The position numbers were made by a program, and so were the translations under genes. 64,000 nucleotides of DNA from positions 1 through 64,000 of the forward strand of contig WRFH01000005.1 in NCBI GenBank assembly GCA_009778915.1, read 5' to 3'. This stretch comes from Elusimicrobiota bacterium. GTDB lineage: Bacteria; Elusimicrobiota; Elusimicrobia; Elusimicrobiales; Elusimicrobiaceae. The first letter of the stretch is position 1, and the number at the start of each line of letters is the position of its first letter. Under the pieces are notes generated by a model. The model was not told the origin of the DNA. It searched no databases and was given only the letters and a program-made list of their open reading frames with translations. Below are positions 1 to 64,000 of the stretch, piece by piece.

Positions 1-3000
1 ACCTGCGGATGTCCATCGGACCATATAAAAGGTACAGACGGAGTAACGTGCGTGTGTCCTGCGGATAAACCGAATGACCTAAACGGCATATGCTCAGTGT
101 GTACGACGGCAACGCCGTTCCCGTCGAATAACGACGGTACGAAATGCTGCGCGAATCCGAATATGTACTGGTACGCGAGCGCCAACCCGCTTTTGGGGAT
201 AACAGCTGGCTGCAACGTATGTCAATCGGGCCAGTTCCCGGCGCAGAATAATTCTACGCAATGCTGCTCGGCGCAGAATATGTACTGGGACGGAACAAAA
301 TGCGTGACGTGCACCGCTAACGGTGTTGTTGGGCTGACTTCATTATTAAATACGAGCGTGTGGGATGCCGGCACTTTGACATGCAAATGCGCTACAGGCG
401 AGGTAACAGTTACAGGCGGCTGCTGCGCTTCGTCTAACCCTAATTTATCAAACGGCCATTGCTGTCCGCCGACGGCGCCGAACTGGGACACAGCGTTGAA
501 TGCGTGTTCGTCAGGGTGCACAGCGCCGAAAACACAATTTAACCCGACGACATTAAAATGCGAATGTCCTACGGGAGAATTTGAAGCTGCGAATAATAGC
601 GACCAGTGCTGTCCGAATAACGGAGATAACTGGAGCACTGCGACAAACGGTTGCGTAACGTGTCCGACGACAAAACCGTGGGACAACACGGCAGGGAAGT
701 GCCAGTGTCCGAGCGGCCAACAAGACGCGATAGGGGACGCCAGCGGCCAGAACTGCTGTCCTACGGATACACCTAACTGGAACACAACGACAAAGACATG
801 CCAGCAGTGTCCTACGGGGCAGTCACAGTCATTAAACGATACAACACAATGCTGCGCTTCTACAACGCCATACTGGAACGGCTCCGGGTGCGTGGCGTGC
901 AGCGGCATTGATCCGTCAGGGAATGTCGCGGGAACGCCGAGTGTATGGAATAACACTTCTAAACAGTGCGTGTGCTCAGGTACAAACGTTTTAGTAAACG
1001 GCAACGCGAACTGCTGCCCTTCAGGGTTGAGTTATTCGAACGGCCACTGCTGCCCGTCAACGACGCCGACGTGGGACACGGCGAGCGGCACATGTTCGGC
1101 TTCGTGCACGCCGCCTCAGACATGGGACGGGAACACCTGCGTATGTCCTTCAAGCACGCCGAACTGGTGGAATAACACCTGCAACTTCTGCGCCTCCAGC
1201 GCAAGACCTTATAAAGCTTTAAACAGCACAGAGTGTTGTATCGACGCGAATAATTACTTAGTAAGCGGCAGCGGAGCGAGCACTACTTGTTGCCCGTTAT
1301 CAACCGATAATTGGAGCAGCGCCACCGGCTGCGTTACCTGCTTTGCGCCTTTGGTCTGGAACGGGAGTAAATGCGCGTGCCCGTCGTCGGCTCCATATCC
1401 GGCCAGCAATAACGCCGCGCAATGCTGCTCTTCAACCAATATGTATTGGAACGGTTCCGCGTGCCAGGCTATTATATGTACGCCTAACAGCACAACATCA
1501 TGCGGAAACTGCGGTACGGAGACATGCAACAGCAGTGGTACCGCTTGGGGCTCTTGTACAGGCCAGGGAACATGCTCTCCGGGTTCAACGACTTCATCTT
1601 CATGCGGGTACTGCGGTACTCAGACAGCGACTTGTACCAGCAGCTGCCAGTGGGGTTCATATGGTTCTTGCACTGGGCAGGGCTCATGCTCTCCGGGTTC
1701 GACGACTTCGTCTTCATGCGGGTACTGCGGTACTCAGACAGCCACCTGCAGCAGCAGCTGCCAGTGGGGTTCATATGGTTCTTGTAACGGCCAGGGCTCA
1801 TGTTCTCCAGGCGCAACGCAAGCTTGCCCCTCTGGATATAATGGAAACCAGAACTGTACCAGCAGTTGCCAGTGGAGCACTTCAGGATGTACTGCCCAGG
1901 TGTGTACGCCTAACAGCACGTCGTCATGCGGAAACTGTGGTACTATGACATGTAACAGCACCGGTACCGCGTGGGGTTCTTGTAACGGGCAGGGCTCATG
2001 CTCTCCGGGTTCAACAACGTCGTCTTCATGCGGAAACTGCGGCACGCAGACAGCGACCTGTACCAGCAGCTGCACGTGGGGTGCATATGGTTCTTGTAAC
2101 GGCTCAGGGCCGTGCTACTCTGGCCAAACGAATTCACAGACTTGCGGTAGCCCTTATACGGGAGGCACGCAGAAACAGACTTGTACCTCTTCTTGCCAGT
2201 GGGGCGGTTGGGACTACAGCGGGTGTATATCGTGCTCTAACGTCAACCCGGGTTCTTTTAATACCAGCGGGACCGCAACCGGAGTTTCGATTCCTTCCGG
2301 ATGCTCTTGTAATAGCCCCGGTGTCAGTTTATCCGGTTATTGCTGCCCATCTGGTACGAGTTATATATCTGGCAGTACTTGCTATAAATGTCCGTCAGGC
2401 CAGTCATTGTATAACGGAATATGCTGTACAACCGGACAGAATTCGCCTGACGGTGTACACTGTTGTGCGTCCGGCTACAGCTATTATTGGAATAGTGCTT
2501 GCCAGCAGTGTCCCAACAGCACATGTCCTTATCCGTCAAGTAACGGCAGCTACTACTATTGTTGTCAGGCTTCAGGTTATACCAGCAGCCTGTCCAGTTC
2601 ATGTTCTACAACATGCACAGCGCCGTGTGCCTCAGGAAAGTATTCCTCTAACGGGACATGTTGTCCCTCAGGCGGGACTGTTGCCGCTACCGGCGGTAAT
2701 ACAAACTGGCAGTCCAACTGCTGTGCATCCAGCAGCGCCACGCTTTGGGTAAGCGGAACGAGTTGCATCCATTGCTCTACCAACTCTTCCTCTGATTCAT
2801 GTCAATGGTGGAACAACTTTACATGCATGAATACCTTTAGCAACGGTTCCTGCGTATGTCCGAGTGACCATCCTGTTGCGGTAGATAGTATGCATTGTTG
2901 CCCTAGCGGTTTGAAATGGGCTACTGGCAGCGGAACCCAACCGGGTTGCTGCCCGAATTCTACCGATACATATACAACATCCGGTACATGTCAAGCGGCG

Positions 3001-3207
3001 GCAGTAGCATGTTCCAATTCATCGGTCGGTGGAGGGTCAGGCACTACTGCAAGTGGACAGACTTTAAATGTTTCGTGTGTTAGCGCATATCCATATACAT
3101 CATACCCGAAATGTAGTTACTATGTTTATACGTGCAATAATGGTAATTGGTCTCTTACAACCAATAACTGTGCCACGGTAGATTTACAATGTTGTCAATA
3201 TCAGTAA
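1..3207 (+). CDS. Large cysteine-rich repeat surface/secreted protein, 5' end outside window
   Basis: The frame is open from the first base, so this is the C-terminal 1068 residues of a longer protein; the GTG at 52 is only the first possible start inside the window. The sequence is dominated by Cys, Ser, Thr, Gly, Asn and Trp, with a recurring module of the form CCP...W...C..C. From about 1475 to 2112 it changes to modules rich in SCGxCGTQT and CxWGxxGxC, partly exact 114-bp tandem repeats. I see no transmembrane segment or known enzyme motif in the visible part. The dense paired cysteines suggest an extracytoplasmic, disulfide-stabilised rod. Two small secreted proteins at 40545 and 44939 share the Cys-rich style. 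Function is not recognised. A hairpin follows the stop codon directly. Confidence 0.8.
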   Translation, partial: TCGCPSDHIKGTDGVTCVCPADKPNDLNGICSVCTTATPFPSNNDGTKCCANPNMYWYASANPLLGITAGCNVCQSGQFPAQNNSTQCCSAQNMYWDGTKCVTCTANGVVGLTSLLNTSVWDAGTLTCKCATGEVTVTGGCCASSNPNLSNGHCCPPTAPNWDTALNACSSGCTAPKTQFNPTTLKCECPTGEFEAANNSDQCCPNNGDNWSTATNGCVTCPTTKPWDNTAGKCQCPSGQQDAIGDASGQNCCPTDTPNWNTTTKTCQQCPTGQSQSLNDTTQCCASTTPYWNGSGCVACSGIDPSGNVAGTPSVWNNTSKQCVCSGTNVLVNGNANCCPSGLSYSNGHCCPSTTPTWDTASGTCSASCTPPQTWDGNTCVCPSSTPNWWNNTCNFCASSARPYKALNSTECCIDANNYLVSGSGASTTCCPLSTDNWSSATGCVTCFAPLVWNGSKCACPSSAPYPASNNAAQCCSSTNMYWNGSACQAIICTPNSTTSCGNCGTETCNSSGTAWGSCTGQGTCSPGSTTSSSCGYCGTQTATCTSSCQWGSYGSCTGQGSCSPGSTTSSSCGYCGTQTATCSSSCQWGSYGSCNGQGSCSPGATQACPSGYNGNQNCTSSCQWSTSGCTAQVCTPNSTSSCGNCGTMTCNSTGTAWGSCNGQGSCSPGSTTSSSCGNCGTQTATCTSSCTWGAYGSCNGSGPCYSGQTNSQTCGSPYTGGTQKQTCTSSCQWGGWDYSGCISCSNVNPGSFNTSGTATGVSIPSGCSCNSPGVSLSGYCCPSGTSYISGSTCYKCPSGQSLYNGICCTTGQNSPDGVHCCASGYSYYWNSACQQCPNSTCPYPSSNGSYYYCCQASGYTSSLSSSCSTTCTAPCASGKYSSNGTCCPSGGTVAATGGNTNWQSNCCASSSATLWVSGTSCIHCSTNSSSDSCQWWNNFTCMNTFSNGSCVCPSDHPVAVDSMHCCPSGLKWATGSGTQPGCCPNSTDTYTTSGTCQAAAVACSNSSVGGGSGTTASGQTLNVSCVSAYPYTSYPKCSYYVYTCNNGNWSLTTNNCATVDLQCCQYQ
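1573..2112 (+). repeat. 114-bp coding tandem repeats in the Cys-rich protein
   Basis: Two adjacent, nearly identical 114-bp units lie at 1573-1686 and 1687-1800, each encoding 38 residues beginning CSPGSTTSSSCG. A further diverged copy is at 1999-2112. A larger duplication is visible too: the CTPNST-to-GQG segment before the first unit (from about 1475) recurs from about 1900. The unit length is a multiple of three, so copy number can change without breaking the frame. Confidence 0.85.
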
Positions 3208-3210
3208 TTA

Positions 3211-3239
3211 AAAGGGCCCAGACTATGTCTGGGCCCTTT
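3211..3239 (+). terminator. Hairpin after the Cys-rich gene
   Basis: A perfect 13-bp stem (arms 3211-3223 and 3227-3239) with a 3-nt loop starts four bases after the stop codon. The downstream T-run is short, so it may terminate less efficiently than the others in the window or protect the mRNA end. Confidence 0.7.
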
Positions 3240-3332
3240 GGGTTCTAACATATAGGTCCAAAAGACCTCTGGATTAATTTTAGTTCGTTTCGTATACTAA
3301 GGAAGTAAGTATATTAGAAAGGAGATAGAATT

Positions 3333-4673
3333 ATGTCTAACAAGAAATTGCTGCTGACAGTAATGTGCACGGCATTACTGTGCATTACTTATGGTAATGT
3401 TTTTGCCCAACGCACCTATACATCCACGGAGAGAAAGGCCCCTCTAAGAGCGGATTCTGCGGCCCCTATGCAGATTACGTATGCTGGGGTATTAAATCAA
3501 GGGACTTCAGATGACTACCAAGGAAATAGTTTGTTTTTTAGTACCGCTCAAAATCCTTTTAATCTTCTTCTGACTGTTCAGGTTAATACGCCTGTAAACG
3601 TAAAATATTCTCTCTATACTTTTAAAAAGACATTTTCACAGGACGGCAAGAGAGGATACTTGCAAGGGATAAATGAATGCAATTTGAATACCGCTATTAC
3701 AACCCAGGCGCAAATTGATGCTAACCTTGATAAAATTTATGAGTTCCCCGCTGTAACAGAAAATACAAGCACAAGTAAATTTATGGCGTGGGACGGGAAT
3801 ACGGACCCTCAGTTTACCGGCCAAAAATATGCCGTCAGGGATTGTATATATGTGGCGGCTTATAATGCGGACACCGGCGCACTTATAGATACGCAGGGTG
3901 TATTAAATGCCGCGCTAAATTATCAGACTATCGGTGTCCCCGCTGTAGCATATAATATAGACCAACAAAAAGACAATAGCGGAAACATTACTAAAGAAAC
4001 GCTTTCCGCAAAAGTTTATGTGGCGTATCCCGACAGTTGGCCTATTAAAAAGCTTACGGCGCTTATAATGACAGAAGACTGCGGTTTTGGCGCGACACCG
4101 ATTACCGTGGTTAACCAGGGCGCGGACGCAATAGCGGCTAATATAAACAGCAGATTACCCGGCGATGTTGTCGCTCATATCACGCTGACAAACCCTAATG
4201 TTGCCGCAAATAATCCGGATATAAAAACATTTGACTGGAAAGATATAAAAACAGAGGACGGAAAAGATTTTGTTCCAGACTTAGTAAAAAATCCGCAGGG
4301 ATACCTGATGGCTATAATAGTAGATATGGATGACATGACGTTTACCGGCGTTAAAAATGGTTCTATAGCCCCTGGTGTTCCTTCTGTTCCGCCCGTGCCG
4401 AAAAGCTACACCGGGATTCAATCTGTCGACGCGAATAAAGATGTTAAAATATATCCAAACGGTCTCGGCGGGTTTAACATAGACTGCCCAAACGGTATAT
4501 GTGTCAATAACAGCAAGTATCGTGTTATTAACACCGGCGGACAAGTGGTAGGCGCCGGCAATGTAAACGGCAATAAAATAGAAACCGGGGCCCCGCTTAC
4601 CAAAGGGCAGCTTTACATAATCCAAGTGGACACCAGCAACGGCACGGTAACGCAGAAAGTTATAAAAAATTAA
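3333..4673 (+). CDS. Exported protein with T9SS-like C-terminal sorting domain
   Basis: A 446-residue protein with a clear signal peptide (MSNKKLLL..., hydrophobic core, cleavage near VFAQ) and a strong ribosome site (GAAAGGAGAT). Residues 30-350 match the lipoprotein encoded at 4942, sharing motifs such as YSLYT(F/Y)KKTF, KYAVRDC and DDMTFTG. The last ~80 residues are extra and look like a type A sorting domain of type IX secretion: KIYPNG near the start, GGQVV in the middle, LTKGQLYIIQV and a final QKVIKN. The resemblance to that family is from memory and needs a profile search. The function of the main domain is unknown. A hairpin terminator follows. Confidence 0.8.
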   Translation: MSNKKLLLTVMCTALLCITYGNVFAQRTYTSTERKAPLRADSAAPMQITYAGVLNQGTSDDYQGNSLFFSTAQNPFNLLLTVQVNTPVNVKYSLYTFKKTFSQDGKRGYLQGINECNLNTAITTQAQIDANLDKIYEFPAVTENTSTSKFMAWDGNTDPQFTGQKYAVRDCIYVAAYNADTGALIDTQGVLNAALNYQTIGVPAVAYNIDQQKDNSGNITKETLSAKVYVAYPDSWPIKKLTALIMTEDCGFGATPITVVNQGADAIAANINSRLPGDVVAHITLTNPNVAANNPDIKTFDWKDIKTEDGKDFVPDLVKNPQGYLMAIIVDMDDMTFTGVKNGSIAPGVPSVPPVPKSYTGIQSVDANKDVKIYPNGLGGFNIDCPNGICVNNSKYRVINTGGQVVGAGNVNGNKIETGAPLTKGQLYIIQVDTSNGTVTQKVIKN

Positions 4674-4700
4674 AAATAAATTGAAGTGGGAAACAGATTC

Positions 4701-4730
4701 AACCCCCGAATGTACTCCCGGGGGTTGTTT
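4701..4730 (+). terminator. Rho-independent-type terminator
   Basis: AACCCCCG (4701-4708) pairs with CGGGGGTT (4719-4726), followed by GTTTATTTAATTTT. It lies 27 bp after the stop of the exported protein at 3333-4673. Confidence 0.7.
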
Positions 4731-4737
4731 ATTTAAT

Positions 4738-4870
4738 TTTCTCCCCTTATAAGGGGAGTACCGCCGAAGGCGGGGAGGGGTTTTTAATCGGGGTCCCGGC
4801 TGCTTTATATTACTGTGGCTCAAAACCCTTCCCCCGCTTTGCGGGTACTTCCCTTAAAAAGGGAAGAAAA
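4738..4870. repeat. Dispersed palindromic repeat A, copy 1
   Basis: About 133 bp with two ends that are inverted copies of each other. Each end is itself built of two small hairpins (CTCCCCTTATAAGGGGAG and CCGCCGAAGGCGG on the left). The middle contains GCTTTATATTACTG, also seen in copy 2. Other copies are at 6030, 10678 and 45797. It has no coding capacity and looks like a MITE or REP-type element. Confidence 0.8.
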
Positions 4871-4941
4871 TTGATTTAGATGTCTTCTTTCCGCAATGGG
4901 CAGGGGAATAATTTTTATATAATTAGTTAGAGGATAAAATT

Positions 4942-6009
4942 ATGCCGAATAAAAAATTATTACAAGCCGCGCTTACTCTTGCCCTGTTATTGACTGGCTG
5001 CCATAACGCTTCGTCCGAAAAAACCCAACCCGCGCCGCCTCTGCAAATTACAAAAGCGTATATAATCCCGGTCACGGAAACTTTTGATAATTATCTCGGC
5101 AGGCATTTTTTATCTTTCGTAAAAATTCCGCACTACGACGGGCTGGCGCTTAAAGACGCTTACAGCATTAATCTGCAGATTGAAAATACTCCGCCGGCTG
5201 ACGCCAAATATTCGCTGTACACCTATAAAAAAACTTTCGCGCAGGGCGGCAAACGCAATTACATGCAGGGCATAAGAGAGTGTGACTCCATTACGCCGCT
5301 GGCGACGCAGGAAGATATTGATAAAAATTTAGATAAAATCTATGAAACGACATTGGTAACAGAAGGTTCGTTCCAGTCCTACGGCGCGCCCGCTCCGACA
5401 AAATATTTGAAATTTGAATGGGACGGCTCCACGAACCCTCAATTTACCGGCGGCCAAAAATATGCCGTCAGGGATTGTCTTGTCGCGGCAGTACACGACG
5501 AGGGCGGTAAACTTATATCAATGAAAGACCTCACCACCGCTGCAGAAGGCTACGCCGTCACCGCCGGCACAAGTTATACCGCCGGGGACAAAACAATTTC
5601 CGCTAAAATTTACACGGCATATGACAGACCGCCTAAAAAGATATGGGCATTTTTGATGGTTGAAAACTGCGGCATAGGCGCATTAACGTACGACGTGGTA
5701 AACCAGGGCGGCGCGGCCATAGCGGCGGACATAAACAGAAGGCTGCCCGGCGACGTGGCGGCTTATACTGAGCTTACCAACCCGTCTTTTGACACTAAGA
5801 ACAGTCTTATAAAAATTTACGAATGGAAAGATATTAAAGGTGTGGACGGTAAGGATTTCACGCCCGCGCCGGATAAACCGCAATACCGCATGGCTCTTAT
5901 TTTAGAAACCGACGATATGACGTTTACCGGCATCAAAGACGGTTATATCTACGACGGAGCTTACCAGGTTGTCCCGTCGCCGAAAAAAGTAAAAACGGCT
6001 AAAAAATAA
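4942..6009 (+). CDS. Lipoprotein paralogue of the preceding exported protein
   Basis: A 355-residue protein with a type II signal peptide: MPNKKLLQAALTLALL followed by lipobox LTGC, placing the acylated Cys at residue 20. The body is homologous along its length to residues ~80-350 of the protein at 3333-4673 (KTFAQGGKRNYMQGI, KYAVRDC, NQGG, DDMTFTGIKDG). It stops about where the sorting-like domain of the neighbour begins and has a short Lys-rich tail instead. The pair therefore differ in how they are attached to the cell. Upstream is repeat A copy 1 and downstream repeat A copy 2. No known enzymatic motif was recognised; the family role is unknown. Confidence 0.8.
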   Translation: MPNKKLLQAALTLALLLTGCHNASSEKTQPAPPLQITKAYIIPVTETFDNYLGRHFLSFVKIPHYDGLALKDAYSINLQIENTPPADAKYSLYTYKKTFAQGGKRNYMQGIRECDSITPLATQEDIDKNLDKIYETTLVTEGSFQSYGAPAPTKYLKFEWDGSTNPQFTGGQKYAVRDCLVAAVHDEGGKLISMKDLTTAAEGYAVTAGTSYTAGDKTISAKIYTAYDRPPKKIWAFLMVENCGIGALTYDVVNQGGAAIAADINRRLPGDVAAYTELTNPSFDTKNSLIKIYEWKDIKGVDGKDFTPAPDKPQYRMALILETDDMTFTGIKDGYIYDGAYQVVPSPKKVKTAKK

Positions 6010-6029
6010 AATTTCCGATGGCAATGCTA

Positions 6030-6163
6030 TTTTCTCCCCTTAAAAGGGGAGTACCGCCGAAGGCGGGGAGGGGTTTTGAACCGGGGGACAAGCTGCTTTA
6101 TATTACTGAGGATTAAAACCCATCCCCCGCTTCGCGGGTACTTCCCTTATAAAGGGAAGAAAA
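6030..6163. repeat. Dispersed palindromic repeat A, copy 2
   Basis: Very similar to copy 1 over its whole length: left end CTCCCCTTAAAAGGGGAG then CCGCCGAAGGCGG, middle with GCTTTATATTACTG, right end CCCCCGCTTCGCGGG then CTTCCCTTATAAAGGGAAG. It lies in the 3' flank of the lipoprotein gene. Confidence 0.8.
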
Positions 6164-6184
6164 TTATTTTGCCAAATAAATAAA

Positions 6185-6217
6185 AACGCGGCCCCCGGCG
6201 GAGCCGGGGGCCGCGTT
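6185..6217 (-). terminator. Terminator of tRNA-Thr
   Basis: A perfect 15-bp G+C-rich stem (6185-6199 with 6203-6217, loop GGA) is followed on the minus strand by TTTATTTATTT. It sits 14 bp beyond the tRNA 3' end and may also stop convergent transcription. Confidence 0.8.
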
Positions 6218-6230
6218 ATAACGGTAAAAA

Positions 6231-6303
6231 AGCCGAGAATGGGGATCGAACCCACGACCTGCCGCTTACGAAGCGGCTGCTCTACCAGCTGAGCTATCTC
6301 GGC
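6231..6303 (-). tRNA. tRNA-Thr (anticodon CGT)
   Basis: Cloverleaf read on the minus strand: acceptor GCCGAGA pairing with TCTCGGC, D arm GCTC/GAGC, anticodon stem GCCGC/GCGGC around loop TTCGTAA, and T arm with GGTTCGATCC. The anticodon CGT gives Thr. The 3' CCA is not encoded. Confidence 0.95.
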
Positions 6304-6316
6304 AAATTGTATATCT

Positions 6317-6345
6317 ATTTTAGCAATTTAAAATCCCTCCGTCAA
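6317..6345 (-). promoter_or_regulatory. tRNA-Thr promoter
   Basis: On the minus strand TTGACG (plus 6340-6345) is separated by 17 nt from TAAAAT (plus 6317-6322), with TGC immediately before the -10. This is a near-consensus sigma70-type promoter with an extended -10, and the predicted start is a few bases before the tRNA. Confidence 0.8.
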
Positions 6346-6384
6346 AATGATAATCTTTACCTCTAAAAAAGTTATAATTATTCT

Positions 6385-6528
6385 ATGAAAAACTCTAATA
6401 CCGGCAAATATAAATTTGACGCGAAAACAGGCAAAGTCATAAAAGTCTCGGACGATATCCCCAAAACCGTAAAACAGAGCGGGGATTGCCCGCACGGGCA
6501 TGTCTGCGGCGGGAATTGTCATCATTAA
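6385..6528 (+). CDS. Small Lys- and Cys/His-rich protein (47 aa)
   Basis: A short frame, MKNSNTGKYKFDAKTGKV..., ending in a Cys/His cluster (GDCPHGHVCGGNCHH). Three Cys and four His in the last 15 residues suggest a metal-binding tail. The N-terminal half is reminiscent of small proteins of the type YxFDxKTGKxVKVSDDxP seen in several phyla, but I cannot name the family with certainty. No Shine-Dalgarno sequence is visible; a TATAAT hexamer (6373-6378) ends six bases before the ATG, which would fit a leaderless transcript. It is divergent from tRNA-Thr and followed at once by repeat B copy 1. Confidence 0.65.
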   Translation: MKNSNTGKYKFDAKTGKVIKVSDDIPKTVKQSGDCPHGHVCGGNCHH

Positions 6529-6533
6529 ACATT

Positions 6534-6746
6534 TTTCCCTCGCCCCTCCGGGGGAGAGGGTGAGGGGGAAGTTACACAAAACTGCGTCGTGTTGTTATAA
6601 AACTAAGTTTGAATTTTCACCTTATAGGTCCCGGAAAGGCGATGTCTTGAATAGATGGTACGGCAACGGCGCATATTTGTGTTTCAAAACCCTCACCTGT
6701 GTCCTCTCCCTTTCAGGTAGAGAAAAAAAATTGGAGGACGGAGTAT
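6534..6746. repeat. Dispersed repeat B, copy 1 (inverted)
   Basis: About 213 bp related in reverse orientation to the elements at 28684 and 62797. Its left end carries CGCCCCTCCGGGGGAGAGGG then GTGAGGGGG. The middle has CGGAAAGGCGATGTCTTGAA, and the right end has CCCTCACCTGTGTCCTCTCC then GGAGGACGGAG. The right palindrome is partly decayed. It has no credible coding content. Confidence 0.75.
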
Positions 6747-6795
6747 TGATAATCAAAATGTTTTTTTAAAAACGCTCGGTTTCTTTGCGCGGCAT

Positions 6796-7416
6796 TTGGT
6801 TACCGTCGTGCTGCCTTATATTTTTGGCTCGATGGCTTTGGCCGCGGTGGGCATAGTGTGCGTTTATAAATTCGCTTTCGCGCCGGGCGCGTACCGCGGC
6901 GCGGCGCAAATGTGGGCGGCGGTAATTTTAGGCGTCATATATTTGCCGCTGTCGTTTTTTTACGGTATATTTTTGGCGTGTCTGAGCACGCTGCGCTCCG
7001 TCGCCGGCGTTATGGAAGGGGCGGTTTCGGATTTTATTCTCCGTCTTAAAAAATATTCGGAACATAAAGTTAATTCCATGCAGGAAGGGTTGCCGAAACA
7101 GCACGCGCAGCTTTTACTTAACGCCGGCATTAAAGAAGTGACGGCGCAGTACAACGCCTACAGGCCGAAGGGAATCGCGCGCGCTCTGTCCGCGTTTTTG
7201 CTGGCTTTCATAGTTTACGCGTCGCGCAAGATTTTGTTTAAAGAAGTCAAACAGGCCGGCGCGGAAATCACTTTAGGCATGATGTTTGCCGGTCCGCAGT
7301 CGCTGGCCGCAGCGGCGGTTTTGAATTTGAAACTTACGGCGACGGCTCTTTTGGTTTTGGGCTGGATATTAGGTTTAATCATTTTAAGCGGGTTATTGGT
7401 TTTTATAATTTTATGA
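6796..7416 (+). CDS. Integral membrane protein of unknown function
   Basis: About 206 residues with hydrophobic segments near residues 3-28, 35-60, 130-150 and 180-206, and a central hydrophilic part (SEHKVNSMQEGLPKQHAQ). The start is uncertain. TTG at 6796 is the only usual start codon in frame, but the frame is open back to 6721. An ATT at 6745, placed after GGAGGACGGAG (the end of repeat B copy 1), would add a sensible cytoplasmic N-terminus. The stop overlaps the next ATG (ATGA), so it is translationally coupled to the TPR protein and heads the ftsQ-ftsA run. The family is not recognised; a role near the envelope is only an inference from context. Confidence 0.65.
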   Translation: MVTVVLPYIFGSMALAAVGIVCVYKFAFAPGAYRGAAQMWAAVILGVIYLPLSFFYGIFLACLSTLRSVAGVMEGAVSDFILRLKKYSEHKVNSMQEGLPKQHAQLLLNAGIKEVTAQYNAYRPKGIARALSAFLLAFIVYASRKILFKEVKQAGAEITLGMMFAGPQSLAAAAVLNLKLTATALLVLGWILGLIILSGLLVFIIL

Positions 7417-8594
7417 GAAAACAAATTATTTTAATTTTATTGTTGTCATTTTGCGCTGCCGCCTACGCCGCCGCGCCTCAGCCCGCCGCCGCGCGCGCCG
7501 CTTTCGCGCAAGGCCGCAAAGCTACAGACGTAACGGACAAATTAAAATATTTTGATAAAGCAATTCTGCTAAATCCCTCCTACGCCGCCGCTTACCAAAA
7601 CCGCGGCGATGTTTATAAGGACCAGGGCAAACTTGCAAACGCTTTGTCGGATTATACCCAGGCGATAAAATATGCGCCTAAGGACGCTTTTAAATATTAC
7701 AGCCGCGCGCTGGCTTATTCCTCGCAGCGCAGGTATGCTTCCGCCGTCGATGATTTGACGTCGGCCATCGGGCTGCAAAAGAATTTCCCTGATTTTTATC
7801 TTGAACGCGGCAGGGCGTATCTGGCGCTGGAAAAGTTTGATTTGGCCGTTAAAGATTTGGAAAAATATTCTTCTTCCAAAAAAAATAAAGACAGCTCTTT
7901 TGACCTTGACCTCGGCCGCGCGTACCTTGGCATTTACAACAGCGACAAAGCGGATAAAGAGTTTGACAGGTTTATCGCGTCGGCTCCGCAAAGCCCGGAC
8001 GGATATTTTTATAAGGGCCGCATACTTTATGACGGCGGCAGTTATGACGGCGCCATTTCTTTTTTCAGCAAAGCTATAAACAGGGACGCGTCTTACGCGC
8101 CGGCCTACCGCGTGCGCGCGGCGAGCTTTAAAGAAATACAGGATTATCCGTCGGCGATAGCTGATTACACAAAGCTTATAGAGCTTACGCCGGACTTTAC
8201 TTTTTACAACCGCCGCGGTTTGGTTTATGACGAGATGGAGGATTACATTTCAGCCGCGCAGGATTTTGAGAAAAGCATTGAGCTAAATCCCAAATGGGCC
8301 GTCGCCTACAACAATTTAGGTTACGCGAATTTGAAATTAAAAAATTGGGACGCCGCCAAAAGTAATCTGGAGGCCGCGATAAAACTGTCGCCGGACATGG
8401 CTCTGCCGTACATTAATCTGGCGGGTTATTATTGGATGTATAAAAAAGATAAAAAGAACGCGCTCAATAATTTAGACCTCGCTTTAAAAAGGTCTTACAA
8501 AGACATCGACGGCTTATACGAAGACGGGAAAAAAGGCTGGATGTTTAAAAATTTCAACACGACGCCGCAGTTCCGCGCTTTAATTTATAAATGA
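7413..8594 (+). CDS. Exported tetratricopeptide-repeat protein
   Basis: A 393-residue protein with a signal peptide (MRKQIILILLLSFCAAAYAAA) followed by about nine TPR units of 34 residues, recognisable by repeated YxxRGxxY, A..DY..AI and LNP patterns through residue ~350. The last unit is looser. Such arrays are protein-interaction scaffolds; export places it in the periplasm or, through a partner, on the envelope. Its start overlaps the membrane protein upstream and its stop overlaps the ftsQ start (ATGA at both ends). It is therefore co-translated with the divisome genes and may act with them, which is inference. No catalytic domain was seen. Confidence 0.85.
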   Translation: MRKQIILILLLSFCAAAYAAAPQPAAARAAFAQGRKATDVTDKLKYFDKAILLNPSYAAAYQNRGDVYKDQGKLANALSDYTQAIKYAPKDAFKYYSRALAYSSQRRYASAVDDLTSAIGLQKNFPDFYLERGRAYLALEKFDLAVKDLEKYSSSKKNKDSSFDLDLGRAYLGIYNSDKADKEFDRFIASAPQSPDGYFYKGRILYDGGSYDGAISFFSKAINRDASYAPAYRVRAASFKEIQDYPSAIADYTKLIELTPDFTFYNRRGLVYDEMEDYISAAQDFEKSIELNPKWAVAYNNLGYANLKLKNWDAAKSNLEAAIKLSPDMALPYINLAGYYWMYKKDKKNALNNLDLALKRSYKDIDGLYEDGKKGWMFKNFNTTPQFRALIYK

Positions 8595-9433
8595 AAAAAT
8601 TAGTTTATTACAATAAACCCGCAGGGCCGGAGCGCCGGCGCGAACCTACAAACAAAACGCCCGGCCTATTGCGCCCGCTGCTTATACTGGCGCTTTTCGC
8701 GGGGATGCTGGTTTCCGTCGGGTTTGTTGTGTATAAAGCCGCGCCTAAAGCGGCGGAAGCATTTTCTTCGTGGCGGCGGGACGGTTTTAATTCGTGGCAT
8801 TTTAAGACGGCGGAAATCAAAGGTCTTACGGGGGATGATTTGGCGGCGTTAACCGCGGCCGTGCCTTTTCAACCCGGCCAGATAATCACGCAGTCCGCCG
8901 CGGACGGACTTCAAAAAGATTTAGAAAAAAAATTCCCTCATCTTAAAAATATTTCGGTAAAACGCGGTTTGTTCACCGGCAAATTAAGAATATCCGCCGC
9001 GCCGCGTACGCCTGCGGCGGAGCTTGTCAGCGTAAACGCGCGTAAAATGTTAATTGATGACGGCGGCGTTGTCTATCCGGCCGCTTCCGACGTGCCGCCG
9101 GGCGCTTACCCCGTTCTGATGCTTTCCGGAGAAGCAACAAATACGCCTGAAAAGGTGAGCAAAGAAATTGTACAATTAATTAGCGCCTTAAACGCCTTGA
9201 AGCAGGAAATAAATTTTTCATCCGTTGACGTCAACGCGGACGGCACCGAAATACGGGTAGTGATAAAGGACACGGCCGTCATAAATTTCGGCGGGCCGGA
9301 CAATCTGGAAAAAAAGGCAAAGCTGGTTCCTAAAATACTAGAATATAGCCGGGCGCGCGGCGTGAAACCGCTTTTTGAAATTGATTTATCATTTTATTCT
9401 TACGGAAAAGTGTATATAAAACCATATGGCTAA
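8591..9433 (+). CDS. ftsQ: Cell division protein FtsQ/DivIB
   Basis: A 280-residue bitopic membrane protein. It has a short basic cytoplasmic N-terminus with Pro and Arg, one membrane helix (LLRPLLILALFAGMLVSVGF, about residues 26-45), then a periplasmic POTRA-like domain (FKTAEIKGL..., FPHLKNISVKRGL) and a beta domain with MLIDDGGVVYP. Length, topology and the position directly before ftsA fit FtsQ, which links FtsA/FtsZ to the septal peptidoglycan machinery through FtsB and FtsL. Sequence conservation in this family is low, so the call rests partly on gene order. It overlaps ftsA by 8 bp. Confidence 0.85.
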   Translation: MKKLVYYNKPAGPERRREPTNKTPGLLRPLLILALFAGMLVSVGFVVYKAAPKAAEAFSSWRRDGFNSWHFKTAEIKGLTGDDLAALTAAVPFQPGQIITQSAADGLQKDLEKKFPHLKNISVKRGLFTGKLRISAAPRTPAAELVSVNARKMLIDDGGVVYPAASDVPPGAYPVLMLSGEATNTPEKVSKEIVQLISALNALKQEINFSSVDVNADGTEIRVVIKDTAVINFGGPDNLEKKAKLVPKILEYSRARGVKPLFEIDLSFYSYGKVYIKPYG

Positions 9434-10676
9434 GACAAATATTATCGCAGGTTTGGACGTAGGCAGCGGCAAATTGACATGCGTCGCCGCCGCGCAGGAT
9501 TTTGAGACTAATACTTTACGGGTGGAGGCCGCGGCGTCCGTCCCGTGCAAAGGGCTGCGAGCGGGCGTGGTCCTGGATATCAGGGAAACGTCGATGGCGG
9601 CCGTCTCCCTGCTGACCGCCGTGGAAAAAGAATGCGGCAAAGATATAGGCGCGCTGTTTATGGGCGTGCGCGGCAGCCATCTTGAAAGTTTTACAAACCA
9701 CGGCACCTACAATATTTCCCGCGCGGACAAAGAGATTACTATTAACGATATGCAGCTGGCCATAGAAAACGCAAAAGCCATACCGATAAAAAACGATAAT
9801 GAAATCATAAACGTAATCCCGCAGAGTTTTACGATAGACAAAGAAAAAGGCATTTTGAACCCGGAAGGAATGGAGGGCTCCCTGCTGGAAGTGGACGTGC
9901 ATATTACGACGGGCTCTTCCGCGCATTTAAATAATTTAACCAAAGCCATACAAAAACCCGGCTACCGCGTCGACGGCACTTTTTACGGTCTTGTTCCGCT
10001 GGCGGACATGGTGCTTACGCAGGAAGAAAAGGAAATAGGCTCCATGCTGATTGACTTGGGCGGGGAATCTATGAGCGTCGGTATTTATATTGACGGCGTT
10101 TTGCGCTTTTCGCGCGATATCCCGTTCGGGTGCGATTTAATTACGTCCGACATCGCCCGTCTGCTTCACACGCCGCGCCAAAACGCCAGAGAGATTAAAG
10201 AAAAATACGGCGTGGCGTTCCCTGTGTTTCTCGAAGACGACGGCGAAATCCCGGTGCCAACTTTGGACGGCCGCGCGACGCATAACGTCAAAAAAAGTTT
10301 TGTTCTTGACATCATACAGCCGCGCGTTGAGGAACTTTTTGAGGAAGTTAAAAAAGTGGTGGACCGCTCAGGTTATAAAGATTTTCCCGTCGTGGGTATT
10401 CTGTCCGGCGGAGGCAGCGCCATGCCCGGCATGACAAACGTCTGCGTAAACGTGCTCGGTCTGCGCGAAGTGCGCGCCGGCTCCGTTTCGCGCGAGGCTA
10501 TTATAGGCGACGAAAGATTTTTTGACCCGCAGTACAGCACCGCGCTGGCTTTGGTGGCGTACGCGTCGCAGCGCGGGCTTTATGAAGAATTTAACAAAGC
10601 GTCCTTTGAACAAAAAACGGGAATGATTTCCAAACTCGGCAAAATTTTCAAAGGCGTGGACATTTTCGGAAACTAG
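9426..10676 (+). CDS. ftsA: Cell division protein FtsA
   Basis: A 416-residue actin-like ATPase. Phosphate 1 motif GLDVGSGK lies at residues ~9-16, phosphate 2 LIDLGGES near 206, and the adenosine motif GILSGGGSAMPG near 323. The C-terminus forms a short amphipathic helix (MISKLGKIFKGVDIF), as expected for the membrane-targeting sequence. FtsA tethers FtsZ filaments to the inner membrane and recruits later divisome proteins. It starts inside the end of ftsQ. Unlike in most genomes, it is separated from ftsZ by a 131-bp gap holding repeat A copy 3. Confidence 0.95.
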   Translation: MAKTNIIAGLDVGSGKLTCVAAAQDFETNTLRVEAAASVPCKGLRAGVVLDIRETSMAAVSLLTAVEKECGKDIGALFMGVRGSHLESFTNHGTYNISRADKEITINDMQLAIENAKAIPIKNDNEIINVIPQSFTIDKEKGILNPEGMEGSLLEVDVHITTGSSAHLNNLTKAIQKPGYRVDGTFYGLVPLADMVLTQEEKEIGSMLIDLGGESMSVGIYIDGVLRFSRDIPFGCDLITSDIARLLHTPRQNAREIKEKYGVAFPVFLEDDGEIPVPTLDGRATHNVKKSFVLDIIQPRVEELFEEVKKVVDRSGYKDFPVVGILSGGGSAMPGMTNVCVNVLGLREVRAGSVSREAIIGDERFFDPQYSTALALVAYASQRGLYEEFNKASFEQKTGMISKLGKIFKGVDIFGN

Positions 10677-10677
10677 C

Positions 10678-10802
10678 TTTTTTCTCCCCTTTATAAGGGG
10701 AGTACTGGCGAAGCCGGGGAGGGGTTTTGAGCGCGATTAAAACCCTTCGCCCTTCGGGCACTTCCCTTAAAAAGGGAAGAAAAGATTTGAGGACGGAGTC
10801 TT
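10678..10802. repeat. Dispersed repeat A, copy 3, with a repeat-B-like end, between ftsA and ftsZ
   Basis: A shorter copy of repeat A fills 10678-10784: CTCCCCTTTATAAGGGGAG, then a short middle, then CTTCCCTTAAAAAGGGAAG. It is followed by TTGAGGACGGAGTCTT (10787-10802), the same end sequence, in reverse complement, as repeat B copies 2 and 3. The A and B ends are thus joined here. The GGAG of that end lies where the ftsZ ribosome binding site should be. Confidence 0.75.
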
Positions 10803-10807
10803 AATTA

Positions 10808-11947
10808 ATGATAATGGACGAAATATTTTCTTCCGCTGAAACTTTTGAAACGAAGAAAGCAAAAATAAAAGTAGTCGGCGTAGGCGGCGGCGGCGGGAAC
10901 GCCGTCAACCACATGGTTGAGGCTGGCATTGAAGACGTTGACTTCGTGGCTATCAATACCGACGCGCAGGATTTGCGCCGCAACAAAGCGCCGTATCTTG
11001 TGCAAGTCGGCGAGCGGATTACCGGCGGCCTAGGCGTAGGGGGGGACCCTAAGCGCGGCAAAGAGGCGGCTATAGAAAGCACGGAAAAATTGAAACACGT
11101 TATCGCCGACACGGACATGATGTTTATAACCGCCGGCATGGGCGGCGGCACCGGCACCGGCGTGGCGCCGACGCTGGCTAAACTGGCGAAAGAAATTTAC
11201 GGGGACGACATTCTTGTCGTAGGAGTAGTCACGCGTCCGTTCAGTTTTGAAGGTTTTATCAGGGAAAAGCAGGCGGACGAAGGCATTAAGGAATTACAGG
11301 AAAACGTTGACAGCATGATTATAATTCCGAATGACCGCCTGTTTGAAACCATTGACGCGCAGACGTCTTCCAAAGAGGCGTACAAGCGCGTGGACGACGT
11401 TCTTTTGCAGGCCGTAAAAGGAATTTCGGAAGTTATCACGCGGCCCGGCGAAGTCAATATTGATTTTAACGACGTAAAAAAGGTGATGTCCAACAGCGGC
11501 CGCGCGTTAATAGGAATAGGCGAAGGCAGCGGCCACGGCCGCCATCTTACCGCCGTGAAAAAAGCAATATCCAGCCCGCTTCTTGAAAGCGCGGACATTA
11601 CCGGCGCAAAGGGTTTTATAGTCCACTTCCTGGCCGGCGAGGGGCTTACGCTGCTTGAGCAGGGCGAGGTAATGAATCTTGTCAAACAATACGGCAGCAA
11701 GGACAGTATAGTGATGTTCGGCCACACTTATGACAAGAGTCTGGACAATACGATAAAAGTCACTGTCATAGCGACGGGATTTTCAAAAGACAATTCAAAA
11801 ATTATAGCCGCGCGCCGCCCGGCTTTCCGCCCGGAGGACACGCTGCCCGGTACCGCGAAGAAAAATATTTTTAAGGAAGAAGCAGAAACCGAAGTCGCCG
11901 ATAATATTTTAATACCGGCTTATCTCAGAAGAAAAAAAGAGAGGTAA
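10808..11947 (+). CDS. ftsZ: Cell division protein FtsZ
   Basis: A 379-residue tubulin-like GTPase. It has the N-terminal GVGGGGGNAVNHM loop, the tubulin signature GGGTGTG near residue 111, the T7 loop NIDFNDVKKVM near 216, and the C-terminal conserved peptide LIPAYLRRKKER that binds FtsA and other partners. FtsZ forms the Z-ring at mid-cell. Two ATG codons (10808 and 10814) are possible; the GGAG at 10794-10797 is suitably placed for either. It is followed after three bases by a pilus retraction-type ATPase gene, an uncommon neighbour for ftsZ. Confidence 0.97.
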   Translation: MIMDEIFSSAETFETKKAKIKVVGVGGGGGNAVNHMVEAGIEDVDFVAINTDAQDLRRNKAPYLVQVGERITGGLGVGGDPKRGKEAAIESTEKLKHVIADTDMMFITAGMGGGTGTGVAPTLAKLAKEIYGDDILVVGVVTRPFSFEGFIREKQADEGIKELQENVDSMIIIPNDRLFETIDAQTSSKEAYKRVDDVLLQAVKGISEVITRPGEVNIDFNDVKKVMSNSGRALIGIGEGSGHGRHLTAVKKAISSPLLESADITGAKGFIVHFLAGEGLTLLEQGEVMNLVKQYGSKDSIVMFGHTYDKSLDNTIKVTVIATGFSKDNSKIIAARRPAFRPEDTLPGTAKKNIFKEEAETEVADNILIPAYLRRKKER

Positions 11948-11950
11948 ATT

Positions 11951-13036
11951 ATGGCAGTAGGGTTAACCAGTCTTTTAAAGACCGTCGTGGACAACAAAGC
12001 CAGCGGTTTGCATTTGAGAAGCAATTCTTTCGCTTTCGTCCGTCTGAACACGCAGATTAAGCAGATTGAAGACAGTTTTATGTCCAACGACGACGTGCGC
12101 AAAATCGCCTACGCCTGCATGAGCGACAGGGAGAAAAAAATATTTGAGGAAAACGGCACCGTTGACTTTTCCATAGACGCCAAAGAGCATGGCCGTTTCC
12201 GTTTCAACGTTTACAGGCAGAGCGGCAAAATCTGCATTTCAATACGCCACATATCTCTCAAAATTCCGACGTTCCAGGAATTAAATCTGCCGGCAAAAGT
12301 GCTTGAGGAATTGAGCGAAAACAGACGCGGCTTAATCGTTGTCACAGGTATGACGGGCGCGGGCAAAAGCAGCACGCTGGCCTCTATGCTGGGCTTCATT
12401 AACCGCACGCGCCGCGGCCATATTCTGACTATCGAGGACCCTATTGAATTTATTCACGCCGAAGAGAAATGTCTTGTCAGCCAGCTGGCGATAGGGCTGG
12501 ACACTCACTCTTACGTCTCCGCGCTGCGCGCCGCCATGAGACAGGACCCCGACGTTATTATGATAGGCGAAATGAGAGACTCCGACGTTATCCGCTCCGC
12601 GATACTGGCGGCGGAAACCGGCCATTTAGTTTTTACGACGATGCATACGACTGACGCCGTGCAGACGCTCACCAGAATGATTGAGGCTTTCCCTTACGAA
12701 CAGCAGGGCCAGGTGCGTATGCAGCTGGCGGATTTGATAAAGGGTATTATCAGCCAGCGTCTTTTGCCGGACGTTAAAGGCGGCATGGTGCCGGCCGTTG
12801 AAGTCATGATAAACACGCCCCAGATTAAAAAACTGATTACCGAAGGCAAAATAAACGAGATACAGCGTAACATTTCCGGCGGCGAATATTACGGCATGAA
12901 AACTTTTGACCAGGCGCTTGTCGCTTTGTATAAAGAAGGCAAAATTACCGTCGAAGATATGATGGCGTATTCGACGAGCCCGGACACGACTATGCTTGCC
13001 GTCAAAGGCATAGGCGACGACAAAAAGGGCCTATGA
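11951..13036 (+). CDS. pilT: Type IV pilus retraction-type ATPase (PilT/PilU family)
   Basis: A 361-residue secretion ATPase. Walker A GMTGAGKSS is at about residue 130, the Asp box region IEDPIEF follows near 158, Walker B-like VIMIGEMRD is near 200 and the His box ETGHLVFTTMHT near 218. The C-terminal TPQIKKLITEGK corresponds to the PilT AIRNLIRE region. PilT-type hexamers depolymerise pili and drive twitching. Whether it is PilT or PilU cannot be told from sequence alone. It sits between ftsZ and cmk, and its stop overlaps the cmk start (ATGA). Confidence 0.9.
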   Translation: MAVGLTSLLKTVVDNKASGLHLRSNSFAFVRLNTQIKQIEDSFMSNDDVRKIAYACMSDREKKIFEENGTVDFSIDAKEHGRFRFNVYRQSGKICISIRHISLKIPTFQELNLPAKVLEELSENRRGLIVVTGMTGAGKSSTLASMLGFINRTRRGHILTIEDPIEFIHAEEKCLVSQLAIGLDTHSYVSALRAAMRQDPDVIMIGEMRDSDVIRSAILAAETGHLVFTTMHTTDAVQTLTRMIEAFPYEQQGQVRMQLADLIKGIISQRLLPDVKGGMVPAVEVMINTPQIKKLITEGKINEIQRNISGGEYYGMKTFDQALVALYKEGKITVEDMMAYSTSPDTTMLAVKGIGDDKKGL

Positions 13037-13710
13037 GAAAGAACGGCATAGTAGCGGCTATCGACGGTCCGTCGGGCACGGGCAAAAGTTCCGTCGGCAA
13101 ACTCGCGGCGCAGGCTTTGGGTTACAGCTTTTTAAGCACCGGTGAAATGTACCGCGCGCTGGGTTATAAAGCTTTACAGTCCGGCATCGATATGGCGGAC
13201 GCGGCGGCGGTAACGCGCGCCGCTCAGAGTTTAAAATTAACTTTTAAACGCCAGCCGGACGCTGTTTTGAGAATGTTTGTCGACGGCGTTTTTCTGGGTG
13301 ACAAACTGCATGATGAAGCCGTCGGCAGCGCGGCGAGCAAAACCTCCGCCGTGCCGGGCGCGCGCGAAGTGCTTACAAATTTAATGCGCGAAATAGGGCG
13401 CAACGGCGGCGTGATTATGGAAGGGCGGGATATCGGCACGGTGGTATTTCCGGACGCCGAAGTAAAATTTTATATAGACGCCGCGCCGGAAGCCCGCGCG
13501 GAGCGCCGTTATAAACAGCTTGTCGAACGCGGCGAAAGCGCAAATTACGACGAGATTTTGGAGGGCATTAAAGAGCGCGACCACAGGGACAGCACGCGCG
13601 CCGCGGCGCCTCTCAAAGCCGCGCCGGACGCAATAATAATAGACACTTCGACGTTAACTTTAAATGAAGTCGTTGAAAAAGTTTTGAAAATTATAAAGAA
13701 GCATTTGTAA
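13033..13710 (+). CDS. cmk: Cytidylate kinase
   Basis: A 225-residue nucleoside monophosphate kinase. P-loop DGPSGTGKSSVGK at residues 10-22, GEMYRALGYKAL, and the conserved EGRDIGTVVFPDAEVKFYIDA with AR..RR lid features (PEARAERRY). It phosphorylates CMP and dCMP with ATP. The order cmk-plsC-rpsA is a known conserved neighbourhood in several phyla. The start overlaps the upstream gene by four bases and three bases separate it from plsC. Confidence 0.95.
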   Translation: MRKNGIVAAIDGPSGTGKSSVGKLAAQALGYSFLSTGEMYRALGYKALQSGIDMADAAAVTRAAQSLKLTFKRQPDAVLRMFVDGVFLGDKLHDEAVGSAASKTSAVPGAREVLTNLMREIGRNGGVIMEGRDIGTVVFPDAEVKFYIDAAPEARAERRYKQLVERGESANYDEILEGIKERDHRDSTRAAAPLKAAPDAIIIDTSTLTLNEVVEKVLKIIKKHL

Positions 13711-13713
13711 AAA

Positions 13714-14310
13714 ATGACAACATTTCTTCTGAATTTGATAAAATGGATATTCAGGACGTATTTAGGTCTGTTTTATAACGCGAAAGCCGTGGGCCTTGAA
13801 AATATTCCTAAGACGGGCCGCCTGATAATAGTGTCAAACCACGTCTCAAATGTTGATCCGCCGCTTTTGGGCGGGTACGCCGGTTTGGTGCGGGACTCGC
13901 GGTACGTCATTAAAAAGAGCCTGATGAAAATTCCGGTGCTGGGCTGGCTGTTTAAACTTTTCGGTTTTATACCGGTGGAGCGCGCCGCCGGAAAAGATTT
14001 GGGCGCGTTTAAGGCCGTGCTAGCGGCGCTTAATAATGAAGAGAGCGTCGGGATTTTTCCGGAAGGCACCAGAAGCAGAGACGGAAAAATGCAGCAGGCT
14101 AAAGCGGGCGTAAGTTTTTTGGCGCATAAAAGCGGCGCGCCGGTTTTAATAAGCCGCGTTTTTAACACATACGGTTTTCCGTGGAGAAGGAATTTGAGGG
14201 TAGTTTTTTCCCACACAATCAAATTTGAAGAAGCGCCGGGCGTGGATTTGAAAACACAGTACAAACAATTTGCAGACAGAATTATGAAAGAAATCAGCGA
14301 AGTTAATTAA
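13714..14310 (+). CDS. plsC: 1-acyl-sn-glycerol-3-phosphate acyltransferase
   Basis: A 198-residue membrane-associated acyltransferase with the catalytic HX4D box in NHVSNVDPP (about residue 41), the glycerol-phosphate binding FPEGTRSRDG near 114, and a block 3 GFIPVERA. An N-terminal hydrophobic stretch anchors it. It converts lysophosphatidic acid to phosphatidic acid in phospholipid synthesis at the inner membrane. It is slightly short compared with the ~240-residue family average, typical of the compact cmk-linked forms. Confidence 0.92.
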   Translation: MTTFLLNLIKWIFRTYLGLFYNAKAVGLENIPKTGRLIIVSNHVSNVDPPLLGGYAGLVRDSRYVIKKSLMKIPVLGWLFKLFGFIPVERAAGKDLGAFKAVLAALNNEESVGIFPEGTRSRDGKMQQAKAGVSFLAHKSGAPVLISRVFNTYGFPWRRNLRVVFSHTIKFEEAPGVDLKTQYKQFADRIMKEISEVN

Positions 14311-14364
14311 CCGGGAGGATTACGCAGGCCGTGTGAAAGCGCGGTCTGTAAACTAAGACCTATT

Positions 14365-15561
14365 ATGACCAACGCAGAAAATCAGGAAGTGAAACAGGAA
14401 AGCGCAGTCGCAGTAACGCCGCAGGCGGAGCAGGAAATGACTATGGACGAACTTTTTGCCGAGCAGGAAAATTTGCTCAGCAAACTTAACAAAAGGGAAA
14501 TTGTCCAGGTTACGGTAGTACAGGTTGGCACGGACAGCGTTTTAGTCGATACCGGTGATAAGAAAGAGGGCTATATCCCTCTGGCGGATTTTGAAGGCGG
14601 CAATGTCCCGTCGGCGGGGGACACGATTCCCGCCGTTCTGGTTAAAAAAGGCAGCGACGAGCGCCACGCCGTTTTGTCCTACAAAAAAGCGCAGGAAGCG
14701 CTTGGCTGGGACATGTGCAAAAAAGCTTTTGAAAATAAAGAGCGCGTGCGCGGCACGGTTTTACAGACGGTAAAGGGCGGTTATATAGTTGACGTTTTCG
14801 GCGTGAACGGTTTTATGCCGCTGTCACTCTCCGAACTGCATACGGCGTACAAGCATTATCTGCCCGTCGGCGCGAAAGTCAAATGCGTTATCGCGGAAAT
14901 TTCAAAAGATAAAAATAAATTAATAGTTTCCCGCCGCTCCGTTTTGGAAGAAGACGAGAAAGTCAGGCGCGAGGGCGTGCTGGGCACGGTTAAAGAGGGG
15001 GAAGTGCTGCGCGTCGTCGTGGCAAAAGCCGACAAAGATAAAATTTACCTGCGTTTCCACGGCATTGAAGGCGTGGTTAATCTGGACAACGTCGCCTGGC
15101 AGGAACCGCAGAAAGTCATAACTTCTTTCCGCCGCGGGCAGCGCCTTAAAGCGAAATTGCTTAAAATTGACAAAGCCACCGGCAAACTTGAGTTCGGTTT
15201 GAAACAGCTTTATTTAAATCCCGCCGACGCGCTGCGCCGCAAATTCCCGTACAAGAGCACGGCAAAAGCAAAAATTACGGCTATTACGGAGCAGGGCGTT
15301 GAGGTAGAGCTCGGCAAAAATAATACCAAAGGTTTTATCAGCGAGTTTGAGACGGGCCGCGATTTTGAGGCCGAAGTCGGCGACACGATAAGCGTAATGG
15401 TTATCGGCATTAACCCGGACACTTTTACGGTTAATCTTTCCGTCAAGAAATATGACGCCGTGCAGAATAAAAAATTCGTCGCGCAGTATACCAAACAAGC
15501 CCCGCGCCCGACGCTGGGCCAGCTGCTGGGAGACTCGCTCAACAAAGATACTGAAGAATAA
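14365..15561 (+). CDS. rpsA: 30S ribosomal protein S1 (four-domain form)
   Basis: A 398-residue protein with four S1/OB-fold repeats beginning near residues 42, 117, 205 and 285 (for example VDTGDKKEGYIPLADF, DVFGVNGFMPLSLSEL, FHGIEGVVNLDNV, ELGKNNTKGFISEFE). Proteobacterial S1 has six; a four-domain protein resembles the forms in several other phyla. It binds mRNA on the ribosome. No Shine-Dalgarno sequence is close to the ATG; a GGGAGG lies about 50 nt upstream, and an imperfect hairpin (about 14328-14352) lies between, which may be a translational control site. It is the last gene of the cluster, with a strong terminator after it. Confidence 0.92.
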   Translation: MTNAENQEVKQESAVAVTPQAEQEMTMDELFAEQENLLSKLNKREIVQVTVVQVGTDSVLVDTGDKKEGYIPLADFEGGNVPSAGDTIPAVLVKKGSDERHAVLSYKKAQEALGWDMCKKAFENKERVRGTVLQTVKGGYIVDVFGVNGFMPLSLSELHTAYKHYLPVGAKVKCVIAEISKDKNKLIVSRRSVLEEDEKVRREGVLGTVKEGEVLRVVVAKADKDKIYLRFHGIEGVVNLDNVAWQEPQKVITSFRRGQRLKAKLLKIDKATGKLEFGLKQLYLNPADALRRKFPYKSTAKAKITAITEQGVEVELGKNNTKGFISEFETGRDFEAEVGDTISVMVIGINPDTFTVNLSVKKYDAVQNKKFVAQYTKQAPRPTLGQLLGDSLNKDTEE

Positions 15562-15580
15562 GGTTTAAAACCTATAATAA

Positions 15581-15612
15581 AAAATCCGGGGCATTCAGCC
15601 CCGGATTTTTTA
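15581..15612 (+). terminator. Terminator after rpsA
   Basis: A 12-bp stem AAAATCCGGGGC/GCCCCGGATTTT with a 5-nt loop and a following T-run, 20 bp after the stop codon. The remaining 190 bp up to the next gene show only a small AGGCC/GGCC hairpin near 15721 and no clear promoter. Confidence 0.9.
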
Positions 15613-15804
15613 TGCCGCTTGCAGGGCGCCGCGCTTCATTTCTCATGTGCCGCAAGAATACATTAATTCGCTTCGCATAATGTATATATTTAGCATAGTA
15701 TAAAATAATAATCTGCATATAGGCCTTTTGGCCCTTGCTATTTCAAACTTTTCATATTAGAATTTGGGTATAAAGTCTAGATATAGTACGTACAAGGACA
15801 AAGA

Positions 15805-18800
15805 ATGATTAAAAAATATTTTCCATTTTTTAAACAGACGGTCGCCCTGGGTATAATAACGATTTTACTTTTTGATTCTAATACCGCGGCGCTGGCCCAG
15901 ACTGTATCTAACCAACAGCTGGTAGACAAAAAAACGGAAGACCTTAATAATTCCTATAACAACGTGTTGGTGAGAGACAGAGTTAACAAAGAGATAACGC
16001 GGTACAATGCGGTGGTTCCGTCGGTTTTTCGCGTCAGAAGCAGCGGCTACAACAATTACGGCGCGGTAGGCGATGAGATTGCAAAGAGAAAATTCCTGGA
16101 GGAAATCAAATATAAAAAACAGCTGGAGTCAGATGATATTTTTAAGAGAGCCGAAGAAATTAAATTTATTATTTTGGGCAAAGACAACAAAACGCCGGAC
16201 CAGGAAAACAAACCTTATACTCTTGAAGAATTTACCAAAGAACGCGTCAACCAGCTTAACGCCTACCAGAAAAATTTTTTTGCAAAAGCCGATGACTTTT
16301 ATCAAAAAGAATCAATAAGACTTAATAACACGGCAACGCAGTTAAGTTATGGCGAATACCCGCCGCAGCAGATAGCCGCCTGGAAAGAGACTAATGAAAA
16401 TAAACTGAAACAGTCCGTAGAAGACGCCAAAGCCGAATTTTTGCGCAGCAAGGCCGCCGAACTTGCTAAAACGAATTTAAGATATAAAGAGTATCTTGGC
16501 CAGGTTGACCGGGAAAAACAGCAGCATATAGCGGAAGTTTACGATACACTTGAATCCTTAACCCAGGAACTTATGGGTATGTACAAAAAAAATCCGGAAA
16601 AACTATTGTCCTACGTCGCCGAGCTTTCCCCGCTGCTTCTTATAATAAGCGGCAACCACAAAGAACTCAAATCGCTTTTTACCCCGGAACAGAAAAAGGA
16701 TTTACTGTTTCTGTATACGTCAATTTTGAACGTCCCGTCCAAAGATTGCGAGAAACTTTCAAAATGCGATATAGAAGTCAACGCGCTTTCCGGTATAGGC
16801 ATATTAGGGGAAAGCGAGCAGGACGCTCATCTCATAGGGCGGTTTATAGAAGAGCACGAGCATAACGGCGATTATACAAGAATACTAATTACCGGCGTAA
16901 GCGCGCTTCTTAGTTTGAAACAGTACGGAGTGATTAACAGTTATATTATAGGCGCCTCAGGGCGCGAGAATAATTCTAATGATTTTGATATGTTCAATTT
17001 TTCACAAATGGCAGAGGCTTATAATACCAGAGACGGAAAATATCTTGGAGAGGTAAGCAAATACGCGCAGTACCAGGAAAACCCCAACTTTTTCACAATG
17101 GACAATGCTTGGACGGACGTGGCCCGTCTTCTCGCGGAAGAAGGCAGCCAAGGCAGTCTTGACATTTTAAAAGAGCACGGCGTTGACAAATGCGAAGTAT
17201 TTGAAGACACGCAGATTAACGGACAAAAAGATTTTCATCTTGGATGCGGCGATATAATATTGCCGTTTCTCACGGGCGCGTTATTGTCCGGTAAAAGCGG
17301 CGTAGGGAATTACAATCCCGGAACATATATGTCTGCCGGTCCATATATTACAAAAGCGGGCACAATTTATATTACAGAGCAGGCAGCGGCGAAGAACCGC
17401 GCGAATTCCGCGGCGGCGGCGCGGATACTTGCCGCGCTTGCCAAACAAAAAGGGGTGAGCCCGGACGCGCTTTTTGCCCTTTATATAATTGACCAGAACA
17501 TGGGCGATTTGCCGTACCGCGAAGAATATAATCTGGATAACGGTCTTTACAAAAAATTCGGAAGCCAGCTGGACAAAAATTTAAATAAATTCGCGCTTGT
17601 AGACAATAATCCCTCAGCCGCCCAGACCAAAGAAAGCCGCATACAAACGGCCAAAATAGTAAATATCGTCGGACAAACCGCCGACGTGGCGTTTATCGCC
17701 TGGTGTTTTTGGGACTTGTCAAAGCTTGCCACGAAGGGCGTAAAGGGAATAAGCAGACTCTGGTCAAGAGTTTTTCGCGGCATAGAACTGGCCCGCGCCG
17801 GCAGCGCGGTTGAAAAAATTGCGTTTTTGAGGACAAATTTGTCCGTATATCAAAAGACTTTTGCCGGGCGCAAAGATTTATCCGTATTGGCAAAAGTGAA
17901 CGAGCGTATTTTTAAAGCGATGGAACCGACGGTGCTGGAACAGGGGCGCTACTATTTTACGGATATAGCGAAATCCGCGCGCCCGAAGGGAGCTGAAGAG
18001 AAAGCCGTGGAGGCCGTTCTCTCCAACACTGTTTTTGACGCCCAAAAAGGAGCTTTTGTAACTGACAATAAGGCCGCTTACGCGGCGCTTCAGGGATTTG
18101 AGGGCCACGGCAAAGTTTTACAGGAAACCAAGATAACCTTAGATAACGCGGCTAAAAACGCCGCCGGGAAATTCGACAAATACAGCCTGCCCGTAAAATC
18201 CAAAAGACCTGTTGTAGGCAAGATTATAAATAAAGCTGGAAGTTTATATAATGATGAGCTAGGCAGGCAGCTTTTGGCAAGAGAAACCGAAAAAGCGTTC
18301 GCCAATTCCTCTTACTTTAATACCTTCAGCAAAGCAATAGGCCGTGCTTACGGTAATACGCTGTCCGCAATCGAAGAGGTTCCGTTTATCATGGATATGA
18401 AAAGCGGAAAGTACGGCGAGGAACTTGTAAAAACGCCGCACGCCGCCGGAGAGACGCGCAACTTGTCGCTTTTTGCCCAGGGAAAAGAAGGCGCACCGGA
18501 AAGAAGAGTGGGCAACGTGGAAATGTCTCTTGACGAGCCTATCCCAGGCGTAACGTCGGGCTTTTGGCACAAAGGTATTTTCAAATTTTTTCAAAATTCT
18601 GATTTTATAGAAGGCCGCGCCGCCGCGAAAAGACAAAAAATTTCCAGCGTTATTTTAGAACAGAAAAACGCGGCAAGCGGCAAGAAAGTTCTGCGTTTTG
18701 TCGGTTCAGACAATACCGGCATTGACGCCAATCTCTTTAAAATAACCGTTGATAAAGAGAGCGTTCCTTCACTTTTAAGGGCGGCGGAAGAATATGCCGA

Positions 18801-20925
18801 TAACAGGAAACTCACCGGGAAGGCCGAAAAACTTCTGGAATTAAAGCTTACCGCCGATTATAAACCTGAAAACTACGGTATTTTCTCAAAAGTAAAAGAC
18901 TTTTTTAGAAATAAAGAAGCTGCTTTTAAAGAAACCATTCCGGCAGTGATAACGAGCGAAAAAGGCGAAACAGCCTTTACTGGAGTAAAATTAAGAGTTA
19001 ACAAAGAGCTTGAAGGGTTTAAACTTGTCGTTAACGGCGCGGACAACGGCGTCACGCTTGTCAAACCCGGCGGCGGCGCTTTTGAAGGTAAATTTAATGT
19101 TCTTCTGCCAAAGATGGAGATTAAAAAATTTACCAAAATAGCCGATTCCGCGGGGTTTTTGGACAGAGACATACATCTCGGTTTAACCGGCAGCAAAAAT
19201 AAGATTAATTCGCTTTTTGTAATTTCCGGCTTAAGTTTAAGCGCTGCCTCAACAAGTTTAATCAAGCCGCTTAATACAAATTATCCGGAAGCGTCGTATA
19301 AATCCAAATTCGCGATAACCGTTATTATGCCTTACGCGATGTCGCTGCTTTCTCCCGCAATAGCGCCGTTTGTAAAGCGATACGGGCTGGTAAAAGTTTT
19401 GCAGGGAAGTCTTATTGTCGCGGCGGGCGCGCTGGTAATACCTAGTGTTACGGGTTTTTATGGTTTTGGCGGCATCACTCCGGAACATAAACCAAGCCTT
19501 TTCCCGTTGGTCGCGGGGGCGCTGCTGGTAGGCGCGTCTACCGCCATGACGCGCGCCACGCTTACGCCTTTGACGGATGCTATCGGCGGCGGCGGCAATA
19601 CGCTTAAATCCGTGGGTTTTAAAAATCTGAGTTCGTTTTTGATGCTTCTCCCGCCGGCGGCGGCAAACGGCGTTGCATACGCTTTCGGCGCGAAGAATGA
19701 AGATATGATTTATAAAACGCCGGACGGGACCGAACAACATTTCAGAAAAAAACCGACGGATTTTTCTTTCGCGTATCCGGTTTTATTAGGCGCTTCGCTC
19801 GGCACTTTGGCAATGTTGAGAGGCGCTAAAATAAGTTCTTTGATAGGCAGAGGGGAAGAGTATCTCAAAATGCCTCCCGGGCCTCTTTGGAAAGAAACAG
19901 CGAATGTTATAATGAGAAAAAGGGACCCTATGCCTTTTTTAAAAGAAATCGGCTCTTCTTTTGCCACTATAAAAAATAAAGACGTGTTGCCGGTTATAGG
20001 CGCGTCCACGTTGATAGTCGGCTCCGAAGCCGCGCTTGTAAACAGTTACAGCATGAGCGAAGTAAACAGATATGTTATCGGCAAATATAAAAAATCCGGC
20101 GAAGGCCCGTGGGCTGAAGACGGCAGGGGTTTATACTCGGTAGCGATATATACCGCCGCGCCGTTTATCTTCAGGATGTATTCCGGTAAAGTATTGGAAC
20201 TTATGGGCGGCAAAGAAAATCCGCTTGCTTATAAAAGGCTTTTAACGGCCAGCCTCGGCACTGCGGCCGTGGGAACGGGTATATTGTATACGCAGCATGA
20301 CATGCCGTCGTTTTTAACCGGAATGGCGCTTACGTCGGTAGGTTTTGCCAGCACTACAAACGGTTTCTTTAAACTCGGCCAGCTTAATTTAAAAGCGGCT
20401 GGCGCGGCAAAAACTTTCTTAACCAGCTATGAAGTTCTTTACCCGGGTGTGCATATAGGCATGGCGGTTGTTCCCGCGCTTATGACTACCGCGTCCGATA
20501 TTAATAAAAATAAATACCCCGACAGCAAACAATATCTTGGACTGCAGGAGTCTTTGTGGGTTCCCGCGCTCGGCGTAGCCGCGGGTACTATTATAGGCAG
20601 CAAGGTTATAGGTTTGGACAGCAAAATTTTTAGTTCAAAACTTTTCCAGTATCCGGCGGCTATAACAGCCGGCACATTCGGATTTATACGTAAAACCCGC
20701 GCCGGCAGTTTTGGGGTAGGCGGAAATGCGCTTTACAAGGATTTGACAAAACCCGAAGAGGATGATAATAAATCTGAAGCCGCTGAAAAAAGCCAGGACC
20801 CGGAAAATGTTTTTACAAATAATTCCGCTGATGCTTATAAACAAATAAAATCTCACAGCAAAAGACCGAAGCTTACTTTTAATGAAACACCGTTGGAAGA
20901 CTCTAAATTAAGCAATTCACAGTAG
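15805..20925 (+). CDS. Giant exported protein with C-terminal major-facilitator-like domain
   Basis: A 1706-residue protein with a signal sequence (hydrophobic core VALGIITILLFDS, possible cleavage after ALAQ at residue ~32). Residues 33-260 are charged and helical; 270-600 contain helical segments with no recognised motif. A hydrophobic stretch lies near 615-635 (VGQTADVAFIAWCFWDLS), a soluble region extends to ~1125, then 12 predicted membrane segments from ~1131 to ~1645, arranged like an MFS transporter, and a charged tail ends the protein. An MFS domain fused to more than 1000 exported residues is unusual. It is alone between two terminator-bounded regions; SD AAGGACA precedes the ATG. 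Function unknown. Confidence 0.75.
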   Translation: MIKKYFPFFKQTVALGIITILLFDSNTAALAQTVSNQQLVDKKTEDLNNSYNNVLVRDRVNKEITRYNAVVPSVFRVRSSGYNNYGAVGDEIAKRKFLEEIKYKKQLESDDIFKRAEEIKFIILGKDNKTPDQENKPYTLEEFTKERVNQLNAYQKNFFAKADDFYQKESIRLNNTATQLSYGEYPPQQIAAWKETNENKLKQSVEDAKAEFLRSKAAELAKTNLRYKEYLGQVDREKQQHIAEVYDTLESLTQELMGMYKKNPEKLLSYVAELSPLLLIISGNHKELKSLFTPEQKKDLLFLYTSILNVPSKDCEKLSKCDIEVNALSGIGILGESEQDAHLIGRFIEEHEHNGDYTRILITGVSALLSLKQYGVINSYIIGASGRENNSNDFDMFNFSQMAEAYNTRDGKYLGEVSKYAQYQENPNFFTMDNAWTDVARLLAEEGSQGSLDILKEHGVDKCEVFEDTQINGQKDFHLGCGDIILPFLTGALLSGKSGVGNYNPGTYMSAGPYITKAGTIYITEQAAAKNRANSAAAARILAALAKQKGVSPDALFALYIIDQNMGDLPYREEYNLDNGLYKKFGSQLDKNLNKFALVDNNPSAAQTKESRIQTAKIVNIVGQTADVAFIAWCFWDLSKLATKGVKGISRLWSRVFRGIELARAGSAVEKIAFLRTNLSVYQKTFAGRKDLSVLAKVNERIFKAMEPTVLEQGRYYFTDIAKSARPKGAEEKAVEAVLSNTVFDAQKGAFVTDNKAAYAALQGFEGHGKVLQETKITLDNAAKNAAGKFDKYSLPVKSKRPVVGKIINKAGSLYNDELGRQLLARETEKAFANSSYFNTFSKAIGRAYGNTLSAIEEVPFIMDMKSGKYGEELVKTPHAAGETRNLSLFAQGKEGAPERRVGNVEMSLDEPIPGVTSGFWHKGIFKFFQNSDFIEGRAAAKRQKISSVILEQKNAASGKKVLRFVGSDNTGIDANLFKITVDKESVPSLLRAAEEYADNRKLTGKAEKLLELKLTADYKPENYGIFSKVKDFFRNKEAAFKETIPAVITSEKGETAFTGVKLRVNKELEGFKLVVNGADNGVTLVKPGGGAFEGKFNVLLPKMEIKKFTKIADSAGFLDRDIHLGLTGSKNKINSLFVISGLSLSAASTSLIKPLNTNYPEASYKSKFAITVIMPYAMSLLSPAIAPFVKRYGLVKVLQGSLIVAAGALVIPSVTGFYGFGGITPEHKPSLFPLVAGALLVGASTAMTRATLTPLTDAIGGGGNTLKSVGFKNLSSFLMLLPPAAANGVAYAFGAKNEDMIYKTPDGTEQHFRKKPTDFSFAYPVLLGASLGTLAMLRGAKISSLIGRGEEYLKMPPGPLWKETANVIMRKRDPMPFLKEIGSSFATIKNKDVLPVIGASTLIVGSEAALVNSYSMSEVNRYVIGKYKKSGEGPWAEDGRGLYSVAIYTAAPFIFRMYSGKVLELMGGKENPLAYKRLLTASLGTAAVGTGILYTQHDMPSFLTGMALTSVGFASTTNGFFKLGQLNLKAAGAAKTFLTSYEVLYPGVHIGMAVVPALMTTASDINKNKYPDSKQYLGLQESLWVPALGVAAGTIIGSKVIGLDSKIFSSKLFQYPAAITAGTFGFIRKTRAGSFGVGGNALYKDLTKPEEDDNKSEAAEKSQDPENVFTNNSADAYKQIKSHSKRPKLTFNETPLEDSKLSNSQ

Positions 20926-22419
20926 TGCCAAAAAATTATCCAGCCGGATGTTTCCTTCGGGAGTGTTTTTGAAGACGCCGCAGCATTCAAGGACCTCGGC
21001 GAAGATTTTGCCGGTTTCCTGCTCCAGTATTTTTTGCGCGTTTTCCGTCGTAAATTTATATTTTTTGGACAGACGCAGAACCCAGTCGTAGTGTTTGGTT
21101 ACGGCGGGGGAAATTTTTATTGCGTTTAAATCGCCTTTAACCAGAAAGTTGCCGACTTCTTTCATCTCCGTTTTCAGCCTGCCGGGTAAAATAGCCATGC
21201 CCATAACCTCTATCAATCCTATATTTTCGCGTTTTATATGGTGGAATTGCGGGCGGGAATGGAAAATGCCGTCAGGAAATTCTTTAGACGCCGCGTTGTT
21301 ACGTAACGCGATATCAAACTGAAATTTGCCTTTAAGCATGCGCGCTATCGGCGTAACCGTGTTATGGCGCACCGCGCCGGAATGTGATTTAATTCCCGCC
21401 GCCGCGTCGTTATAATTAACCCAAATATTAAACAGGCGGTTTGCGGCGGCCAGCGCGTCTTTGCGCGAGCCGGTAAAACGTATGACGGTAACCGGCCAGT
21501 CCAATACCTCGCATTTCAGACGCGGAAATTTCTTCAGCTTAAAAGTTTTGCGTATTTTCGCGCGGTGCATGGGGAAAACATAATTGCCGCCCTGGTAGTG
21601 GTCATGGTTCAAAATAGAGCCGCCCACGACAGGTAAATCCGCGTTGGAACCTATGAAATAATGCGGGAACTGCTCCAGAAAATCAGCCAGGCGGACAAAA
21701 GTTTTTTCATTAATCAGCATGTCGGAGTGGCGTTCGTTCAGCACAATGCAATGCTCTTTATAATAGACGTAAGGGGAATACTGGAAAAACCATTTTTCGC
21801 CGGAGAGATTAAGCGGGAGCAGACGTATATTCTGCCGCGCCGGATAATTGAGGCGGCCCGCGTAACCTTCGTTCTCCGCGCAGAGCGCGCACTTCGGATA
21901 AACGCCGCTCTTAAGCGCGTTTACGCCGAGCGCTTTTACGGCGGCAATTTCTTTAGGGTCCTTTTCCGGCTTAGAAAGATTGACGGTAATGTCCATGCGG
22001 CCGTAGCGCGTAGGAGTTGTCCAGGACAGATTTTTTGAAACGCGTTCCGTTTTAATATAATCCGCCGTCTGCTGCGCGGCGTACATCCAGCGCGTGGCTT
22101 TTTTTATGTCTTTAAAACTTTTAAATTTAGCGGTAAAATCAGACGGGCGCGGCGTCAACAAACCCATTATTTCCGTCTCAAGTATTTCCCGCGCGGAGGA
22201 CAAATCCGCGATTTTTTTATCTGCCGCCGCCCAGGCGGAAATCGCGAACAGTATTTCCGACGGGTATTTTGGCAGAGGCTCTTTGGAAGTCACGGCCTTA
22301 AAACCGTCCAGCCCGAGGCGCGAAATTATTCTGTTGGCCGCCCAAACCCGGTCGCCTTCTTCAATGAGTTTATTTTTTACCGCGTAATCTATAAGGCGGG
22401 AAATCTGGAAATCTATCAT
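20917..22419 (-). CDS. galT: Galactose-1-phosphate uridylyltransferase (class II type)
   Basis: A 500-residue enzyme exchanging UDP-glucose and galactose-1-phosphate in the Leloir pathway. The active-site motif NHDHYQGG with its HxH pair is near residue 271, and CALCAENEGYAGRLNYPARQ matches the class II family found mainly in Firmicutes, longer than the ~350-residue enterobacterial form. The ATG at 22419 (MIDFQISRLIDYA) shares a base with the galE stop (TAATG); an upstream in-frame start at 22443 would lie inside galE and is less likely. The last 9 bp overlap, tail to tail, the end of the giant gene. It is the last gene of the galactose cluster, with no visible terminator. Confidence 0.92.
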   Translation of the reverse strand: MIDFQISRLIDYAVKNKLIEEGDRVWAANRIISRLGLDGFKAVTSKEPLPKYPSEILFAISAWAAADKKIADLSSAREILETEIMGLLTPRPSDFTAKFKSFKDIKKATRWMYAAQQTADYIKTERVSKNLSWTTPTRYGRMDITVNLSKPEKDPKEIAAVKALGVNALKSGVYPKCALCAENEGYAGRLNYPARQNIRLLPLNLSGEKWFFQYSPYVYYKEHCIVLNERHSDMLINEKTFVRLADFLEQFPHYFIGSNADLPVVGGSILNHDHYQGGNYVFPMHRAKIRKTFKLKKFPRLKCEVLDWPVTVIRFTGSRKDALAAANRLFNIWVNYNDAAAGIKSHSGAVRHNTVTPIARMLKGKFQFDIALRNNAASKEFPDGIFHSRPQFHHIKRENIGLIEVMGMAILPGRLKTEMKEVGNFLVKGDLNAIKISPAVTKHYDWVLRLSKKYKFTTENAQKILEQETGKIFAEVLECCGVFKNTPEGNIRLDNFLALL

Positions 22420-23393
22420 TAATATTTTCTCTTTTGTTCCCATTTATAAACTGTTTTTATAATGTTTTCCAAGTCATACTGCGGAAACCAGCCAAGAATT
22501 TTCCGCGCTTTTTCCGACGAAGCGACTAGGACCGCCGGGTCCCCGGCCCGTCTCTGCCCGTACTCTATTTTAATTTCAAGGCCGGTCACTTTTTTTACCA
22601 TATCGATAATTTGTTTGACACTGTAGCCGGAGCCGGTGCCGAGATTATATTGGTCGCTGCCGCCGGTCTCCGCCATTTTTTCAAGCGCGGCTATATGCGC
22701 GGCAGCCAAATCGCAGACGTGAACATAGTCCCGTATGCAGGTGCCGTCCGTCGTCGGATAATCGGTGCCGAAAATTTTTATGCTGTCCCGCTTTCCGAGC
22801 GCGGCCTGAAAAACCAGCGGGATAAGGTGTGATTCGTTTGAATGAGATTCGCCGATTTTGCCGGACGGGTGCGCGCCGCAGGCGTTAAAATAACGCAGGC
22901 AGACGCTTTTTAAACCGTAGGCCGTGTCATAATCTTTAAGCGCGGTTTCCACCATCAGTTTGCTGCTGCCGTACGGGTTGATAGGTTTTTGGGGATGGTT
23001 TTCGTCGATATATTCCATAATCGGTTCGCCGAAAGTCGCGGCGGTAGACGAGAAAACGAAATATTTTATATTAGCTTCCCGCATGGCGTCAAGCAAATTT
23101 ATGACTTTGCAAAAATTATTCTCATAATATTTGGACGGGTTTAGCACGCTTTCGCCGACTTCGGTAAACGCGGCGAAGTGCATAACGGCGTCAATTTGAT
23201 GTTTTGCGAAAACTTTGGCTAATTTTTTCTTGTCGCCCAAATCGCCTTTAATAAAAGTATACCCGCGCACGGCTTTTTTGTGGCCTTTGGTGAGGTTGTC
23301 ATAGATTACCGGCGTATAGCCTTTCTCTTCCAGAACTTTCGCGGTGTGGGAACCTATATAACCCGCTCCGCCGACTACTAAAATGTTTTTCAT
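22419..23393 (-). CDS. galE: UDP-glucose 4-epimerase
   Basis: A 324-residue short-chain dehydrogenase-like enzyme. NAD-binding GGAGYIGSHTAKVL is at the N-terminus, and the catalytic Ser/Tyr/Lys set appears as SSTAATFGEP and PYGSSK (near residue 139). RYFNACGAHP and GDPAVLVASS match GalE. It interconverts UDP-galactose and UDP-glucose. A TATAAT-like hexamer (minus, plus 23427-23432) in the 40-bp gap upstream could give it a separate promoter, so UDP-galactose for envelope polymers may be made without galactose induction; this is inference. SD GGAG precedes the ATG. Confidence 0.95.
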   Translation of the reverse strand: MKNILVVGGAGYIGSHTAKVLEEKGYTPVIYDNLTKGHKKAVRGYTFIKGDLGDKKKLAKVFAKHQIDAVMHFAAFTEVGESVLNPSKYYENNFCKVINLLDAMREANIKYFVFSSTAATFGEPIMEYIDENHPQKPINPYGSSKLMVETALKDYDTAYGLKSVCLRYFNACGAHPSGKIGESHSNESHLIPLVFQAALGKRDSIKIFGTDYPTTDGTCIRDYVHVCDLAAAHIAALEKMAETGGSDQYNLGTGSGYSVKQIIDMVKKVTGLEIKIEYGQRRAGDPAVLVASSEKARKILGWFPQYDLENIIKTVYKWEQKRKY

Positions 23394-23433
23394 TGTTGTA
23401 CTCCATAATTGATTTCTTTCTAAAATATTATAC

Positions 23434-24780
23434 CTATTTTGACGGCGGATTTAAGAGGTCTATCATATCCTGATTATTTTTTTCAAACGCCAGGTCAAGC
23501 GGCGTTTTACCATCGTCATTGGGCATATTTAAATCAACATCTCTTTGCGCAACCAGCATACGCGCCATATCTGCATAATCGTTCCATACGGCAAGGTGCA
23601 GCGGGGTGTTGCCGTTTTCGGGTAATTGGCAGTTTATGTCATATCCCTGTTCAAGCAAAGTCCGCACCGATGGAATGTCGTTCGCGACGACCGCGTCTAT
23701 CAGCCGCTGTTGGTTAGCCGGCGGGGCAACGATATTTACCGGGGCCTGCGACGGGGGAAAAAAATTCTGCGCGCCTCCCGTTCCGTCGCCCATAAAACAC
23801 TCTTTCGCGAAAGATTTATAGTTCAGCATTTCCGGTATTTTCAGCAACAGGTCCATTTTTTGGTAATATTTTTCAGGGGAAAATTGATTTTTCGGATTAT
23901 ACGGCCAGTCGTCGTTTTTGATAAAGACCAACATTTTGTTATCATAAAAAGAGATAAATAAATCACTTATGGAACGCTGTTGGCGGAAATTATAAACGGC
24001 TTCCATAAAATCCGGCTGCATAATTGTCCGCGCGTCAATCTGCGACGTGGTGTATACGTCAAAAGCTTCCTCAAACTGCGCCCATTCCAGTTTCACGCGC
24101 GACAATTTTGAATTGATATGTCCGATTTTGGTCAGCAGCGAATCTTCATATAATATAGTAGTGCCTTCAAATTTTTTATCCAGAGGATACAGCGCGAGCA
24201 GCCCCTCGTTCATAATCGGGCCGTGTTTATTTTCGCTTATTTTAAATTCCGTCCTCATTATTTCAAGCGGACACCCGCCCAGCGCGCCGTGCAGAACGTA
24301 ATTTATTTCGGCGTATTCAGTATAATTTGACAGGCCGCACTGTGTCAGGATATAGGACGCGGTTAAAGGATTGGGCTGGTATTCCAGCCCAAAAAACGCG
24401 CCGACTTCCGTCATAAGTTCTTCGCGCTTTTGCCCGGCCTCTTCAAGCAGGTGGTTAAACTTAGCCCTGTATATTTGCAGATGTGAAAAAGAAATTATCC
24501 ATATAACGCCGGCCACGATAATCAATATATAGACGGGCATATAAACGGGGTTGTCATAGCCGATGGGAGGCGGCTCGCCGTGCTTGCCGGGTGATGTCAA
24601 GGCGAATGCCAGAATAGCGGCGGCGGCAGAGAGAGTGCAAATCCAGGCGCTGACCGGCGCTACGGAAAAACTCCACCGGAAAAAATTGTCCCTGCCGGCG
24701 CCCGAGATGACTTTTGGTATTTTTCCGGCAAGGTCCGCCAGCTTGCCGGAATATAAATTACTGAAGTCGTTTTCAGTCAT
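23434..24780 (-). CDS. DUF3137-like membrane protein with C-terminal ankyrin repeats
   Basis: A 448-residue protein. Two membrane helices lie near residues 35-60 and 80-105 (VYILIIVAGVIWIISF). A cytoplasmic domain to ~340 resembles DUF3137 (LTEV-type FFGLEYQPNP, FKISENKHGP, FEGTTILYEDS, FDVYTTSQIDARTIMQPDFME). An Ala/Pro linker and about three ankyrin repeats follow (NGNTPLHLAVWNDYADMARML, DDGKTPLDLAFEKNNQDMIDLL). Ankyrins bind proteins. It lies between galK and galE in the same direction (15 and 40 bp gaps), a surprising place for a protein without a sugar-related domain. A regulatory or anchoring role in galactose use is speculative. Confidence 0.75.
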   Translation of the reverse strand: MTENDFSNLYSGKLADLAGKIPKVISGAGRDNFFRWSFSVAPVSAWICTLSAAAAILAFALTSPGKHGEPPPIGYDNPVYMPVYILIIVAGVIWIISFSHLQIYRAKFNHLLEEAGQKREELMTEVGAFFGLEYQPNPLTASYILTQCGLSNYTEYAEINYVLHGALGGCPLEIMRTEFKISENKHGPIMNEGLLALYPLDKKFEGTTILYEDSLLTKIGHINSKLSRVKLEWAQFEEAFDVYTTSQIDARTIMQPDFMEAVYNFRQQRSISDLFISFYDNKMLVFIKNDDWPYNPKNQFSPEKYYQKMDLLLKIPEMLNYKSFAKECFMGDGTGGAQNFFPPSQAPVNIVAPPANQQRLIDAVVANDIPSVRTLLEQGYDINCQLPENGNTPLHLAVWNDYADMARMLVAQRDVDLNMPNDDGKTPLDLAFEKNNQDMIDLLNPPSK

Positions 24781-24795
24781 TGTGATTACGCCGGG

Positions 24796-25956
24796 TTAAA
24801 TTTTACCCGCGCCGCGGCCTGCCTGCGCGGTGTAGAATTCCGCTTTGAGGCCCGTGCGTTTTTCATATTCCGGCGCTATATTCTTTTTGAAATTTTCAAT
24901 GCCGTCGTTTTTGACTATACATACGGCGCAGCCGCCGAAGCCTGCGCCCGTCATACGCGCGCCTATCGTGCCTTTTTGAGCCAGGGCCAAATCAAAAACT
25001 GTATCAAGTTCTTTACAGGAAACTTCATAATCGTCCCGCAAAGAAACGTGAGACTCATTCATCAGTTTTCCAAAACCGGCCAAATCACCACGCTTTAAAA
25101 GTTCTACCGCTTTTATCGTTCTGGCGTTTTCATAGACGGCGTGTTTGGCGCGTTTCTGGGCGGTTTTGTCAGTAATTAAACCTTTGTTTTTTTCAAATTC
25201 TTCGGGCGTCATTGAGCATAAATCTTTCAGTTTCAGCCTTTTGTTCAGCATATTAAGCGCGGTCTCGCACTCGGCGCGGCGCTCGTTATATTTTGAGCCG
25301 GCAAGTTCGCGCCGTTTGTTCGTGTTCACTATAACTATCGACGCGCCGCCGAGGTCCAGCGGCACAAGTTTATATTCCAGCGTGTTGCAGTTCAGCAAAA
25401 TGGCGCGGTCTTTCTCACCCATAGCGCTGGCGAACTGGTCCATAATGCCGCAGTTCATGCGGATAAATTCATTTTCCGCGCGCTGGCCTAGTTTGGCTAT
25501 TCTGATGTTGTCAACTTTCAAATCGTAAAAATCATTGAGCAGAACGCCCGTGCATACTTCTATGGAAGCGGACGACGACAACCCAGCGCCGTTCGGAATA
25601 TCCCCGCCGAAAAGCACGTCAAAACCTTTGTCGAATTTATAGCCTTCTTTTTTAAAAACGTCTATGACGCCTTTCGGGTAATTTGTCCAGTCATGCTCTT
25701 TTTGGAATTTTATATCGTTAAGATTTACTTCTATAATTCCGATTTTCGGGAAATTCTGCGAATAAAATCTTATTTTATCGTCTTTCCTTTTTGACGCCGC
25801 GGCATAGGTGCCCAGAGACAGCGCGCACGGGAAAACGTAACCCCCGTTATAGTCGATATGTTCGCCTATCAGATTGACGCGGCCCGGCGCGAAAAAGACG
25901 GCGGACGGTTTGGTTTTAAAAATAGTTTCAAAATTTTTGATTACTTCGTTTTTCAT
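24796..25956 (-). CDS. galK: Galactokinase
   Basis: A 386-residue GHMP kinase. The galactokinase signature GRVNLIGEHIDYNGG is at residues ~25-39, the ATP loop GAGLSSSASIEV near 130, and C-terminal MTGAGFGGCAV near 345. It phosphorylates alpha-D-galactose with ATP. SD GGAG is 6 bp before the ATG. A terminator-like hairpin stands between it and the symporter gene upstream, so its level may be set separately or by read-through. Confidence 0.96.
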   Translation of the reverse strand: MKNEVIKNFETIFKTKPSAVFFAPGRVNLIGEHIDYNGGYVFPCALSLGTYAAASKRKDDKIRFYSQNFPKIGIIEVNLNDIKFQKEHDWTNYPKGVIDVFKKEGYKFDKGFDVLFGGDIPNGAGLSSSASIEVCTGVLLNDFYDLKVDNIRIAKLGQRAENEFIRMNCGIMDQFASAMGEKDRAILLNCNTLEYKLVPLDLGGASIVIVNTNKRRELAGSKYNERRAECETALNMLNKRLKLKDLCSMTPEEFEKNKGLITDKTAQKRAKHAVYENARTIKAVELLKRGDLAGFGKLMNESHVSLRDDYEVSCKELDTVFDLALAQKGTIGARMTGAGFGGCAVCIVKNDGIENFKKNIAPEYEKRTGLKAEFYTAQAGRGAGKI

Positions 25957-25978
25957 GGTTTTCTCCGATTTTCAAGAT

Positions 25979-26014
25979 ACAAAAAAGCGGCCTTTGACAG
26001 CGCCGCTTTTTTGT
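25979..26014 (-). terminator. Terminator-like hairpin between symporter and galK
   Basis: A perfect 13-bp stem, arms 25979-25991 and 26002-26014, in which A6 and T6 tracts form the base and GCGGC/GCCGC the top. On the minus strand it ends in TTTTTTGT, a typical intrinsic terminator or attenuator, directly after the symporter gene and 22 bp before galK. Confidence 0.8.
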
Positions 26015-26024
26015 TTGCTCAGAT

Positions 26025-27680
26025 TTATTTCGCTATGCCCAGCGGCGAGAGAAGCACGTATAATCCCACCACTATCACGCATATTATGAAACTGACAATA
26101 TAAACTTTGTCCCACGGTTTCATGTCGACGACTTTTTTATCCATGTGTATATCAAACTTAACCTGCGTCGGATAAAAATGGCCGGCGGCGAGCATGAATA
26201 CCAGGGAAATTACAAACAATATCGCCAGTATGTGCAGGAAGTGCAAATGCACGAACCACTGCAAAAACCCGGGCAGAGACGCGACGTACGCGCCGTTGCC
26301 GAGCATGGGGAATATCTGCGTAAAACCGTAGACGATGATAAAACCTATTAAAACGGTTTTAGCAGCCCACGCCGGCGCTTTTTTGCTGAACATGCCTATG
26401 AGTATTAACGTAAATATAGGCACGTTGTAAAGCCCGTTTGCCGTCTGAAGATACTGGAACAGGCCTTTCGGCGCGTAAGATATAAGCGGCGCCACGAACA
26501 TTGAAAACACCACCAGACATATGGCCGCTATTTTGCCTTTTTTAACAATATCTTTGTCAGGCGTACCGGGTTTTGCGAAGAAAGGCTTGTAGACGTTAAG
26601 CGTAAACAGCGTGGAGGTTGAGTTTATCGCCCCGCTGAACGCGCTTAAAATGGCGCCGAAAAGAACCGCCGCGAATAAACCTATCAGCAGCGGGTTATGC
26701 AGCACCGTTCTTACTAAAGACGAATAAGCCATATCCTGCGTTTTAAGCGGATTATCCTTAAATATATGATAGGCGATAATGCCCGGCAGCACGAGGAACA
26801 GCGGGCCAATAAGTTTTAACATGGCGCAGATTAAAACGCCTTTCTGTCCTTCTTTAAGGTTTTTTGCCGCCAGTGCGCGCTGTATGATAACCTGGTTTGT
26901 GCCCCAGTAAAATAAGTTAACCAAAAACATACCGGTAAACAGTGTGGCGAACGGCACGGGGTCCGCGCTGCTGCCTATGGAATTAAATTTTTCCGGGTTA
27001 TCGTGTATAAGAGTTGTCAGGCCGGTTATAAGATTGCCGTGCCCGATATACATGAGCCCGAAAACAGGAATCAAAAGCCCGCCGACGAGCAGGCCGATGC
27101 CGTTAAAAGTATCCGCCCACGCGATAATCCTGAGGCCGCCGAAATAGTTGTAAATAATACCAAGAATACCGATGGCCACGACGACAATGGCAATCATCTG
27201 GAAATCGCTGTGCAGGCCGAAAGCGTTTTTAATGTCGAAAATACCGCCCATGCCCACCGCGCCGGCGTACAGAATAATCGGGAACAGAATAAAAATGTAT
27301 CCCAGCAGGAACAGCGCGTTAATCATATGTTTTGTGGCGGCGTCATACCTGTCGCCGGCAAAATCCGGCACCGTCGCGTAGCCTTGTTTTAAATAACGCG
27401 GCAGGAAATATAACGCGACTATGATTAAAGCCACGGCCGCCGTAACTTCCCACGCCATGACGGACATGTTAAAACCGTATCCCTGCCCGTTGAGACCGAC
27501 CATCTGTTCGCAGGAAAGGTTTGTCAGCAGCAGAGACGCCGCTATAACCCAGCCCACAAGGCCGCGCCCGGCGAGGAAATAACCTTCTTCCGTACCGGTG
27601 TTTGCGTTTTTGGTCTTATAATAGGCCAAAGCAAGCACGGATAAAGTGAAAACAACGAATGCCAGCATTGATATTAACAT
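26025..27680 (-). CDS. Sodium/sugar symporter (SSS/SGLT family)
   Basis: A 551-residue integral membrane protein with about 14 hydrophobic helices, beginning MLISMLAFVVFTLSVLALAYY. Typical SGLT features are GYFLAGRGLVGWVIAASLLLTN..CEQMVGLNGQGYGFN in the first third, followed by the long run of helices and a final membrane segment near 525-545 with ends PWDKVY. Family members couple Na+ entry to uptake of galactose or glucose. Position next to aldose epimerase and galK supports galactose as substrate. SD AGGAGA precedes the ATG and it is 11 bp after the epimerase gene. The exact sugar specificity cannot be read from sequence. Confidence 0.9.
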   Translation of the reverse strand: MLISMLAFVVFTLSVLALAYYKTKNANTGTEEGYFLAGRGLVGWVIAASLLLTNLSCEQMVGLNGQGYGFNMSVMAWEVTAAVALIIVALYFLPRYLKQGYATVPDFAGDRYDAATKHMINALFLLGYIFILFPIILYAGAVGMGGIFDIKNAFGLHSDFQMIAIVVVAIGILGIIYNYFGGLRIIAWADTFNGIGLLVGGLLIPVFGLMYIGHGNLITGLTTLIHDNPEKFNSIGSSADPVPFATLFTGMFLVNLFYWGTNQVIIQRALAAKNLKEGQKGVLICAMLKLIGPLFLVLPGIIAYHIFKDNPLKTQDMAYSSLVRTVLHNPLLIGLFAAVLFGAILSAFSGAINSTSTLFTLNVYKPFFAKPGTPDKDIVKKGKIAAICLVVFSMFVAPLISYAPKGLFQYLQTANGLYNVPIFTLILIGMFSKKAPAWAAKTVLIGFIIVYGFTQIFPMLGNGAYVASLPGFLQWFVHLHFLHILAILFVISLVFMLAAGHFYPTQVKFDIHMDKKVVDMKPWDKVYIVSFIICVIVVGLYVLLSPLGIAK

Positions 27681-27691
27681 AGTTCTCCTTA

Positions 27692-28639
27692 TTACAACGG
27701 TATTTGTTCATTAACGACGAAACTTAAGTTCCAGCTGTATGACTGCAGAGGACGTATTTCACTTATTTTTCTTATTTTGTTTCCTACATACAAATCGTCA
27801 TAGACGCCGGTGCAGGGCTCAAGCGCTATGTTATAGTCCCCGCGGTAGCCGCCCTGCGTTTTCCAAACGCCGAGGTACGGCACCTGCAAAGCGTCGTAGC
27901 GGTAAATTAAAGTGTCTCCGGTGTCTTCATGTTTTATGCCGCACCAGCCTTCTGTGTTTTTTTGGATGAAATAAAATTTTTCGCAGTTACGCGCGGACGG
28001 CGGCTGCGTGGCGGACATATCTATTCTTTTTCCGTGCACGGATTTTGTTTTCGGATAAGAGTGTATCGTTCCCCACGGGCCGAGCGTCTGCGTGGAGTGT
28101 TCCACCGTCATAATTTTGTTAAGCTGCGGCGGCGTTAAAATTTTTGTTTTCGGCGTGCATTGCAGCAGCGCGTGAAGGGCCCACATGAATTTAAAATTTT
28201 CGGTCTCGGAAGTGTTTTTGACTGTATATCGGAATTCTACTTTGTTATTTTTTATTGTTACTTCTCTTGTGAAAGTGTAGGGCAGTTTGGGGCTTTTTAC
28301 TTCGGCGGTGAAACCGTTTTCTTCGGTCTCGGTAATGGTCCAGGGCAGCGCCCAGATTTCACCGTGGTCCGGGATAATAATATTTTCTTTGCCCGGATAA
28401 GGACAGCGGTCTATCGACGGAAAAACCTCGTCATACCCGCTGGAATCATAACCATCGAACGCGGCGGCGTAGGGGGGAATTTTTAATGTTTTATCAAGCG
28501 TCTGATATAAAAATTCCCTTCCTGTTTTTTTATCAAGAAGGGAAACCATTTTACAGCCGTATGACGGAATAAATTCCGTTTTAATAAAATCATTTTCCAA
28601 AATAAGGCTTGGAAGGTTTTTGAAGATAGCTTGCTTCAT
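27692..28639 (-). CDS. Aldose 1-epimerase-family protein
   Basis: A 315-residue beta-sandwich protein of the galactose mutarotase type. Candidate catalytic residues are the His of PDHGEIWALPW (near residue 90), the His of MWALHALL (near 155) and the Glu of IALEPCTG (near 278). It converts beta-galactose to the alpha form used by GalK. I start at ATG 28639; a GTG at 28648 is the alternative, with no better ribosome site. It is the first gene of the galactose cluster, downstream of repeat B copy 2. It is divergent enough from classical GalM that a related sugar epimerase role is possible. Confidence 0.8.
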   Translation of the reverse strand: MKQAIFKNLPSLILENDFIKTEFIPSYGCKMVSLLDKKTGREFLYQTLDKTLKIPPYAAAFDGYDSSGYDEVFPSIDRCPYPGKENIIIPDHGEIWALPWTITETEENGFTAEVKSPKLPYTFTREVTIKNNKVEFRYTVKNTSETENFKFMWALHALLQCTPKTKILTPPQLNKIMTVEHSTQTLGPWGTIHSYPKTKSVHGKRIDMSATQPPSARNCEKFYFIQKNTEGWCGIKHEDTGDTLIYRYDALQVPYLGVWKTQGGYRGDYNIALEPCTGVYDDLYVGNKIRKISEIRPLQSYSWNLSFVVNEQIPL

Positions 28640-28683
28640 AAAAACCACTCTACTATATTTATTGTTAATTGTGCAAGATTATT

Positions 28684-28907
28684 AAGACTCCGTCCTCAAA
28701 TTTTTTTCCTCTCCCCACCGGGGGAGAGGACACAGGTGAGGGGGTAGTTAAACAACATGCGCCGTAAGTCTTAAAATCTGTTCAAGGCCCCGCATGCCGG
28801 GGCCGATAAGGTGAAAAACCTAAGTTGATGAACAACAATATATTGTGTACATGATGTGTACACACCCCCTCACCCTATCCCTCTCCCCCGGAGGGGCGAG
28901 GGGAAAG
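28684..28907. repeat. Dispersed repeat B, copy 2
   Basis: About 224 bp starting AAGACTCCGTCCTC. The left end has CCTCTCCCCACCGGGGGAGAGG and GGTGAGGGGG, the right end CCCCCTCACC and CCTCTCCCCCGGAGGGG: imperfect terminal inverted repeats, each holding a palindrome. The middle has CGCCGTAAGTCTT, CCGGGGCCGATAAGG and GTGTACATGATGTGTACAC, all shared with copy 3. The flanking bases to the pilin start (28908-29095) show nothing further I can name. Confidence 0.85.
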
Positions 28908-29095
28908 ATATCTTGTTTTATCGTCCGCGCGGCCTTAATTTTCGGTATTTTTATCAAGTTAGCATACCTAACTAAAAAATGCGTCGCCGTCTAAGCTCTG
29001 TATAGCCTGACTATTTACTTTACATTAGCAGATTCTTTGAATAAAATATTAATGAAATTAGATGTTTAATCTTATTGGTTTATCAGGACAATAAT

Positions 29096-29662
29096 ATGAA
29101 ATATAGATATCAGGCGCGGACGGGTTTTACCCTTATTGAATTATTAATAGTAGTGCTTATAATAGGAATACTGGCTGCCGTCGCTTTGCCAATGTACAAC
29201 AAAAGCGTTGAAAAATCCCGCGCCGCGGAGGGAATGACTATAGTGTCTTCTCTAGCCAAAGCCGGGAAAATGTATATGATGGAAACCGGAAATAATCCGT
29301 GGCAGGGAAATGCAAAATGGTCCGATCTTGATGTCCAGTATACTGTTGCCATACCTGATGCGTGGGCCGGAGGTAATCAAATCATAGGCAGCGGTAACTG
29401 GTACTGCGGCTTTGGCACCGCGTACGCGCGTTGCGCCAGGCAGTCTGGAAACTTTAGTTACGCATTTTATTATTATTTTGACGGGCCCAATAATAATCTT
29501 ATACAGTGCTCTGGCTTTACAAACGATGGCAAAGCAATATGCAATGCCTTGGGTTTACCGCTTTCAAATTGCTCGTGTCAGTGTGAGGCTTTTTCTCCGG
29601 TGGTAACTGCGAATCCGAATGCGCCTATTGTGGGTTGCGCTTGTTCGTGCCTCACGACATAG
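29096..29662 (+). CDS. Type IV pilin-like prepilin
   Basis: A 188-residue prepilin. A short basic leader [10 protein letters not shown] is followed by the processing site G/FTLIEL, with Glu at +5, and the conserved helix [27 protein letters not shown]. The C-terminal part is specific to this protein and carries many Cys near the end (NCSCQC, GCACSC). I chose ATG 29096, preceded by AGGACA, over an earlier in-frame start at 29075 because the leader is then of normal length. It is a single gene with its own terminator, not part of a pilus assembly operon. It could be a major or minor pilin or a type II pseudopilin. Confidence 0.9.
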
Positions 29663-29696
29663 CATATAAAATGGATTTATAAATGTGTAACAATAA

Positions 29697-29730
29697 AAAT
29701 AAATATCCCTCTGCAGGGGGATATTTATTT
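29697..29730. terminator. Bidirectional terminator between pilin and pgk
   Basis: A 15-bp stem (29697-29711 with 29716-29730, one G.T pair) with A/T tracts at the base and CCC/GGG at the top, between two convergent genes. Confidence 0.8.
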
Positions 29731-29740
29731 TATGCAATAA

Positions 29741-30940
29741 TTATTTAGCAAGCGCGACGAGGCCCGGCAGTTCCTGGCCTTCCACAAACTCCATGCTCGC
29801 GCCGCCGCCGGTGGAGCAGTGGCTCATTTCAGATGTTTTCATTTTGGCTTTTTTGAGAACGTTCAGAGAATCGCCGCCGCCGATAATCGTCACCGCGCCC
29901 TTTTTGGTAGCCGCCGCCATTGTTTTGGCTATGGCGAATGAGCCTTTTTCAAAATTGCTCATTTCAAAAGCGCCGACGGGGCCGTTCCAGAATATCGTTT
30001 TACATTCCAAAAGTTTTTTGTCAAACAGTTCAATCGTTTTGGGGCCGATATCAAGGCCCATCTGTCCGTCGGGAACATTAGCGTCTTTGGTTGTCATAAC
30101 TGGAGTGTCGTTGGAAAATTCCGTGCTGCAAACGTTGTCAACCGGCAGCAGAATTTCAACGCCTTTACTTTTAGCTTTGGCTAAAACTGCTTTGGCTTCT
30201 TCGATTTTGTCCGCTTCCATTAAAGATTTCCCCGTCGTAAAACCCTGCGCTTTAAGAAAAGTATACGCCATGCCGCCGCCGATGACAAGCACGTTCACTT
30301 TATCAATAAGCGTGTTTAAAACCATAATTTTGTCGGACACTTTCGCGCCGCCGATTACCGCCGCGAACGGGCGTTTGGGGTTTGCGAGCGCGTCGCCCAA
30401 AAATTCAACTTCTTTCTGAACGAGAAAACCTATACCGCCCGGCAAAAGTTTTGCTATCGCCGACGTGCTGGCGTGCGCGCGGTGCACGGTGCCGAAAGCT
30501 TCCTGCACAAAAACTTCGCCGTTTTTGGCAAGTTCTTTTGCAAAATTAGCGTCATTGGCTTCTTCTTCCGGGTGGAAACGCAGGTTTTCAAGGAGGACGA
30601 TTTCTTTATTTTTCGCGGCTTTAATCGCGTCCTGCGCCGGTTTGCCAATGCAGTCAGACGCGAAATGAACTTTTACGCCGAAAATCTTTTCAACTTCGGG
30701 CGCCACCGGTTTTAACGAAAATTCCGGGTTTACCTTGCCTTTCGGGCGGCCGAGATGCGCCATTAAAACTATTTTGCAATTATTGTCCAGCAGATATTTG
30801 ATTGTTTTTTCCGTCGCGGTAATGCGTTTGTTGTTTGAGACTACACCGTTTTCCAGCGGCACGTTATAATCCACGCGTACCAGAACAGTTTTGTTTTTCA
30901 GGTCCAAATCCTGAATTTTCTTGATATTTTTAAGTTCCAT
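29741..30940 (-). CDS. pgk: Phosphoglycerate kinase
   Basis: A 399-residue glycolytic enzyme of normal length. Conserved segments: VRVDYNVPLENG, HLGRPKG, LLENLRFHPEEE, AFGTVHRAHAST, VIGGAKVSDKI, WNGPVGAFE and the nucleotide-binding IIGGGDSLNVL with CSTGGGASMEFVEG at the C-terminus. It transfers phosphate from 1,3-bisphosphoglycerate to ADP. It is a monocistronic unit with SD GAGGG and its own extended -10 promoter. Gap is nearby but separated by a pilin gene. Confidence 0.97.
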   Translation of the reverse strand: MELKNIKKIQDLDLKNKTVLVRVDYNVPLENGVVSNNKRITATEKTIKYLLDNNCKIVLMAHLGRPKGKVNPEFSLKPVAPEVEKIFGVKVHFASDCIGKPAQDAIKAAKNKEIVLLENLRFHPEEEANDANFAKELAKNGEVFVQEAFGTVHRAHASTSAIAKLLPGGIGFLVQKEVEFLGDALANPKRPFAAVIGGAKVSDKIMVLNTLIDKVNVLVIGGGMAYTFLKAQGFTTGKSLMEADKIEEAKAVLAKAKSKGVEILLPVDNVCSTEFSNDTPVMTTKDANVPDGQMGLDIGPKTIELFDKKLLECKTIFWNGPVGAFEMSNFEKGSFAIAKTMAAATKKGAVTIIGGGDSLNVLKKAKMKTSEMSHCSTGGGASMEFVEGQELPGLVALAK

Positions 30941-30988
30941 ATTTCCCTCGCTATTTTTTTAAAATTGTATTTCTTAACCTTTAAAAAT

Positions 30989-30997
30989 ATTTTAGCA
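30989..30997 (-). promoter_or_regulatory. Extended -10 of pgk
   Basis: TGCTAAAAT on the minus strand, 50 bp before the pgk ATG. No good -35 is visible; it would fall in the upstream pilin terminator. Confidence 0.55.
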
Positions 30998-31005
30998 AAT
31001 AAAAA

Positions 31006-31031
31006 GCCCCCGCGTTTTAAAACGCGGAGGC
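31006..31031 (-). terminator. Terminator of the pilin at 31041
   Basis: A 13-bp stem around CCGCGTTTTAAAACGCGG, with one G.T pair that forms only in the minus-strand RNA, followed by TTTTTATTT on that strand. Confidence 0.85.
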
Positions 31032-31040
31032 CAGAAATTT

Positions 31041-31565
31041 TTAGTTAAGCGCGAGGCATTGGGTGGCATTCCAGCCGCAGTTTACCGTCGGCGGATTAGT
31101 TTGTTTTGCGCCGAGGGACTGGCATAAAGCCAGACCTTCGGTATTGGTATTACTTGCGACACAGAATATTTTCCTATCTCTGTCTTTCTGATAACTTATA
31201 TAAACAGTTGACACTGTACCCGAAGAATACGCGGTAACATAATTTGCATACGCCCCCGAACCCATTAAAATAAACCAGTCTTTTGATACGGTTATTTTGG
31301 CGTAACTGTCATTATATCCCGGATAGCGTGATTCCTCAGCCGGAACCTGTATGTCCAAATCACTGAAATTTACAGGATAATCGCCGGTCTCCAAAAAATA
31401 TCTTTCCCTGCTGTCGGCGATATTTCGTACAAGGATAAGCGCCTGCATGGCGCGGGATTTTTTGACGGCTTTATTATACTGCGGCACCGCTATGGCGGCC
31501 AATATGCCTATTATCAGGACGACGATTAATAATTCTATTAACGTAAATCCTTTTTCCTTAAACAT
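31041..31565 (-). CDS. Type IV pilin-like prepilin
   Basis: A 174-residue prepilin: leader MFKEKG, cleavage before FTLIEL, then [30 protein letters not shown]. The C-terminal domain is unlike those of the other two pilins in the window except for a late pair of Cys ([10 protein letters not shown]). It is single, with its own terminator. No Shine-Dalgarno sequence is seen; a TAAAAT hexamer ends five bases before the ATG, so the mRNA may be leaderless. Same assembly possibilities as for the pilin at 29096. Confidence 0.9.
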
Positions 31566-31646
31566 AGTTTATTTTAAGAAATTTTGGATACGAGTGAAAG
31601 AATATAGTCTTTTTACTTTTTTATAATGTAAAATAATTAAAAATAA

Positions 31647-31678
31647 AAAAGGCCCCCGGCGGTAACCGGGGGCCTTTT
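31647..31678 (-). terminator. Terminator of gap
   Basis: A perfect 13-bp stem AAAAGGCCCCCGG/CCGGGGGCCTTTT with a 6-nt loop and a T-rich minus-strand exit, 14 bp after the gap stop. Confidence 0.9.
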
Positions 31679-31692
31679 GCTTATGTTGAAAC

Positions 31693-32718
<1,026 letters not shown>

Positions 32719-32726
32719 TTAATTTA

Positions 32727-32922
32727 AGATTGCAGAATGTTCCTAACCCTCTGCGCGTTTGCCAAACAGCCGGCAAACCCTGCGGGCTGTGTAATTTTTA
32801 TAAAATTTTAATTTTTTTGCTCCTTACGTAGGCTCCGCCTGTCGGCTACGCGCGTCGCAAAGAAAATTAAAATTTTCTAAAAATTACTTTGCGCACAGCG
32901 GGTTAGGAACATTCTGCAATCT
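32727..32922. repeat. Foldback sequence upstream of gap
   Basis: Two perfect 23-bp inverted arms (32727-32749 and 32900-32922) enclose 150 bp. Inside, a second pair of A/T-rich arms (32792-32820 and 32857-32886) matches with a one-base gap and two mismatches, and a small hairpin GTTTGCC/GGCAAAC sits at 32757-32778. The whole could form a cruciform or, as RNA, a long branched stem. No reading frame of note. It is either a miniature foldback element or a structured gap leader. Confidence 0.8.
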
Positions 32923-32969
32923 ATACTTATTTATATATATTCTACAAAATTTGGAGCGTGGCGCGGATT

Positions 32970-33037
32970 GCCGTTTTCGTACAAATAAAAAAGGTCTGCC
33001 AGAATTGGCAGACCTTTTTTATTTGTACGAAAACGGC
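32970..33037 (-). terminator. 32-bp perfect hairpin terminator of the small lipoprotein
   Basis: Arms 32970-33001 and 33006-33037 are perfectly complementary over 32 bp with loop GAAT. The hairpin starts on the base next to the stop codon. The inner part AAAAAAGGTCTGCCA with a T6 tract is a normal terminator; the outer 16 bp extend it. Confidence 0.9.
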
Positions 33038-33382
33038 TTATTTAGTCTTGGCCGCGAGGCTCTTAATCATGTCGTTGGCGGCTCTTACGCCGGCGGCACA
33101 ATCTTCGTTTTTCGGGTCAAGCTTCAGGCAGTCATTCCAGGTTTTCAAAGCGCCCTTATAATCGGTGTTGTCAAACTGTTTAAGACCGTCTAAATACTTC
33201 TGCTGCGCGGCGGCGACGTTAGGGTCGACGGGCGGAACAACAGGGGCTTCAACCACGGCCGGGGTTTGCGCCACGGTCACCGCGGGAGCGGGCTGCGTTT
33301 CGTCTTTAGTCGCCTTTTTTGAGCAACCGGTAACAAACGCGAAAGCCAAAACAAATACTGCCAATGCAATTATTTTTTTCAT
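33038..33382 (-). CDS. Small lipoprotein with TPR-like motif
   Basis: A 114-residue protein. Type II signal peptide MKKIIALAVFVLAFAFVTGC, lipidated Cys near residue 20. A Pro/Ala/Val linker (PAVVEAPVVPPVDPN) is followed by one TPR-like helix pair (QKYLDGLKQFDNTDYKGALKTWNDCLKLDPKNEDC) ending in KSLAAKTK. The linker plus TPR layout suits a periplasmic interaction module on a membrane. SD GAGGAG precedes the ATG. It is monocistronic and divergent from folP across 43 bp. Partner unknown. Confidence 0.85.
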   Translation of the reverse strand: MKKIIALAVFVLAFAFVTGCSKKATKDETQPAPAVTVAQTPAVVEAPVVPPVDPNVAAAQQKYLDGLKQFDNTDYKGALKTWNDCLKLDPKNEDCAAGVRAANDMIKSLAAKTK

Positions 33383-33425
33383 AGATAGATATCTCCTCTA
33401 TGCAAATATTATATAAAATATTTCA

Positions 33426-34217
33426 ATGAAAATACCGCGTATAATGGGAATTTTAAACGTAACGCCGGATTCCTTCTTTGACGGCGGCACTCCGATATCC
33501 CCGCTGGAACGCGCCGCGCAAATGATAAAAGAGGGGGCAGATATTATTGATATAGGGGGAGAGTCCACCCGCCCCACTGCCGCGCCGGTAAGTTTGGAGG
33601 AAGAGGAAAAACGCGTTCTTCCCGTGCTGCAAGAAATCCGCGCCGAGTATCCGAAAATCCTGATTTCCGTTGATACTTATAAGACGCGGCTGGCCGCCAA
33701 AGCCGCCGCGCTGGGCGCGGATATTTTAAATGATACTTCCGGCCTGGCGGACGCGGAAATGGCGCGTATTGCCGCCGCGCGAAATAAAAAACTTGTGATA
33801 ATGCATACACGCGGCACGCCGCAAACCATGAATAAACTGGCGGTTTACAATAATATTTTAGAAGAGATGAAAAACTTTTTTGAAGAAAAAATTAAAATCG
33901 CGCTTGCCGCCGGCGTCAGACGTGAAAATATAATTTTGGATGTAGGTTTCGGCTTTGCCAAAACCAAAGAGCAAAATTTATTTCTGCTTGAAAATCTGCA
34001 ATATTTTAAAACATTTAATCTGCCGCTGCTGATAGGTTTAAGCCGCAAAAGATTTTTAGCGCAGACGGAAAACGACACTCCGGCTGACAGACTGCCCGCC
34101 ACTTTGGAAGCCAGCAAAAAAGCTGCGGAATACGCGGATATCCTGAGAGTCCACGATGTGGCGGCCACAATAAATTATTTGTCCAGCATTTCCGCCAGCG
34201 ACAGCGCGGCGGGGTAA
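33426..34217 (+). CDS. folP: Dihydropteroate synthase
   Basis: A 263-residue TIM-barrel enzyme. Signatures: GILNVTPDSFFDGG at the N-terminus, GADIIDIGGESTRPTA, SVDTYK, ADILNDTSG, DVGFGFAKT, GLSRKRFL and RVHDVAA. It joins p-aminobenzoate to the pterin pyrophosphate in folate synthesis. No Shine-Dalgarno sequence is visible and an A/T-rich TATAAAAT lies six bases before the ATG, so it may be leaderless. The last 43 bp, coding for SSISASDSAAG and the stop, overlap the end of the convergent gene at 34175 and are probably of foreign origin to folP. Confidence 0.95.
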   Translation: MKIPRIMGILNVTPDSFFDGGTPISPLERAAQMIKEGADIIDIGGESTRPTAAPVSLEEEEKRVLPVLQEIRAEYPKILISVDTYKTRLAAKAAALGADILNDTSGLADAEMARIAAARNKKLVIMHTRGTPQTMNKLAVYNNILEEMKNFFEEKIKIALAAGVRRENIILDVGFGFAKTKEQNLFLLENLQYFKTFNLPLLIGLSRKRFLAQTENDTPADRLPATLEASKKAAEYADILRVHDVAATINYLSSISASDSAAG

Positions 34218-34882
34218 ACTTTATCTCTGAAATAGCATGGATCATTCCCGCCGGAGAGTTTGTAAAAAATAATATATTTGCCGGAAATTTCTATATTCAA
34301 TTTTTCCTGTTTTAAAAACTGCGACTGTTCGGCGATGAAATCATAAAGAACCTGCAGCTGGTCCGGCGAAGCGTCGGAGGCGTACAGTTTATAAGGCGTG
34401 CCGGGCGGGACCGGCTGTTCCGGCTCGTCCATACGCGGCTGGTTAAGATAGTAGAAGTAAAAAGATAATTTATCCCAAAAGTTATGCGTCGCTATTTTAA
34501 CGTAAGGCATTTCTTTTTCCGTCTTAACGGCAAGCGCGTAAACATGCCTGATATTCCTGTATCTCCTCCGTCTGAAGCCGTAACCTTCTGGAACAAACTC
34601 ATGCGTCATGGAAAGGAAGAAAGTTTCTCTTTCAGGCAAATTAAGCAGGACAAAATAATTCCATACAACGTCTGAAGTCATTTCAAAACCAAGCACGGAC
34701 GCATTGCCGCCGTCGGTCACCGTGAAACCGTAAAGAGTATCCGGCGCGCTGTCCGCGTCAAAAAGCGTAAAACGGTTTCTCTTGCAAACAGCCAAAAAAT
34801 GCCAGCGTCTTATAAGGACAAAAAGAACAATCCCTACAAGGACTGCAACTATTCCAATAAGCATCAGCGTGTCGGTATCCAT
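34175..34882 (-). CDS. Membrane-anchored protein of unknown function (paralogue 1)
   Basis: A 235-residue protein with one N-terminal membrane helix (LMLIGIVAVLVGIVLFVLI) followed by RRWHFLAVCKRNRF and a soluble domain. It is a close tandem paralogue of the next gene; shared blocks include DTLYGFTVTDG, YFVLLNLPER, YALAVKT.K.MPYVKI and the identical end CYFRDKVYPAALSLAEMLDK. No known domain was recognised. It is the last gene of the rnhB-headed operon and overlaps the 3' end of convergent folP by 43 bp. Confidence 0.8.
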   Translation of the reverse strand: MDTDTLMLIGIVAVLVGIVLFVLIRRWHFLAVCKRNRFTLFDADSAPDTLYGFTVTDGGNASVLGFEMTSDVVWNYFVLLNLPERETFFLSMTHEFVPEGYGFRRRRYRNIRHVYALAVKTEKEMPYVKIATHNFWDKLSFYFYYLNQPRMDEPEQPVPPGTPYKLYASDASPDQLQVLYDFIAEQSQFLKQEKLNIEISGKYIIFYKLSGGNDPCYFRDKVYPAALSLAEMLDK

Positions 34883-34893
34883 ATAAATTACCT

Positions 34894-35586
34894 TTATTTG
34901 TCCAGCATTTCCGCCAGCGACAGCGCGGCGGGATAAACTTTATCTCTGAAATAACACGGATTATTGCCGCCGGAAAGTTTGTAAAAAATAATATAATTTC
35001 CGGAAATTTCTATATTAAGTTTTTCCCGTTTTAGATACCGCGACTGCTCGGCCATAAAATCGTAAAATATTTGCAGTTGTTCAGGCGAAGCTTCAGAGGT
35101 ATACAGCGTATAAGGAGTGCCCGGGACCGGCTGAGCCGGCTCGTTGCCGCGCGGTTTATTAATGTTAAGATAATAAAATAACGATAAATTATCCCAAAAA
35201 TGATTTGCCGTTATTTTAACATAAGGCATTACTTTTTTTGTTTTAACGGCAAGGGCGTAGATATTCTTGCCGTCAAAAAATTTTCTGCTATATCTATCTC
35301 TGTTAAAATAGTGCTTTAAGGACAGAAAGTAAGCCGTCCTTTCAGGCAAATTCAGCAGAACAAAATACTTCCACGAAATGCCCGGATAGCTTTCAACACC
35401 AAGCAGATTCATCGCGGCGCCGTCGGTTACAGTGAAACCGTAAAAAGTATTTGCCGCCGTGATTTTGTCTAAAATCATAAAATTGTTTTGTCTACAAATT
35501 GTCAAAAAATGCCGGCGTCTATATATTGATAAAAGAATAACTATGACTATCAGAATACCAATCAGTATCCAATTCGTACTTGTCAT
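34894..35586 (-). CDS. Membrane-anchored protein of unknown function (paralogue 2)
   Basis: A 230-residue protein, one membrane helix near residues 5-22 (WILIGILIVIVILLSIY) and then RRRHFLTICRQNNF. Identity with the neighbouring paralogue is highest at the C-terminus (LNIEISG(K/N)YIIFYKLSGGN) and extends through the stop at DNA level, which shows a recent tandem duplication. SD CAGGAG precedes the ATG. It lies 11 bp from its paralogue and 20 bp from the TPR lipoprotein. The Cys just after the helix (TIC, VC) is conserved in both. Function unknown. Confidence 0.8.
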   Translation of the reverse strand: MTSTNWILIGILIVIVILLSIYRRRHFLTICRQNNFMILDKITAANTFYGFTVTDGAAMNLLGVESYPGISWKYFVLLNLPERTAYFLSLKHYFNRDRYSRKFFDGKNIYALAVKTKKVMPYVKITANHFWDNLSLFYYLNINKPRGNEPAQPVPGTPYTLYTSEASPEQLQIFYDFMAEQSRYLKREKLNIEISGNYIIFYKLSGGNNPCYFRDKVYPAALSLAEMLDK

Positions 35587-35606
35587 ATAAACTCCTGCCC
35601 GGCGTC

Positions 35607-36200
35607 TTAATAAGTGACCAAAGAATTCACGTGCAGCGGCATGCCGCCGGCTTTAATTTTCTCTTTATCCTGGTCTGACAAATCCTGCTTGCCCATCTTC
35701 TCATACGTCAGCGCGCGCAGCGCGTAGGCGTCTAGGTTCGGTTTAAATTTTATGACGGCGTTCAAATCGTCTATCACGTTGTCATACTGCTGCATATTGT
35801 AATAAATTCCGGCGCGGGACATCAGCGCCTCCGCGTTAGCGGGATTAACAAAAATGGCGTAATTGACAAATTTCAACGCGTCGTCATTTCTGCCGAGCGC
35901 GGCCAGAGCGGAGCCCAGCGCGTTATAAGCCGCCGCGTTTTCCGGCTGGTTTTCTATGACGGTAATAAAGTCCGCCGCCGCCGCGTCATAATTTTTAAGA
36001 TAAAAATTCGCCGCGCCGCGCGACGCGTAAACGTCAATATTATTCGGATTTAATTTTAAAGCTTTGTCATACTCTTTAATCGCCTTCTCCGGCTTGCCGT
36101 CCTTGTGGTACCCTTCGCCGCGCGCCAGATATTCGGACGACGTAGGCAGGCTGTTGCACGCCAGCATAAAACCAACCAAGACTATCGCAAACTTTTTCAT
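35607..36200 (-). CDS. TPR lipoprotein
   Basis: A 197-residue lipoprotein: MKKFAIVLVGFMLAC with the lipobox LxAC at residue ~15, then about five TPR units (EKAIKEYDKALKLNPNN, NYDAAAADFITVIENQPEN, and so on) to residue ~180. I use ATG 36200, with GGAG eight bases upstream, over a TTG two codons earlier. PilF/PilW-type TPR lipoproteins help pilus secretin assembly in other bacteria, and pili exist here, but nothing specific links this gene to that role. It is in an operon downstream of purine nucleoside phosphorylase. Confidence 0.85.
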   Translation of the reverse strand: MKKFAIVLVGFMLACNSLPTSSEYLARGEGYHKDGKPEKAIKEYDKALKLNPNNIDVYASRGAANFYLKNYDAAAADFITVIENQPENAAAYNALGSALAALGRNDDALKFVNYAIFVNPANAEALMSRAGIYYNMQQYDNVIDDLNAVIKFKPNLDAYALRALTYEKMGKQDLSDQDKEKIKAGGMPLHVNSLVTY

Positions 36201-36217
36201 ATTCAATGCTCCGTTTT

Positions 36218-37039
36218 TTAAAATTTTACCAAAATGTTCTCAAGCAAATTTTTGAATTTGCCTTCTATTTTTTTTGTTTCGGCCAGCGTTTCGGCGTGGG
36301 ACAGCGGCGTCTTGCTTATGCCGCTGGCAAGGTTTGTCACCCACGCCGCGCCGCAGACTTTTATGCCGCACTGCCGCGCGGTTAACACTTCGTGTATCAC
36401 GGACATGCCCACGATGTCCGCGCCCAGCGTTTTAAACGCGCGTATTTCCGCCGGCGTTTCAAAATTTGGCCCCGTAACCGCGATATAAACGCCCGGGCCG
36501 CATTTTATTTTTAATTTTTTCGCTTCCGCCAGAATGATTTTAACAAGTTCTTTATCATAAGCTTCGCTCATGTCAAAAAACATAGGGCCGAAGGCCGCGT
36601 CATAATTGCCGATAAGCGGGTTGGTGCACATAAAATTGATATGGTCAGAAATCACGCATAGAGCTCCCGGCGTAAGGTTTGCGTTGATTGAGCCGACGGC
36701 GGCTGACACCAGCAGCGTTTTTACGCCCAGCCGCGCCATCACGCGCGGCGCTAAGGCTATATCTTTAATATTATGGCCTTCGTAATAATGAAACCTGCCC
36801 TGCATAACCATAATATTTTTATTTTTATATTTTCCGAAAATCAGATTGCCGCTGTGCCCCGCGACGGTGCTCTGCAGAAAACCCGGAATATCTTTGTACG
36901 GGAGGACGATTTTATTTTGCAAATCCGGCACGCTGTTTGCCAGGCCGCTGCCGGTGATTATTGCAATTTCCGGCTTAAAGTTTTTTGTCTTTTTATTTAT
37001 GAAAGACGATATTTTTTTAACCGTTTCCAGCTGCGTCAT
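36218..37039 (-). CDS. Purine nucleoside phosphorylase (trimeric, class II type)
   Basis: A 273-residue enzyme of the PNP/MTAP family. GSGLANSVP phosphate site, VAGHSGNLIFGK, MQGRFHYYEGH, AAVGSINANLTPGALCVISDHINF, MSVIHEVLTAR and VTNLASGIS match the inosine/guanosine-cleaving trimeric enzymes. It splits purine nucleosides to base and ribose-1-phosphate for salvage. The ATG overlaps the end of the YraN gene (ATGA) and the TPR lipoprotein follows after 17 bp. Confidence 0.92.
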   Translation of the reverse strand: MTQLETVKKISSFINKKTKNFKPEIAIITGSGLANSVPDLQNKIVLPYKDIPGFLQSTVAGHSGNLIFGKYKNKNIMVMQGRFHYYEGHNIKDIALAPRVMARLGVKTLLVSAAVGSINANLTPGALCVISDHINFMCTNPLIGNYDAAFGPMFFDMSEAYDKELVKIILAEAKKLKIKCGPGVYIAVTGPNFETPAEIRAFKTLGADIVGMSVIHEVLTARQCGIKVCGAAWVTNLASGISKTPLSHAETLAETKKIEGKFKNLLENILVKF

Positions 37040-37389
37040 AAAGTCATTCTCCTGGGCGTAAAAGCGTTTTCAATGTGCTCGATTTTCCCGTCCAAAATCG
37101 TAATAACGTCAAAGGTAATGGTATCAAATTTAGGCCGCGTTTCCTTAATATAAAGCAAGGCGGCGTTCACGATTTTATTTTGTTTGGCTTTGCTCACGGC
37201 GAGCAGCGGGCCGCCGTAGGCGTCATATCCGCGCGCCTTGACTTCGACAAAAGACAGACGGCCGTTTTTGACGGCGACGATATCCAGTTCCCCGCTTTTG
37301 CGGCCATAATTTTGCAGCGCGATTTCATAACCCTTTCCGCGCAAAAATTCCGCCGCCGCTTCTTCGCCGGTTTTGCCCAAATCGTTCAT
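37036..37389 (-). CDS. YraN-family (UPF0102) nuclease-fold protein
   Basis: A 117-residue protein of the restriction-endonuclease-like fold. GKTGEEAAAEFLRGKGY at the N-terminus, the core GELDIVAVKNGRLSFVEVKAR containing the D..ExK metal-binding set, and a C-terminal FDVITI. The family is widespread, usually next to rnhB as here. Biochemical role is not firmly established. The ATG at 37389 overlaps the rnhB stop (ATGA); longer in-frame starts inside rnhB are unlikely. Confidence 0.92.
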   Translation of the reverse strand: MNDLGKTGEEAAAEFLRGKGYEIALQNYGRKSGELDIVAVKNGRLSFVEVKARGYDAYGGPLLAVSKAKQNKIVNAALLYIKETRPKFDTITFDVITILDGKIEHIENAFTPRRMTL

Positions 37390-38000
37390 ATAAACAACTC
37401 CTGCTGTCTGACGGGGCCGAAACTCCTTCTGTGCTCTTTGCATATCCCGTGTTTGTTGATGGCCGCGATATGCGCGGCGCAGCCGTAACCCTTGTGCGCG
37501 GCAAAACCGTACTGCGGGTACAGCGTGTCTATAGTTTTCATATATCTGTCGCGGTAAACTTTGGCGATAATGCTGGCCATGGCTATGGAAAATGATTTCG
37601 CATCTCCGTCGATGATTGCGGTTTGCGGAAGCGCGTAACCGTTTATTTTATGATTGCCGTCGACGAGAGTCTGCGCGTCCCGCAGGCCGGCAAATTTTTG
37701 CGCGGCGCGGCGCATGGCCAGGAACGTCGCCTGCAAAATATTTACGCTGTCAATTTCCGCGCTTGACGCAAAACCCACGCCGAAGGAAATTTTGTGTTTC
37801 AGTATAAGTTCAAAAATTTTTTCCCGCTGTTTTTCGGTCAGTTTTTTGCTGTCGTCAACGTCTTTAAACGCGCCGTAAAATTCCGGTCCGGCGCAGACAG
37901 CTGCGGCCACGACCGGCCCGGCCAGCGGCCCGCGCCCGGCCTCGTCAATACCTATTAAAACGGAATTAAACTGCGCGTCAAATTTTTGTAGTTTTGTCAT
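37386..38000 (-). CDS. rnhB: Ribonuclease HII
   Basis: A 204-residue RNase H fold enzyme. The N-terminal LIGIDEAGRGPLAGPVVAAAV carries the first acidic residues (DE), followed by VDDSKKLTEKQRE, the next acidic site in TLVDGNHKI and AIIDGDAKS..MASIIAKVYRD. It cuts the RNA strand of RNA-DNA hybrids and removes misincorporated ribonucleotides. First gene of an operon with yraN and the nucleoside phosphorylase. There is no obvious Shine-Dalgarno sequence; a TATCAT lies six bases before the ATG. Confidence 0.95.
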   Translation of the reverse strand: MTKLQKFDAQFNSVLIGIDEAGRGPLAGPVVAAAVCAGPEFYGAFKDVDDSKKLTEKQREKIFELILKHKISFGVGFASSAEIDSVNILQATFLAMRRAAQKFAGLRDAQTLVDGNHKINGYALPQTAIIDGDAKSFSIAMASIIAKVYRDRYMKTIDTLYPQYGFAAHKGYGCAAHIAAINKHGICKEHRRSFGPVRQQELFI

Positions 38001-38059
38001 AATTACATGATATAAAAATAATAATGCTAGGCGGAAACTTTTATCCTTTTTATTTAATA

Positions 38060-38088
38060 AAAAACCCGCCCTGAAAGGCGGGTTTTTT
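38060..38088 (-). terminator. Terminator of the pilin at 38105
   Basis: An 11-bp stem AAAAACCCGCC/GGCGGGTTTTT with a 6-nt loop, A/T tracts on both sides, 17 bp after the pilin stop. Confidence 0.85.
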
Positions 38089-38104
38089 AAAGTTTGGGCT
38101 ATTA

Positions 38105-38590
38105 TTATTTGAGCATAGGGTTAATTGTATTGCATATAGTAATATCTGCGCCGCCTACACATGTTCTAGGATTATCTGATGAGAAACCGCCTTTATCTAA
38201 CGAGTAATTAATCTGATAAGCGCATAGGTAAATACCATGCACAGGATCAAAAGGTTGAGGAGGAGGCACTCTACAAGCGAAAATTAGGCATTTATCACCC
38301 GCGCATGTGCCAGTCATATAATAAAAATTTTTGCTTGCTGACACGTCTATATCCAAACTGTCTGAACCGCCTGGGGCACCGATGTTAATGCTGAGGCCGT
38401 CGTAAGAACCGTTAAGCAGATAGTATCTCTGCGCGGCGTCTGTTATAGCTTTTAAGTTAAGCAAAGCTTCGGCTGCACGTGATTTTTCTACCGTTTTGGT
38501 ATACTGCGGCAATGCGATTGCGGCCAGTATGCCGATTATTAGAACTACTACGAGTAATTCTATTAATGTGAAACCTTTACTGTTTTCCAT
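38105..38590 (-). CDS. Type IV pilin-like prepilin
   Basis: A 161-residue prepilin: leader MENSKG, then [36 protein letters not shown]. The globular part has four late Cys (CAGDKCLIFAC, TCVGGADITIC). SD AGGAGGACG precedes the ATG. Like the other two pilins it is a single gene between unrelated operons with its own terminator. The N-terminal ~40 residues are nearly the same in all three, the rest is not. Confidence 0.92.
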   Translation of the reverse strand: MENSKGFTLIELLVVVLIIGILAAIALPQYTKTVEKSRAAEALLNLKAITDAAQRYYLLNGSYDGLSINIGAPGGSDSLDIDVSASKNFYYMTGTCAGDKCLIFACRVPPPQPFDPVHGIYLCAYQINYSLDKGGFSSDNPRTCVGGADITICNTINPMLK

Positions 38591-38690
38591 ATAAAACGTC
38601 CTCCTTATCTATTTTAAATATTCTAAATAAATAATCTTGTATATAAACATGTTGTTCTAAAATCTTTTGCATAGCGTAAAATTCCAAAAA

Positions 38691-38699
38691 TGCTAAAAT
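38691..38699 (+). promoter_or_regulatory. Extended -10 upstream of the glycosyltransferase
   Basis: TGCTAAAAT, ending seven bases before the ATG at 38707. The predicted RNA start coincides with the start codon, and no ribosome site lies between, so the mRNA is probably leaderless. Confidence 0.6.
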
Positions 38700-38706
38700 T
38701 ATATTC

Positions 38707-39717
38707 ATGCAACAGAAGTTCTTACTTGTCCGCACGGACCGCATAGGGGATTTGATTTCCATTACGCCGGCTGTTTCTATTCTGAGGCGCAATTTTCCGC
38801 ACGCGCATATCGCCGTGCTGTCGTCGCCTTACGCGGCGGACGTTATTAAAAATAACCATGAAATTGACGAAGTCATTTTAAAAGGTCCTTTTTTCAAAAC
38901 CCTTGCCGAAATACGCGCTAAAAAATTTGATACCGCGATTATATTTTTTCTTGACGCGTACGCCGCGCTGCTGGCTCTTTTCGCCGGCATTCCTACGCGC
39001 ATAGGGCCGCGTTCCAAAATATGGGCTATATTTTTAAGTAAATCAATACGCCAGCGCCGCTCGTCGGGCGAAAGGCATGAGGCGGAGTATAATACCGCCC
39101 TTTTAAAGCCGCTTTTTGTTTATTATCACCCGGCGAAAACCAGAATTTTTGTGCCTAAAAAAGATGATATAAAAGCCAAAAATTATTTGAAAGAAAATTA
39201 CGGCATCGACATGTTTGACGATTTGGTTTTTATGCACCCGGGCTCAAAAGGCTCTTCCCCGGCGTGGCCGTTGGAAAATTACGCGCTGCTCGCGCGCAAA
39301 ATTATGCAGAATTACCCGACGGTAAAATTAATGCTTACCGGCGGGCCGGACGAACGCAAACTGCTTGACTCCGTCGCTGAAAACACTAAACCTTTCACGC
39401 CTTTTGTACTTAAAGACTGCCTGCCGCTGGAAGATTTTATAGCGCTTATCAACCAGTGCGCGATTTTTATTTCAAATTCAACGGGTCCGCTACATATAGC
39501 GGCCGCGCTGGGCAAAAAAACTTTGTCGTTTTTCGGCAATGAAAAAGCGTGTTTGCCGCGCCGCTGGGGGCCGTACGGCAAAGGCCGCGCCGCCGTCTTA
39601 CAGCCGCCGGAAGAAAATTGTTCCCTCAAAAACCATAAATGCACGGAAGACTGCATGCGTTTAATTTCCGTCGACGCCGCTTTTGACGCGTTTTCCAAAC
39701 TTCTCAAGGATAAATAA
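38707..39717 (+). CDS. Glycosyltransferase family 9 (heptosyltransferase-like)
   Basis: A 336-residue GT-B enzyme. N-terminal LLVRTDRIGDLISITPAV, middle FMHPGSKGSSPAWPLENYA, and C-terminal ALINQCAIFISNSTGPLHIAAALGKKTLSFFGN are the usual GT9 landmarks. Members add heptose to the lipopolysaccharide inner core; the exact sugar here is unknown. Its stop shares a base with the deacetylase start (TAATG), which suggests joint work on the cell surface. Confidence 0.9.
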   Translation: MQQKFLLVRTDRIGDLISITPAVSILRRNFPHAHIAVLSSPYAADVIKNNHEIDEVILKGPFFKTLAEIRAKKFDTAIIFFLDAYAALLALFAGIPTRIGPRSKIWAIFLSKSIRQRRSSGERHEAEYNTALLKPLFVYYHPAKTRIFVPKKDDIKAKNYLKENYGIDMFDDLVFMHPGSKGSSPAWPLENYALLARKIMQNYPTVKLMLTGGPDERKLLDSVAENTKPFTPFVLKDCLPLEDFIALINQCAIFISNSTGPLHIAAALGKKTLSFFGNEKACLPRRWGPYGKGRAAVLQPPEENCSLKNHKCTEDCMRLISVDAAFDAFSKLLKDK

Positions 39718-40520
39718 TGCTTTACGTTTCCGCCGCCGCCGCGGTTTTAATAATCCTAGCCGTTATGTTTTCCGTCAGATATCCGTGGTGGAAAAAGCGC
39801 AAAGACGGACTGGTGATTTTGCTTTACCATCATATCGGCGCGCCGCCCGCAAAATCCAAATATAAAAGAACCTGGGTTAAGCCGAAAAATTTTGTCAGGC
39901 AGCTGGACTGGCTGTCCGCGAACAGATATACTTTAATTAATTTTGACGGGCTTTTAAAAATTATGGCCGGCAAAGCGCAGTTTCCGCAGAAACCCGTAAT
40001 CATAACTTTTGACGACGGATATAAAGACGTTTACCAAAACGCTTTTCCCGCGCTTAAAGAAAAAAAGATGAAAGCCGCGGTTCTTCCCGTGCAGGAGGCC
40101 GTCGGCAAATATAATTTTTGGCAGGACCCGGAGAGTGAAGCGTGGACGGATATTATGACGGAAGAGCAGCTCAAAGAAATTTTAAAATCCGGCGTTTTTT
40201 CTTACGGTTCGCACGGGCTGACGCATAAAAATTTGGCAAAACTTCCGCCGGAGACCGCCGAATATGAAATAAGGGAAAGCCGCGCGCGGCTTGAAAATAC
40301 CTTCGGCGCGCCGTGCGCGGTTTTCGCCTATCCTTACGGCGGCGGCGCCGATGATGATAAAATAAATTCTTTTATAAGCGCGGCTGGTTATAAAATTTCT
40401 ATTTCGTCGGAACAAGGCGTAAATCCGCTGCCGCTTAACACGGCAAAACCGCTTAAAAGAATCAGAATAAACCGTTGTACTGACATGCTTCAATTCAAAC
40501 TGAAAATTACCGGGGGATAA
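39717..40520 (+). CDS. Polysaccharide deacetylase family protein
   Basis: A 267-residue protein with an N-terminal membrane helix (LYVSAAAAVLIILAVMFSV) and a NodB-type domain: ILLYHHIG, ITFDDGYKDVY (the metal-binding Asp pair), FSYGSHGLTHKNLAKL (the His pair), and FAYPYGGG. The family removes acetyl groups from cell-wall or extracellular polysaccharides. Substrate is unknown; coupling to the GT9 gene points to an envelope glycan. It converges with the Cys-rich gene at 40545. Confidence 0.9.
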   Translation: MLYVSAAAAVLIILAVMFSVRYPWWKKRKDGLVILLYHHIGAPPAKSKYKRTWVKPKNFVRQLDWLSANRYTLINFDGLLKIMAGKAQFPQKPVIITFDDGYKDVYQNAFPALKEKKMKAAVLPVQEAVGKYNFWQDPESEAWTDIMTEEQLKEILKSGVFSYGSHGLTHKNLAKLPPETAEYEIRESRARLENTFGAPCAVFAYPYGGGADDDKINSFISAAGYKISISSEQGVNPLPLNTAKPLKRIRINRCTDMLQFKLKITGG

Positions 40521-40544
40521 ATATTATCCCCCGAATAAATAAGC

Positions 40545-41222
40545 TTACTGCTGTACGCATGTATACGTTATTCCGCACGTGAAGTTAATTCCGTTACCGG
40601 ACTGATTGTTTTGTACATCAGTTCTTCCGTTCCAGCTGGTCGCGCAGCAGCCGCTTGCGTAGGTAATCCCGTCCGCCAGCAGTACCGGGTACGCGCTTTG
40701 GTTTTCGCAATAACCGGTGGTGTTGAGGTTGCAGCTTGAAGTAGCGATAGAAGTCGGACACGGATTACTTGGCGAGGCATTGGGATAAAGATTTAAGCCG
40801 TTGTTCGCAACGCCGCCGTTCTTGCAGTTTACCATAGCGTAACTCATCTGCCATACATAGCTGGGCGTCGGCGTTATGCCGCCTCCGCCGACAGGGGCAG
40901 ATCCGCAGCATTTGCCGCTCGGGATATCTTCCTGATAGTCAGCCAGTTTGCTCTGTGTTCCTAAACACAGACACGGAGTAAGACAAGTTTTTCTGGCTTT
41001 TACCCATGTTTTAGTGATATCTGAGCAGCATCTGGAATCGTTATCATTGCCGTAGCCGCCCCAGTTATTTGCGCAGCAGTCGGAAACGATATTGACGCCT
41101 GAACCGGGGGTTGCTTGATTACACCTGCACTCGGCATAACTGCCGTAAGGGTAAGTTATGCCGGTTCCGGCGGCGGCAAACAGAACGGCCGCGAACACAA
41201 AAATTTTTATTATTTTTTTCAC
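40545..41222 (-). CDS. Small cysteine-rich secreted protein
   Basis: A 225-residue exported protein starting with GTG behind a strong AGGAGG. Signal peptide MKKIIKIFVFAAVLFAAAG, then a Cys-rich mature part with about 20 Cys. It shares with the protein at 44939 an N-terminal block (ECRCNQATPGSGVN / HCRCNQASPGLGSN) and a middle block (TPCLCLGTQ(S/T)K.ADYQED.P.G.CC), while the C-terminal thirds differ. The style recalls the large protein at 1-3207 (CCATSWNG, CCANNWGG). Disulfide-rich surface or extracellular role is likely; function unknown. An ~80-bp upstream region is nearly identical to that of the gene at 44939. Confidence 0.8.
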   Translation of the reverse strand: MKKIIKIFVFAAVLFAAAGTGITYPYGSYAECRCNQATPGSGVNIVSDCCANNWGGYGNDNDSRCCSDITKTWVKARKTCLTPCLCLGTQSKLADYQEDIPSGKCCGSAPVGGGGITPTPSYVWQMSYAMVNCKNGGVANNGLNLYPNASPSNPCPTSIATSSCNLNTTGYCENQSAYPVLLADGITYASGCCATSWNGRTDVQNNQSGNGINFTCGITYTCVQQ

Positions 41223-41243
41223 AAAAAAGCCTCCTTAATAATC

Positions 41244-41287
41244 TTGGAATTACACTTATATTTTAACCCGGAAAAAGCGTAATCCAA
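41244..41287 (-). promoter_or_regulatory. Shared inverted-repeat promoter element, copy 1
   Basis: Arms TTGGAATTACACTT (41244-41257) and AAGCGTAATCCAA (41275-41287), read on the plus strand, flank a 17-bp spacer. On the coding (minus) strand the first arm overlaps a possible -35 (TTGGAT) and the spacer holds TAAAAT 16 bp later. The surrounding ~80 bp (41229-41308) match those at 45655-45731. Confidence 0.65.
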
Positions 41288-41357
41288 AATAACTAAAAAG
41301 GCTATGTTAGTCTCAGACGTGAAATTTTTTACGAAAATTAGGATTGCTTAAAAATGA

Positions 41358-41400
41358 AAACATAAAAAAGGCCGCCTTTCGGGCGGCTTTTTTTATGTTT
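41358..41400 (-). terminator. Terminator of the lpxK operon
   Basis: A long, almost perfect palindrome (AACATAAAAAA...GGCCGCC / GGCGGC...TTTTTTATGTT) with a TTTCG-type loop. The minus-strand T-run makes it an intrinsic terminator for the membrane protein gene ending at 41399. Confidence 0.85.
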
Positions 41401-42436
41401 AATTTTGTGGAGGGGGCGGTTCAAGCTGTACTACATTGCGCGTGTCAGGCTGTTGCGGGGTTTGGTCCGCCTGAGCGGCGCGGGCAGCGTCCGCCACGGG
41501 ACCTATGCCGTCGCCTTTCACGGCTTCGCGGTTGAGGTAATACATTACCAGCGGCACCTCTATATAACACTGCGGAGTCATTTGAATTACTAGGACAACC
41601 AGCGTCAACAGTACCATAACTATAATCCCCAGAAACGGAACCAAAGACGCCAGTATTGCAAGAATTATGCCTATAAAATAAACAATCCACTGGACGAACA
41701 TCGCGGCGATAACGAAAGCAAACATTACAAGCATTACCAGCAGGAAAAAGCCTATCGTCGGCCAATAGCCGCCGCGCACGAGGCGCCACGCGTATTTGAC
41801 GGCGTCCGTATAATTTTTGCCTTTAAGCGCCAAAACCTGCGGCAGAGGCAGAACTGTCATAAAAACAAACCATGCCGCTATTAAGGTGAAAAAAGCGGCA
41901 AGCATGCACAAAGCCCCCACAGCGGGCTGACTAGCCGTAAAAGCAAAAACGGCCCCGCCGCCGAAAACCAGCGGCACGGCGTAAATAATTAAAAATACGG
42001 CGAACAAAGTGAGAAAAAACGGCGTGACTCTGGCGTAAGTCTTTTTAAAACTTTCCCATATGCCGAGCGGCGTCCCCAAAAATTTACTTTCAAGATACGC
42101 GGACACCGCGGCTATTCTCCAGAAGGCGGCAGCTATAAGGAGAATCAAAGCGACTGCAAAAAAGAGCCACATATAAGGATCCCTGAGAATAATATTAAAT
42201 ACTTCTAAATCCATTTGCCGCGCGACTTCCGTCGGCAGGTTTTTTGGTACGGCGTTAAAAAGAGGAGCCTTTGTTAAGACAAAATATATCCAGAACGGCG
42301 CCGAGCATACTATAACCGCGGCGACATAAATAAGCTGGAACAATATAAGGTTTACTATATTTTTAAAGAATACGTTAAACGAATCGCCTACAATATCCGT
42401 CACTGCATAAAGTTTTTTAAATATTTGTGTTTGCAT
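41399..42436 (-). CDS. Multipass membrane protein of unknown function
   Basis: A 345-residue protein with about six to seven hydrophobic helices from residue ~25 to ~290 (for example LILFQLIYVAAVIVCSAPFW and a Val/Leu-rich last helix) and a cytoplasmic Pro/Gln-rich tail. It resembles the upstream gene product in general layout (helix distribution, DALKYAWR-like loop, proline-rich C-terminus ending PPPPQN). Proteins of this shape include the membrane domains annotated near glycerophosphodiester phosphodiesterases, but I do not see a catalytic motif. The start shares a base with the upstream stop (TAATG). Confidence 0.75.
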   Translation of the reverse strand: MQTQIFKKLYAVTDIVGDSFNVFFKNIVNLILFQLIYVAAVIVCSAPFWIYFVLTKAPLFNAVPKNLPTEVARQMDLEVFNIILRDPYMWLFFAVALILLIAAAFWRIAAVSAYLESKFLGTPLGIWESFKKTYARVTPFFLTLFAVFLIIYAVPLVFGGGAVFAFTASQPAVGALCMLAAFFTLIAAWFVFMTVLPLPQVLALKGKNYTDAVKYAWRLVRGGYWPTIGFFLLVMLVMFAFVIAAMFVQWIVYFIGIILAILASLVPFLGIIVMVLLTLVVLVIQMTPQCYIEVPLVMYYLNREAVKGDGIGPVADAARAAQADQTPQQPDTRNVVQLEPPPPQN

Positions 42437-43695
42437 TATTTATCCTCGTCGTTTTTATTTTTATTCGGCGGCGGAGGGGGAACGTTGACCACTTTAAGCC
42501 GCGGCGCCACGGGACCGGGCGGCGGCAGCGGTTCCTTGGGCTGCTGGCTGTCGTTTTCCGGCAGATATTCAGTGTCTTCCAAATGGATTTCAAGATTTTG
42601 CTGCGACAGCGTGACGGTATTTTCCATATTGTCCTGCTTCTGTCTGTTTTTTTCTCTTTCGCGCAGACGCTTTTGCAGGATTTTTTCTATGTTATGGTCG
42701 CTGACGTTGGCGGTGTCCACGTAAATAGTGGGCATTTCGCCGCCGTGTTCATCGGATTCCGCGTTGGCTTTGTCAAAAATGCTTCTGTAAAATTTTTCGC
42801 TCTCCGGCAGGTCGTCGTAATTTTTTAAAGGCTCAGCCGCCGGAACTACGGTTTGGGCGGGCTTAGTTTTTTCAAGCTCGTCAAAATCAAGCGCGTCCGC
42901 GCCGGCGGCGGCTTCAAGTTTGAAAAACAGAAGCGCGTAAGCGCTGTAAATAAAGGAAGTCAGCCAGGTAAAAAAAATAGCGGCCGCCACGCCTACCGCG
43001 AGCCCTACAAACAGCGCCATCGACAGAGTTTCAAACATGGACGGCGACATAGAGTGCAGCGACGCGCCGGTAATTCCGCCTATTATCGAAACAAGAATCA
43101 CTAGTCCGTAAAACGCTAAATAAACCGCTGCAGAAAAAACGAACACGCTTGCCAGATAACCGAGCGTTTTCCAGTAATTATTTTTGACGATGGAAAAACT
43201 GTGTTTGAATGCTTCCCAAAACGGCATGTCCCGCAGCACAATGGCCGCCAGCGTAAACGCGGCGTACAAAAGCGCGAATAAGTATGCAATGTCAAGCAGC
43301 GCGATTAACCGCAAGTCATTGATTCCGGCGGCGTTTAAGCCCAGGCTTACGGCGCTTATCGGGACTGACATCAAAACCGCGGCTATTATAAAATGAAAAG
43401 TATGAACACCGCCTGCCTGCAAAGATTCAAATATACCGGCCGGAGCGCCTTGTATCCTGCTGCCGACTATTCCCACGGCGGACACGTAATAGAGCAGGGT
43501 TATAACATAGACAATAATTAATGAAGGCGTCAGCTCTCTTAAAACCAGCGCGCCGACAATGCCGATGACAAGCGCCCCTATGCCGCATACCAGCCCGAGG
43601 CCGAATATCGCCCAAAAACACCTGCCGGCCATTTTAAAGCACGTTCCCCAATATTCGCCGAAACCCATCATCTTATAATTTATTTTATCTGTCAT
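42436..43695 (-). CDS. Multipass membrane protein with long proline-rich cytoplasmic tail
   Basis: A 419-residue protein. About six membrane helices lie in residues 20-265 (AIFGLGLVCGIGALVIGIVGAL near the start), then a hydrophilic tail of ~150 residues rich in Glu, Gln and Pro, ending PPPPPNKNKNDEDK. The tail contains ERDxxRQKQ-type charged helices. Its layout parallels the downstream gene, so the two may form a heteromeric complex; this is inference. It overlaps the lpxK stop (ATGA) and the next start (TAATG), thus is tightly coupled to lipid A synthesis. Confidence 0.75.
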   Translation of the reverse strand: MTDKINYKMMGFGEYWGTCFKMAGRCFWAIFGLGLVCGIGALVIGIVGALVLRELTPSLIIVYVITLLYYVSAVGIVGSRIQGAPAGIFESLQAGGVHTFHFIIAAVLMSVPISAVSLGLNAAGINDLRLIALLDIAYLFALLYAAFTLAAIVLRDMPFWEAFKHSFSIVKNNYWKTLGYLASVFVFSAAVYLAFYGLVILVSIIGGITGASLHSMSPSMFETLSMALFVGLAVGVAAAIFFTWLTSFIYSAYALLFFKLEAAAGADALDFDELEKTKPAQTVVPAAEPLKNYDDLPESEKFYRSIFDKANAESDEHGGEMPTIYVDTANVSDHNIEKILQKRLREREKNRQKQDNMENTVTLSQQNLEIHLEDTEYLPENDSQQPKEPLPPPGPVAPRLKVVNVPPPPPNKNKNDEDK

Positions 43696-44807
43696 TTTTT
43701 GCTTTTCCCGCCGGCTAGTTTAGTGAAGTTCGGGTACAAAGCTTCGGTAAACACTTCAAACTCTTTTTTGCCTTTTATTTCCATATTTATGGAAAGCACG
43801 TAAACGTTTTTATTCAAAATATCGCGCCAGTTGTCGGGGAATTTTACAAAATCTTTAAACGTCGTTATAAGCGGCGCGCCGCCGGAAAGTTCCATAAAAT
43901 TTTTCAAATCAAAATCCGTGTAGCGCCTGTGGTCCGGATAGCGCCAGACTTTGGTGAGCGTCAAACCCAGTTTTCTCAAAGTGTCTTCAAACCCGCCCGG
44001 TTCGCCGATAGCGGAAAACGCGCCGGCCTCTCCTTTAAGCGCGGTGAGAGGAACTTTTTTTGATTCACAGATATCAAAATAATGGTCCGGCTTGTGGACT
44101 GCGCTTAAAATCTGCACGTCTTCGTTAATGAGGCGTATCTGGTCGCGTATATCTTCAAGCCTGCGCGCGTCAACATGGTCGCTGTGCGTGATTAAAATAA
44201 GATTGGCGCGGCTTAAGCCTTTTAAGTTTTCGCGGAGAGTGCCGTAAGGCAAAAGTCTTTTGTCGCCGAAGGGATTACGCGCGTCAATCAGCACGATATC
44301 AACGTCTCTTTTCAGGCGGAAATGCTGGAAACCGTCGTCAAGAAGAATAATCTGGCTCTTAAAACGGCGCAGCGCTTCCGTGGCGGCAAGGTAGCGGTCT
44401 TTGTGTATGACTATGGGCACTTTAACGTCGGCCAGGCTGCGGGACATCATAAAAGGCTCGTCGCCGGCGGTGGTCCAGTTATTTTCAAGTTCGTCGTCAA
44501 AAAGCACTACGGGGTTTTTATCTTTAACCGCGCGTTTGTAACCGCGGGAAATTATAGCCGTCCTTATGCCGGCCTGCGCCAAAGTGCGCGCCGCGAGCAG
44601 CACGGCCGTGGTTTTGCCGGTGCCGCCGGCGGTAATATTGCCTATGCAAACCACGCGCGTGTTTACGCTGTAAGTTTTGCGCCAGTGGTGGGTGTATAAA
44701 AATTTATTTAAGGCCGCGCCCAGAGAGTAAAATTGGGACAAAACCCATAAAACACCCCTGCCGAGAAAATTATTTTTAAACGCGTCTCTGGTTTTTTCCA
44801 AGTCCAT
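43692..44807 (-). CDS. lpxK: Tetraacyldisaccharide 4'-kinase
   Basis: A 371-residue membrane-associated P-loop kinase. Walker A NITAGGTGKTTAVLL near residue 55, then SRGYKR, DEPFMMSR, the LpxK block DDGFQHFRLKRDVDIVLIDA, and GDKRLLPYGTLREN. It phosphorylates the 4' position of the lipid A precursor at the inner membrane, direct evidence that the organism makes lipid A. ATG 44807 is preceded by GAGG; an earlier TTG is less likely. A TAAAAT (plus 44826-44831) could serve as -10. Confidence 0.95.
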   Translation of the reverse strand: MDLEKTRDAFKNNFLGRGVLWVLSQFYSLGAALNKFLYTHHWRKTYSVNTRVVCIGNITAGGTGKTTAVLLAARTLAQAGIRTAIISRGYKRAVKDKNPVVLFDDELENNWTTAGDEPFMMSRSLADVKVPIVIHKDRYLAATEALRRFKSQIILLDDGFQHFRLKRDVDIVLIDARNPFGDKRLLPYGTLRENLKGLSRANLILITHSDHVDARRLEDIRDQIRLINEDVQILSAVHKPDHYFDICESKKVPLTALKGEAGAFSAIGEPGGFEDTLRKLGLTLTKVWRYPDHRRYTDFDLKNFMELSGGAPLITTFKDFVKFPDNWRDILNKNVYVLSINMEIKGKKEFEVFTEALYPNFTKLAGGKSKK

Positions 44808-44881
44808 AAAATACCTCAATAAAATATTTTACATAATTAGATATGAAAATTACAATGAAAAAATATAATATGAATATAAAT

Positions 44882-44913
44882 AAAAAACCTCTTCCGCAAG
44901 AAAGAGGTTTTTT
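44882..44913 (-). terminator. Terminator of the Cys-rich gene at 44939
   Basis: A 12-bp stem AAAAAACCTCTT/AAGAGGTTTTTT with an 8-nt loop, 25 bp past the stop codon. Confidence 0.85.
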
Positions 44914-44938
44914 TCACTCTGTTTTATCTCTAAACAAC

Positions 44939-45646
44939 TTATGGCTGAGGGGTACAAATTAATCTAGCCAGCATTTGCCCGTTGCTGTTGCTTGTACAAT
45001 TTGGTTGAGTCCCGTTCCACGCCGCTGTACTGCCAGGCGGACAGCAAAGGCAGTTGCAAGACTGAAAGCCCCATACCCCGCCCGCGGATATGCATTGGTT
45101 ATAGGCCAGCTGGCTGGGGCAGGTACATGCGCCCCATGTACAATCAGAGCCGCACGTTTGAAACATATAACCTTGTAAATAACTGCCGTTGCCGCCTAAG
45201 TCCACGCCGGTGTAAGTCGTACCGCCGCACCATTGCGTAGCGCCGGCCGTACATGCCCCGGGACAACTCCCGCCGAGGGTGCCGCCGCCGACAGGTTTTG
45301 ACAGACAACATACCCCGCCCGGGGCGTCTTCCTGATAATCAGCCTGTTTGGTCTGTGTTCCCAGACACAGGCACGGCGTTTTACAGTAAGAAGTTGACCA
45401 ATTCGCGCTTCCTCCTGCCCACACTTTATTCACGCCGGCTACAAGGGAGCAACATATGTCTGGGTTACTATTTTGATACGAATTATTGCTACTATCGGAG
45501 CAGCAGGTGGAGGGTTGATTACTGCCAAGCCCTGGGGAGGCTTGGTTACACCGGCAATGCTCATAAGACGTGGCGGCAAATGTTACCATTGTTCCCGCAG
45601 CCAGAAACAAAAGCGACAGAGTTAAATTTATTGTTTTCTTTTTCAC
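44939..45646 (-). CDS. Small cysteine-rich secreted protein
   Basis: A 235-residue exported protein with a GTG start behind AGGAGA and a signal peptide (MKKKTINLTLSLLFLAAGTMVTFAA). It has about 24 Cys. The N-terminal (YEHCRCNQASPGLG) and middle (CKTPCLCLGTQTKQADYQED) blocks match the protein at 40545. The C-terminal third has CPGACTAGATQWCGG and CGSDCTWGACTCP, similar in style to the SCQWGxxGSC modules of the large protein at 1-3207. So it links the small and large Cys-rich proteins. Function unknown. Confidence 0.8.
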   Translation of the reverse strand: MKKKTINLTLSLLFLAAGTMVTFAATSYEHCRCNQASPGLGSNQPSTCCSDSSNNSYQNSNPDICCSLVAGVNKVWAGGSANWSTSYCKTPCLCLGTQTKQADYQEDAPGGVCCLSKPVGGGTLGGSCPGACTAGATQWCGGTTYTGVDLGGNGSYLQGYMFQTCGSDCTWGACTCPSQLAYNQCISAGGVWGFQSCNCLCCPPGSTAAWNGTQPNCTSNSNGQMLARLICTPQP

Positions 45647-45666
45647 AAAAAGTCTCCTTAATAATT

Positions 45667-45710
45667 TTGGAATTACACTTATATTTTAACCCGGAAAAAG
45701 TGTAATCCAA
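45667..45710 (-). promoter_or_regulatory. Shared inverted-repeat promoter element, copy 2
   Basis: Arms TTGGAATTACACTT (45667-45680) and AAGTGTAATCCAA (45698-45710) are complementary except for one extra A. They flank CCGGGTTAAAAT on the coding strand. The region 45655-45731 is almost the same as that upstream of the Cys-rich gene at 40545. Confidence 0.7.
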
Positions 45711-45796
45711 AATAACTAAAAAGGCTATGTTTTTTTACGACTGAGACGATTCCAAATAAGATTTGACAGAAGTTTGAAAAACCGAAGGATTTTTGC

Positions 45797-45934
45797 ATTT
45801 TCTCCCCTTTGTAAGGGGAGTACCGCCGCAGGCGGGGAGGGGTTTTGAACCGGGGGACAGGTTTATTTATATCGGGGTTGGTTCAAAACCCTTCCCCCGC
45901 TTCGCGGGTACTTCCCTTATAAAGGGAAGAAAAT
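45797..45934. repeat. Dispersed palindromic repeat A, copy 4
   Basis: Left end CTCCCCTTTGTAAGGGGAG then CCGCCGCAGGCGG, middle GAACCGGGGGACAGG as in copy 2, right end CCCCCGCTTCGCGGG and CTTCCCTTATAAAGGGAAG. It lies between the Cys-rich gene promoter and the trigger factor terminator. Confidence 0.8.
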
Positions 45935-45967
45935 TATATTGTCAACTAATTATCCCACGTTGGAATA

Positions 45968-45994
45968 AAAAAAGGGCCGGTTTTCACCGGCCCT
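45968..45994 (-). terminator. Terminator of tig
   Basis: An 8-bp stem AGGGCCGG/CCGGCCCT with a 6-nt loop followed on the minus strand by TTTTTTTATT, 74 bp past the tig stop. Confidence 0.8.
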
Positions 45995-46067
45995 GAGGTT
46001 AAAAACTAATCGTTTAAAGTCCGCCTAAAATATTTAAGCAAAACCGCAAACAACCCAGTTTTTAAAT

Positions 46068-47342
46068 TTATTTTGTTTCAGCTTTTGATTTGAGGAAATC
46101 AAACACTTTCCTCTCGGTAATCGTGGCTATGATGTGGTCTTTGCGCTCGTTGAAAAACGCTTTGATTTTCTTGTCTTCTTTTTTGTCGTTTTCGGCCAAA
46201 GTTTTGTCCAGCTCCGTCTGCCAGTCGGCTTCCGCGGCTGTCAGGTTTTCTTTTTTGGCTATGGCGTGGATAAGGTAGCCTATGCGTAAATCTTTTTCAA
46301 CGTTTTCGCGCATTTTTTCCGCCATTTCTTTTTTCTGCTCCGGCGGAATATTCTGGCCGCCGCCGTAGCGCTGCAGGAAACCTTCGACGGTGGATTGCAG
46401 CTGTTCTTCCACCAAGCCCTTTGGAAGTTCGAAGTTATTTTCGGCGACAAGCGCGTCTTCGATTTGCTTTACCGTTTCGCGCTCCGCGCCGGTTTTGGCG
46501 TCCTGCGCCATGCCTTCGCGCACTTTAGTTTTTAGGTCGTCCACCGTCTCAAAACCCATATCTTTTGCAAAAGCCGCGTCCAGAACCGGGGCTATTTTTT
46601 TCTTGACTTCCTGCACGGTAACTTTGAACTCCACCTTTTCTCCGCCGACGGTCTCCGTAAAATCTTTCACGTCGCCTTTCTTCGCGTTTTTTATGACGTC
46701 CGCCATGCCGGCTACCGTCTGCGGCGCGGACATGTCAATAAGTTCGCTGTCCGCCGAAAGTTTGGCGTCCTTTACGCCGTTTTTAAGCGCGTCATAAGAG
46801 ACAGTGACAAAACTGTCGTCCTTTATAACGCCGTCCGCGTCGTCTTCAAGACGGGAATTGTGCTCCATAATTTCTTTGATTCGCGCGTCGACTTCCGCGT
46901 CGGACACAGCGTCTGATTTTTTTGTAATTTTTATGCCGGTGTAATTTTTCGGCTCAAACTCCGGCGCGGTTTCCACCAGACATTCAAAAGTAAAAGGTTT
47001 GTTTTCTTCAAGCGTGTTAAAATCCGCTTTTGTCAAAGAGGGCACCGTGACAGGATTTAATTTTTTTATTTCCAGCGCCTTCGCCACGCCCGCGCGGATG
47101 ACGAAATCAACGGCGCGTTCCTTAATATGCGTCGGGAAATTTTGTTTAACCAGCTGCAGCGGCACTTTGCCGGAGCGGAAACCCTGCATCTGCGCGCGGC
47201 TCTGCACCTGGATAAGCGCGTCCTGGAAACATTTGTTAACCAGCTCGGGAGTTACTTCTATGCTTAAAGTAATTTCGGTGGGTTTTTTAGTAAGTTCTTT
47301 TACTTTTACGTCTGCTGCGTCAGCCTTTGTGAAAATTGCCAT
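46068..47342 (-). CDS. tig: Trigger factor chaperone
   Basis: A 424-residue ribosome-associated chaperone. The N-terminal ribosome-binding loop appears as GFRSGKVPLQLV, close to the usual GFRxGKxP signature near residue 56. A FKBP-like middle follows (DDSFVTVSYDALKNG...), and a helical C-terminal arm domain (EEQLQSTVEGFLQRYGGG...). It folds nascent proteins at the exit tunnel. The middle domain is diverged, so proline isomerase activity is uncertain. Only 24 bp separate its ATG from the encoded CCA of tRNA-Leu, with SD AGGAGA in that gap, so it is likely cotranscribed with the two tRNAs. Confidence 0.93.
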   Translation of the reverse strand: MAIFTKADAADVKVKELTKKPTEITLSIEVTPELVNKCFQDALIQVQSRAQMQGFRSGKVPLQLVKQNFPTHIKERAVDFVIRAGVAKALEIKKLNPVTVPSLTKADFNTLEENKPFTFECLVETAPEFEPKNYTGIKITKKSDAVSDAEVDARIKEIMEHNSRLEDDADGVIKDDSFVTVSYDALKNGVKDAKLSADSELIDMSAPQTVAGMADVIKNAKKGDVKDFTETVGGEKVEFKVTVQEVKKKIAPVLDAAFAKDMGFETVDDLKTKVREGMAQDAKTGAERETVKQIEDALVAENNFELPKGLVEEQLQSTVEGFLQRYGGGQNIPPEQKKEMAEKMRENVEKDLRIGYLIHAIAKKENLTAAEADWQTELDKTLAENDKKEDKKIKAFFNERKDHIIATITERKVFDFLKSKAETK

Positions 47343-47366
47343 TTTGTTTATCTTCTCCTGTTAAGA

Positions 47367-47451
47367 TGGTGGACGGAGAGGGACTTGAACCCTCAAGGAT
47401 TTCTCCATACGGTCCTAAGCCGTACGCGTCTGCCAGTTCCGCCATCCGTCC
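47367..47451 (-). tRNA. tRNA-Leu (anticodon TAG)
   Basis: A class II tRNA with a long variable arm: acceptor GGACGGA/TCCGTCC, anticodon stem TACGG/CCGTA around CTTAGGA, T-loop GGTTCAAGTCC. Discriminator A and CCA are encoded. It is 15 bp downstream of tRNA-Lys and 24 bp upstream of tig. Confidence 0.95.
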
Positions 47452-47466
47452 TTGTATATTATTAAA

Positions 47467-47542
47467 TGGTGGGCTATACAGGGTTCGAACCTGTGACCTT
47501 ACGCTTAAGAGGCGTCTGCTCTACCAGCTGAGCTAATAGCCC
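47467..47542 (-). tRNA. tRNA-Lys (anticodon CTT)
   Basis: Acceptor GGGCTAT/ATAGCCC, D arm GCTC/GAGC, anticodon loop CTCTTAA in a GACGC/GCGTA-type stem, T arm CAGGTTCGAACCTG-like. CCA is encoded. First gene of the tRNA-Lys, tRNA-Leu, tig run. Confidence 0.95.
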
Positions 47543-47550
47543 GTCGTTCC

Positions 47551-47559
47551 ATTATATCA
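47551..47559 (-). promoter_or_regulatory. Extended -10 of the tRNA-Lys/tRNA-Leu/tig transcript
   Basis: TGATATAAT on the minus strand, ending eight bases before the tRNA-Lys 5' end. A clear -35 is not seen. Confidence 0.6.
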
Positions 47560-47704
47560 AATTTAGCCGGACTAATTGGTTTGCTCTGTATCTAAATTTT
47601 GTGTAAAAAAGCAATACTCAAAATCCTTCTTGCTGTTTTTGTTGAAAATTGTAATAATGTAAGAGGGTTTATATATATATAGATGTCGTTAAAGGGATAT
47701 AATA

Positions 47705-49474
47705 ATGAAAAAAATATTTTTATTAGCAGTTGTTTTATCCGCCTGCGCGCCGGTTTTCGCGCAGCAAAGCGTGGATAATCAAATAAATTCTCTAATGGGC
47801 CAGTACGCGTTGTCCGACGTTACCAACGCCTATTTTACAATGCTTGAATATTCTTATCCGGAACGCGCCACTCGCGCCGGCATTGACCGCGCCAATGACA
47901 GGCTTGACGAGCGCACAGTCGCGGCCGAACAGAAAAGACGCACGGATATTAAGAATATCAGAGACATGCTCACCAAAATCAAACAGAAAAAATTAAACCA
48001 GTCCGAGAAAACGGATTACGACGTGCTGGCCAGAAGCCTCTCATTTGATTATTATCTTACCACCCGCGGCCGCACGCAGGCCAGCCCGCTCTGGTACCTG
48101 GCCGCGCAGGACGCGGTTTACGATGTTCTGCTTAAAGGAATCAACACTTTGAGCCCGTATATTATCGAGCCGCGCGTTAAACTGCTGCCGCAGGTTTTTA
48201 AAGACGGCACGGACAATATAAAAGGCGCTTATAAAAGCGAAGCGGCCCTTGCCGTAAACAAAGCGTATGCCGCTTTCACGTCGATAGGCGATATGGACGC
48301 TTTCCTGGGCAAAAACGCGGGGGACGACGCGCACGCCCAGCTTAAAGAAATTACCGACGTAGAGAAAACAAATCTGCGCGCGTTTTTTGATAAGCTTAAA
48401 GCCATAGCCAAAAACGCGAAGCCGGAACCTAAAAAAAGTCCTTCTTATTACGAGATGATTTTAAAAGACCAAATCCAGCTTGACCAGACGCCGGACGACC
48501 TTACAAAGGTTGCCGAAGCGTCCCTTAACAAAGCTAAACAAAATCTTCTTGTAATGGTTAAATCTTTCAACCTTAAAAAGCAAACCGCCGAGGTTAAAGA
48601 TTTTTACACGCTCGCCGCCAACGTGCAGGACGTGCCGCAGTATGAAAACCTTTTGCCGACCGTCGGGGAAGAAATTAAAAAAGCCAACAAAGCGATGACC
48701 GACGCGCTGCCCGGCTCCGACATGAAAGTTTTTGTCAACCATATGCCGCAGTATCCGTCGTTTTTAAATCCGGCGTATCTGTTCCTGCCGCCGTACGGCA
48801 TTGAGCACAACCTTGTCGGCACGCTGTTTATCTATACTCCGCCGACGACAACCAATAATCCGCGTCGCGAGCTGGACGCTTTTATTAAAAAGAATTTCAC
48901 AATGCCGCAAATCAAGCTGCTGGTTACGGAAAGCGTAGTGCCCGGCAAGCAGATGTTCTACTCTTATTCTTATAATACTAAGCCTATACGCCGCGCTCTG
49001 GCGTCCAACGCCGTGCTGGACGGCTGGTCCGCCTACGCCAAACATCTGGCTTACGAGATGGGTTACATTAACACCAAAGAGGACGTTTTATTCCTGGCGT
49101 TTGACGACTATGTCCGCGCCGTCAAAGCTTTGGCTGATTTGAAACTCGGCACGGGCGCGCTGGATTATGAGGAAACTATTCTTTTCATGATGTCGCAGGG
49201 CATAAGCAAAGACGACGCGGAAATTTTTACGCGCCAGATAGCGTTTAACCCGGGCGCCGCCGTCGGAGAGCTGCGCGCGTATGATGAAATCAAGGCCCTT
49301 CGCAAAAAATATAAAGACGCGCAGGGGGCAAGTTTCAATCTGGCCGCTTTCCACAACAATCTTTTTTACGTGGGCAAGGTGCCGGTGGCTTCGCTAAGCG
49401 CGGAACTTGATTACGCGTATAAAAATAATAAAAATATGGACATGAAAAATTATACGCCCAAAATAAGCTATTAA
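47705..49474 (+). CDS. Exported DUF885-family protein lacking the usual metal motif
   Basis: A 589-residue protein with an N-terminal signal (MKKIFLLAVVLSAC, which fits a lipobox, followed by APVFAQ, which also fits ordinary cleavage). Layout and motifs (ERATRAGIDRANDRLDERT, KTDYDVLARSLSF, SPLWYL) resemble DUF885 proteins, putative metallopeptidases. In that family an HExxPGHxxQ-type motif is expected near residue 418; here the aligned segment reads TESVVPGKQMF, so the His residues are replaced. The following R...LDGWSAYAKHLAYEMG is kept. It may have lost hydrolytic activity. It is monocistronic, with SD AAAGGG and a terminator. The family motif is recalled, not searched. Confidence 0.75.
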   Translation: MKKIFLLAVVLSACAPVFAQQSVDNQINSLMGQYALSDVTNAYFTMLEYSYPERATRAGIDRANDRLDERTVAAEQKRRTDIKNIRDMLTKIKQKKLNQSEKTDYDVLARSLSFDYYLTTRGRTQASPLWYLAAQDAVYDVLLKGINTLSPYIIEPRVKLLPQVFKDGTDNIKGAYKSEAALAVNKAYAAFTSIGDMDAFLGKNAGDDAHAQLKEITDVEKTNLRAFFDKLKAIAKNAKPEPKKSPSYYEMILKDQIQLDQTPDDLTKVAEASLNKAKQNLLVMVKSFNLKKQTAEVKDFYTLAANVQDVPQYENLLPTVGEEIKKANKAMTDALPGSDMKVFVNHMPQYPSFLNPAYLFLPPYGIEHNLVGTLFIYTPPTTTNNPRRELDAFIKKNFTMPQIKLLVTESVVPGKQMFYSYSYNTKPIRRALASNAVLDGWSAYAKHLAYEMGYINTKEDVLFLAFDDYVRAVKALADLKLGTGALDYEETILFMMSQGISKDDAEIFTRQIAFNPGAAVGELRAYDEIKALRKKYKDAQGASFNLAAFHNNLFYVGKVPVASLSAELDYAYKNNKNMDMKNYTPKISY

Positions 49475-49504
49475 AAAAAGCCCGCGCAAAACGCGGGCTT
49501 TTTT
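49474..49504 (+). terminator. Terminator of the DUF885 gene
   Basis: AAAAAAGCCCGCG pairs with CGCGGGCTTTTTT over a 5-nt loop, overlapping the end of the stop codon. The pyr promoter starts five bases later. Confidence 0.9.
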
Positions 49505-49508
49505 AAAA

Positions 49509-49517
49509 TGCTATAAT
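49509..49517 (+). promoter_or_regulatory. pyr operon promoter (extended -10)
   Basis: TGCTATAAT, a full consensus extended -10, directly after the DUF885 terminator. Predicted start near 49524, giving a ~112-nt leader before pyrR. Confidence 0.75.
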
Positions 49518-49523
49518 ATATAG

Positions 49524-49625
49524 GAAGACTTTAATTAAACCCGGTGAGGTTAAAAGCTAATGATGTCAACTATCGAATTTACATTTATCAAACCCCGCAG
49601 CGTTTAACCGCGCCGCGGGGTTTTT
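49524..49625 (+). promoter_or_regulatory. PyrR-type attenuator leader
   Basis: CTTTAATTAAACCCGGTGAGGTTAAAAG (about 49529-49556) resembles known PyrR-binding loops, whose core is a (C)CxGTGAGG(C/T)T within a stem; here it reads CCCGGTGAGGTT. It is followed by an intrinsic terminator (arms 49590-49598 and 49615-49623, then T-run) just before pyrR. This matches transcription attenuation in which UMP-bound PyrR favours the terminator. A competing antiterminator was not worked out. Confidence 0.7.
49560..49607 (+). CDS. Possible pyr leader peptide (15 aa)
   Basis: ATGATG opens a frame reading MMSTIEFTFIKPRSV and stopping at 49607, inside the loop of the attenuator terminator. GGTGAGGT, ten bases upstream, could bind ribosomes and is the same sequence as the PyrR loop core. 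Translation of this frame would carry a ribosome over the left arm of the terminator. It may be real or a chance frame; length and position are the only evidence. Confidence 0.4.
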   Translation: MMSTIEFTFIKPRSV

Positions 49626-49635
49626 GCGAGGCAGT

Positions 49636-50172
49636 ATGGAAAAATTAATCAAAAACGATACGGAACTGAACAGGACTCTTGACCGTATCGCGCATGAAAT
49701 TATTGAACGGCATACGTCTTTGGACAACGTCGCGCTGGTAGGTATACGCACGCGCGGCGTTTATATAGCGCGGCGCCTGCGGGAAAGGATTAAAAAATTT
49801 ACCGGCGTCGAGACTCTTTACGGCGAACTTGACATCACGCTGTACCGCGACGACCTCAGCCAGGTTTCCGAAGCGCCGCTGTTAAAAGCTACGGATATCC
49901 CTTTTGACATAACCGGCAAGATTCTTATTCTTACTGATGACGTGCTTTATACGGGCCGCACCATACGCAGCGCGCTTGCCGCTCTGGCGGACTTCGGCCG
50001 CCCGTCGCGCATTGAACTGGCCGTAATAGTAGACCGCGGGCACAGGGAACTGCCGGTAAAGGCGGACTACGTCGGCAAAAATCTGCCCACCGCGCGCACG
50101 GAAAATGTTAAAGTGCGCCTTACGGAGTCCGACGGTGAAGACAGCATTAAACTGGTGACCAAAGATGACTAA
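49636..50172 (+). CDS. pyrR: PyrR, pyrimidine operon attenuator protein
   Basis: A 178-residue phosphoribosyltransferase-fold regulator, in other bacteria also a uracil phosphoribosyltransferase. PRPP motif ILILTDDVLYTGRTIRSAL near residue 97, GIRTRGVYIARRL and DITLYRDDLS match PyrR. It binds the leader RNA in response to UMP. ATG 49636 follows GCGAGGCAG; an upstream in-frame ATG... alternative at 49624 lies in the terminator T-run. It overlaps pyrB by 8 bp. Confidence 0.95.
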   Translation: MEKLIKNDTELNRTLDRIAHEIIERHTSLDNVALVGIRTRGVYIARRLRERIKKFTGVETLYGELDITLYRDDLSQVSEAPLLKATDIPFDITGKILILTDDVLYTGRTIRSALAALADFGRPSRIELAVIVDRGHRELPVKADYVGKNLPTARTENVKVRLTESDGEDSIKLVTKDD

Positions 50173-51097
50173 ATGGACGAAGAAAGACTTACTTGGTTTA
50201 GAATATTTAAGCGCGGAAGAAATTGAATTAATTTTAGACACGGCCGCGTCGTTCAAAGAGGTCTCCACGCGCGACATAAAAAAAGTTCCCGCGCTGCGCG
50301 GCAAAACCGCCGCCAACCTTTTTTACGAGCCCAGCACAAGAACGCGCGTAAGCTTTGAAATCGCCGAAAAACGTCTTTCCTGCGACGTCGTGAATATGGA
50401 TATGAAAGCCTCGAGCGTCCTGAAGGGAGAAACTCTGGCCGACACGGGGCGCAACCTTGAGGCTTTAAAAATCGACATTTTCATAATGCGCCACAACATG
50501 GCCGGCGCGCCGAACGTACTGGCCCGCTTCGTCGGCGGCAGCGTTATTAACGCCGGCGACGGTAAACACGAACACCCGACGCAGGGCCTGCTGGACATTT
50601 ATACTTTGCGGGAAAAATTCGGCAGTTTGAAAGGTCTTAACGTCAGCATAATCGGCGATATCGCGCACTCGCGCGTGGCGCGGTCAAACCTCTGGGGCCT
50701 CACAAAGCTCGGCGCGAACGTCACGCTTTGCGCGCCGGAAATTATTTTGCCGTCTGATTTTAAAGAGTTCGCGCCGCACGTAAAAATTACGTCCGACATT
50801 GACGCCGCGTTAAAAGACGCGCACGCCATCAACGTGCTTCGCATGCAGTTTGAGCGGGACGCCGCCGGCGCGTTCCCGAGCCCGTCGGAATATTATAAGG
50901 AATACGGCATAACAAAGGAACGCCTTAAAAAATGCCGCAAAGATATTGTCGTCATGCATCCGGGCCCTATCAACCGCGGCATTGAAATAAGTTCGGACGT
51001 GGCCGACGGCCCGAATTCCGTCATAATCGAACAAGTGACAAACGGAATAGCCGTCCGCATGGCCGTTTTATATCTGGTAACTTTGAGGAGCAAATAA
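50165..51097 (+). CDS. pyrB: Aspartate carbamoyltransferase catalytic chain
   Basis: A 310-residue transcarbamylase. Carbamoyl phosphate motif PSTRTRVSFE near residue 57, MRHNMAGAPN, KHEHPTQGLLDIYTL, GDIAHSRVARSN and the C-terminal HPGPINRGIE. It makes carbamoyl aspartate, the first committed step of pyrimidine synthesis. No pyrI regulatory gene is adjacent, as in PyrR-controlled operons. The stop shares a base with pyrC (TAATG). Confidence 0.97.
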   Translation: MTKWTKKDLLGLEYLSAEEIELILDTAASFKEVSTRDIKKVPALRGKTAANLFYEPSTRTRVSFEIAEKRLSCDVVNMDMKASSVLKGETLADTGRNLEALKIDIFIMRHNMAGAPNVLARFVGGSVINAGDGKHEHPTQGLLDIYTLREKFGSLKGLNVSIIGDIAHSRVARSNLWGLTKLGANVTLCAPEIILPSDFKEFAPHVKITSDIDAALKDAHAINVLRMQFERDAAGAFPSPSEYYKEYGITKERLKKCRKDIVVMHPGPINRGIEISSDVADGPNSVIIEQVTNGIAVRMAVLYLVTLRSK

Positions 51098-52374
51098 TGT
51101 TCTTAATTAAAAACGCCCGCGTGGTGGACCCGGCAAACAAACTGGACGCCGTCAGAGATATTTTAATTGAAGACGGAATTATCAAAAAAATAGGCGAAAA
51201 TCTCGACGCGAAAAACGCGCAGGTTATAAACGCCGCCGGCCTGACTGCCGTCCCCGGTTTTATCGACATGCACACGCATTTAAGAGAGCCCGGCTACGAA
51301 GGCAAAGAGACGGTATCCAGCGGCACGCGCTCCGCCGCGAAAGGCGGTTTTACGACGGTGTGCATGATGCCGAACACTAATCCGCCGATGGATAACACGG
51401 CCAATGTCGCCCGCGCGCGGGGGATTATTAAAAACGACGCGGCGGTAAACGTTGAAATTATCGGCAGTATAACCAAAGCCCGCGCCGGCAAAGAGATTAC
51501 GGATTTCGCGGAGCTGAAAAAGGCCGGCGTTATAGCATTATCCGACGACGGCTCTGAAGTGGAAGACGATTTTATAATGCACGAAGCGGTGCAGAGCGCG
51601 GCCAAAAACAACGTTCTTTTGATTTCTCACGCGGAAGACACAAAGCTCGCCGCCGGCGGAGTTATGAACAAAAGCGTGACCGCAGTCAAACTCGGCCTGA
51701 AAGGAATTTCAAACGAATCTGAATTTGCAATGGTAGAGCGCGACATAAAAATCGCGGAACAATTTAAAGCGCGGCTGCATATCGCGCATGTGTCAACGAA
51801 AGAATCATGCGAAATTATCGCCGCCGCCAAAAAGCGCGGGGTTTTGGTAACGGCGGAAGTTACGCCGCACCACCTTACTTTAACTGATAAAGAATGCGAA
51901 AGTTTCAGCGGCAACGCGAAAATGAACCCGCCGCTGCGGAGCGCCTCCGACGTTGAAGCCGTCAAAAAAGCCTTAGCCTCCGGCGTGCTCGACGCCGTCG
52001 CCACGGACCACGCGCCGCACGCCGTCCACGAAAAAGAGGTGGAGTTTGAGCTCGCCGCTTTCGGCATTATAGGTTTGGAAACGGCGTTTCCGCTTTGTTA
52101 TGAAACAATGGTGCTTTCCGGCCTTATGAGTTTTGAAAAATTAATCGAAGCGATGAGCGTAAAACCCGCCAAAATTCTCGGCCTCAAAAAAGGTGCTCTG
52201 TCCGCAGGCGCTCCCGCCGACATAACCATTTTAGATTTAAACAAAGAATGGGAATATTCTAAGGAAGAAATACAGTCCGCCAGCTGCAACACTCCGTACA
52301 TCGGCCGCAGGCTTAAAGGCGGCGTTGCATATACTTTTGTCGGCGGGGAATTAAAATACGGCATCATAAAATGA
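51097..52374 (+). CDS. pyrC: Dihydroorotase
   Basis: A 425-residue class I dihydroorotase of the amidohydrolase superfamily. Metal ligands in DMHTHLREPGYEGKE, further SHAED and HIAHVST for the second metal, and the catalytic Asp in ATDHAPH. GTRSAAKGGFTTVCMMPNTNP is also typical. It cyclises carbamoyl aspartate. It overlaps its neighbours (TAATG and ATGA). Confidence 0.97.
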   Translation: MFLIKNARVVDPANKLDAVRDILIEDGIIKKIGENLDAKNAQVINAAGLTAVPGFIDMHTHLREPGYEGKETVSSGTRSAAKGGFTTVCMMPNTNPPMDNTANVARARGIIKNDAAVNVEIIGSITKARAGKEITDFAELKKAGVIALSDDGSEVEDDFIMHEAVQSAAKNNVLLISHAEDTKLAAGGVMNKSVTAVKLGLKGISNESEFAMVERDIKIAEQFKARLHIAHVSTKESCEIIAAAKKRGVLVTAEVTPHHLTLTDKECESFSGNAKMNPPLRSASDVEAVKKALASGVLDAVATDHAPHAVHEKEVEFELAAFGIIGLETAFPLCYETMVLSGLMSFEKLIEAMSVKPAKILGLKKGALSAGAPADITILDLNKEWEYSKEEIQSASCNTPYIGRRLKGGVAYTFVGGELKYGIIK

Positions 52375-52892
52375 AGAGAATTTTAATTTCAGCTTTTATC
52401 TTTTTTGTTGCCGCCGGGTTTATCTACAAAGCCGCGGCGCAGCAGAATGTTAAATTGGCGGCCGACGCCAAGATAGATAAAATTGAAATTTTAAAATCCG
52501 CGCGTAAAATGAACGTTTACCAAAACGGCGCGCTTTTGAAAACCTATAAAATCGCGCTCGGGCCAAATCCAGTCGGCCCCAAAGAAATGCAGGGCGACGG
52601 CAAAACACCGGAGGGCATATATAAGGTAGACGGTAAAAACCCTAACAGCTTATACCACAAAAATTTGGGCGTCTCATATCCTAATGCCGACGATATAACA
52701 CGCGCGAAAAAGCTTGGCAAAAACCCGGGCGGCGACATTAAAATACACGGGATAGGCAAAACTTACGGTTACCTAGGCGCGTCGCACGCGCTTTATGACT
52801 GGACGCTCGGCTGCATTGCCGTGACTAACGAAGAAATTGACGAAATTTACGCTCACACGCCGATAGGCACGGAGATAGAAATTAAACCATGA
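52371..52892 (+). CDS. L,D-transpeptidase (YkuD family) within the pyr operon
   Basis: A 173-residue exported protein: N-terminal hydrophobic signal (ILISAFIFFVAAGFIYKAAA), then a YkuD domain with YKIALGPNPVGPKEMQGDGKTPEG, His126 in IKIHGIG and the catalytic Cys148 in DWTLGCIAVTNEEIDEI. The nucleophile context WTLGCIAV is that of the YafK/ErfK-like subgroup. Such enzymes crosslink peptidoglycan or attach proteins to it. It overlaps both pyrC and pyrK by four bases, so it is co-translated with pyrimidine enzymes, although it acts outside the cytoplasm. Confidence 0.9.
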   Translation: MKRILISAFIFFVAAGFIYKAAAQQNVKLAADAKIDKIEILKSARKMNVYQNGALLKTYKIALGPNPVGPKEMQGDGKTPEGIYKVDGKNPNSLYHKNLGVSYPNADDITRAKKLGKNPGGDIKIHGIGKTYGYLGASHALYDWTLGCIAVTNEEIDEIYAHTPIGTEIEIKP

Positions 52893-53674
52893 TAAAAAAT
52901 TTTAAAGCTGAAATTATTTCAAATAAAGAGATAAACCAGGGTATTTTCAATCTTATTTTTAAAGCGCCGGAGCTGGCCGCGGCCACCGTGCCGGGGCAAT
53001 TTTTGGAAATTATGTGCGGAACGGACGGCGCCGGTAATGGTCCGTTTCTAAGACGGCCGTTCGGCGTTTATAATACCGACATTAAAAAAGGAACGGCGGA
53101 AATATTGTTCAAAGTTTTAGGCCAGGGCACAAAAAATTTAAGCGCGCGCAAAGCGGGTGAAATTTTAGATATTGTCGGCCCGCTCGGCAACGGTTTTAAA
53201 ATAGTTGAGGCTAATCACCCGGTTATCGCCGGAGGCGGAATGGGCGTTGCGCCGCTGCTCTTGCTTGTAAAAGTTTTGCGCGACAAAAAACAAAAACCTA
53301 TAATTTTTCTCGGCGCGAAAAATAAGGACGAACTGGCGGCGGTTGAAAAATTTGAAAAATACGGCAAAGTTATTTTGACTACGGACGACGGCTCCGCCGG
53401 CGAAAAATGCTTTTTAAATATCCCGCTTGAAAAATATCTGGAAGAAAATAAAAACTCTGTCATTTACTGCTGCGGGCCCCATGCCATGCTAAAATGCCTG
53501 GCGGAGCTCGGCAAAAAATATAAAGTGCCCGTGCAGGTTTCTTTGGAAGAAAAAATGGCGTGCGGCCTGGGCGTCTGCCGCGGCTGCCCGGTGGAAGTCA
53601 AAAATAAAGACGAAAAATATAAAATGGTCTGCAAAGACGGCCCTGTTTTTCCGGCGGAGGACGTTGTATGGTAA
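52889..53674 (+). CDS. pyrK: Dihydroorotate dehydrogenase electron transfer subunit
   Basis: A 261-residue FAD and [2Fe-2S] protein of the ferredoxin reductase type. Flavin region FLRRPFGVYN, NAD-binding VIAGGGMGVAPLLLL and YCCGPHAML, and four Cys ligands near the end (MACGLGVCRGCPVEV ... MVCKDG). With the next gene product it forms the NAD-linked PyrDB-PyrK enzyme. Overlaps pyrD by 7 bp. Confidence 0.96.
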   Translation: MIKNFKAEIISNKEINQGIFNLIFKAPELAAATVPGQFLEIMCGTDGAGNGPFLRRPFGVYNTDIKKGTAEILFKVLGQGTKNLSARKAGEILDIVGPLGNGFKIVEANHPVIAGGGMGVAPLLLLVKVLRDKKQKPIIFLGAKNKDELAAVEKFEKYGKVILTTDDGSAGEKCFLNIPLEKYLEENKNSVIYCCGPHAMLKCLAELGKKYKVPVQVSLEEKMACGLGVCRGCPVEVKNKDEKYKMVCKDGPVFPAEDVVW

Positions 53675-54579
53675 AAATAAAAATCGCTGGTCTTGTGTTT
53701 AAAAATCCGGTGATGAGCGCCAGCGGCACTTTCGGCAGCGGCGCGGAATTTGCGGAGTTTTTTGATTTAAGTTTAATGGGCGCCGTCGTCTGCAAAACGG
53801 TGACTTTAAACCCGCGCGCCGGCAACAAACCGCCGCGCGTGGCCGACGTAAGCGCCGGCATGCTTAATTCCATTGGCCTTGAAAATAAAGGCGTAGAATA
53901 TTTTATAAACACCGCTCTTCCGTTCCTGCGTAAATTTGATACAAAAGTCGTGGCCAGCGCGGCGGGAAATAACGTAGACGAATATATTGAGACGGTAAAA
54001 CTTCTTGCCGCGCAGCCGGAGGTTCACGCTATAGAAGTAAATATGTCGTGCCCGAACGTCACTCACGGCGTCAACCGCGGCCTGTTCAGTCAGAATCCTG
54101 ACGCGGTTAAAGAAATAATGTCCGCCGTCAGAAAAGAAACCAAAAAACCGCTGTTCGCGAAAGTTTCGCCGCAGGTGGCAGACATTACCGTCATAGCCTC
54201 CGCCGCGAGAGACGCCGGCGCGGACGCGCTGTCGCTCATCAACACAATCCCGGCGATGGGAGTGGATTTAAAAACGCGCCGCCCTCTGCTCGGCAACGTG
54301 ACCGGCGGACTAAGCGGCCCCGCCGTAAAACCTGTGGCTTTAAAACTAGTCTGGGATGTTTTTAAGACGGTAAAAATCCCGCTCATCGCGATGGGCGGCA
54401 TAATGAACGCGACGGACGCGCTTGAATTTATATTATGCGGCGCGACGGCGGTACAGGTAGGCACAGCAAATTTCGTAAACCCGCAAGCCTGCGCCGAAAT
54501 AGCCGCCGGCATAGAAAAATATTTTGAGGAACACAAATTGCAAAGCATAGAAGATTTAAGAGGCAAACTCAAAGTATGA
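53668..54579 (+). CDS. pyrD: Dihydroorotate dehydrogenase (class 1B catalytic subunit)
   Basis: A 303-residue FMN barrel enzyme. FKNPVMSASGTFG, SIGLENKGVE, VNMSCPNVTHG (the Cys is the class 1 catalytic base), KVSPQVADI, GGLSGPAVKP and AMGGIMNATDALEFILCGATAVQVGTAN. Adjacent pyrK shows it is the 1B type using NAD. It overlaps the next start (ATGA). Confidence 0.97.
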   Translation: MVKIKIAGLVFKNPVMSASGTFGSGAEFAEFFDLSLMGAVVCKTVTLNPRAGNKPPRVADVSAGMLNSIGLENKGVEYFINTALPFLRKFDTKVVASAAGNNVDEYIETVKLLAAQPEVHAIEVNMSCPNVTHGVNRGLFSQNPDAVKEIMSAVRKETKKPLFAKVSPQVADITVIASAARDAGADALSLINTIPAMGVDLKTRRPLLGNVTGGLSGPAVKPVALKLVWDVFKTVKIPLIAMGGIMNATDALEFILCGATAVQVGTANFVNPQACAEIAAGIEKYFEEHKLQSIEDLRGKLKV

Positions 54580-55913
54580 GAAAACTTTTTCTCGCGTCCT
54601 GTTTCATATACTGCGCGGTATTTTCTTTTGCCGCCGCCGAAGGGCAAGTTATAAAAATCCCCGCCAATTCGCAAAAGGGTTTTAATTGGGGATATTTTTT
54701 ATATCTTCCCAAAACGATGGACAGAACGCAAAAGCAAACAGTGCTGATAACGCCGTGCAACACCGGCCGTTTTACCGACGACGACGCGCAAACTGAAGAA
54801 TGGATAAAAGAAGAAATTACAGATAACGCTTACGTCTATAATGTCCCCGACGGTTTAGGCGCGCCTATGCTTATGCCTATTTTCCCGAGATACAGTACGG
54901 ACAGGGATCCGCACGGTTTCGGCCGCGATATGCTCACTATCGGCGGAAACAGAAAAAGAGTTGATTTGCAAGTTCTTGCCATGTTTAAAGACGCCAGAGA
55001 GCAGCTTAAAAAATTAAATATAGAAACAAACAAAAAATTTTTTATGTCGGGTTTTTCCGCCGCCGGTTCTTTTGCGGAAAAATTTGTAATTATACACCCT
55101 AAAAATGTTCTCGCGGCCGCCAGCGGCGGCGATGTCGGCCTGCCTACGCTGCCGCTTAAATATTATGACGGCTATCCTTTGATATACGCCGTAGGTATTT
55201 TTGACCTTGAAAAACTTACCGGCGTAAAATTTAATTTAAACGCTTACCGCAAAGTGCCGCAGTATATTTACGACGGCGCCGACGATACCAATGATCCATT
55301 TCTCTACACAGACGTTTACGGCCCAGCGGAAAAGGGAATAATAGAGCAGGTGCTGACTTCCGACATTCAAAAACGCTGGCAAAAATCGCAGGAAATTATG
55401 AACGGACTGAATGCGAATATTCAGTTCAATACTTACGCCGACACGGGACATGAGCCCGTCAACGCGGACGTGATTGCGTTTTTAAAAGCCAATGTTTCCG
55501 GCAAAGGTCTTAACAAAATAACGCCGACTAATACCGCTATGCCTGACGACGTAAAAATTAAAATAGAAGAAACCGTTTTCGGTTCCAGTAACCTTATCGA
55601 TGACGAGCCTAAATCCCATATCAACCCTACGGATATAGTTTTTATTCTCAGCAAAGAGCAAAGCGATTGGAGCCGCGGCAGATATGAAAAGATTAGACCT
55701 CAATGTCCTTTTACAATTAGCGACGGGAAAAATCTTTTATTTACCACAAAAGAGTGCCGCGGATTTTTCCGCGTTAACGACGGACGGGTGGCCTTTCATA
55801 TAAATATAGCGCAGGAAGATTTTGATAAAATGAAAAAAGGCGTAAAGTACTATCTGCACCCGCTTACTAAATCTTATGAAGTGAATGAAAACGCATATTT
55901 AATTAAAAATTAG
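54576..55913 (+). CDS. Exported alpha/beta-hydrolase-like protein within the pyr operon
   Basis: A 445-residue protein with a signal peptide (MRKLFLASCFIYCAVFSFAAA). Residues ~20-310 look like an alpha/beta hydrolase: YFLYLPKTM, ITPCNTG, nucleophile elbow FMSGFSAAGSF (Ser near residue 162), a possible acid in IYDGADDTND and a late His in YADTGHEPVN. About 130 further C-terminal residues form a separate unknown domain. The closest shape is an esterase or polyhydroxyalkanoate depolymerase-like fold. Substrate unknown. It overlaps pyrD by four bases and lies 11 bp before pyrF. Confidence 0.7.
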   Translation: MRKLFLASCFIYCAVFSFAAAEGQVIKIPANSQKGFNWGYFLYLPKTMDRTQKQTVLITPCNTGRFTDDDAQTEEWIKEEITDNAYVYNVPDGLGAPMLMPIFPRYSTDRDPHGFGRDMLTIGGNRKRVDLQVLAMFKDAREQLKKLNIETNKKFFMSGFSAAGSFAEKFVIIHPKNVLAAASGGDVGLPTLPLKYYDGYPLIYAVGIFDLEKLTGVKFNLNAYRKVPQYIYDGADDTNDPFLYTDVYGPAEKGIIEQVLTSDIQKRWQKSQEIMNGLNANIQFNTYADTGHEPVNADVIAFLKANVSGKGLNKITPTNTAMPDDVKIKIEETVFGSSNLIDDEPKSHINPTDIVFILSKEQSDWSRGRYEKIRPQCPFTISDGKNLLFTTKECRGFFRVNDGRVAFHINIAQEDFDKMKKGVKYYLHPLTKSYEVNENAYLIKN

Positions 55914-55924
55914 AGGAAAAAAAT

Positions 55925-56632
55925 ATGAAACCGTATGAAAAAATAATTGTGGCGTTGGACGTGGAAAATGAAAAGGCGGCTCTGGCGCTGGTTAAAAAAC
56001 TTAAAGGCAAAGCCGGCGTGTTTAAAGTGGGGAAAGAACTTTTTACCGCCGCGGGGCCGGGAATTGTCAAAAAAATACAGAAACTCGGCGGAAAGGTTTT
56101 TCTTGATTTGAAATTTCATGATATACCTAACACCGTCGGGAAAGCCGTCGCGCAGGCGGTAAAACTCGGCGTTTACATGATGACTATTCACGCCTCCGGC
56201 GGGCTTGAGATGATGCAGGCCGCCGTTGCCGCCGCGCAGGAAAACGCGCCTAAAGGCAAGATGCCGCTCCTGCTTGCCGTTACGGTTTTGACAAGCCTTG
56301 ACGATGACGCGCTTAAAAAAATAGGCTTTTCCGAAGGCGCGGAGCAAATGGTTTTGCGCCTTGCCAAAATGGCGCAAGAAGCGGGAATGGGGGGAATAGT
56401 TTCCTCGCCCAAAGAATTAAAAATGTTGAGAAAAGTTTTAGGTCCGTCGATGATTTTGGTTACGCCCGGCATACGCCCGGCGTGGAGCGCCGCCGGCGAC
56501 CAGAAACGCATTACCACGCCCGCGCAGGCCGTGCGGGACGGTTGCAATTTTATGGTAATCGGCCGCCCGATAACGGCGCATAAAAACCCCGCCGAAGCCG
56601 CGTCGTTAATTGCTAAGGAAATTTCAGCCTAA
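55925..56632 (+). CDS. pyrF: Orotidine 5'-phosphate decarboxylase
   Basis: A 235-residue barrel enzyme. IIVALDVENE, FKVGKELFTAAGP, the catalytic Asp-Lys array FLDLKFHDIPNTVG, GIVSSPKE, VTPGIRPAW and GRPIT. It makes UMP, the end product sensed by PyrR. SD GAGG precedes the ATG. It closes the pyr gene run; pyrE and carAB are elsewhere. Confidence 0.97.
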   Translation: MKPYEKIIVALDVENEKAALALVKKLKGKAGVFKVGKELFTAAGPGIVKKIQKLGGKVFLDLKFHDIPNTVGKAVAQAVKLGVYMMTIHASGGLEMMQAAVAAAQENAPKGKMPLLLAVTVLTSLDDDALKKIGFSEGAEQMVLRLAKMAQEAGMGGIVSSPKELKMLRKVLGPSMILVTPGIRPAWSAAGDQKRITTPAQAVRDGCNFMVIGRPITAHKNPAEAASLIAKEISA

Positions 56633-56634
56633 AA

Positions 56635-56660
56635 TGATAAAATATAGTTAGCAACTATAT
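56635..56660 (+). promoter_or_regulatory. Promoter with inverted repeat upstream of the M24 peptidases
   Basis: Extended -10 TGATAAAAT (56635-56643) overlaps an 8-bp inverted repeat ATATAGTT-AGC-AACTATAT (56642-56660) at the predicted RNA start, a usual place for a repressor site. Confidence 0.5.
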
Positions 56661-56679
56661 ATACATTCAGAGGGTTAAA

Positions 56680-57735
56680 ATGGCTGACAGAAAAATTAAC
56701 GCGGAAATTTTAAAAAACTTCCAAAAACAATTAACTAAAAATAAAATCGACGGGTACATTGTCACGGATAATGTCGACCAGCTTTATCTGACCGGGTTTA
56801 CTTTCTTTGCGCATGAGGCGGCGCTGCTTATAACGCCCCGGGAAATATATTGTTTCACAAGGGATTTATATGTGCTGGAACTGGGCGCCTATGCCCCGTT
56901 TATGAAAACTTCCGCTCCTTTAAATTTTGCTCAGGCAGCCGCGGAAACAGCCGCTAAACTTAAATTAAAAAATGTTTGTTTTGACGCTGAAAAAACCACG
57001 TATCTTGACGGTAAAATTTTTGACCGCGCCGGTTTCAAATCTTCCGCTTTTTCGCCGGGGTTAATACGCCAAGTTAAAACTAAGACGGAAATCGCCGCTA
57101 TGCGCGAGGCTTGTAAAATTGCTTATAAAACCTATGAGCATATTAAAAAATTTATCAAAACCGGAATGACGGAAAAAACTGTCGCTGCGGAAATTGAAAG
57201 ATATACGAGAGTGTTGGGCGCACTGCCGGATATTTATATGATAGTTTGTTTCGGGGTAAATTCAAATAACACTCATAATGTTCCCACGGATGATAAACTT
57301 AAGGATGAAAGCGCTATTTTGATAGATTACACCTGCGTTTACAAAAATTATTTTTCGGATATCACCCGCAGTTGGTGGCACGGCAAAAACCCGCCGGCGG
57401 AGTATAAAAAAATCTGGCGGATAGTAAACACCGCGCGCGCTGCCGGCGTTAAAGCCGCTAAGCCCGGTATTACCGGCAAGGATTTGGATTTGGTCGCTAG
57501 AAATATTATCACCGCCGCCGGGTATGGCGATTATTTTATACACCGCCTTGGCCACGGCATAGGTTTGGAGGTGCATGAAAACCCTTGCGCGGCGGCGACT
57601 AATACGGAAAAATTTGTGCAGAATAATGTTACCTCCATCGAGCCGGGTATTTATCTGCCCGGTAAATACGGCGTCAGGCTGGAAGATACCGTCGTTGTTG
57701 ATAAAGCCGGCGGGATTATCCTGACTAAACCATGA
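56680..57735 (+). CDS. M24-family Xaa-Pro peptidase 1
   Basis: A 351-residue pita-bread peptidase. The N-terminal creatinase-like domain covers residues ~5-125; the catalytic domain keeps all five metal ligands: Asp in LIDYTCVY, Asp in YFSDITRSW, His in HRLGHGIGLEVHE, Glu in SIEPGIYL and Glu in VRLEDTVV. It removes N-terminal residues before Pro or cuts Xaa-Pro dipeptides. SD AGAGGG. The stop overlaps the next gene (ATGA). Confidence 0.92.
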   Translation: MADRKINAEILKNFQKQLTKNKIDGYIVTDNVDQLYLTGFTFFAHEAALLITPREIYCFTRDLYVLELGAYAPFMKTSAPLNFAQAAAETAAKLKLKNVCFDAEKTTYLDGKIFDRAGFKSSAFSPGLIRQVKTKTEIAAMREACKIAYKTYEHIKKFIKTGMTEKTVAAEIERYTRVLGALPDIYMIVCFGVNSNNTHNVPTDDKLKDESAILIDYTCVYKNYFSDITRSWWHGKNPPAEYKKIWRIVNTARAAGVKAAKPGITGKDLDLVARNIITAAGYGDYFIHRLGHGIGLEVHENPCAAATNTEKFVQNNVTSIEPGIYLPGKYGVRLEDTVVVDKAGGIILTKP

Positions 57736-58781
57736 CCGCCGCAGAAATTAAAAAATTTCTGTCGGCTATAAAACCTTATAGCGGATACGTTACGAGCGAC
57801 GTCCAGGACATGCGTTATTTTACAGGATACGTATTTGAACCGACGGAAAAAAATTTTATGCTTGTCCGGCGCGGCGGCATTAAGATATTTTGCTCAAACC
57901 TTTCTTATAACACGCTTAAAACCGCGCTGCCGGGAACTGAAGTTATGCTTGCCGCTTTTAAAGGTAACATGGCGCAGGCCGTCGCGGAGTATATTAAAAA
58001 AAGTAAACTTTCAGGTTTGGTATTTGACAAAAATAAAGAGTTTTTCGCGGCCGGTGATATTTTGCGGGCCGCAGGGATAACGCCGCAAACGGCGGTTACC
58101 GCGCCGGCGCGCATCACGAAAAATCCGTCGGAAATTAAATTTATAGCACGCGCCTGCAATATCGCTTACCGCGCTTATAAATACGTAAAGCCGCGCCTTA
58201 AAACCGGCATGACGGAAAGAGCCGCCGCCGGTAGGCTTGAAGGTTTTATGGTTAAGGCCGGGGCGGAGAAAGGTTCTTTTTCGCCTATAGTCGCGTTTGG
58301 TAAAAACACCGCCGACGTGCATCATCATCCCGGCGGAACAAAACTAAAAGCGCGGGACGCCGTGCTTATGGATTTCGGTTGTCTTTGCGGCGGTTATTAT
58401 TCGGATATTACGCGCAGCTGGTGGCGCGGCGGCGGGGTACCGTCCGAATATGAAAAGATTTGGAATATTGTTGACTCCGCTCAGCGAGCCGTGATTAAAA
58501 AAATTAAACCGGGATATCTGGCAAAAGAGGCGGATAAAATCGCGCGCGATATAATTTCCGGCGCGGGTTACGGCGATATGCAGCACACCACGGGCCACGG
58601 CGTGGGGTTAAATATACATGAGGCGCCGACGCTCTCTCCGCGCGCGGGGGAAAAAGATATTTTGCGCGCCGGGCACGTGTTTACCGTCGAGCCGGGCATT
58701 TATTTAACCGGAAAATTCGGCGTGCGGCTGGAAGAAACCGTGGTGCTTGAAAAGTCCGGCGTAAAAATTTTAACTAAATAA
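57732..58781 (+). CDS. M24-family Xaa-Pro peptidase 2
   Basis: A 349-residue tandem paralogue of the preceding enzyme. Metal ligands are intact: MDFGCLCGGYYSDITRSWW, TTGHGVGLNIHEAP, VEPGIYL, RLEETVV. The N-terminal domain is more diverged than the catalytic one, suggesting altered substrate choice. It precedes efp by 14 bp; M24 peptidases beside efp are common in other phyla. Confidence 0.92.
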   Translation: MTAAEIKKFLSAIKPYSGYVTSDVQDMRYFTGYVFEPTEKNFMLVRRGGIKIFCSNLSYNTLKTALPGTEVMLAAFKGNMAQAVAEYIKKSKLSGLVFDKNKEFFAAGDILRAAGITPQTAVTAPARITKNPSEIKFIARACNIAYRAYKYVKPRLKTGMTERAAAGRLEGFMVKAGAEKGSFSPIVAFGKNTADVHHHPGGTKLKARDAVLMDFGCLCGGYYSDITRSWWRGGGVPSEYEKIWNIVDSAQRAVIKKIKPGYLAKEADKIARDIISGAGYGDMQHTTGHGVGLNIHEAPTLSPRAGEKDILRAGHVFTVEPGIYLTGKFGVRLEETVVLEKSGVKILTK

Positions 58782-58795
58782 AACAAGGAGTATGT

Positions 58796-59356
58796 ATGAT
58801 AACGACGAGCGATTTTAAAGAAGGCTTAATTTTTGAGGATCCCATTGAAGGTATTGTGGAAATTGTCGAATACCAGCACCACCGCAAAAGCCAGGCCAGG
58901 GCCGTCATAAGAGTTAAACTTAAGAAAATTGAGACGGGGACTTACCTTGAAACTTCTTACAGGCCGGAGGATAAATTTAAGGACGTGTCCGTTGAAAAAC
59001 GCCCTTTCGCCTACCTTTATACCGAGGGCGGCATGGCGCATTTTATGAATAATGAAAACTTTGAGCAGGTCGCCGTGCCTCTTGAAAAACTCAAAGACCA
59101 GATAAAATATATGATTGACAATATGGAGTGCATCGGCCTTTATATTAATGACCAGCTTTTTAATATCGTCCTGCCCATCAAAGTCGCTTTGACGGTTAAG
59201 TCCACGGTGCCGGGCGTTAAAGGGGACACCGTGTCAAACCTTACAAAAGACGCCGAACTTGAGACGGGCATGCCGATTAAAGTTCCGCTGTTTATCAACG
59301 AAGGCGACAAAATAATTATTGACACCCGCTACGGCACTTACGTGGAACGCGCTTAA
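58796..59356 (+). CDS. efp: Translation elongation factor P
   Basis: A 186-residue, three-domain factor of normal length that rescues ribosomes stalled at polyproline. The modifiable loop reads YQHHRKSQARAVIRVKL, with Lys31 at the tip instead of the common PGKG context. C-terminal signature region: LTKDAELETGMPIKVPLFI, EGDKIIIDTRYGTY. No modification enzyme gene is in the window. SD AAGGAG. The stop shares a base with the next start (TAATG). Confidence 0.96.
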   Translation: MITTSDFKEGLIFEDPIEGIVEIVEYQHHRKSQARAVIRVKLKKIETGTYLETSYRPEDKFKDVSVEKRPFAYLYTEGGMAHFMNNENFEQVAVPLEKLKDQIKYMIDNMECIGLYINDQLFNIVLPIKVALTVKSTVPGVKGDTVSNLTKDAELETGMPIKVPLFINEGDKIIIDTRYGTYVERA

Positions 59357-59841
59357 TGAGAAAACTTGCTGCTTTCGTTTTTCTTGCGGCTTGTTTTGTT
59401 AATTTGCACGCTTTGAATATTGTGAATTTTACGACGGAAGACGGGACGGGGCGGTTCGACTTCGGGCCGTTTGAAATAAGAAATACTGAGTTTGAAGATA
59501 ATACTTTGACGATGCCGCTGGAGCGGGACGAATATAAAAATATTACCGTGCTTACGCGGGATTTTTATAACAAACTGGCGCAATGTTTTGACAAGTGTTC
59601 TTACGCGCCGGCGGGTGAAATAAAATTTGAAGTGACCGACGTGGCGGCTGCCGGAAAAATATTTCTGGCCACGGTGACTTTTGACGGCGAAATGGGCGTG
59701 ACGTTTGTTGTCTCCGTCGGTGAAGGCACGCCGCGCGTCAGGCGTCCGTCTGATTTTATTTTTACGGATAAAGATTTTGAGAAGAACGTTAAGGCCAAAA
59801 TAAGGGAGGCCGTCCTTGCAAGCGGTAAACAAACGAAATAA
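59356..59841 (+). CDS. Small exported protein of unknown function
   Basis: A 161-residue protein with a signal peptide (MRKLAAFVFLAACFVNLHA). The mature part is mostly predicted beta strand with two Cys (QCFDKCSY near residue 79) and a Lys-rich end. No family recognised. It is coupled to efp upstream (TAATG) and overlaps the DUF192 gene by 26 bp. Confidence 0.75.
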   Translation: MRKLAAFVFLAACFVNLHALNIVNFTTEDGTGRFDFGPFEIRNTEFEDNTLTMPLERDEYKNITVLTRDFYNKLAQCFDKCSYAPAGEIKFEVTDVAAAGKIFLATVTFDGEMGVTFVVSVGEGTPRVRRPSDFIFTDKDFEKNVKAKIREAVLASGKQTK

Positions 59842-60157
59842 TTTCAGGCTGGCGGACGTTGTAGAAGTAGCGGCTTCCGCAGGCGAACGTATGAAAGGGC
59901 TGCTGGGCCGTAAGGAATTGCCGGCGGGGCGCGGGCTGCTTATAAAAAAATGCAACGGCATACATATGTTTTTTATGAAATTTGCTATTGACGCCGTGTT
60001 TTTGAGCAAAGATGACGAAGTCGTTTATATCCTGCGGAATTTCAAGCCGTGGCGCATCAGCAAAATAGTGGGCCGCGCGGCGTCCGTGCTGGAACTGCCG
60101 GCGGGGACTCTTGGCGATAACGTTAAAACAGGGGATTTTATAGATTTTGTAGTATAA
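59816..60157 (+). CDS. DUF192 family protein
   Basis: A 113-residue protein with the DUF192 core: SAGERMKGLLGRKELPAGRGLL, then HMFFMKFAIDAVFLSKDDEVV and ASVLELPAGT. Starts with TTG behind a strong GGGAGG, overlapping the gene upstream. Many family members are exported; no signal is visible here. Biochemical role unknown. Confidence 0.88.
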   Translation: MQAVNKRNNFRLADVVEVAASAGERMKGLLGRKELPAGRGLLIKKCNGIHMFFMKFAIDAVFLSKDDEVVYILRNFKPWRISKIVGRAASVLELPAGTLGDNVKTGDFIDFVV

Positions 60158-60164
60158 TAAAAAT

Positions 60165-60890
60165 ATGAAAAAGATTTTAATGATTTTAATTTCAGGGTTT
60201 TTGGCCGCTTCCGCTTTTGCAAACGGGAGTTATAAAGATTTTTCCGCCAACGTGACGGCGGATAATCTTAAATACTTTGCAAAAGACTTGGGCGGTCTTA
60301 TGGGCGCGGGCACTTTTACGACGGGGCGCGTGCTCGGCTGGGGCGGTTTTCAGGTGGGGCCGCACGCTTCAATGTGGTTTAAACCGTCTGACAACGATAC
60401 CGCGCTGGGGGATCCGGCTAAAGCAGGCGCAATGATTATGCCGTGGATGCAGGCCGATATCGGTTTCCCGTGGCGTATTGACGGTTTTATACGCGCCGGC
60501 ACGTGGGACGGGCTTACCACGGCGGGCGGCGGGTTCCGCTGGGGCATTTTCAGGCCGACGCAGACGGAGTGGGCTTTCCAGACAATGGTTGTAGCGGCGG
60601 CGGACGCCGGCGTGGCGGACAGTTTTTCCGTCGCGCATTATCACGGCAGCCTGGTGCTTTCCATGACGATGAAATATTTTACGCCGTATATTTCCGCCGG
60701 CGTTGACAATACGTCAGTGACTGTCAAAGACGTGCGTTCCTCAATGGACGGCATGGTGGAAAATGTGTGGACTCCGCGTTTTTTGGCGGGCATGAATTTT
60801 AAACTGCCGATGTATCTTGACCTGAGCCTTGCCGGGAACTGGGCCAATTACGGCCCCGGCGCGGAAGCAAGTTTTACGATGAGATTTTAA
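60165..60890 (+). CDS. Putative outer-membrane beta-barrel protein
   Basis: A 241-residue protein with a signal peptide (MKKILMILISGFLAASAFA) and repeated alternating-hydrophobic strands rich in Gly, Trp and Tyr (GWGGFQVGPHASMWF, WAFQTMVVAA, YFTPYISAG). It ends SFTMRF; a terminal Phe is typical of proteins folded by the BAM complex. No Shine-Dalgarno sequence is seen and TATAAT ends six bases before the ATG, so it could be transcribed separately as a leaderless mRNA. Function unknown. Confidence 0.75.
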   Translation: MKKILMILISGFLAASAFANGSYKDFSANVTADNLKYFAKDLGGLMGAGTFTTGRVLGWGGFQVGPHASMWFKPSDNDTALGDPAKAGAMIMPWMQADIGFPWRIDGFIRAGTWDGLTTAGGGFRWGIFRPTQTEWAFQTMVVAAADAGVADSFSVAHYHGSLVLSMTMKYFTPYISAGVDNTSVTVKDVRSSMDGMVENVWTPRFLAGMNFKLPMYLDLSLAGNWANYGPGAEASFTMRF

Positions 60891-60891
60891 T

Positions 60892-61638
60892 ATGGACGAA
60901 AAAGCCGAAATATTCCAGCGGCATTTTAAAACGGGATTTTTAAAAGCGTCCGCCGTGTTTGCCATATGGTTTGTTATTTATAATACTGTCGTTCTTGCCG
61001 CCGGTTTATTATCCAAATTTTTTATCCCGCAGACGTCCGACGGCTCGGCCAATATGCTTCTGTTTTTGATTTTTTACGCCGTTTCATATTATGCGCTGTG
61101 GGTTGGCATAGTTCTTATCTTCGGCGGAAAATTTAATAAAACGGATTTTATCAGGACCGCCGCGCGGCAGTGGTGGTTTTTGGCTGTGATTTTTATATTT
61201 CAGGCGCTGCTTTCATATTCTTCTTCCGTACTTACCTACATGACGCAAAATAATATTATGACGGCTGATAATTTATTTAAAAATATGCAGCTGTTCTTTC
61301 TTGCCGTGGGCGCGGTCAAAATATTTTTTACCTGCATGTTTCTGATAACGGCGAGGCTGGGGGTTTCTCTGACCGTCGGAGTAAAAGAAAAACTTAAGGA
61401 TAACTGGCGCGTGATTGCCGTTTTTCTGTCCGCCTCCGTGGTTTTCAGCATTATCGCGCTGGGCGGTTTCTGGGTTTTCGGCATGAGAATGATGGGTATA
61501 TTCTCCGGCTGGGGCGGGCGTATATTAATGCTTTTACTTTCCTTTGTGCCGCAGTATGTCCAGTATGTGTTTATACCGTTTATCGCGCTGCCGTTCGTCG
61601 TTATGCCGCCCGCGGCTTCGTCTGAGAAAACCAATTAA
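60892..61638 (+). CDS. Integral membrane protein of unknown function
   Basis: A 248-residue protein with about five or six hydrophobic helices (for example ASAVFAIWFVIYNTVVLAAG, a Leu/Phe-rich helix near 60-85, IAVFLSASVVFSIIALGGF) and a short C-terminal SSEKTN. The general build is like Yip1-type or other small membrane proteins; no motif defines it. The ATG lies one base after the barrel gene stop. Confidence 0.7.
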   Translation: MDEKAEIFQRHFKTGFLKASAVFAIWFVIYNTVVLAAGLLSKFFIPQTSDGSANMLLFLIFYAVSYYALWVGIVLIFGGKFNKTDFIRTAARQWWFLAVIFIFQALLSYSSSVLTYMTQNNIMTADNLFKNMQLFFLAVGAVKIFFTCMFLITARLGVSLTVGVKEKLKDNWRVIAVFLSASVVFSIIALGGFWVFGMRMMGIFSGWGGRILMLLLSFVPQYVQYVFIPFIALPFVVMPPAASSEKTN

Positions 61639-61648
61639 ATTCTTAATA

Positions 61649-61657
61649 TGCTAAAAT
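61649..61657 (+). promoter_or_regulatory. Extended -10 of tRNA-Leu(CAG)
   Basis: TGCTAAAAT ending nine bases before the tRNA 5' end. No strong -35. Confidence 0.6.
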
Positions 61658-61666
61658 GTATTTAAT

Positions 61667-61751
61667 GGGCGGGTGGCGGAACTGGCAGACGCGTACGGCT
61701 CAGGACCGTATGAGTGTATAACTCTTAAGGGTTCAAGTCCCTTTCCGCCCA
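61667..61751 (+). tRNA. tRNA-Leu (anticodon CAG)
   Basis: Class II tRNA: acceptor GGGCGGG/TCCGCCC (one G.T), anticodon stem TACGG/CCGTA around CTCAGGA, long variable arm GAGTGTATAACTC, T-loop GGTTCAAGTCC. CCA is not encoded. Confidence 0.95.
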
Positions 61752-61757
61752 TAAAAT

Positions 61758-61797
61758 AAAAAGGCTGAATGATAAGAAACTATCATTCAGCCTTTTT
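61758..61797 (+). terminator. Terminator of tRNA-Leu(CAG)
   Basis: Perfect 17-bp stem, arms 61758-61774 and 61781-61797, 6-nt loop, T-run. A second perfect 17-bp hairpin (arms 61804-61820 and 61827-61843) follows at once. Confidence 0.9.
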
Positions 61798-61849
61798 ATT
61801 TTTGTTTTTTATAACGCGCATACATCTGCGCGTTATAAAAAACAATCCC

Positions 61850-61982
61850 CAAATCTTTGGCCGAATTTGAATTTTTAATGACGAGAGCACACACCGTGTC
61901 CGCGCGGGAACGGAAAACGGCCCCGCGCTACCCGCACCAGTGTGCCCGTCGTCATTAAAAATTCAAATTCGGCTCAAATCTT
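61850..61982. mobile_element. Small foldback element with 25-bp arms and flanking direct repeats
   Basis: Perfect 25-bp inverted arms (61860-61884, 61949-61973) surround a 64-bp core that can extend the stem (GCACAC/GTGTGC) and form GCGCGGG/CCCGCGC. CAAATCTT occurs just outside each arm (61850-61857 and 61975-61982), like an 8-bp target duplication. It has no reading frame. It may be a MITE or, less likely, a structured RNA. A further hairpin (TTGCGC/GCGCAA) lies at about 61997-62027. Confidence 0.6.
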
Positions 61983-62051
61983 AGGGGCCCCCAAAAAAAT
62001 TGCGCAAAAAACGGCACGCGCAATTTTTTAACAACATGCACGGCATTTAAA

Positions 62052-62726
62052 CTATGAAGTCAGTTTCCTTACATCTGATATTTCAAAATTATTTTTACGG
62101 TATTTTATAATTCCTTCCGCGCGCAGGGCGGCAAGCTCGCGCGAGAGCGCCGCGCGGTTGACGCATAAATATTCCGCCATGGCGGCCCTGTCATGCGGGA
62201 TTTTAAAGCGTAAAACCCCGCCGTTTAACTTCGTCTGACGCAGAAGATACGCGGAAATTTTTGCGCGCGTGGAGGGTTTGGAAACTATTTCAATTTTGTT
62301 TTTCAGCTCCGCCCCGTAAAGGCTTACATGTTTAAGCAGGTTTGCCAAAAATAAGTCTCCGGCGGCGCTTTTCGGCGCGGAAAGAAGCGCTTTATAATTG
62401 ATAAACATAACCGTGCAGTTTTCCTGCGCGGAGACCGATAAAGAATCATTCTGCGTTCCGGCGCAGACAAGCAGCTCAGCAAACAGCCTGCCTGGTCCGG
62501 CAATTTCAGTTTTTGCCTTTTTGCCGAAAATATCCAAATCTGATACTTCCGCAAGTCCTTCCAAAACTATTCCAAACTCAGCCGGGACGCTCCCGGGCGC
62601 TATTATTACGTCCCGCGCGGCATAATTTTTAACTCGTGCGGCACCGCGTAATAAATTTGCCATATCCTGCTTAAAAATTCCGGCAAAAAGCGGGATATTG
62701 GAGAGGAAAAGTATATATTTTTCCAT
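62052..62726 (-). CDS. Crp/Fnr-family transcription regulator
   Basis: A 224-residue regulator: N-terminal cyclic-nucleotide-binding-type beta-roll (residues ~15-125, LEGLAEVSDLDIFGKKAKTEIAGPGRLFAELLV), a dimerisation helix, and a C-terminal winged helix (AAMAEYLCVNRAALSRELAALRAEGIIKYRKN, about 178-210). The N-terminus lacks the Cys cluster of oxygen-sensing Fnr, and the cAMP-binding Arg/Ser set of Crp is not evident, so the signal is unknown. A 16-bp palindrome overlaps its probable transcription start, suggesting autoregulation. Confidence 0.9.
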   Translation of the reverse strand: MEKYILFLSNIPLFAGIFKQDMANLLRGAARVKNYAARDVIIAPGSVPAEFGIVLEGLAEVSDLDIFGKKAKTEIAGPGRLFAELLVCAGTQNDSLSVSAQENCTVMFINYKALLSAPKSAAGDLFLANLLKHVSLYGAELKNKIEIVSKPSTRAKISAYLLRQTKLNGGVLRFKIPHDRAAMAEYLCVNRAALSRELAALRAEGIIKYRKNNFEISDVRKLTS

Positions 62727-62744
62727 AAAAACCTCTAAAAATTA

Positions 62745-62772
62745 GGTTGCAATTGCAACCGATATTATAGCA
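62745..62772 (-). promoter_or_regulatory. Promoter and palindromic operator of the Crp/Fnr gene
   Basis: Minus strand: TTGCTATAAT (extended -10, plus 62764-62772 plus one base) then, three bases on, the perfect palindrome GGTTGCAATTGCAACC (plus 62745-62760), which covers the predicted start site. The symmetrical TTGCA..TGCAA halves suit a dimer of the Crp/Fnr type. Confidence 0.7.
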
Positions 62773-62796
62773 AATTTTATGTTTGTATAGATGAAT

Positions 62797-63024
62797 AAGA
62801 CTCCGTCCTCCTATTTTGTCCCTCTCCCCTCCGGGGGAGAGGGCACGGGTGAGGGGGACGTTACACAATATGCGCCGTAAGTCTGTAAATCTATTCAAGA
62901 CATCGCCTTTCCGGGGCCGATAAGGGGAAAACCTAAGTTTATGAACGACACATCAATATTGTTGTGTACATAATGTGTACACACCCCCTCACCCCGGCCC
63001 TCTCCCCAGGAGGGGAGAGGGAGA
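62797..63024. repeat. Dispersed repeat B, copy 3
   Basis: Same orientation as copy 2: AAGACTCCGTCCTC, palindrome CCTCTCCCCTCCGGGGGAGAGG, GGTGAGGGGG, CGCCGTAAGTCTG, CCGGGGCCGATAAGG, GTGTACATAATGTGTACAC, and right end CCCCCTCACC with CTCCCCAGGAGGGGAGAGG. It fills the space between the Crp/Fnr promoter and the rplS terminator. Confidence 0.85.
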
Positions 63025-63048
63025 ACTCTCCCAGGATAATGAAAATAA

Positions 63049-63078
63049 AAAAAGCCCGTCCTGAAGGACGGGCTTTTT
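63049..63078 (-). terminator. Terminator of trmD-rplS
   Basis: Perfect 13-bp stem AAAAAGCCCGTCC/GGACGGGCTTTTT, loop TGAA, 16 bp past the rplS stop. Confidence 0.9.
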
Positions 63079-63094
63079 GTTTATTTGTATATCG

Positions 63095-63541
63095 TTATTT
63101 GGTTTCGGCCGGTTTTTCTTCCAGTTTTGTTTCTTCAACCGGGGCGGGGGCGGCTTCGGCTTCCGTCTGCGCGCCGTCTTTGTCGGACGCGGCGGTGGAT
63201 TTGCCTACGTTTATGTCTTTTAGTCTGGCCGCTTTGCCGGACAGGTCTTTGATGTAATTAAGTTTCGCGCGGCGTACTTTGCCGGATTTCAAAACCTCAA
63301 TGCTTTCCACGCGGGGGGAGTGCAGCGGGAAAATTCTTTCCACGCCTACGCCGAAGGAAATTTTGCGCACCGTAAAAGTTTCGCTTATTCCGCTGCCTTT
63401 GCGCGCTATCACCAGCCCGTCAAAAGCCTGCAGCCTTTCGTTATCGCCCTCAACAACTTTCACCATAACTTTAACCGTGTCGCCGGCTTTAAAGTCAGGT
63501 ATATTGGTTTTAAGGTTATGTTTTATGTCATTTATGTTCAT
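63095..63541 (-). CDS. rplS: 50S ribosomal protein L19
   Basis: A 148-residue protein. Core residues ~10-110 are L19 ([66 protein letters not shown]); the C-terminal ~40 residues are an acidic Ala/Glu/Pro/Lys tail ([19 protein letters not shown]) not present in most L19 proteins. It lies eight bases after trmD, the usual pairing. Confidence 0.96.
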
Positions 63542-63549
63542 AACAACTG

Positions 63550-64000
63550 TTATCTCCGTTTCTTTCCTGTTGCTGAGAGGAGCAAATCAGGTCTAAATTT
63601 TTTTGTGATTTTTAAAGCTTCGCCGCGGCGCCAATTCTCTATTTCTTTATGGTTGCCGCTTAAAAGCACGGCGGGCACTTTTTTGCCGCGCCAGACTTCG
63701 GGCCGCGTGTACTGCGGCGCTTCCAGCAAATTATTTTCAAAACTTTCGTTTTCCGCGACTCCGGCTTTTTTAAAGGTGCCGGGCAGTAAACGCGTAATCG
63801 CGTCTATCATTACGACGGCCGCCGGTTCTCCGCCGGTCAAAATGAAATCGCCCAAAGAAATTTCCAAATCAAAATAAGGGTAAACCCTCGCGTCAACGCC
63901 CTCATAATGACCGCAGACAAAAACCAGATGTTTCTTTTTCGCAAGTTTTTTAGCCAGAGACTGGGTAAAAACTTTGCCCCGCGGACTTGTGTATATTACG
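63550..64000 (-). CDS. trmD: tRNA (guanine-N1)-methyltransferase, 5' end outside window
   Basis: The C-terminal 150 residues of TrmD. The frame runs to the window edge. Visible: [28 protein letters not shown] (part of the trefoil-knot SAM site), [28 protein letters not shown], and [18 protein letters not shown]. It methylates G37 of tRNAs to prevent frameshifts. The partner rplS follows directly. Confidence 0.96.

What the first reader, a model, noticed from the sequence alone, without database searches (positions are those of the whole stretch)
1..3207. Very large Cys-rich modular protein of unknown class
Seen: more than 1068 residues with repeated CCP...W...C modules and SCGxCGTQ / CxWGxxGxC modules. 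The density of paired Cys and Trp is extreme for a bacterial protein. Together with two small secreted relatives in the window it points to a lineage-specific disulfide-rich surface system.
Basis: partly seen in the sequence, partly recalled or inferred. Interest (0 to 1): 0.55.

Follow-up and report, generated by a model that had tools for sequence, protein, structure and literature searches.

The report
Variable cysteine-rich pilus-linked surface protein
This is the tail end of a giant cysteine-rich surface protein from a small gut bacterium, built from the same mix-and-match modules that its relatives hang on hair-like pili, probably to grip changing targets.

Summary
Window 1-3207 is the 3' part of a gene cut by the contig start; it encodes at least 1068 residues, 13.1% Cys, with 11 CC..W..C modules and 5 SCGxCGT modules. 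Neither module matches Pfam, NCBIfam or PDB. "Lineage-specific" holds for the CC..W module only (4 of 90 family genomes). The SCG module also occurs in Myxococcota/"Deltaproteobacteria" proteins; within the sampled phylum it is confined to this family (apparently Elusimicrobiaceae), where it sits mostly on type IV pilin-like proteins.

In this genome and its genus relatives, Cys-rich tails follow three carriers: type IV pilins, a secreted "YYPTPYA" head, and small secreted proteins. In one same-genus genome, heads are mostly 95-100% identical in DNA (dS 0.02-0.17), yet saturated against other species of the genus, while tails do not align. This suggests heads homogenised by recombination and tails free to vary.

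Best reading: the window protein is a giant variable adhesin-like tail, carried by a secreted head or a pilin, a variant of the known "modular pilin" principle. Its own N-terminus is missing. Adhesion, display on pili and active tail-swapping are inferred, not shown.

The parts
1..3207 (+). 3' part of a giant Cys-rich modular gene, cut by the contig start (at least 1068 aa)
   Evidence: open frame; window = contig C5 from base 1
1..1464 (+). CC..W..C module block (residues 1-488); closest to tails of head-type genes C5R, C4L and C9 of the same genome
1465..2295 (+). SCGxCGT module block (residues 489-765), 38- and 34-residue repeats; closest to Myxococcota/Deltaproteobacteria-type proteins
   Evidence: fold model
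2296..2955 (+). second, more degenerate CC-rich block
   Evidence: two CC..W matches at residues 821 and 907; weak match to C5R tail, E 9e-5
2956..3207 (+). C-terminal stretch (from residue 986) without a relative found, ending CCQYQ
   Evidence: no hit among the fetched loci
3210..3240 (+). inverted repeat followed by few T, terminator-like, just after the stop
   Evidence: read directly in the sequence; no terminator scan was run
40545..41222 (-). small secreted Cys-rich relative
44939..45646 (-). small secreted Cys-rich relative
11951..13036 (+). PilT/PilU-type pilus ATPase (context: type IV pilus machinery)
   Evidence: TIGR01420 419.8 bits, cut-off 319.1; PF00437
31041..31565 (-). ordinary-sized type IV pilin (context)
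   Evidence: N_methyl, TIGR02532
38105..38590 (-). ordinary-sized type IV pilin (context)
   Evidence: N_methyl, TIGR02532

Best explanation
The window gene encodes the variable, disulfide-rich tail of a giant exported surface protein. Its missing N-terminus is most likely the secreted 'YYPTPYA' head (about 60% by my judgement) or a type IV pilin domain (about 35%). The tail is a string of small modules of about 30-40 residues, probably cross-linked by disulfides, that binds ligands outside the cell (host mucus, food polymers or other cells). The conserved carrier handles export and display (on pili, for pilin carriers) while the tail confers specificity. Within a genome the carrier sequence is kept uniform by recombination between copies, whereas tails diverge by tandem duplication, module shuffling and perhaps acquisition. 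Shown here: modules, carriers, head homogenisation, non-alignable tails, pilus ATPases, many prepilins. Inferred: disulfides, surface location, adhesion, any active tail exchange.
For: Same-genome relatives with signal peptide + head + Cys-rich tail, or prepilin + Cys-rich tail. Window CC-module flanks match the head-type tails best. G002 heads mostly 95-100% identical in DNA over about 480 bp while tails do not align; within-genome dS 0.018-0.168 for four of five heads, against 2.0 or more, or saturated, versus the other two genomes of the genus; sharp cassette edges; 123 shared bases, then different tails, at contig ends C5-right and C4-left. In this family 11 of 20 SCG-bearing frames (15 with an intact 5' end) have a prepilin-like leader. 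The same CPxxCPxGQ..EDGxCC module occurs on a pilin and a head-type gene of G002 and a small protein of G000 (read). 48 prepilin matches and three PF00437 ATPases in G000; PilT-type ATPase in the window.
Against: The window protein's own N-terminus is unseen and no partner contig was found. No binding domain is recognised, so adhesion has no direct evidence. CC-rich pilin tails exist too (G016, 1734 aa; G000 C7), so the carrier choice is uncertain. No tail was caught moving between heads. Heads of the C9 pair in G000 are less uniform (dS 0.405).
Confidence: 0.55

Rival explanations
1. It is itself a giant modular pilin: a prepilin N-terminus followed by more than 1000 residues of Cys-rich tail, displayed on or at the tip of a type IV pilus.
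For: G016 has a 1734-aa prepilin with 17 CC pairs; G000 C7 has a 640-aa CC-rich prepilin frame; SCG modules in the family sit mostly on prepilins.
Against: Four of the five tailed pilins read in G000 have no CC pairs (C3 two, C1 two); window flanks match head-type tails best.
Confidence: 0.35
2. A structural or protective coat: the Cys-rich strings form a cross-linked sheath rather than binding specific ligands.
For: Extreme Cys content; almost no Arg and few Lys, as might suit protease resistance (inference); near-identical tandem arrays in other tails.
Against: Tails differ completely between copies with the same head, which a structural coat would not need.
Confidence: 0.15
3. Protease-inhibitor strings: the SCG module works like a pacifastin-type inhibitor and shields the surface from gut proteases.
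For: Pacifastin-type inhibitors among the weak structural rows (1wo9: 35 of 35 residues, rmsd 2.1, Z 2.0; 2xtt Z 2.6).
Against: Z below 3 is not meaningful by the tool's own note; no Pfam match; a reactive-site loop was not tested.
Confidence: 0.06
4. Assembly artefact: the frame is a chimera of repeats from several genes.
For: The gene lies at a contig edge, and other family members also break contigs at shared sequence.
Against: 3.2 kb of uninterrupted frame with a stop and an inverted repeat after it; complete relatives of the same make-up in other genomes, including a single-contig one.
Confidence: 0.05

Closest known systems
Modular type IV pilins (S. sanguinis PilB/PilC and the InterPro survey in PMC8179133; passages read)
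   Same: A conserved carrier presents grafted extra modules; prepilins with C-terminal Cys-rich modules exist in this genome and family.
   Different: The window protein's carrier is unseen. The modules have no database signature and are shared with non-pilin heads and small secreted proteins; the longest tail read is on a 1734-aa pilin, against an 860-residue extreme reported there.
SCGxCGT-repeat proteins of Myxococcota/Deltaproteobacteria (e.g. L079, L084, L081)
   Same: Same 34/38-residue repeat; 49.6% identity over 254 residues for L079.
   Different: None of the 33 non-Elusimicrobial loci shows a prepilin motif in its module frame; many begin with lipoprotein-like leaders (my reading). 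No described function or family found.
PilV shufflon and other constant-head/variable-tail adhesins (recalled, no call)
   Same: Constant N-terminal part, interchangeable C-terminal parts, pilus link.
   Different: No recombinase or inverted tail cassettes were looked for systematically; the pattern seen (scattered full genes with homogenised heads) points to homologous recombination instead.
Myxobacterial Cys-rich PilY1 tip proteins (PMC13190605, passages)
   Same: Large, Cys-enriched pilus-associated proteins; that paper suggests disulfide stabilisation of extended extracellular domains.
   Different: No PilY1 propeller match in 5 of 5 genomes searched, but the control genomes did not ring either, so this shows nothing firm.

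Membership tests
Modular type IV pilin | N-terminal prepilin (class III) leader on the window protein | not testable with these tools
   5' end missing; no partner contig
Modular type IV pilin | Prepilin leader plus extra C-terminal modules on same-family relatives | tested here: met
   N_methyl over cut-off in L013, L046, L049, L015 and L144; Cys-rich tails read
Modular type IV pilin | Pilus assembly/retraction machinery in the genome | tested here: met
   three PF00437 matches in G000; PilT-type ATPase
Head/tail family ('YYPTPYA' head) of the same genome | The head itself on the window protein | not testable with these tools
   5' end missing
Head/tail family ('YYPTPYA' head) of the same genome | Tail homologous to tails of head-type genes | tested here: met
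   E 5e-11 to 2e-17 to C5R, 1e-13 to C4L, 2e-8 to a C9 gene
Thrombospondin type 1 repeat | Profile match to the SCG module | tested here: not met
   no such family in Pfam scans at E up to 10
Pacifastin-type inhibitor | Fold match | tested here: inconclusive
   Z 2.0-2.6, some rows full length
TNF-receptor/growth-factor-receptor Cys-rich region | Fold match of the CC..W modules | tested here: inconclusive
   Foldseek rows only at E 3 or more; no VIA row with Z 2 or more
PilY1 | PF05567 propeller domain in the genome | tested here: inconclusive
   0 of 5 genomes, but 0 of 14 controls rang
PilV shufflon | Site-specific recombinase with inverted tail cassettes | not tested
   no systematic search made

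The most novel reading that the evidence does not exclude
The Elusimicrobium lineage runs a genome-wide surface-variation system: a few carrier cassettes (type IV pilin, YYPTPYA head, small secreted 5' cassette), homogenised by recombination, carry an open-ended set of Cys-rich tails whose modules move between carriers and even between phyla, so that pilus and secreted adhesins diversify together. No such cross-carrier system turned up in my library searches; the 2009 E. minutum genome paper is not held.
Probability: 0.35. Interest if true: 0.75.

Novelty: new variant of a known kind. Interest (0 to 1): 0.56.

Why it matters
If right, it gives a little-cultured gut lineage with small genomes and 30-103 prepilin matches per genome (5 genomes) a concrete surface-diversification mechanism. 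It also adds two undescribed Cys-rich modules, one shared with Myxococcota-type lineages, and shows that the modular-pilin principle can exceed 1700 residues and share modules with non-pilin carriers. E. minutum is cultivated (recalled; also titled so in references seen), so the idea is directly testable.

Tried and rejected
Rejected or led nowhere. (1) Thrombospondin-1-like identity of the SCG module, suspected from W/C spacing: no Pfam or PDB support; thrombospondin was not among the listed fold rows, which excludes nothing. (2) Horizontal transfer of the whole SCG block from Myxococcota: bit scores favour it (the top 20 loci are all non-Elusimicrobial), but tandem copy number inflates them. 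Per module, 50 of 60 nearest neighbours are non-Elusimicrobial against a base rate of 132 of 187 (193 of 211 module rows were long enough to be used), and composition shows no step at the block's edges. Left open. (3) Sigma-54 promoter upstream of the family: none of 19 upstream regions scored; the passage in PMC3162934 lists E. minutum among species without sigma-54. (4) Phage or plasmid carriage of the SCG block: no match in either collection (low-complexity filter on). (5) Partner contig for the missing 5' end: none. (6) Dropped rows: one search used 8 of 13 genes (Em4, C1 and G1b dropped because my end pattern missed them; C5R and C4L show only 40 head residues). A4 used 38 of the 81 two-module rows printed, plus one window stretch. 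(7) The C7 pilin scan was cut inside the leader, so its empty Pfam result means nothing; the leader is seen. (8) The prepilin calls rest on a pattern of my own; only the five named in the membership test were checked with Pfam.

Papers: PMC8809381, PMC3162934, PMC8179133 and PMC13190605 were seen as found passages only; others as search listings; Herlemann 2009 was not available.

Full report
Observation. Window 1-3207 is one open frame of 1068 residues, open at its 5' end. The window begins at base 1 of contig C5 of its genome G000 (1.27 Mb, 66% complete), so the gene is cut by the assembly. It has 140 Cys, 31 Trp and 21 CC pairs. The order is a CC..W block (residues 1-488), an SCG block (489-765), a second weaker CC block, and a C-terminal stretch with no relative found among the fetched loci.

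Which organism. One genome of G000's family (G285, locus L069) has the same module frame as a record titled Elusimicrobiaceae (L086): both give identical matches (titles). A same-genus genome, G002, is a single contig of 1,643,562 bp, which I recall as the size of Elusimicrobium minutum Pei191; that identification is recalled, not tested. Lineage of that species.

Known domains. The window protein has no Pfam or NCBIfam family (E up to 10). Profiles of the two modules find no convincing PDB sequence (best E 0.62 and 0.19). AlphaFold gives beta hairpins for an SCG pair (pLDDT 88.2, pTM 0.56, 39 rows) and short strands for a CC..W stretch (pLDDT 80.7, pTM 0.57, only 6 rows). Foldseek against PDB gives nothing below E 1.3 for the first and E 3.0 for the second. 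The weak rows are fibronectin I, sushi and pacifastin for the first, and mainly IGF1R, calcium-sensing-receptor and TNF-receptor chains for the second.

Relatives in the same genome. The window protein finds further Cys-rich genes on C5 (right end), C4 (left end), C9 and C3; reading around further matches adds C1 and C7. They fall into three carrier types. (i) A secreted head with a YYPTPYA or YFPTPYA motif: both C9 genes, C1:468236, and, by their visible ends, C5-right and C4-left. (ii) Prepilins with Cys-rich tails: two on C3, two on C1, one on C7 (N_methyl confirmed for L013 and L046). (iii) Small secreted proteins: two in the window and two on C1, sharing a conserved 5' region. Two C9 tails also contain a pilin-globular-like region without a pilin leader (Pilin_GH, E 2.4e-6 and 2.9e-4, both under the gathering score).

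Constant carriers, variable tails. In G002 five head genes were compared pairwise. From the signal-peptidase region to the end of the head (about 480 bp) DNA identity is mostly 95-100% (some 60-bp windows 85-93%), then falls mostly to 30-60%. Upstream regions and, except in one pair, the signal peptides also differ, so the conserved cassette has two sharp edges. For four of these heads dS is 0.018-0.168, while against heads of the two other genomes of the genus dS is 2.0 or more, or not computable. Uniform within a genome but saturated between relatives is what gene conversion predicts. In G000 the C9 heads are less uniform (dS 0.405), and in G001 dS is 0.208. In G000 the contig ends C5-right and C4-left share exactly 123 bases, up to the end of the head, and then continue into different tails. 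This explains the contig breaks and is compatible with either two identical heads or one head with alternative tails.

Where the modules occur. The SCG profile matches 33 of 294 sampled genomes of the phylum, all 33 in this family (3 of 89 genera). Among 20 module-bearing frames from the loci of that call, the window excluded, 11 have a prepilin-like leader, 5 are cut at the 5' end, and 4 are not prepilins, including L073, which has a signal peptide and a head of the same general kind (aligned in A5). The CC..W profile matches only 4 of 90 family genomes, 26 times in G000. A scan of genome contigs with the SCG module gave 41 loci: 5 with Elusimicrobial titles, 3 titled only 'uncultured bacterium' with the same kind of protein, and 33 others, 27 of them titled Deltaproteobacteria or Myxococcota-type. 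None of the 33 shows a prepilin motif in its module frame, against 6 of the 8. The window's SCG block is closest to L079 (49.6% over 254 residues, E 2e-58), and the top 20 loci are all of that group. Per module the excess is modest, so I do not claim a recent transfer. The head profile matches 85 of 294 phylum genomes and is strongest in this family.

Pilus context. G000 has 48 prepilin matches; four relatives have 30 to 103. There are three PF00437 ATPases in G000, one of them a PilT/PilU-type protein inside the window at 11951-13036. A paper passage reports a Tad-like pilus region in E. minutum (PMC8809381).

Interpretation. The modular-pilin principle (a pilin carrying grafted functional modules, with PilB of S. 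sanguinis binding host proteins; PMC8179133, passages) explains the tailed prepilins. The window protein shares their module types, but its own carrier is missing. In favour of the head carrier: its CC-module flanks match the tails C5R, C4L and C9 best, and four of the five tailed pilins of G000 have no CC pairs. Against: CC-rich pilin tails exist in G016 (1734 aa) and on G000 C7. Adhesion is the most likely job because the tails are exported, modular and variable while the carriers are constant; that is inference. A structural coat and a protease-inhibitor role remain possible.

Novelty. I rate it a new variant of a known kind: known principle, new modules, unusual size, and modules shared by pilin and non-pilin carriers with homogenised heads. 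The literature searches named in the novel case found no description in the open library; the key 2009 genome paper was not held.

Noticed in passing
window 3333-4673 (+): Secreted protein with a C-terminal stretch close to the type IX secretion sorting domain (TIGR04183, 22.7 bits against a cut-off of 23), unexpected to me in this phylum. The next gene (4942-6009) is a relative: 67% DNA identity over 372 bp.
   Followed up: no
window 4731-4876, 6029-6182, 45797-45952; 28676-28902 and 62789-63021: Interspersed repeats of about 150-230 bp, mostly 81-88% identical, mainly between genes and also on other contigs; a possible mobile or regulatory element family.
   Followed up: no
window 40545-45646; L047:1380-9051: The small Cys-rich genes flank an LpxK gene and two GPDPase_memb-like genes. 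In G002 three similarly placed genes (my reading, not tested) precede two head/tail genes: possibly a conserved site for Cys-rich surface genes.
   Followed up: partly
window 38105-38590 and 31041-31565 (-): Pilins with matches to ComP_DUS, the DNA-uptake pilin family, just under and well under its cut-off (27.2 and 19.0 bits against 27.3).
   Followed up: no
window 15805-20925 (+): A 1706-residue protein with no Pfam family at E up to 0.001.
   Followed up: no
L108: A contig titled Klebsiella pneumoniae MAG carries an SCG-module protein of the Myxococcota-like kind; probably mis-binned or mislabelled.
   Followed up: no
L046:3664-6084 (-); L144:1869-3572 (+): Prepilins whose tails are near-identical tandem Cys-rich units: 18 CPxxxPxWxG-type matches in the 806-aa protein and 9 EDGxCC units in the 568-aa one. 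Such arrays should expand and contract readily.
   Followed up: partly

What the first reader, a model, noticed from the sequence alone, without database searches (positions are those of the whole stretch)
4420..4673. Type IX secretion-like sorting domain in a probable non-Bacteroidota genome
Seen: the final ~80 residues contain KIYPNG, GGQVV, LTKGQLYIIQV and a terminal QKVIKN, matching from memory the order of motifs in type A sorting domains. If the host is Elusimicrobiota this implies a T9SS there, or capture of the domain by transfer.
Basis: partly seen in the sequence, partly recalled or inferred. Interest (0 to 1): 0.6.

Follow-up and report, generated by a model that had tools for sequence, protein, structure and literature searches.

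The report
Type 9-like export signal in Elusimicrobium

Summary
The last ~86 residues of the 446-aa ORF at 3333-4673 match the type A sorting domain (TIGR04183: 27.2 bits six-frame; 22.7 against a cut-off of 23 in hmmscan). AlphaFold2 predicts seven strands, and the best PDB fold match is the NucA substrate tail bound in the SprA translocon. The tail is modular: two other unrelated proteins in this genome carry it, and a tandem paralogue of the host protein lacks it and has a lipobox instead. The phylum is Elusimicrobiota. A profile of Elusimicrobiota SprA-like proteins finds a ~1,750-1,900-aa SprA homologue in 166 of 199 genomes, including all 52 other family members and both congeners, but not this 66%-complete assembly. 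PorV-family proteins occur in 177; about half of 40 sampled tail genes have one directly downstream. The PorU peptidase family was found in one genome; GldM in none, but that negative had no positive control. So 'T9SS in Elusimicrobiota' is largely supported, as a variant without a recognisable sortase or motor. No paper in the held library reports it. Nothing here shows secretion experimentally.

The parts
3333..4673 (+). ORF of the tailed protein, 446 aa, orphan passenger
   Evidence: no homologue in 89 other genomes of the family, only the tandem paralogue in this genome
3333..3407 (+). probable Sec/SPI signal peptide MSNKKLLLTVMCTALLCITYGNVFA, then Q
   Evidence: read from the sequence and a crude script; no dedicated predictor was available
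3408..4403 (+). passenger domain (about residues 26-357) and Pro-rich linker
   Evidence: 46% identity to the paralogue over residues 31-357; no Pfam or NCBIfam match
4413..4670 (+). type A-like C-terminal sorting domain, seven-stranded Ig-like fold predicted
   Evidence: TIGR04183, A2 profile and PDB, AF2 and Foldseek
4942..6009 (+). tandem paralogue of the passenger without the tail (355 aa)
4990..5001 (+). lipobox LTGC at the end of the paralogue's signal peptide (lipid anchor in place of the tail)
   Evidence: read from the sequence

Best explanation
The protein is a cargo of a type 9-like secretion pathway native to Elusimicrobiota. Inferred steps: the signal peptide takes it to the periplasm by Sec; the folded Ig-like C-terminal domain is recognised at a SprA-type outer-membrane translocon and collected by a PorV-family barrel protein; the passenger is then released or held at the cell surface through that domain and its PorV-family partner. 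The tandem paralogue is lipid-anchored instead. Shown here: the domain, its modularity, its fold match to a translocon-bound tail, a phylum-wide SprA homologue, PorV-family genes and their arrangement next to tail genes. Not shown: SprA in this assembly, a motor, a sortase, and secretion itself.
For: TIGR04183 match; tails shared by three unrelated passengers in this genome and cleanly absent from the paralogue; seven-strand model with NucA, RgpB, PorZ and mirolase tails among the best fold matches; tail profile finds T9SS cargo tails first in the PDB; SprA homologue in 166/199 genomes, 52/52 other family members, with PDB hits only to SprA; tails and SprA co-occur (118 both, 6 tail only, 48 SprA only, 27 neither; PorV and SprA 165/12/1/21; related genomes, so the p-values are only indicative); PorV-family gene directly downstream of 19 of 40 sampled tail genes, all PorV hits on the same strand.
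Against: Own assembly has no SprA, and its contig ends hold none of the neighbour genes of the E. minutum sprA. No C25 sortase in 198 of 199 genomes, no GldM. The tail is at the edge of the curated cut-off. A whole genus of the family keeps SprA but shows no such tails. The three tails of this genome are not next to a PorV-family gene.
Confidence: 0.7

Rival explanations
1. The tail is a generic FlgD/fibronectin-like Ig domain at the C terminus, structural or adhesive, with no sorting role.
For: Borderline profile score; FlgD_ig matches 14 of 30 aligned tails; other Ig-like and FN3 domains appear in the fold list at similar E-values.
Against: FlgD_ig does not match this tail itself, while Por_Secre_tail does; the tail is strictly C-terminal, ends in the basic QKVIKN-type stretch shared with unrelated proteins and is swapped against a lipid anchor in the paralogue; the best fold match is a translocon-bound tail.
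Confidence: 0.17
2. The tail was captured from Bacteroidota by transfer (or the contig is contamination) and has no machine in this host.
For: No SprA in the assembly; tails are sparse in the family (10 of 90 genomes); a gut habitat shared with Bacteroidota is likely.
Against: SprA in both congeners and all other family members, tree grouping by family; tails are common in other families of the phylum; the tails lie on two contigs of a genome with 0.02% estimated contamination and on orphan passengers.
Confidence: 0.06
3. The Elusimicrobiota SprA homologue serves another outer-membrane task, for instance one linked to lipopolysaccharide export, and the tails are handled by something else.
For: lptF/lptG lie beside sprA in the family and were detected in 25-26 of 42 long named loci; sprA is kept in a genus with no detectable tails; no recognised motor or sortase.
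Against: In several other families the same neighbourhood holds an M6-protease-like protein with a sorting tail plus a PorV-family gene; PorV-family genes and SprA co-occur; adjacency to lptFG alone does not assign a function.
Confidence: 0.07

Closest known systems
T9SS type A C-terminal domain (TIGR04183 / PF18962), e.g. NucA, RgpB, PorZ tails
   Same: C-terminal, about 75-85 residues, KIYPN start, GxxV, GxYII, basic end; seven predicted strands; modular on Sec-exported proteins.
   Different: Weak score, P of the second YPNP position missing, host outside Bacteroidota; cleavage or lipopolysaccharide attachment by a PorU-type sortase is unlikely here.
SprA/Sov translocon (TIGR04189; PDB 6h3i)
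   Same: Profile match E 1e-26 to 1e-50 on single ORFs; the Elusimicrobiota profile finds only SprA in the PDB.
   Different: About 1,750-1,900 aa instead of about 2,300-2,400; below the equivalog cut-off of 200 bits; sits beside lptF/lptG and a comF-like gene.
PorV shuttle and the PorP/SprF-type shuttles of type B cargo
   Same: PorV/PorQ family barrel (NF033709); gene directly downstream of the cargo gene, as SprF-like genes are for type B cargo (PMC12618676).
   Different: In F. johnsoniae all type A tails share one PorV; here about half of the sampled type A-like tails have their own PorV-family neighbour. The two examined proteins stay far below the PorV equivalog cut-off.

Membership tests
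T9SS type A sorting domain (TIGR04183) | Score over the curated cut-off (23 bits) | tested here: inconclusive
   27.2 bits six-frame, 22.7 bits whole protein
T9SS type A sorting domain (TIGR04183) | Extreme C-terminal position on a protein with a Sec signal peptide | tested here: met
   Profile 1-72 of 72 ends at the last residue; signal peptide read by eye and crude script
T9SS type A sorting domain (TIGR04183) | Seven-stranded Ig-like beta-sandwich | tested here: met
   AF2 model with seven strands, best fold match 8glk_D; a prediction, not a solved structure
T9SS type A sorting domain (TIGR04183) | Modular: same tail on unrelated passengers | tested here: met
   Three passengers in this genome, tail absent from the paralogue
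T9SS type A sorting domain (TIGR04183) | Directs export across the outer membrane | not testable with these tools
   needs an experiment
Type IX secretion system | SprA/Sov translocon | tested here: inconclusive
   Homologue in 166/199 phylum genomes and both congeners, absent from this 66%-complete assembly
Type IX secretion system | PorV-family shuttle | tested here: met
   Two family-level matches in this genome, 83.7 and 52.8 bits, both under the cut-off of 90; 177/199 genomes
Type IX secretion system | PorU sortase (peptidase C25) | tested here: not met
   Own genome none; 1 of 199 phylum genomes
Type IX secretion system | GldL/GldM motor | tested here: inconclusive
   GldM: no match over cut-off in 199 genomes, three weak ones of 14-15 bits; no positive control genome; GldL not searched
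Type IX secretion system | GldK/GldN ring, SprE, Plug, PorD | not tested

The most novel reading that the evidence does not exclude
Elusimicrobiota carry a vertically inherited type 9-like system without the C25 sortase and without a GldM-type motor, in which type A-like cargo is handled by dedicated PorV-family partners encoded directly downstream: a simpler or older form of the Bacteroidota machine, powered and anchored in another way.
Probability: 0.4. Interest if true: 0.8.

Novelty: new variant of a known kind. Interest (0 to 1): 0.62.

Why it matters
[quoted passage not shown] A SprA homologue in nearly every good Elusimicrobiota genome would put the origin or an old transfer of this pathway on another branch, offers an isolate (E. 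minutum) in which to ask what a minimal translocon needs, and would explain how gut elusimicrobia display surface proteins. The absence of a recognisable PorU and GldM makes an open question testable: what powers and finishes export here?

Tried and rejected
Own-genome searches with TIGR04189 and C25 alone looked negative; taken alone they would have misled, since the curated SprA_N model catches only 35 phylum genomes while a profile of Elusimicrobiota sequences finds 166. A scan of genome contigs with the whole protein found no relative; no phage match. The contig ends hold no sprA-neighbourhood gene, so the absence could not be pinned to a contig break. Tails in the SprA-less genomes G074 and G179 look Bacteroidota-like to my eye and may be contamination of those MAGs; not tested. 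Literature searches for T9SS or SprA with Elusimicrobi* gave no report in the held library; the E. minutum genome paper is not held. The three weak GldM matches (14-15 bits, two with stop codons inside) were treated as chance.

Full report
Observation. TIGR04183 covers the last 74 residues over its full length: 27.2 bits in the six-frame genome search, 22.7 bits (cut-off 23) with hmmscan. Pfam's model is weaker. A profile made only from tails of other Elusimicrobiota genomes ranks this ORF first among 394 open frames of the window, and none of 1,000 shuffles reaches its tail score (14.4 against at most 12.2 bits). The score is modest, so I looked for independent support.

Modularity. Two further proteins of the genome, encoded by neighbouring genes on contig C1, end with related tails (TGI...KIY...QKVIKK and TGI...VY...KVINQ) on passengers that look unrelated. 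The gene right after the finding (4942-6009) is a paralogue of the passenger, 46% identical over residues 31-357, and stops where the tail begins; it starts with a lipoprotein-type signal ending LTGC. So the same passenger exists with a sorting tail and with a lipid anchor. The passenger is otherwise an orphan: no homologue in 89 other genomes of the family.

Fold. AlphaFold2 on the tail with 29 relatives gives seven strands, pLDDT 82.7, pTM 0.71, the strand number reported for type A tails (PMC12618676). The top PDB fold match is the NucA tail in the substrate-bound translocon (8glk_D), then the RgpB tail, with PorZ fourth and the mirolase tail at rank 11; E-values are about 1e-3 to 2e-2 and other Ig-like domains are mixed in, so this is support, not proof. 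By sequence, a profile of six Elusimicrobiaceae tails finds T9SS cargo tails first in the PDB at E about 1e-6. Of its 13 chains with E<0.1, eight are tails of established T9SS cargo (NucA, 8glj, RemZ, RgpB, mirolase); the other five match at their C-terminal end and were not checked.

Host and machine. The tool places the genome in a genus with a single-contig genome of 1,643,562 bp, the size of E. minutum Pei191 as I remember it, and the phylum's members carry Elusimicrobia titles. The curated SprA_N model rings in 35 of 199 phylum genomes. A profile of twelve full-length ORFs from these (A1) rings in 166 of 199, in 134 of 142 good genomes, usually as a single ORF of about 1,750-1,900 aa. Individual ORFs match TIGR04189 surface_SprA at E 1e-26 to 1e-50, below its equivalog cut-off; against the PDB the profile finds only SprA. 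A tree of 20 proteins largely groups by family, which fits vertical descent; one node that would unite all of the window's family is unsupported. All 52 other members of the window's family in the sample have it, including both congeners; the window's own assembly, 66% complete, does not, and its contig ends carry none of the neighbour genes of the E. minutum sprA.

PorV family. NF033709 matches in 177 of 199 genomes. This genome has two, one lying about 10 bp after a 1,526-aa protein with a partial tail match. In the top-150 lists of tails and of PorV-family hits, 14 of 23 same-contig combinations are a tail followed on the same strand by a PorV-family gene 90-412 bp downstream. In 40 sampled tail genes I count 19 with a PorV-family ORF within 600 bp downstream on the same strand: 15 by the script's strict rule among 38 with enough sequence, one more at a contig end, and three whose first possible start overlaps the tail slightly. 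The sample was taken from the best-scoring tails, one per genome, so the rate may not hold for weaker ones. In F. johnsoniae type A tails share one PorV, and it is type B cargo that has a cognate shuttle gene downstream (PMC12618676). Near sprA, some families also carry an M6-protease-like protein with a tail plus a PorV-family gene; lptF/lptG and a comF-like gene are the usual neighbours.

What is missing. The C25 peptidase family of PorU was found in one genome of 199. GldM gave nothing convincing, but I had no genome with a known motor as a control, so that negative is weak. GldK, GldL, GldN, SprE and Plug were not searched. The largest genus of the family (g3) keeps SprA and PorV-family genes but shows no such tails, so its cargo is unknown.

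Mechanism. Most likely: Sec export, recognition of the folded tail at SprA, collection by a PorV-family barrel, then display or release. Only the parts list is shown; each transport step is inferred from Bacteroidota work (PMC10994853). Without a C25 sortase the tail may stay on and hold the protein through its PorV-family partner; that is a guess.

Novelty. Papers in the held library call T9SS Bacteroidota-specific (PMC7463736, PMC10994853) or rarely found outside (PMC5837995); none reports it for Elusimicrobiota. Subscription papers were not covered, automatic annotation of such tails as 'T9SS type A' is likely to exist, and a prior report is possible. I file it as a variant: it works like a type 9 system, with one tested component (PorU) not met and SprA not yet found in this very genome.

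Noticed in passing
window 4736-4877, 6029-6169, 45797-45935, half copies at 10680-10788: Dispersed imperfect-palindrome intergenic repeat of about 140 bp (82-90% identity), directly downstream of both the finding and its paralogue, with 15 or more further copies in other stretches of the genome; MITE- or REP-like.
   Followed up: partly
window 6533-6755, 28677-28906, 62797-62931: A second dispersed intergenic repeat family of about 145-240 bp, also copied in other contigs.
   Followed up: no
L064:6483-9698 (G000:C1): Two neighbouring genes for tailed proteins (625 and 409 aa); the first has a repeated module VSINPxNGIY..., and the congener G184 has a similar 616-aa-frame protein with a tail.
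   Followed up: partly
L063:5745-11297 (G000:C1): A 1,526-aa protein with a FlgD-type Ig domain and a partial tail match, followed about 10 bp later by a PorV-family gene.
   Followed up: partly
window 3333, 47705, 52371; L063:5745; L064:8469: Gln at +1 of the likely signal-peptidase site in many secreted proteins of this genome, as in the 'Q-rule' described for Bacteroidetes (PMC5837995); crude script only.
   Followed up: partly
window 1-3207: Very Cys-rich ORF of at least 1,068 aa (CPSG...CCP repeats), open at the window's start, no Pfam match; two smaller Cys-rich paralogue-like ORFs at 40545-41222 and 44939-45646.
   Followed up: no
window 29075-29662, 31041-31565, 38105-38590: Type IV pilin-like genes ([19 protein letters not shown]) scattered singly between housekeeping genes.
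   Followed up: no
L032-L045, L056-L062, L065: sprA beside lptF/lptG and a comF-like phosphoribosyltransferase gene in many Elusimicrobiota.
   Followed up: partly
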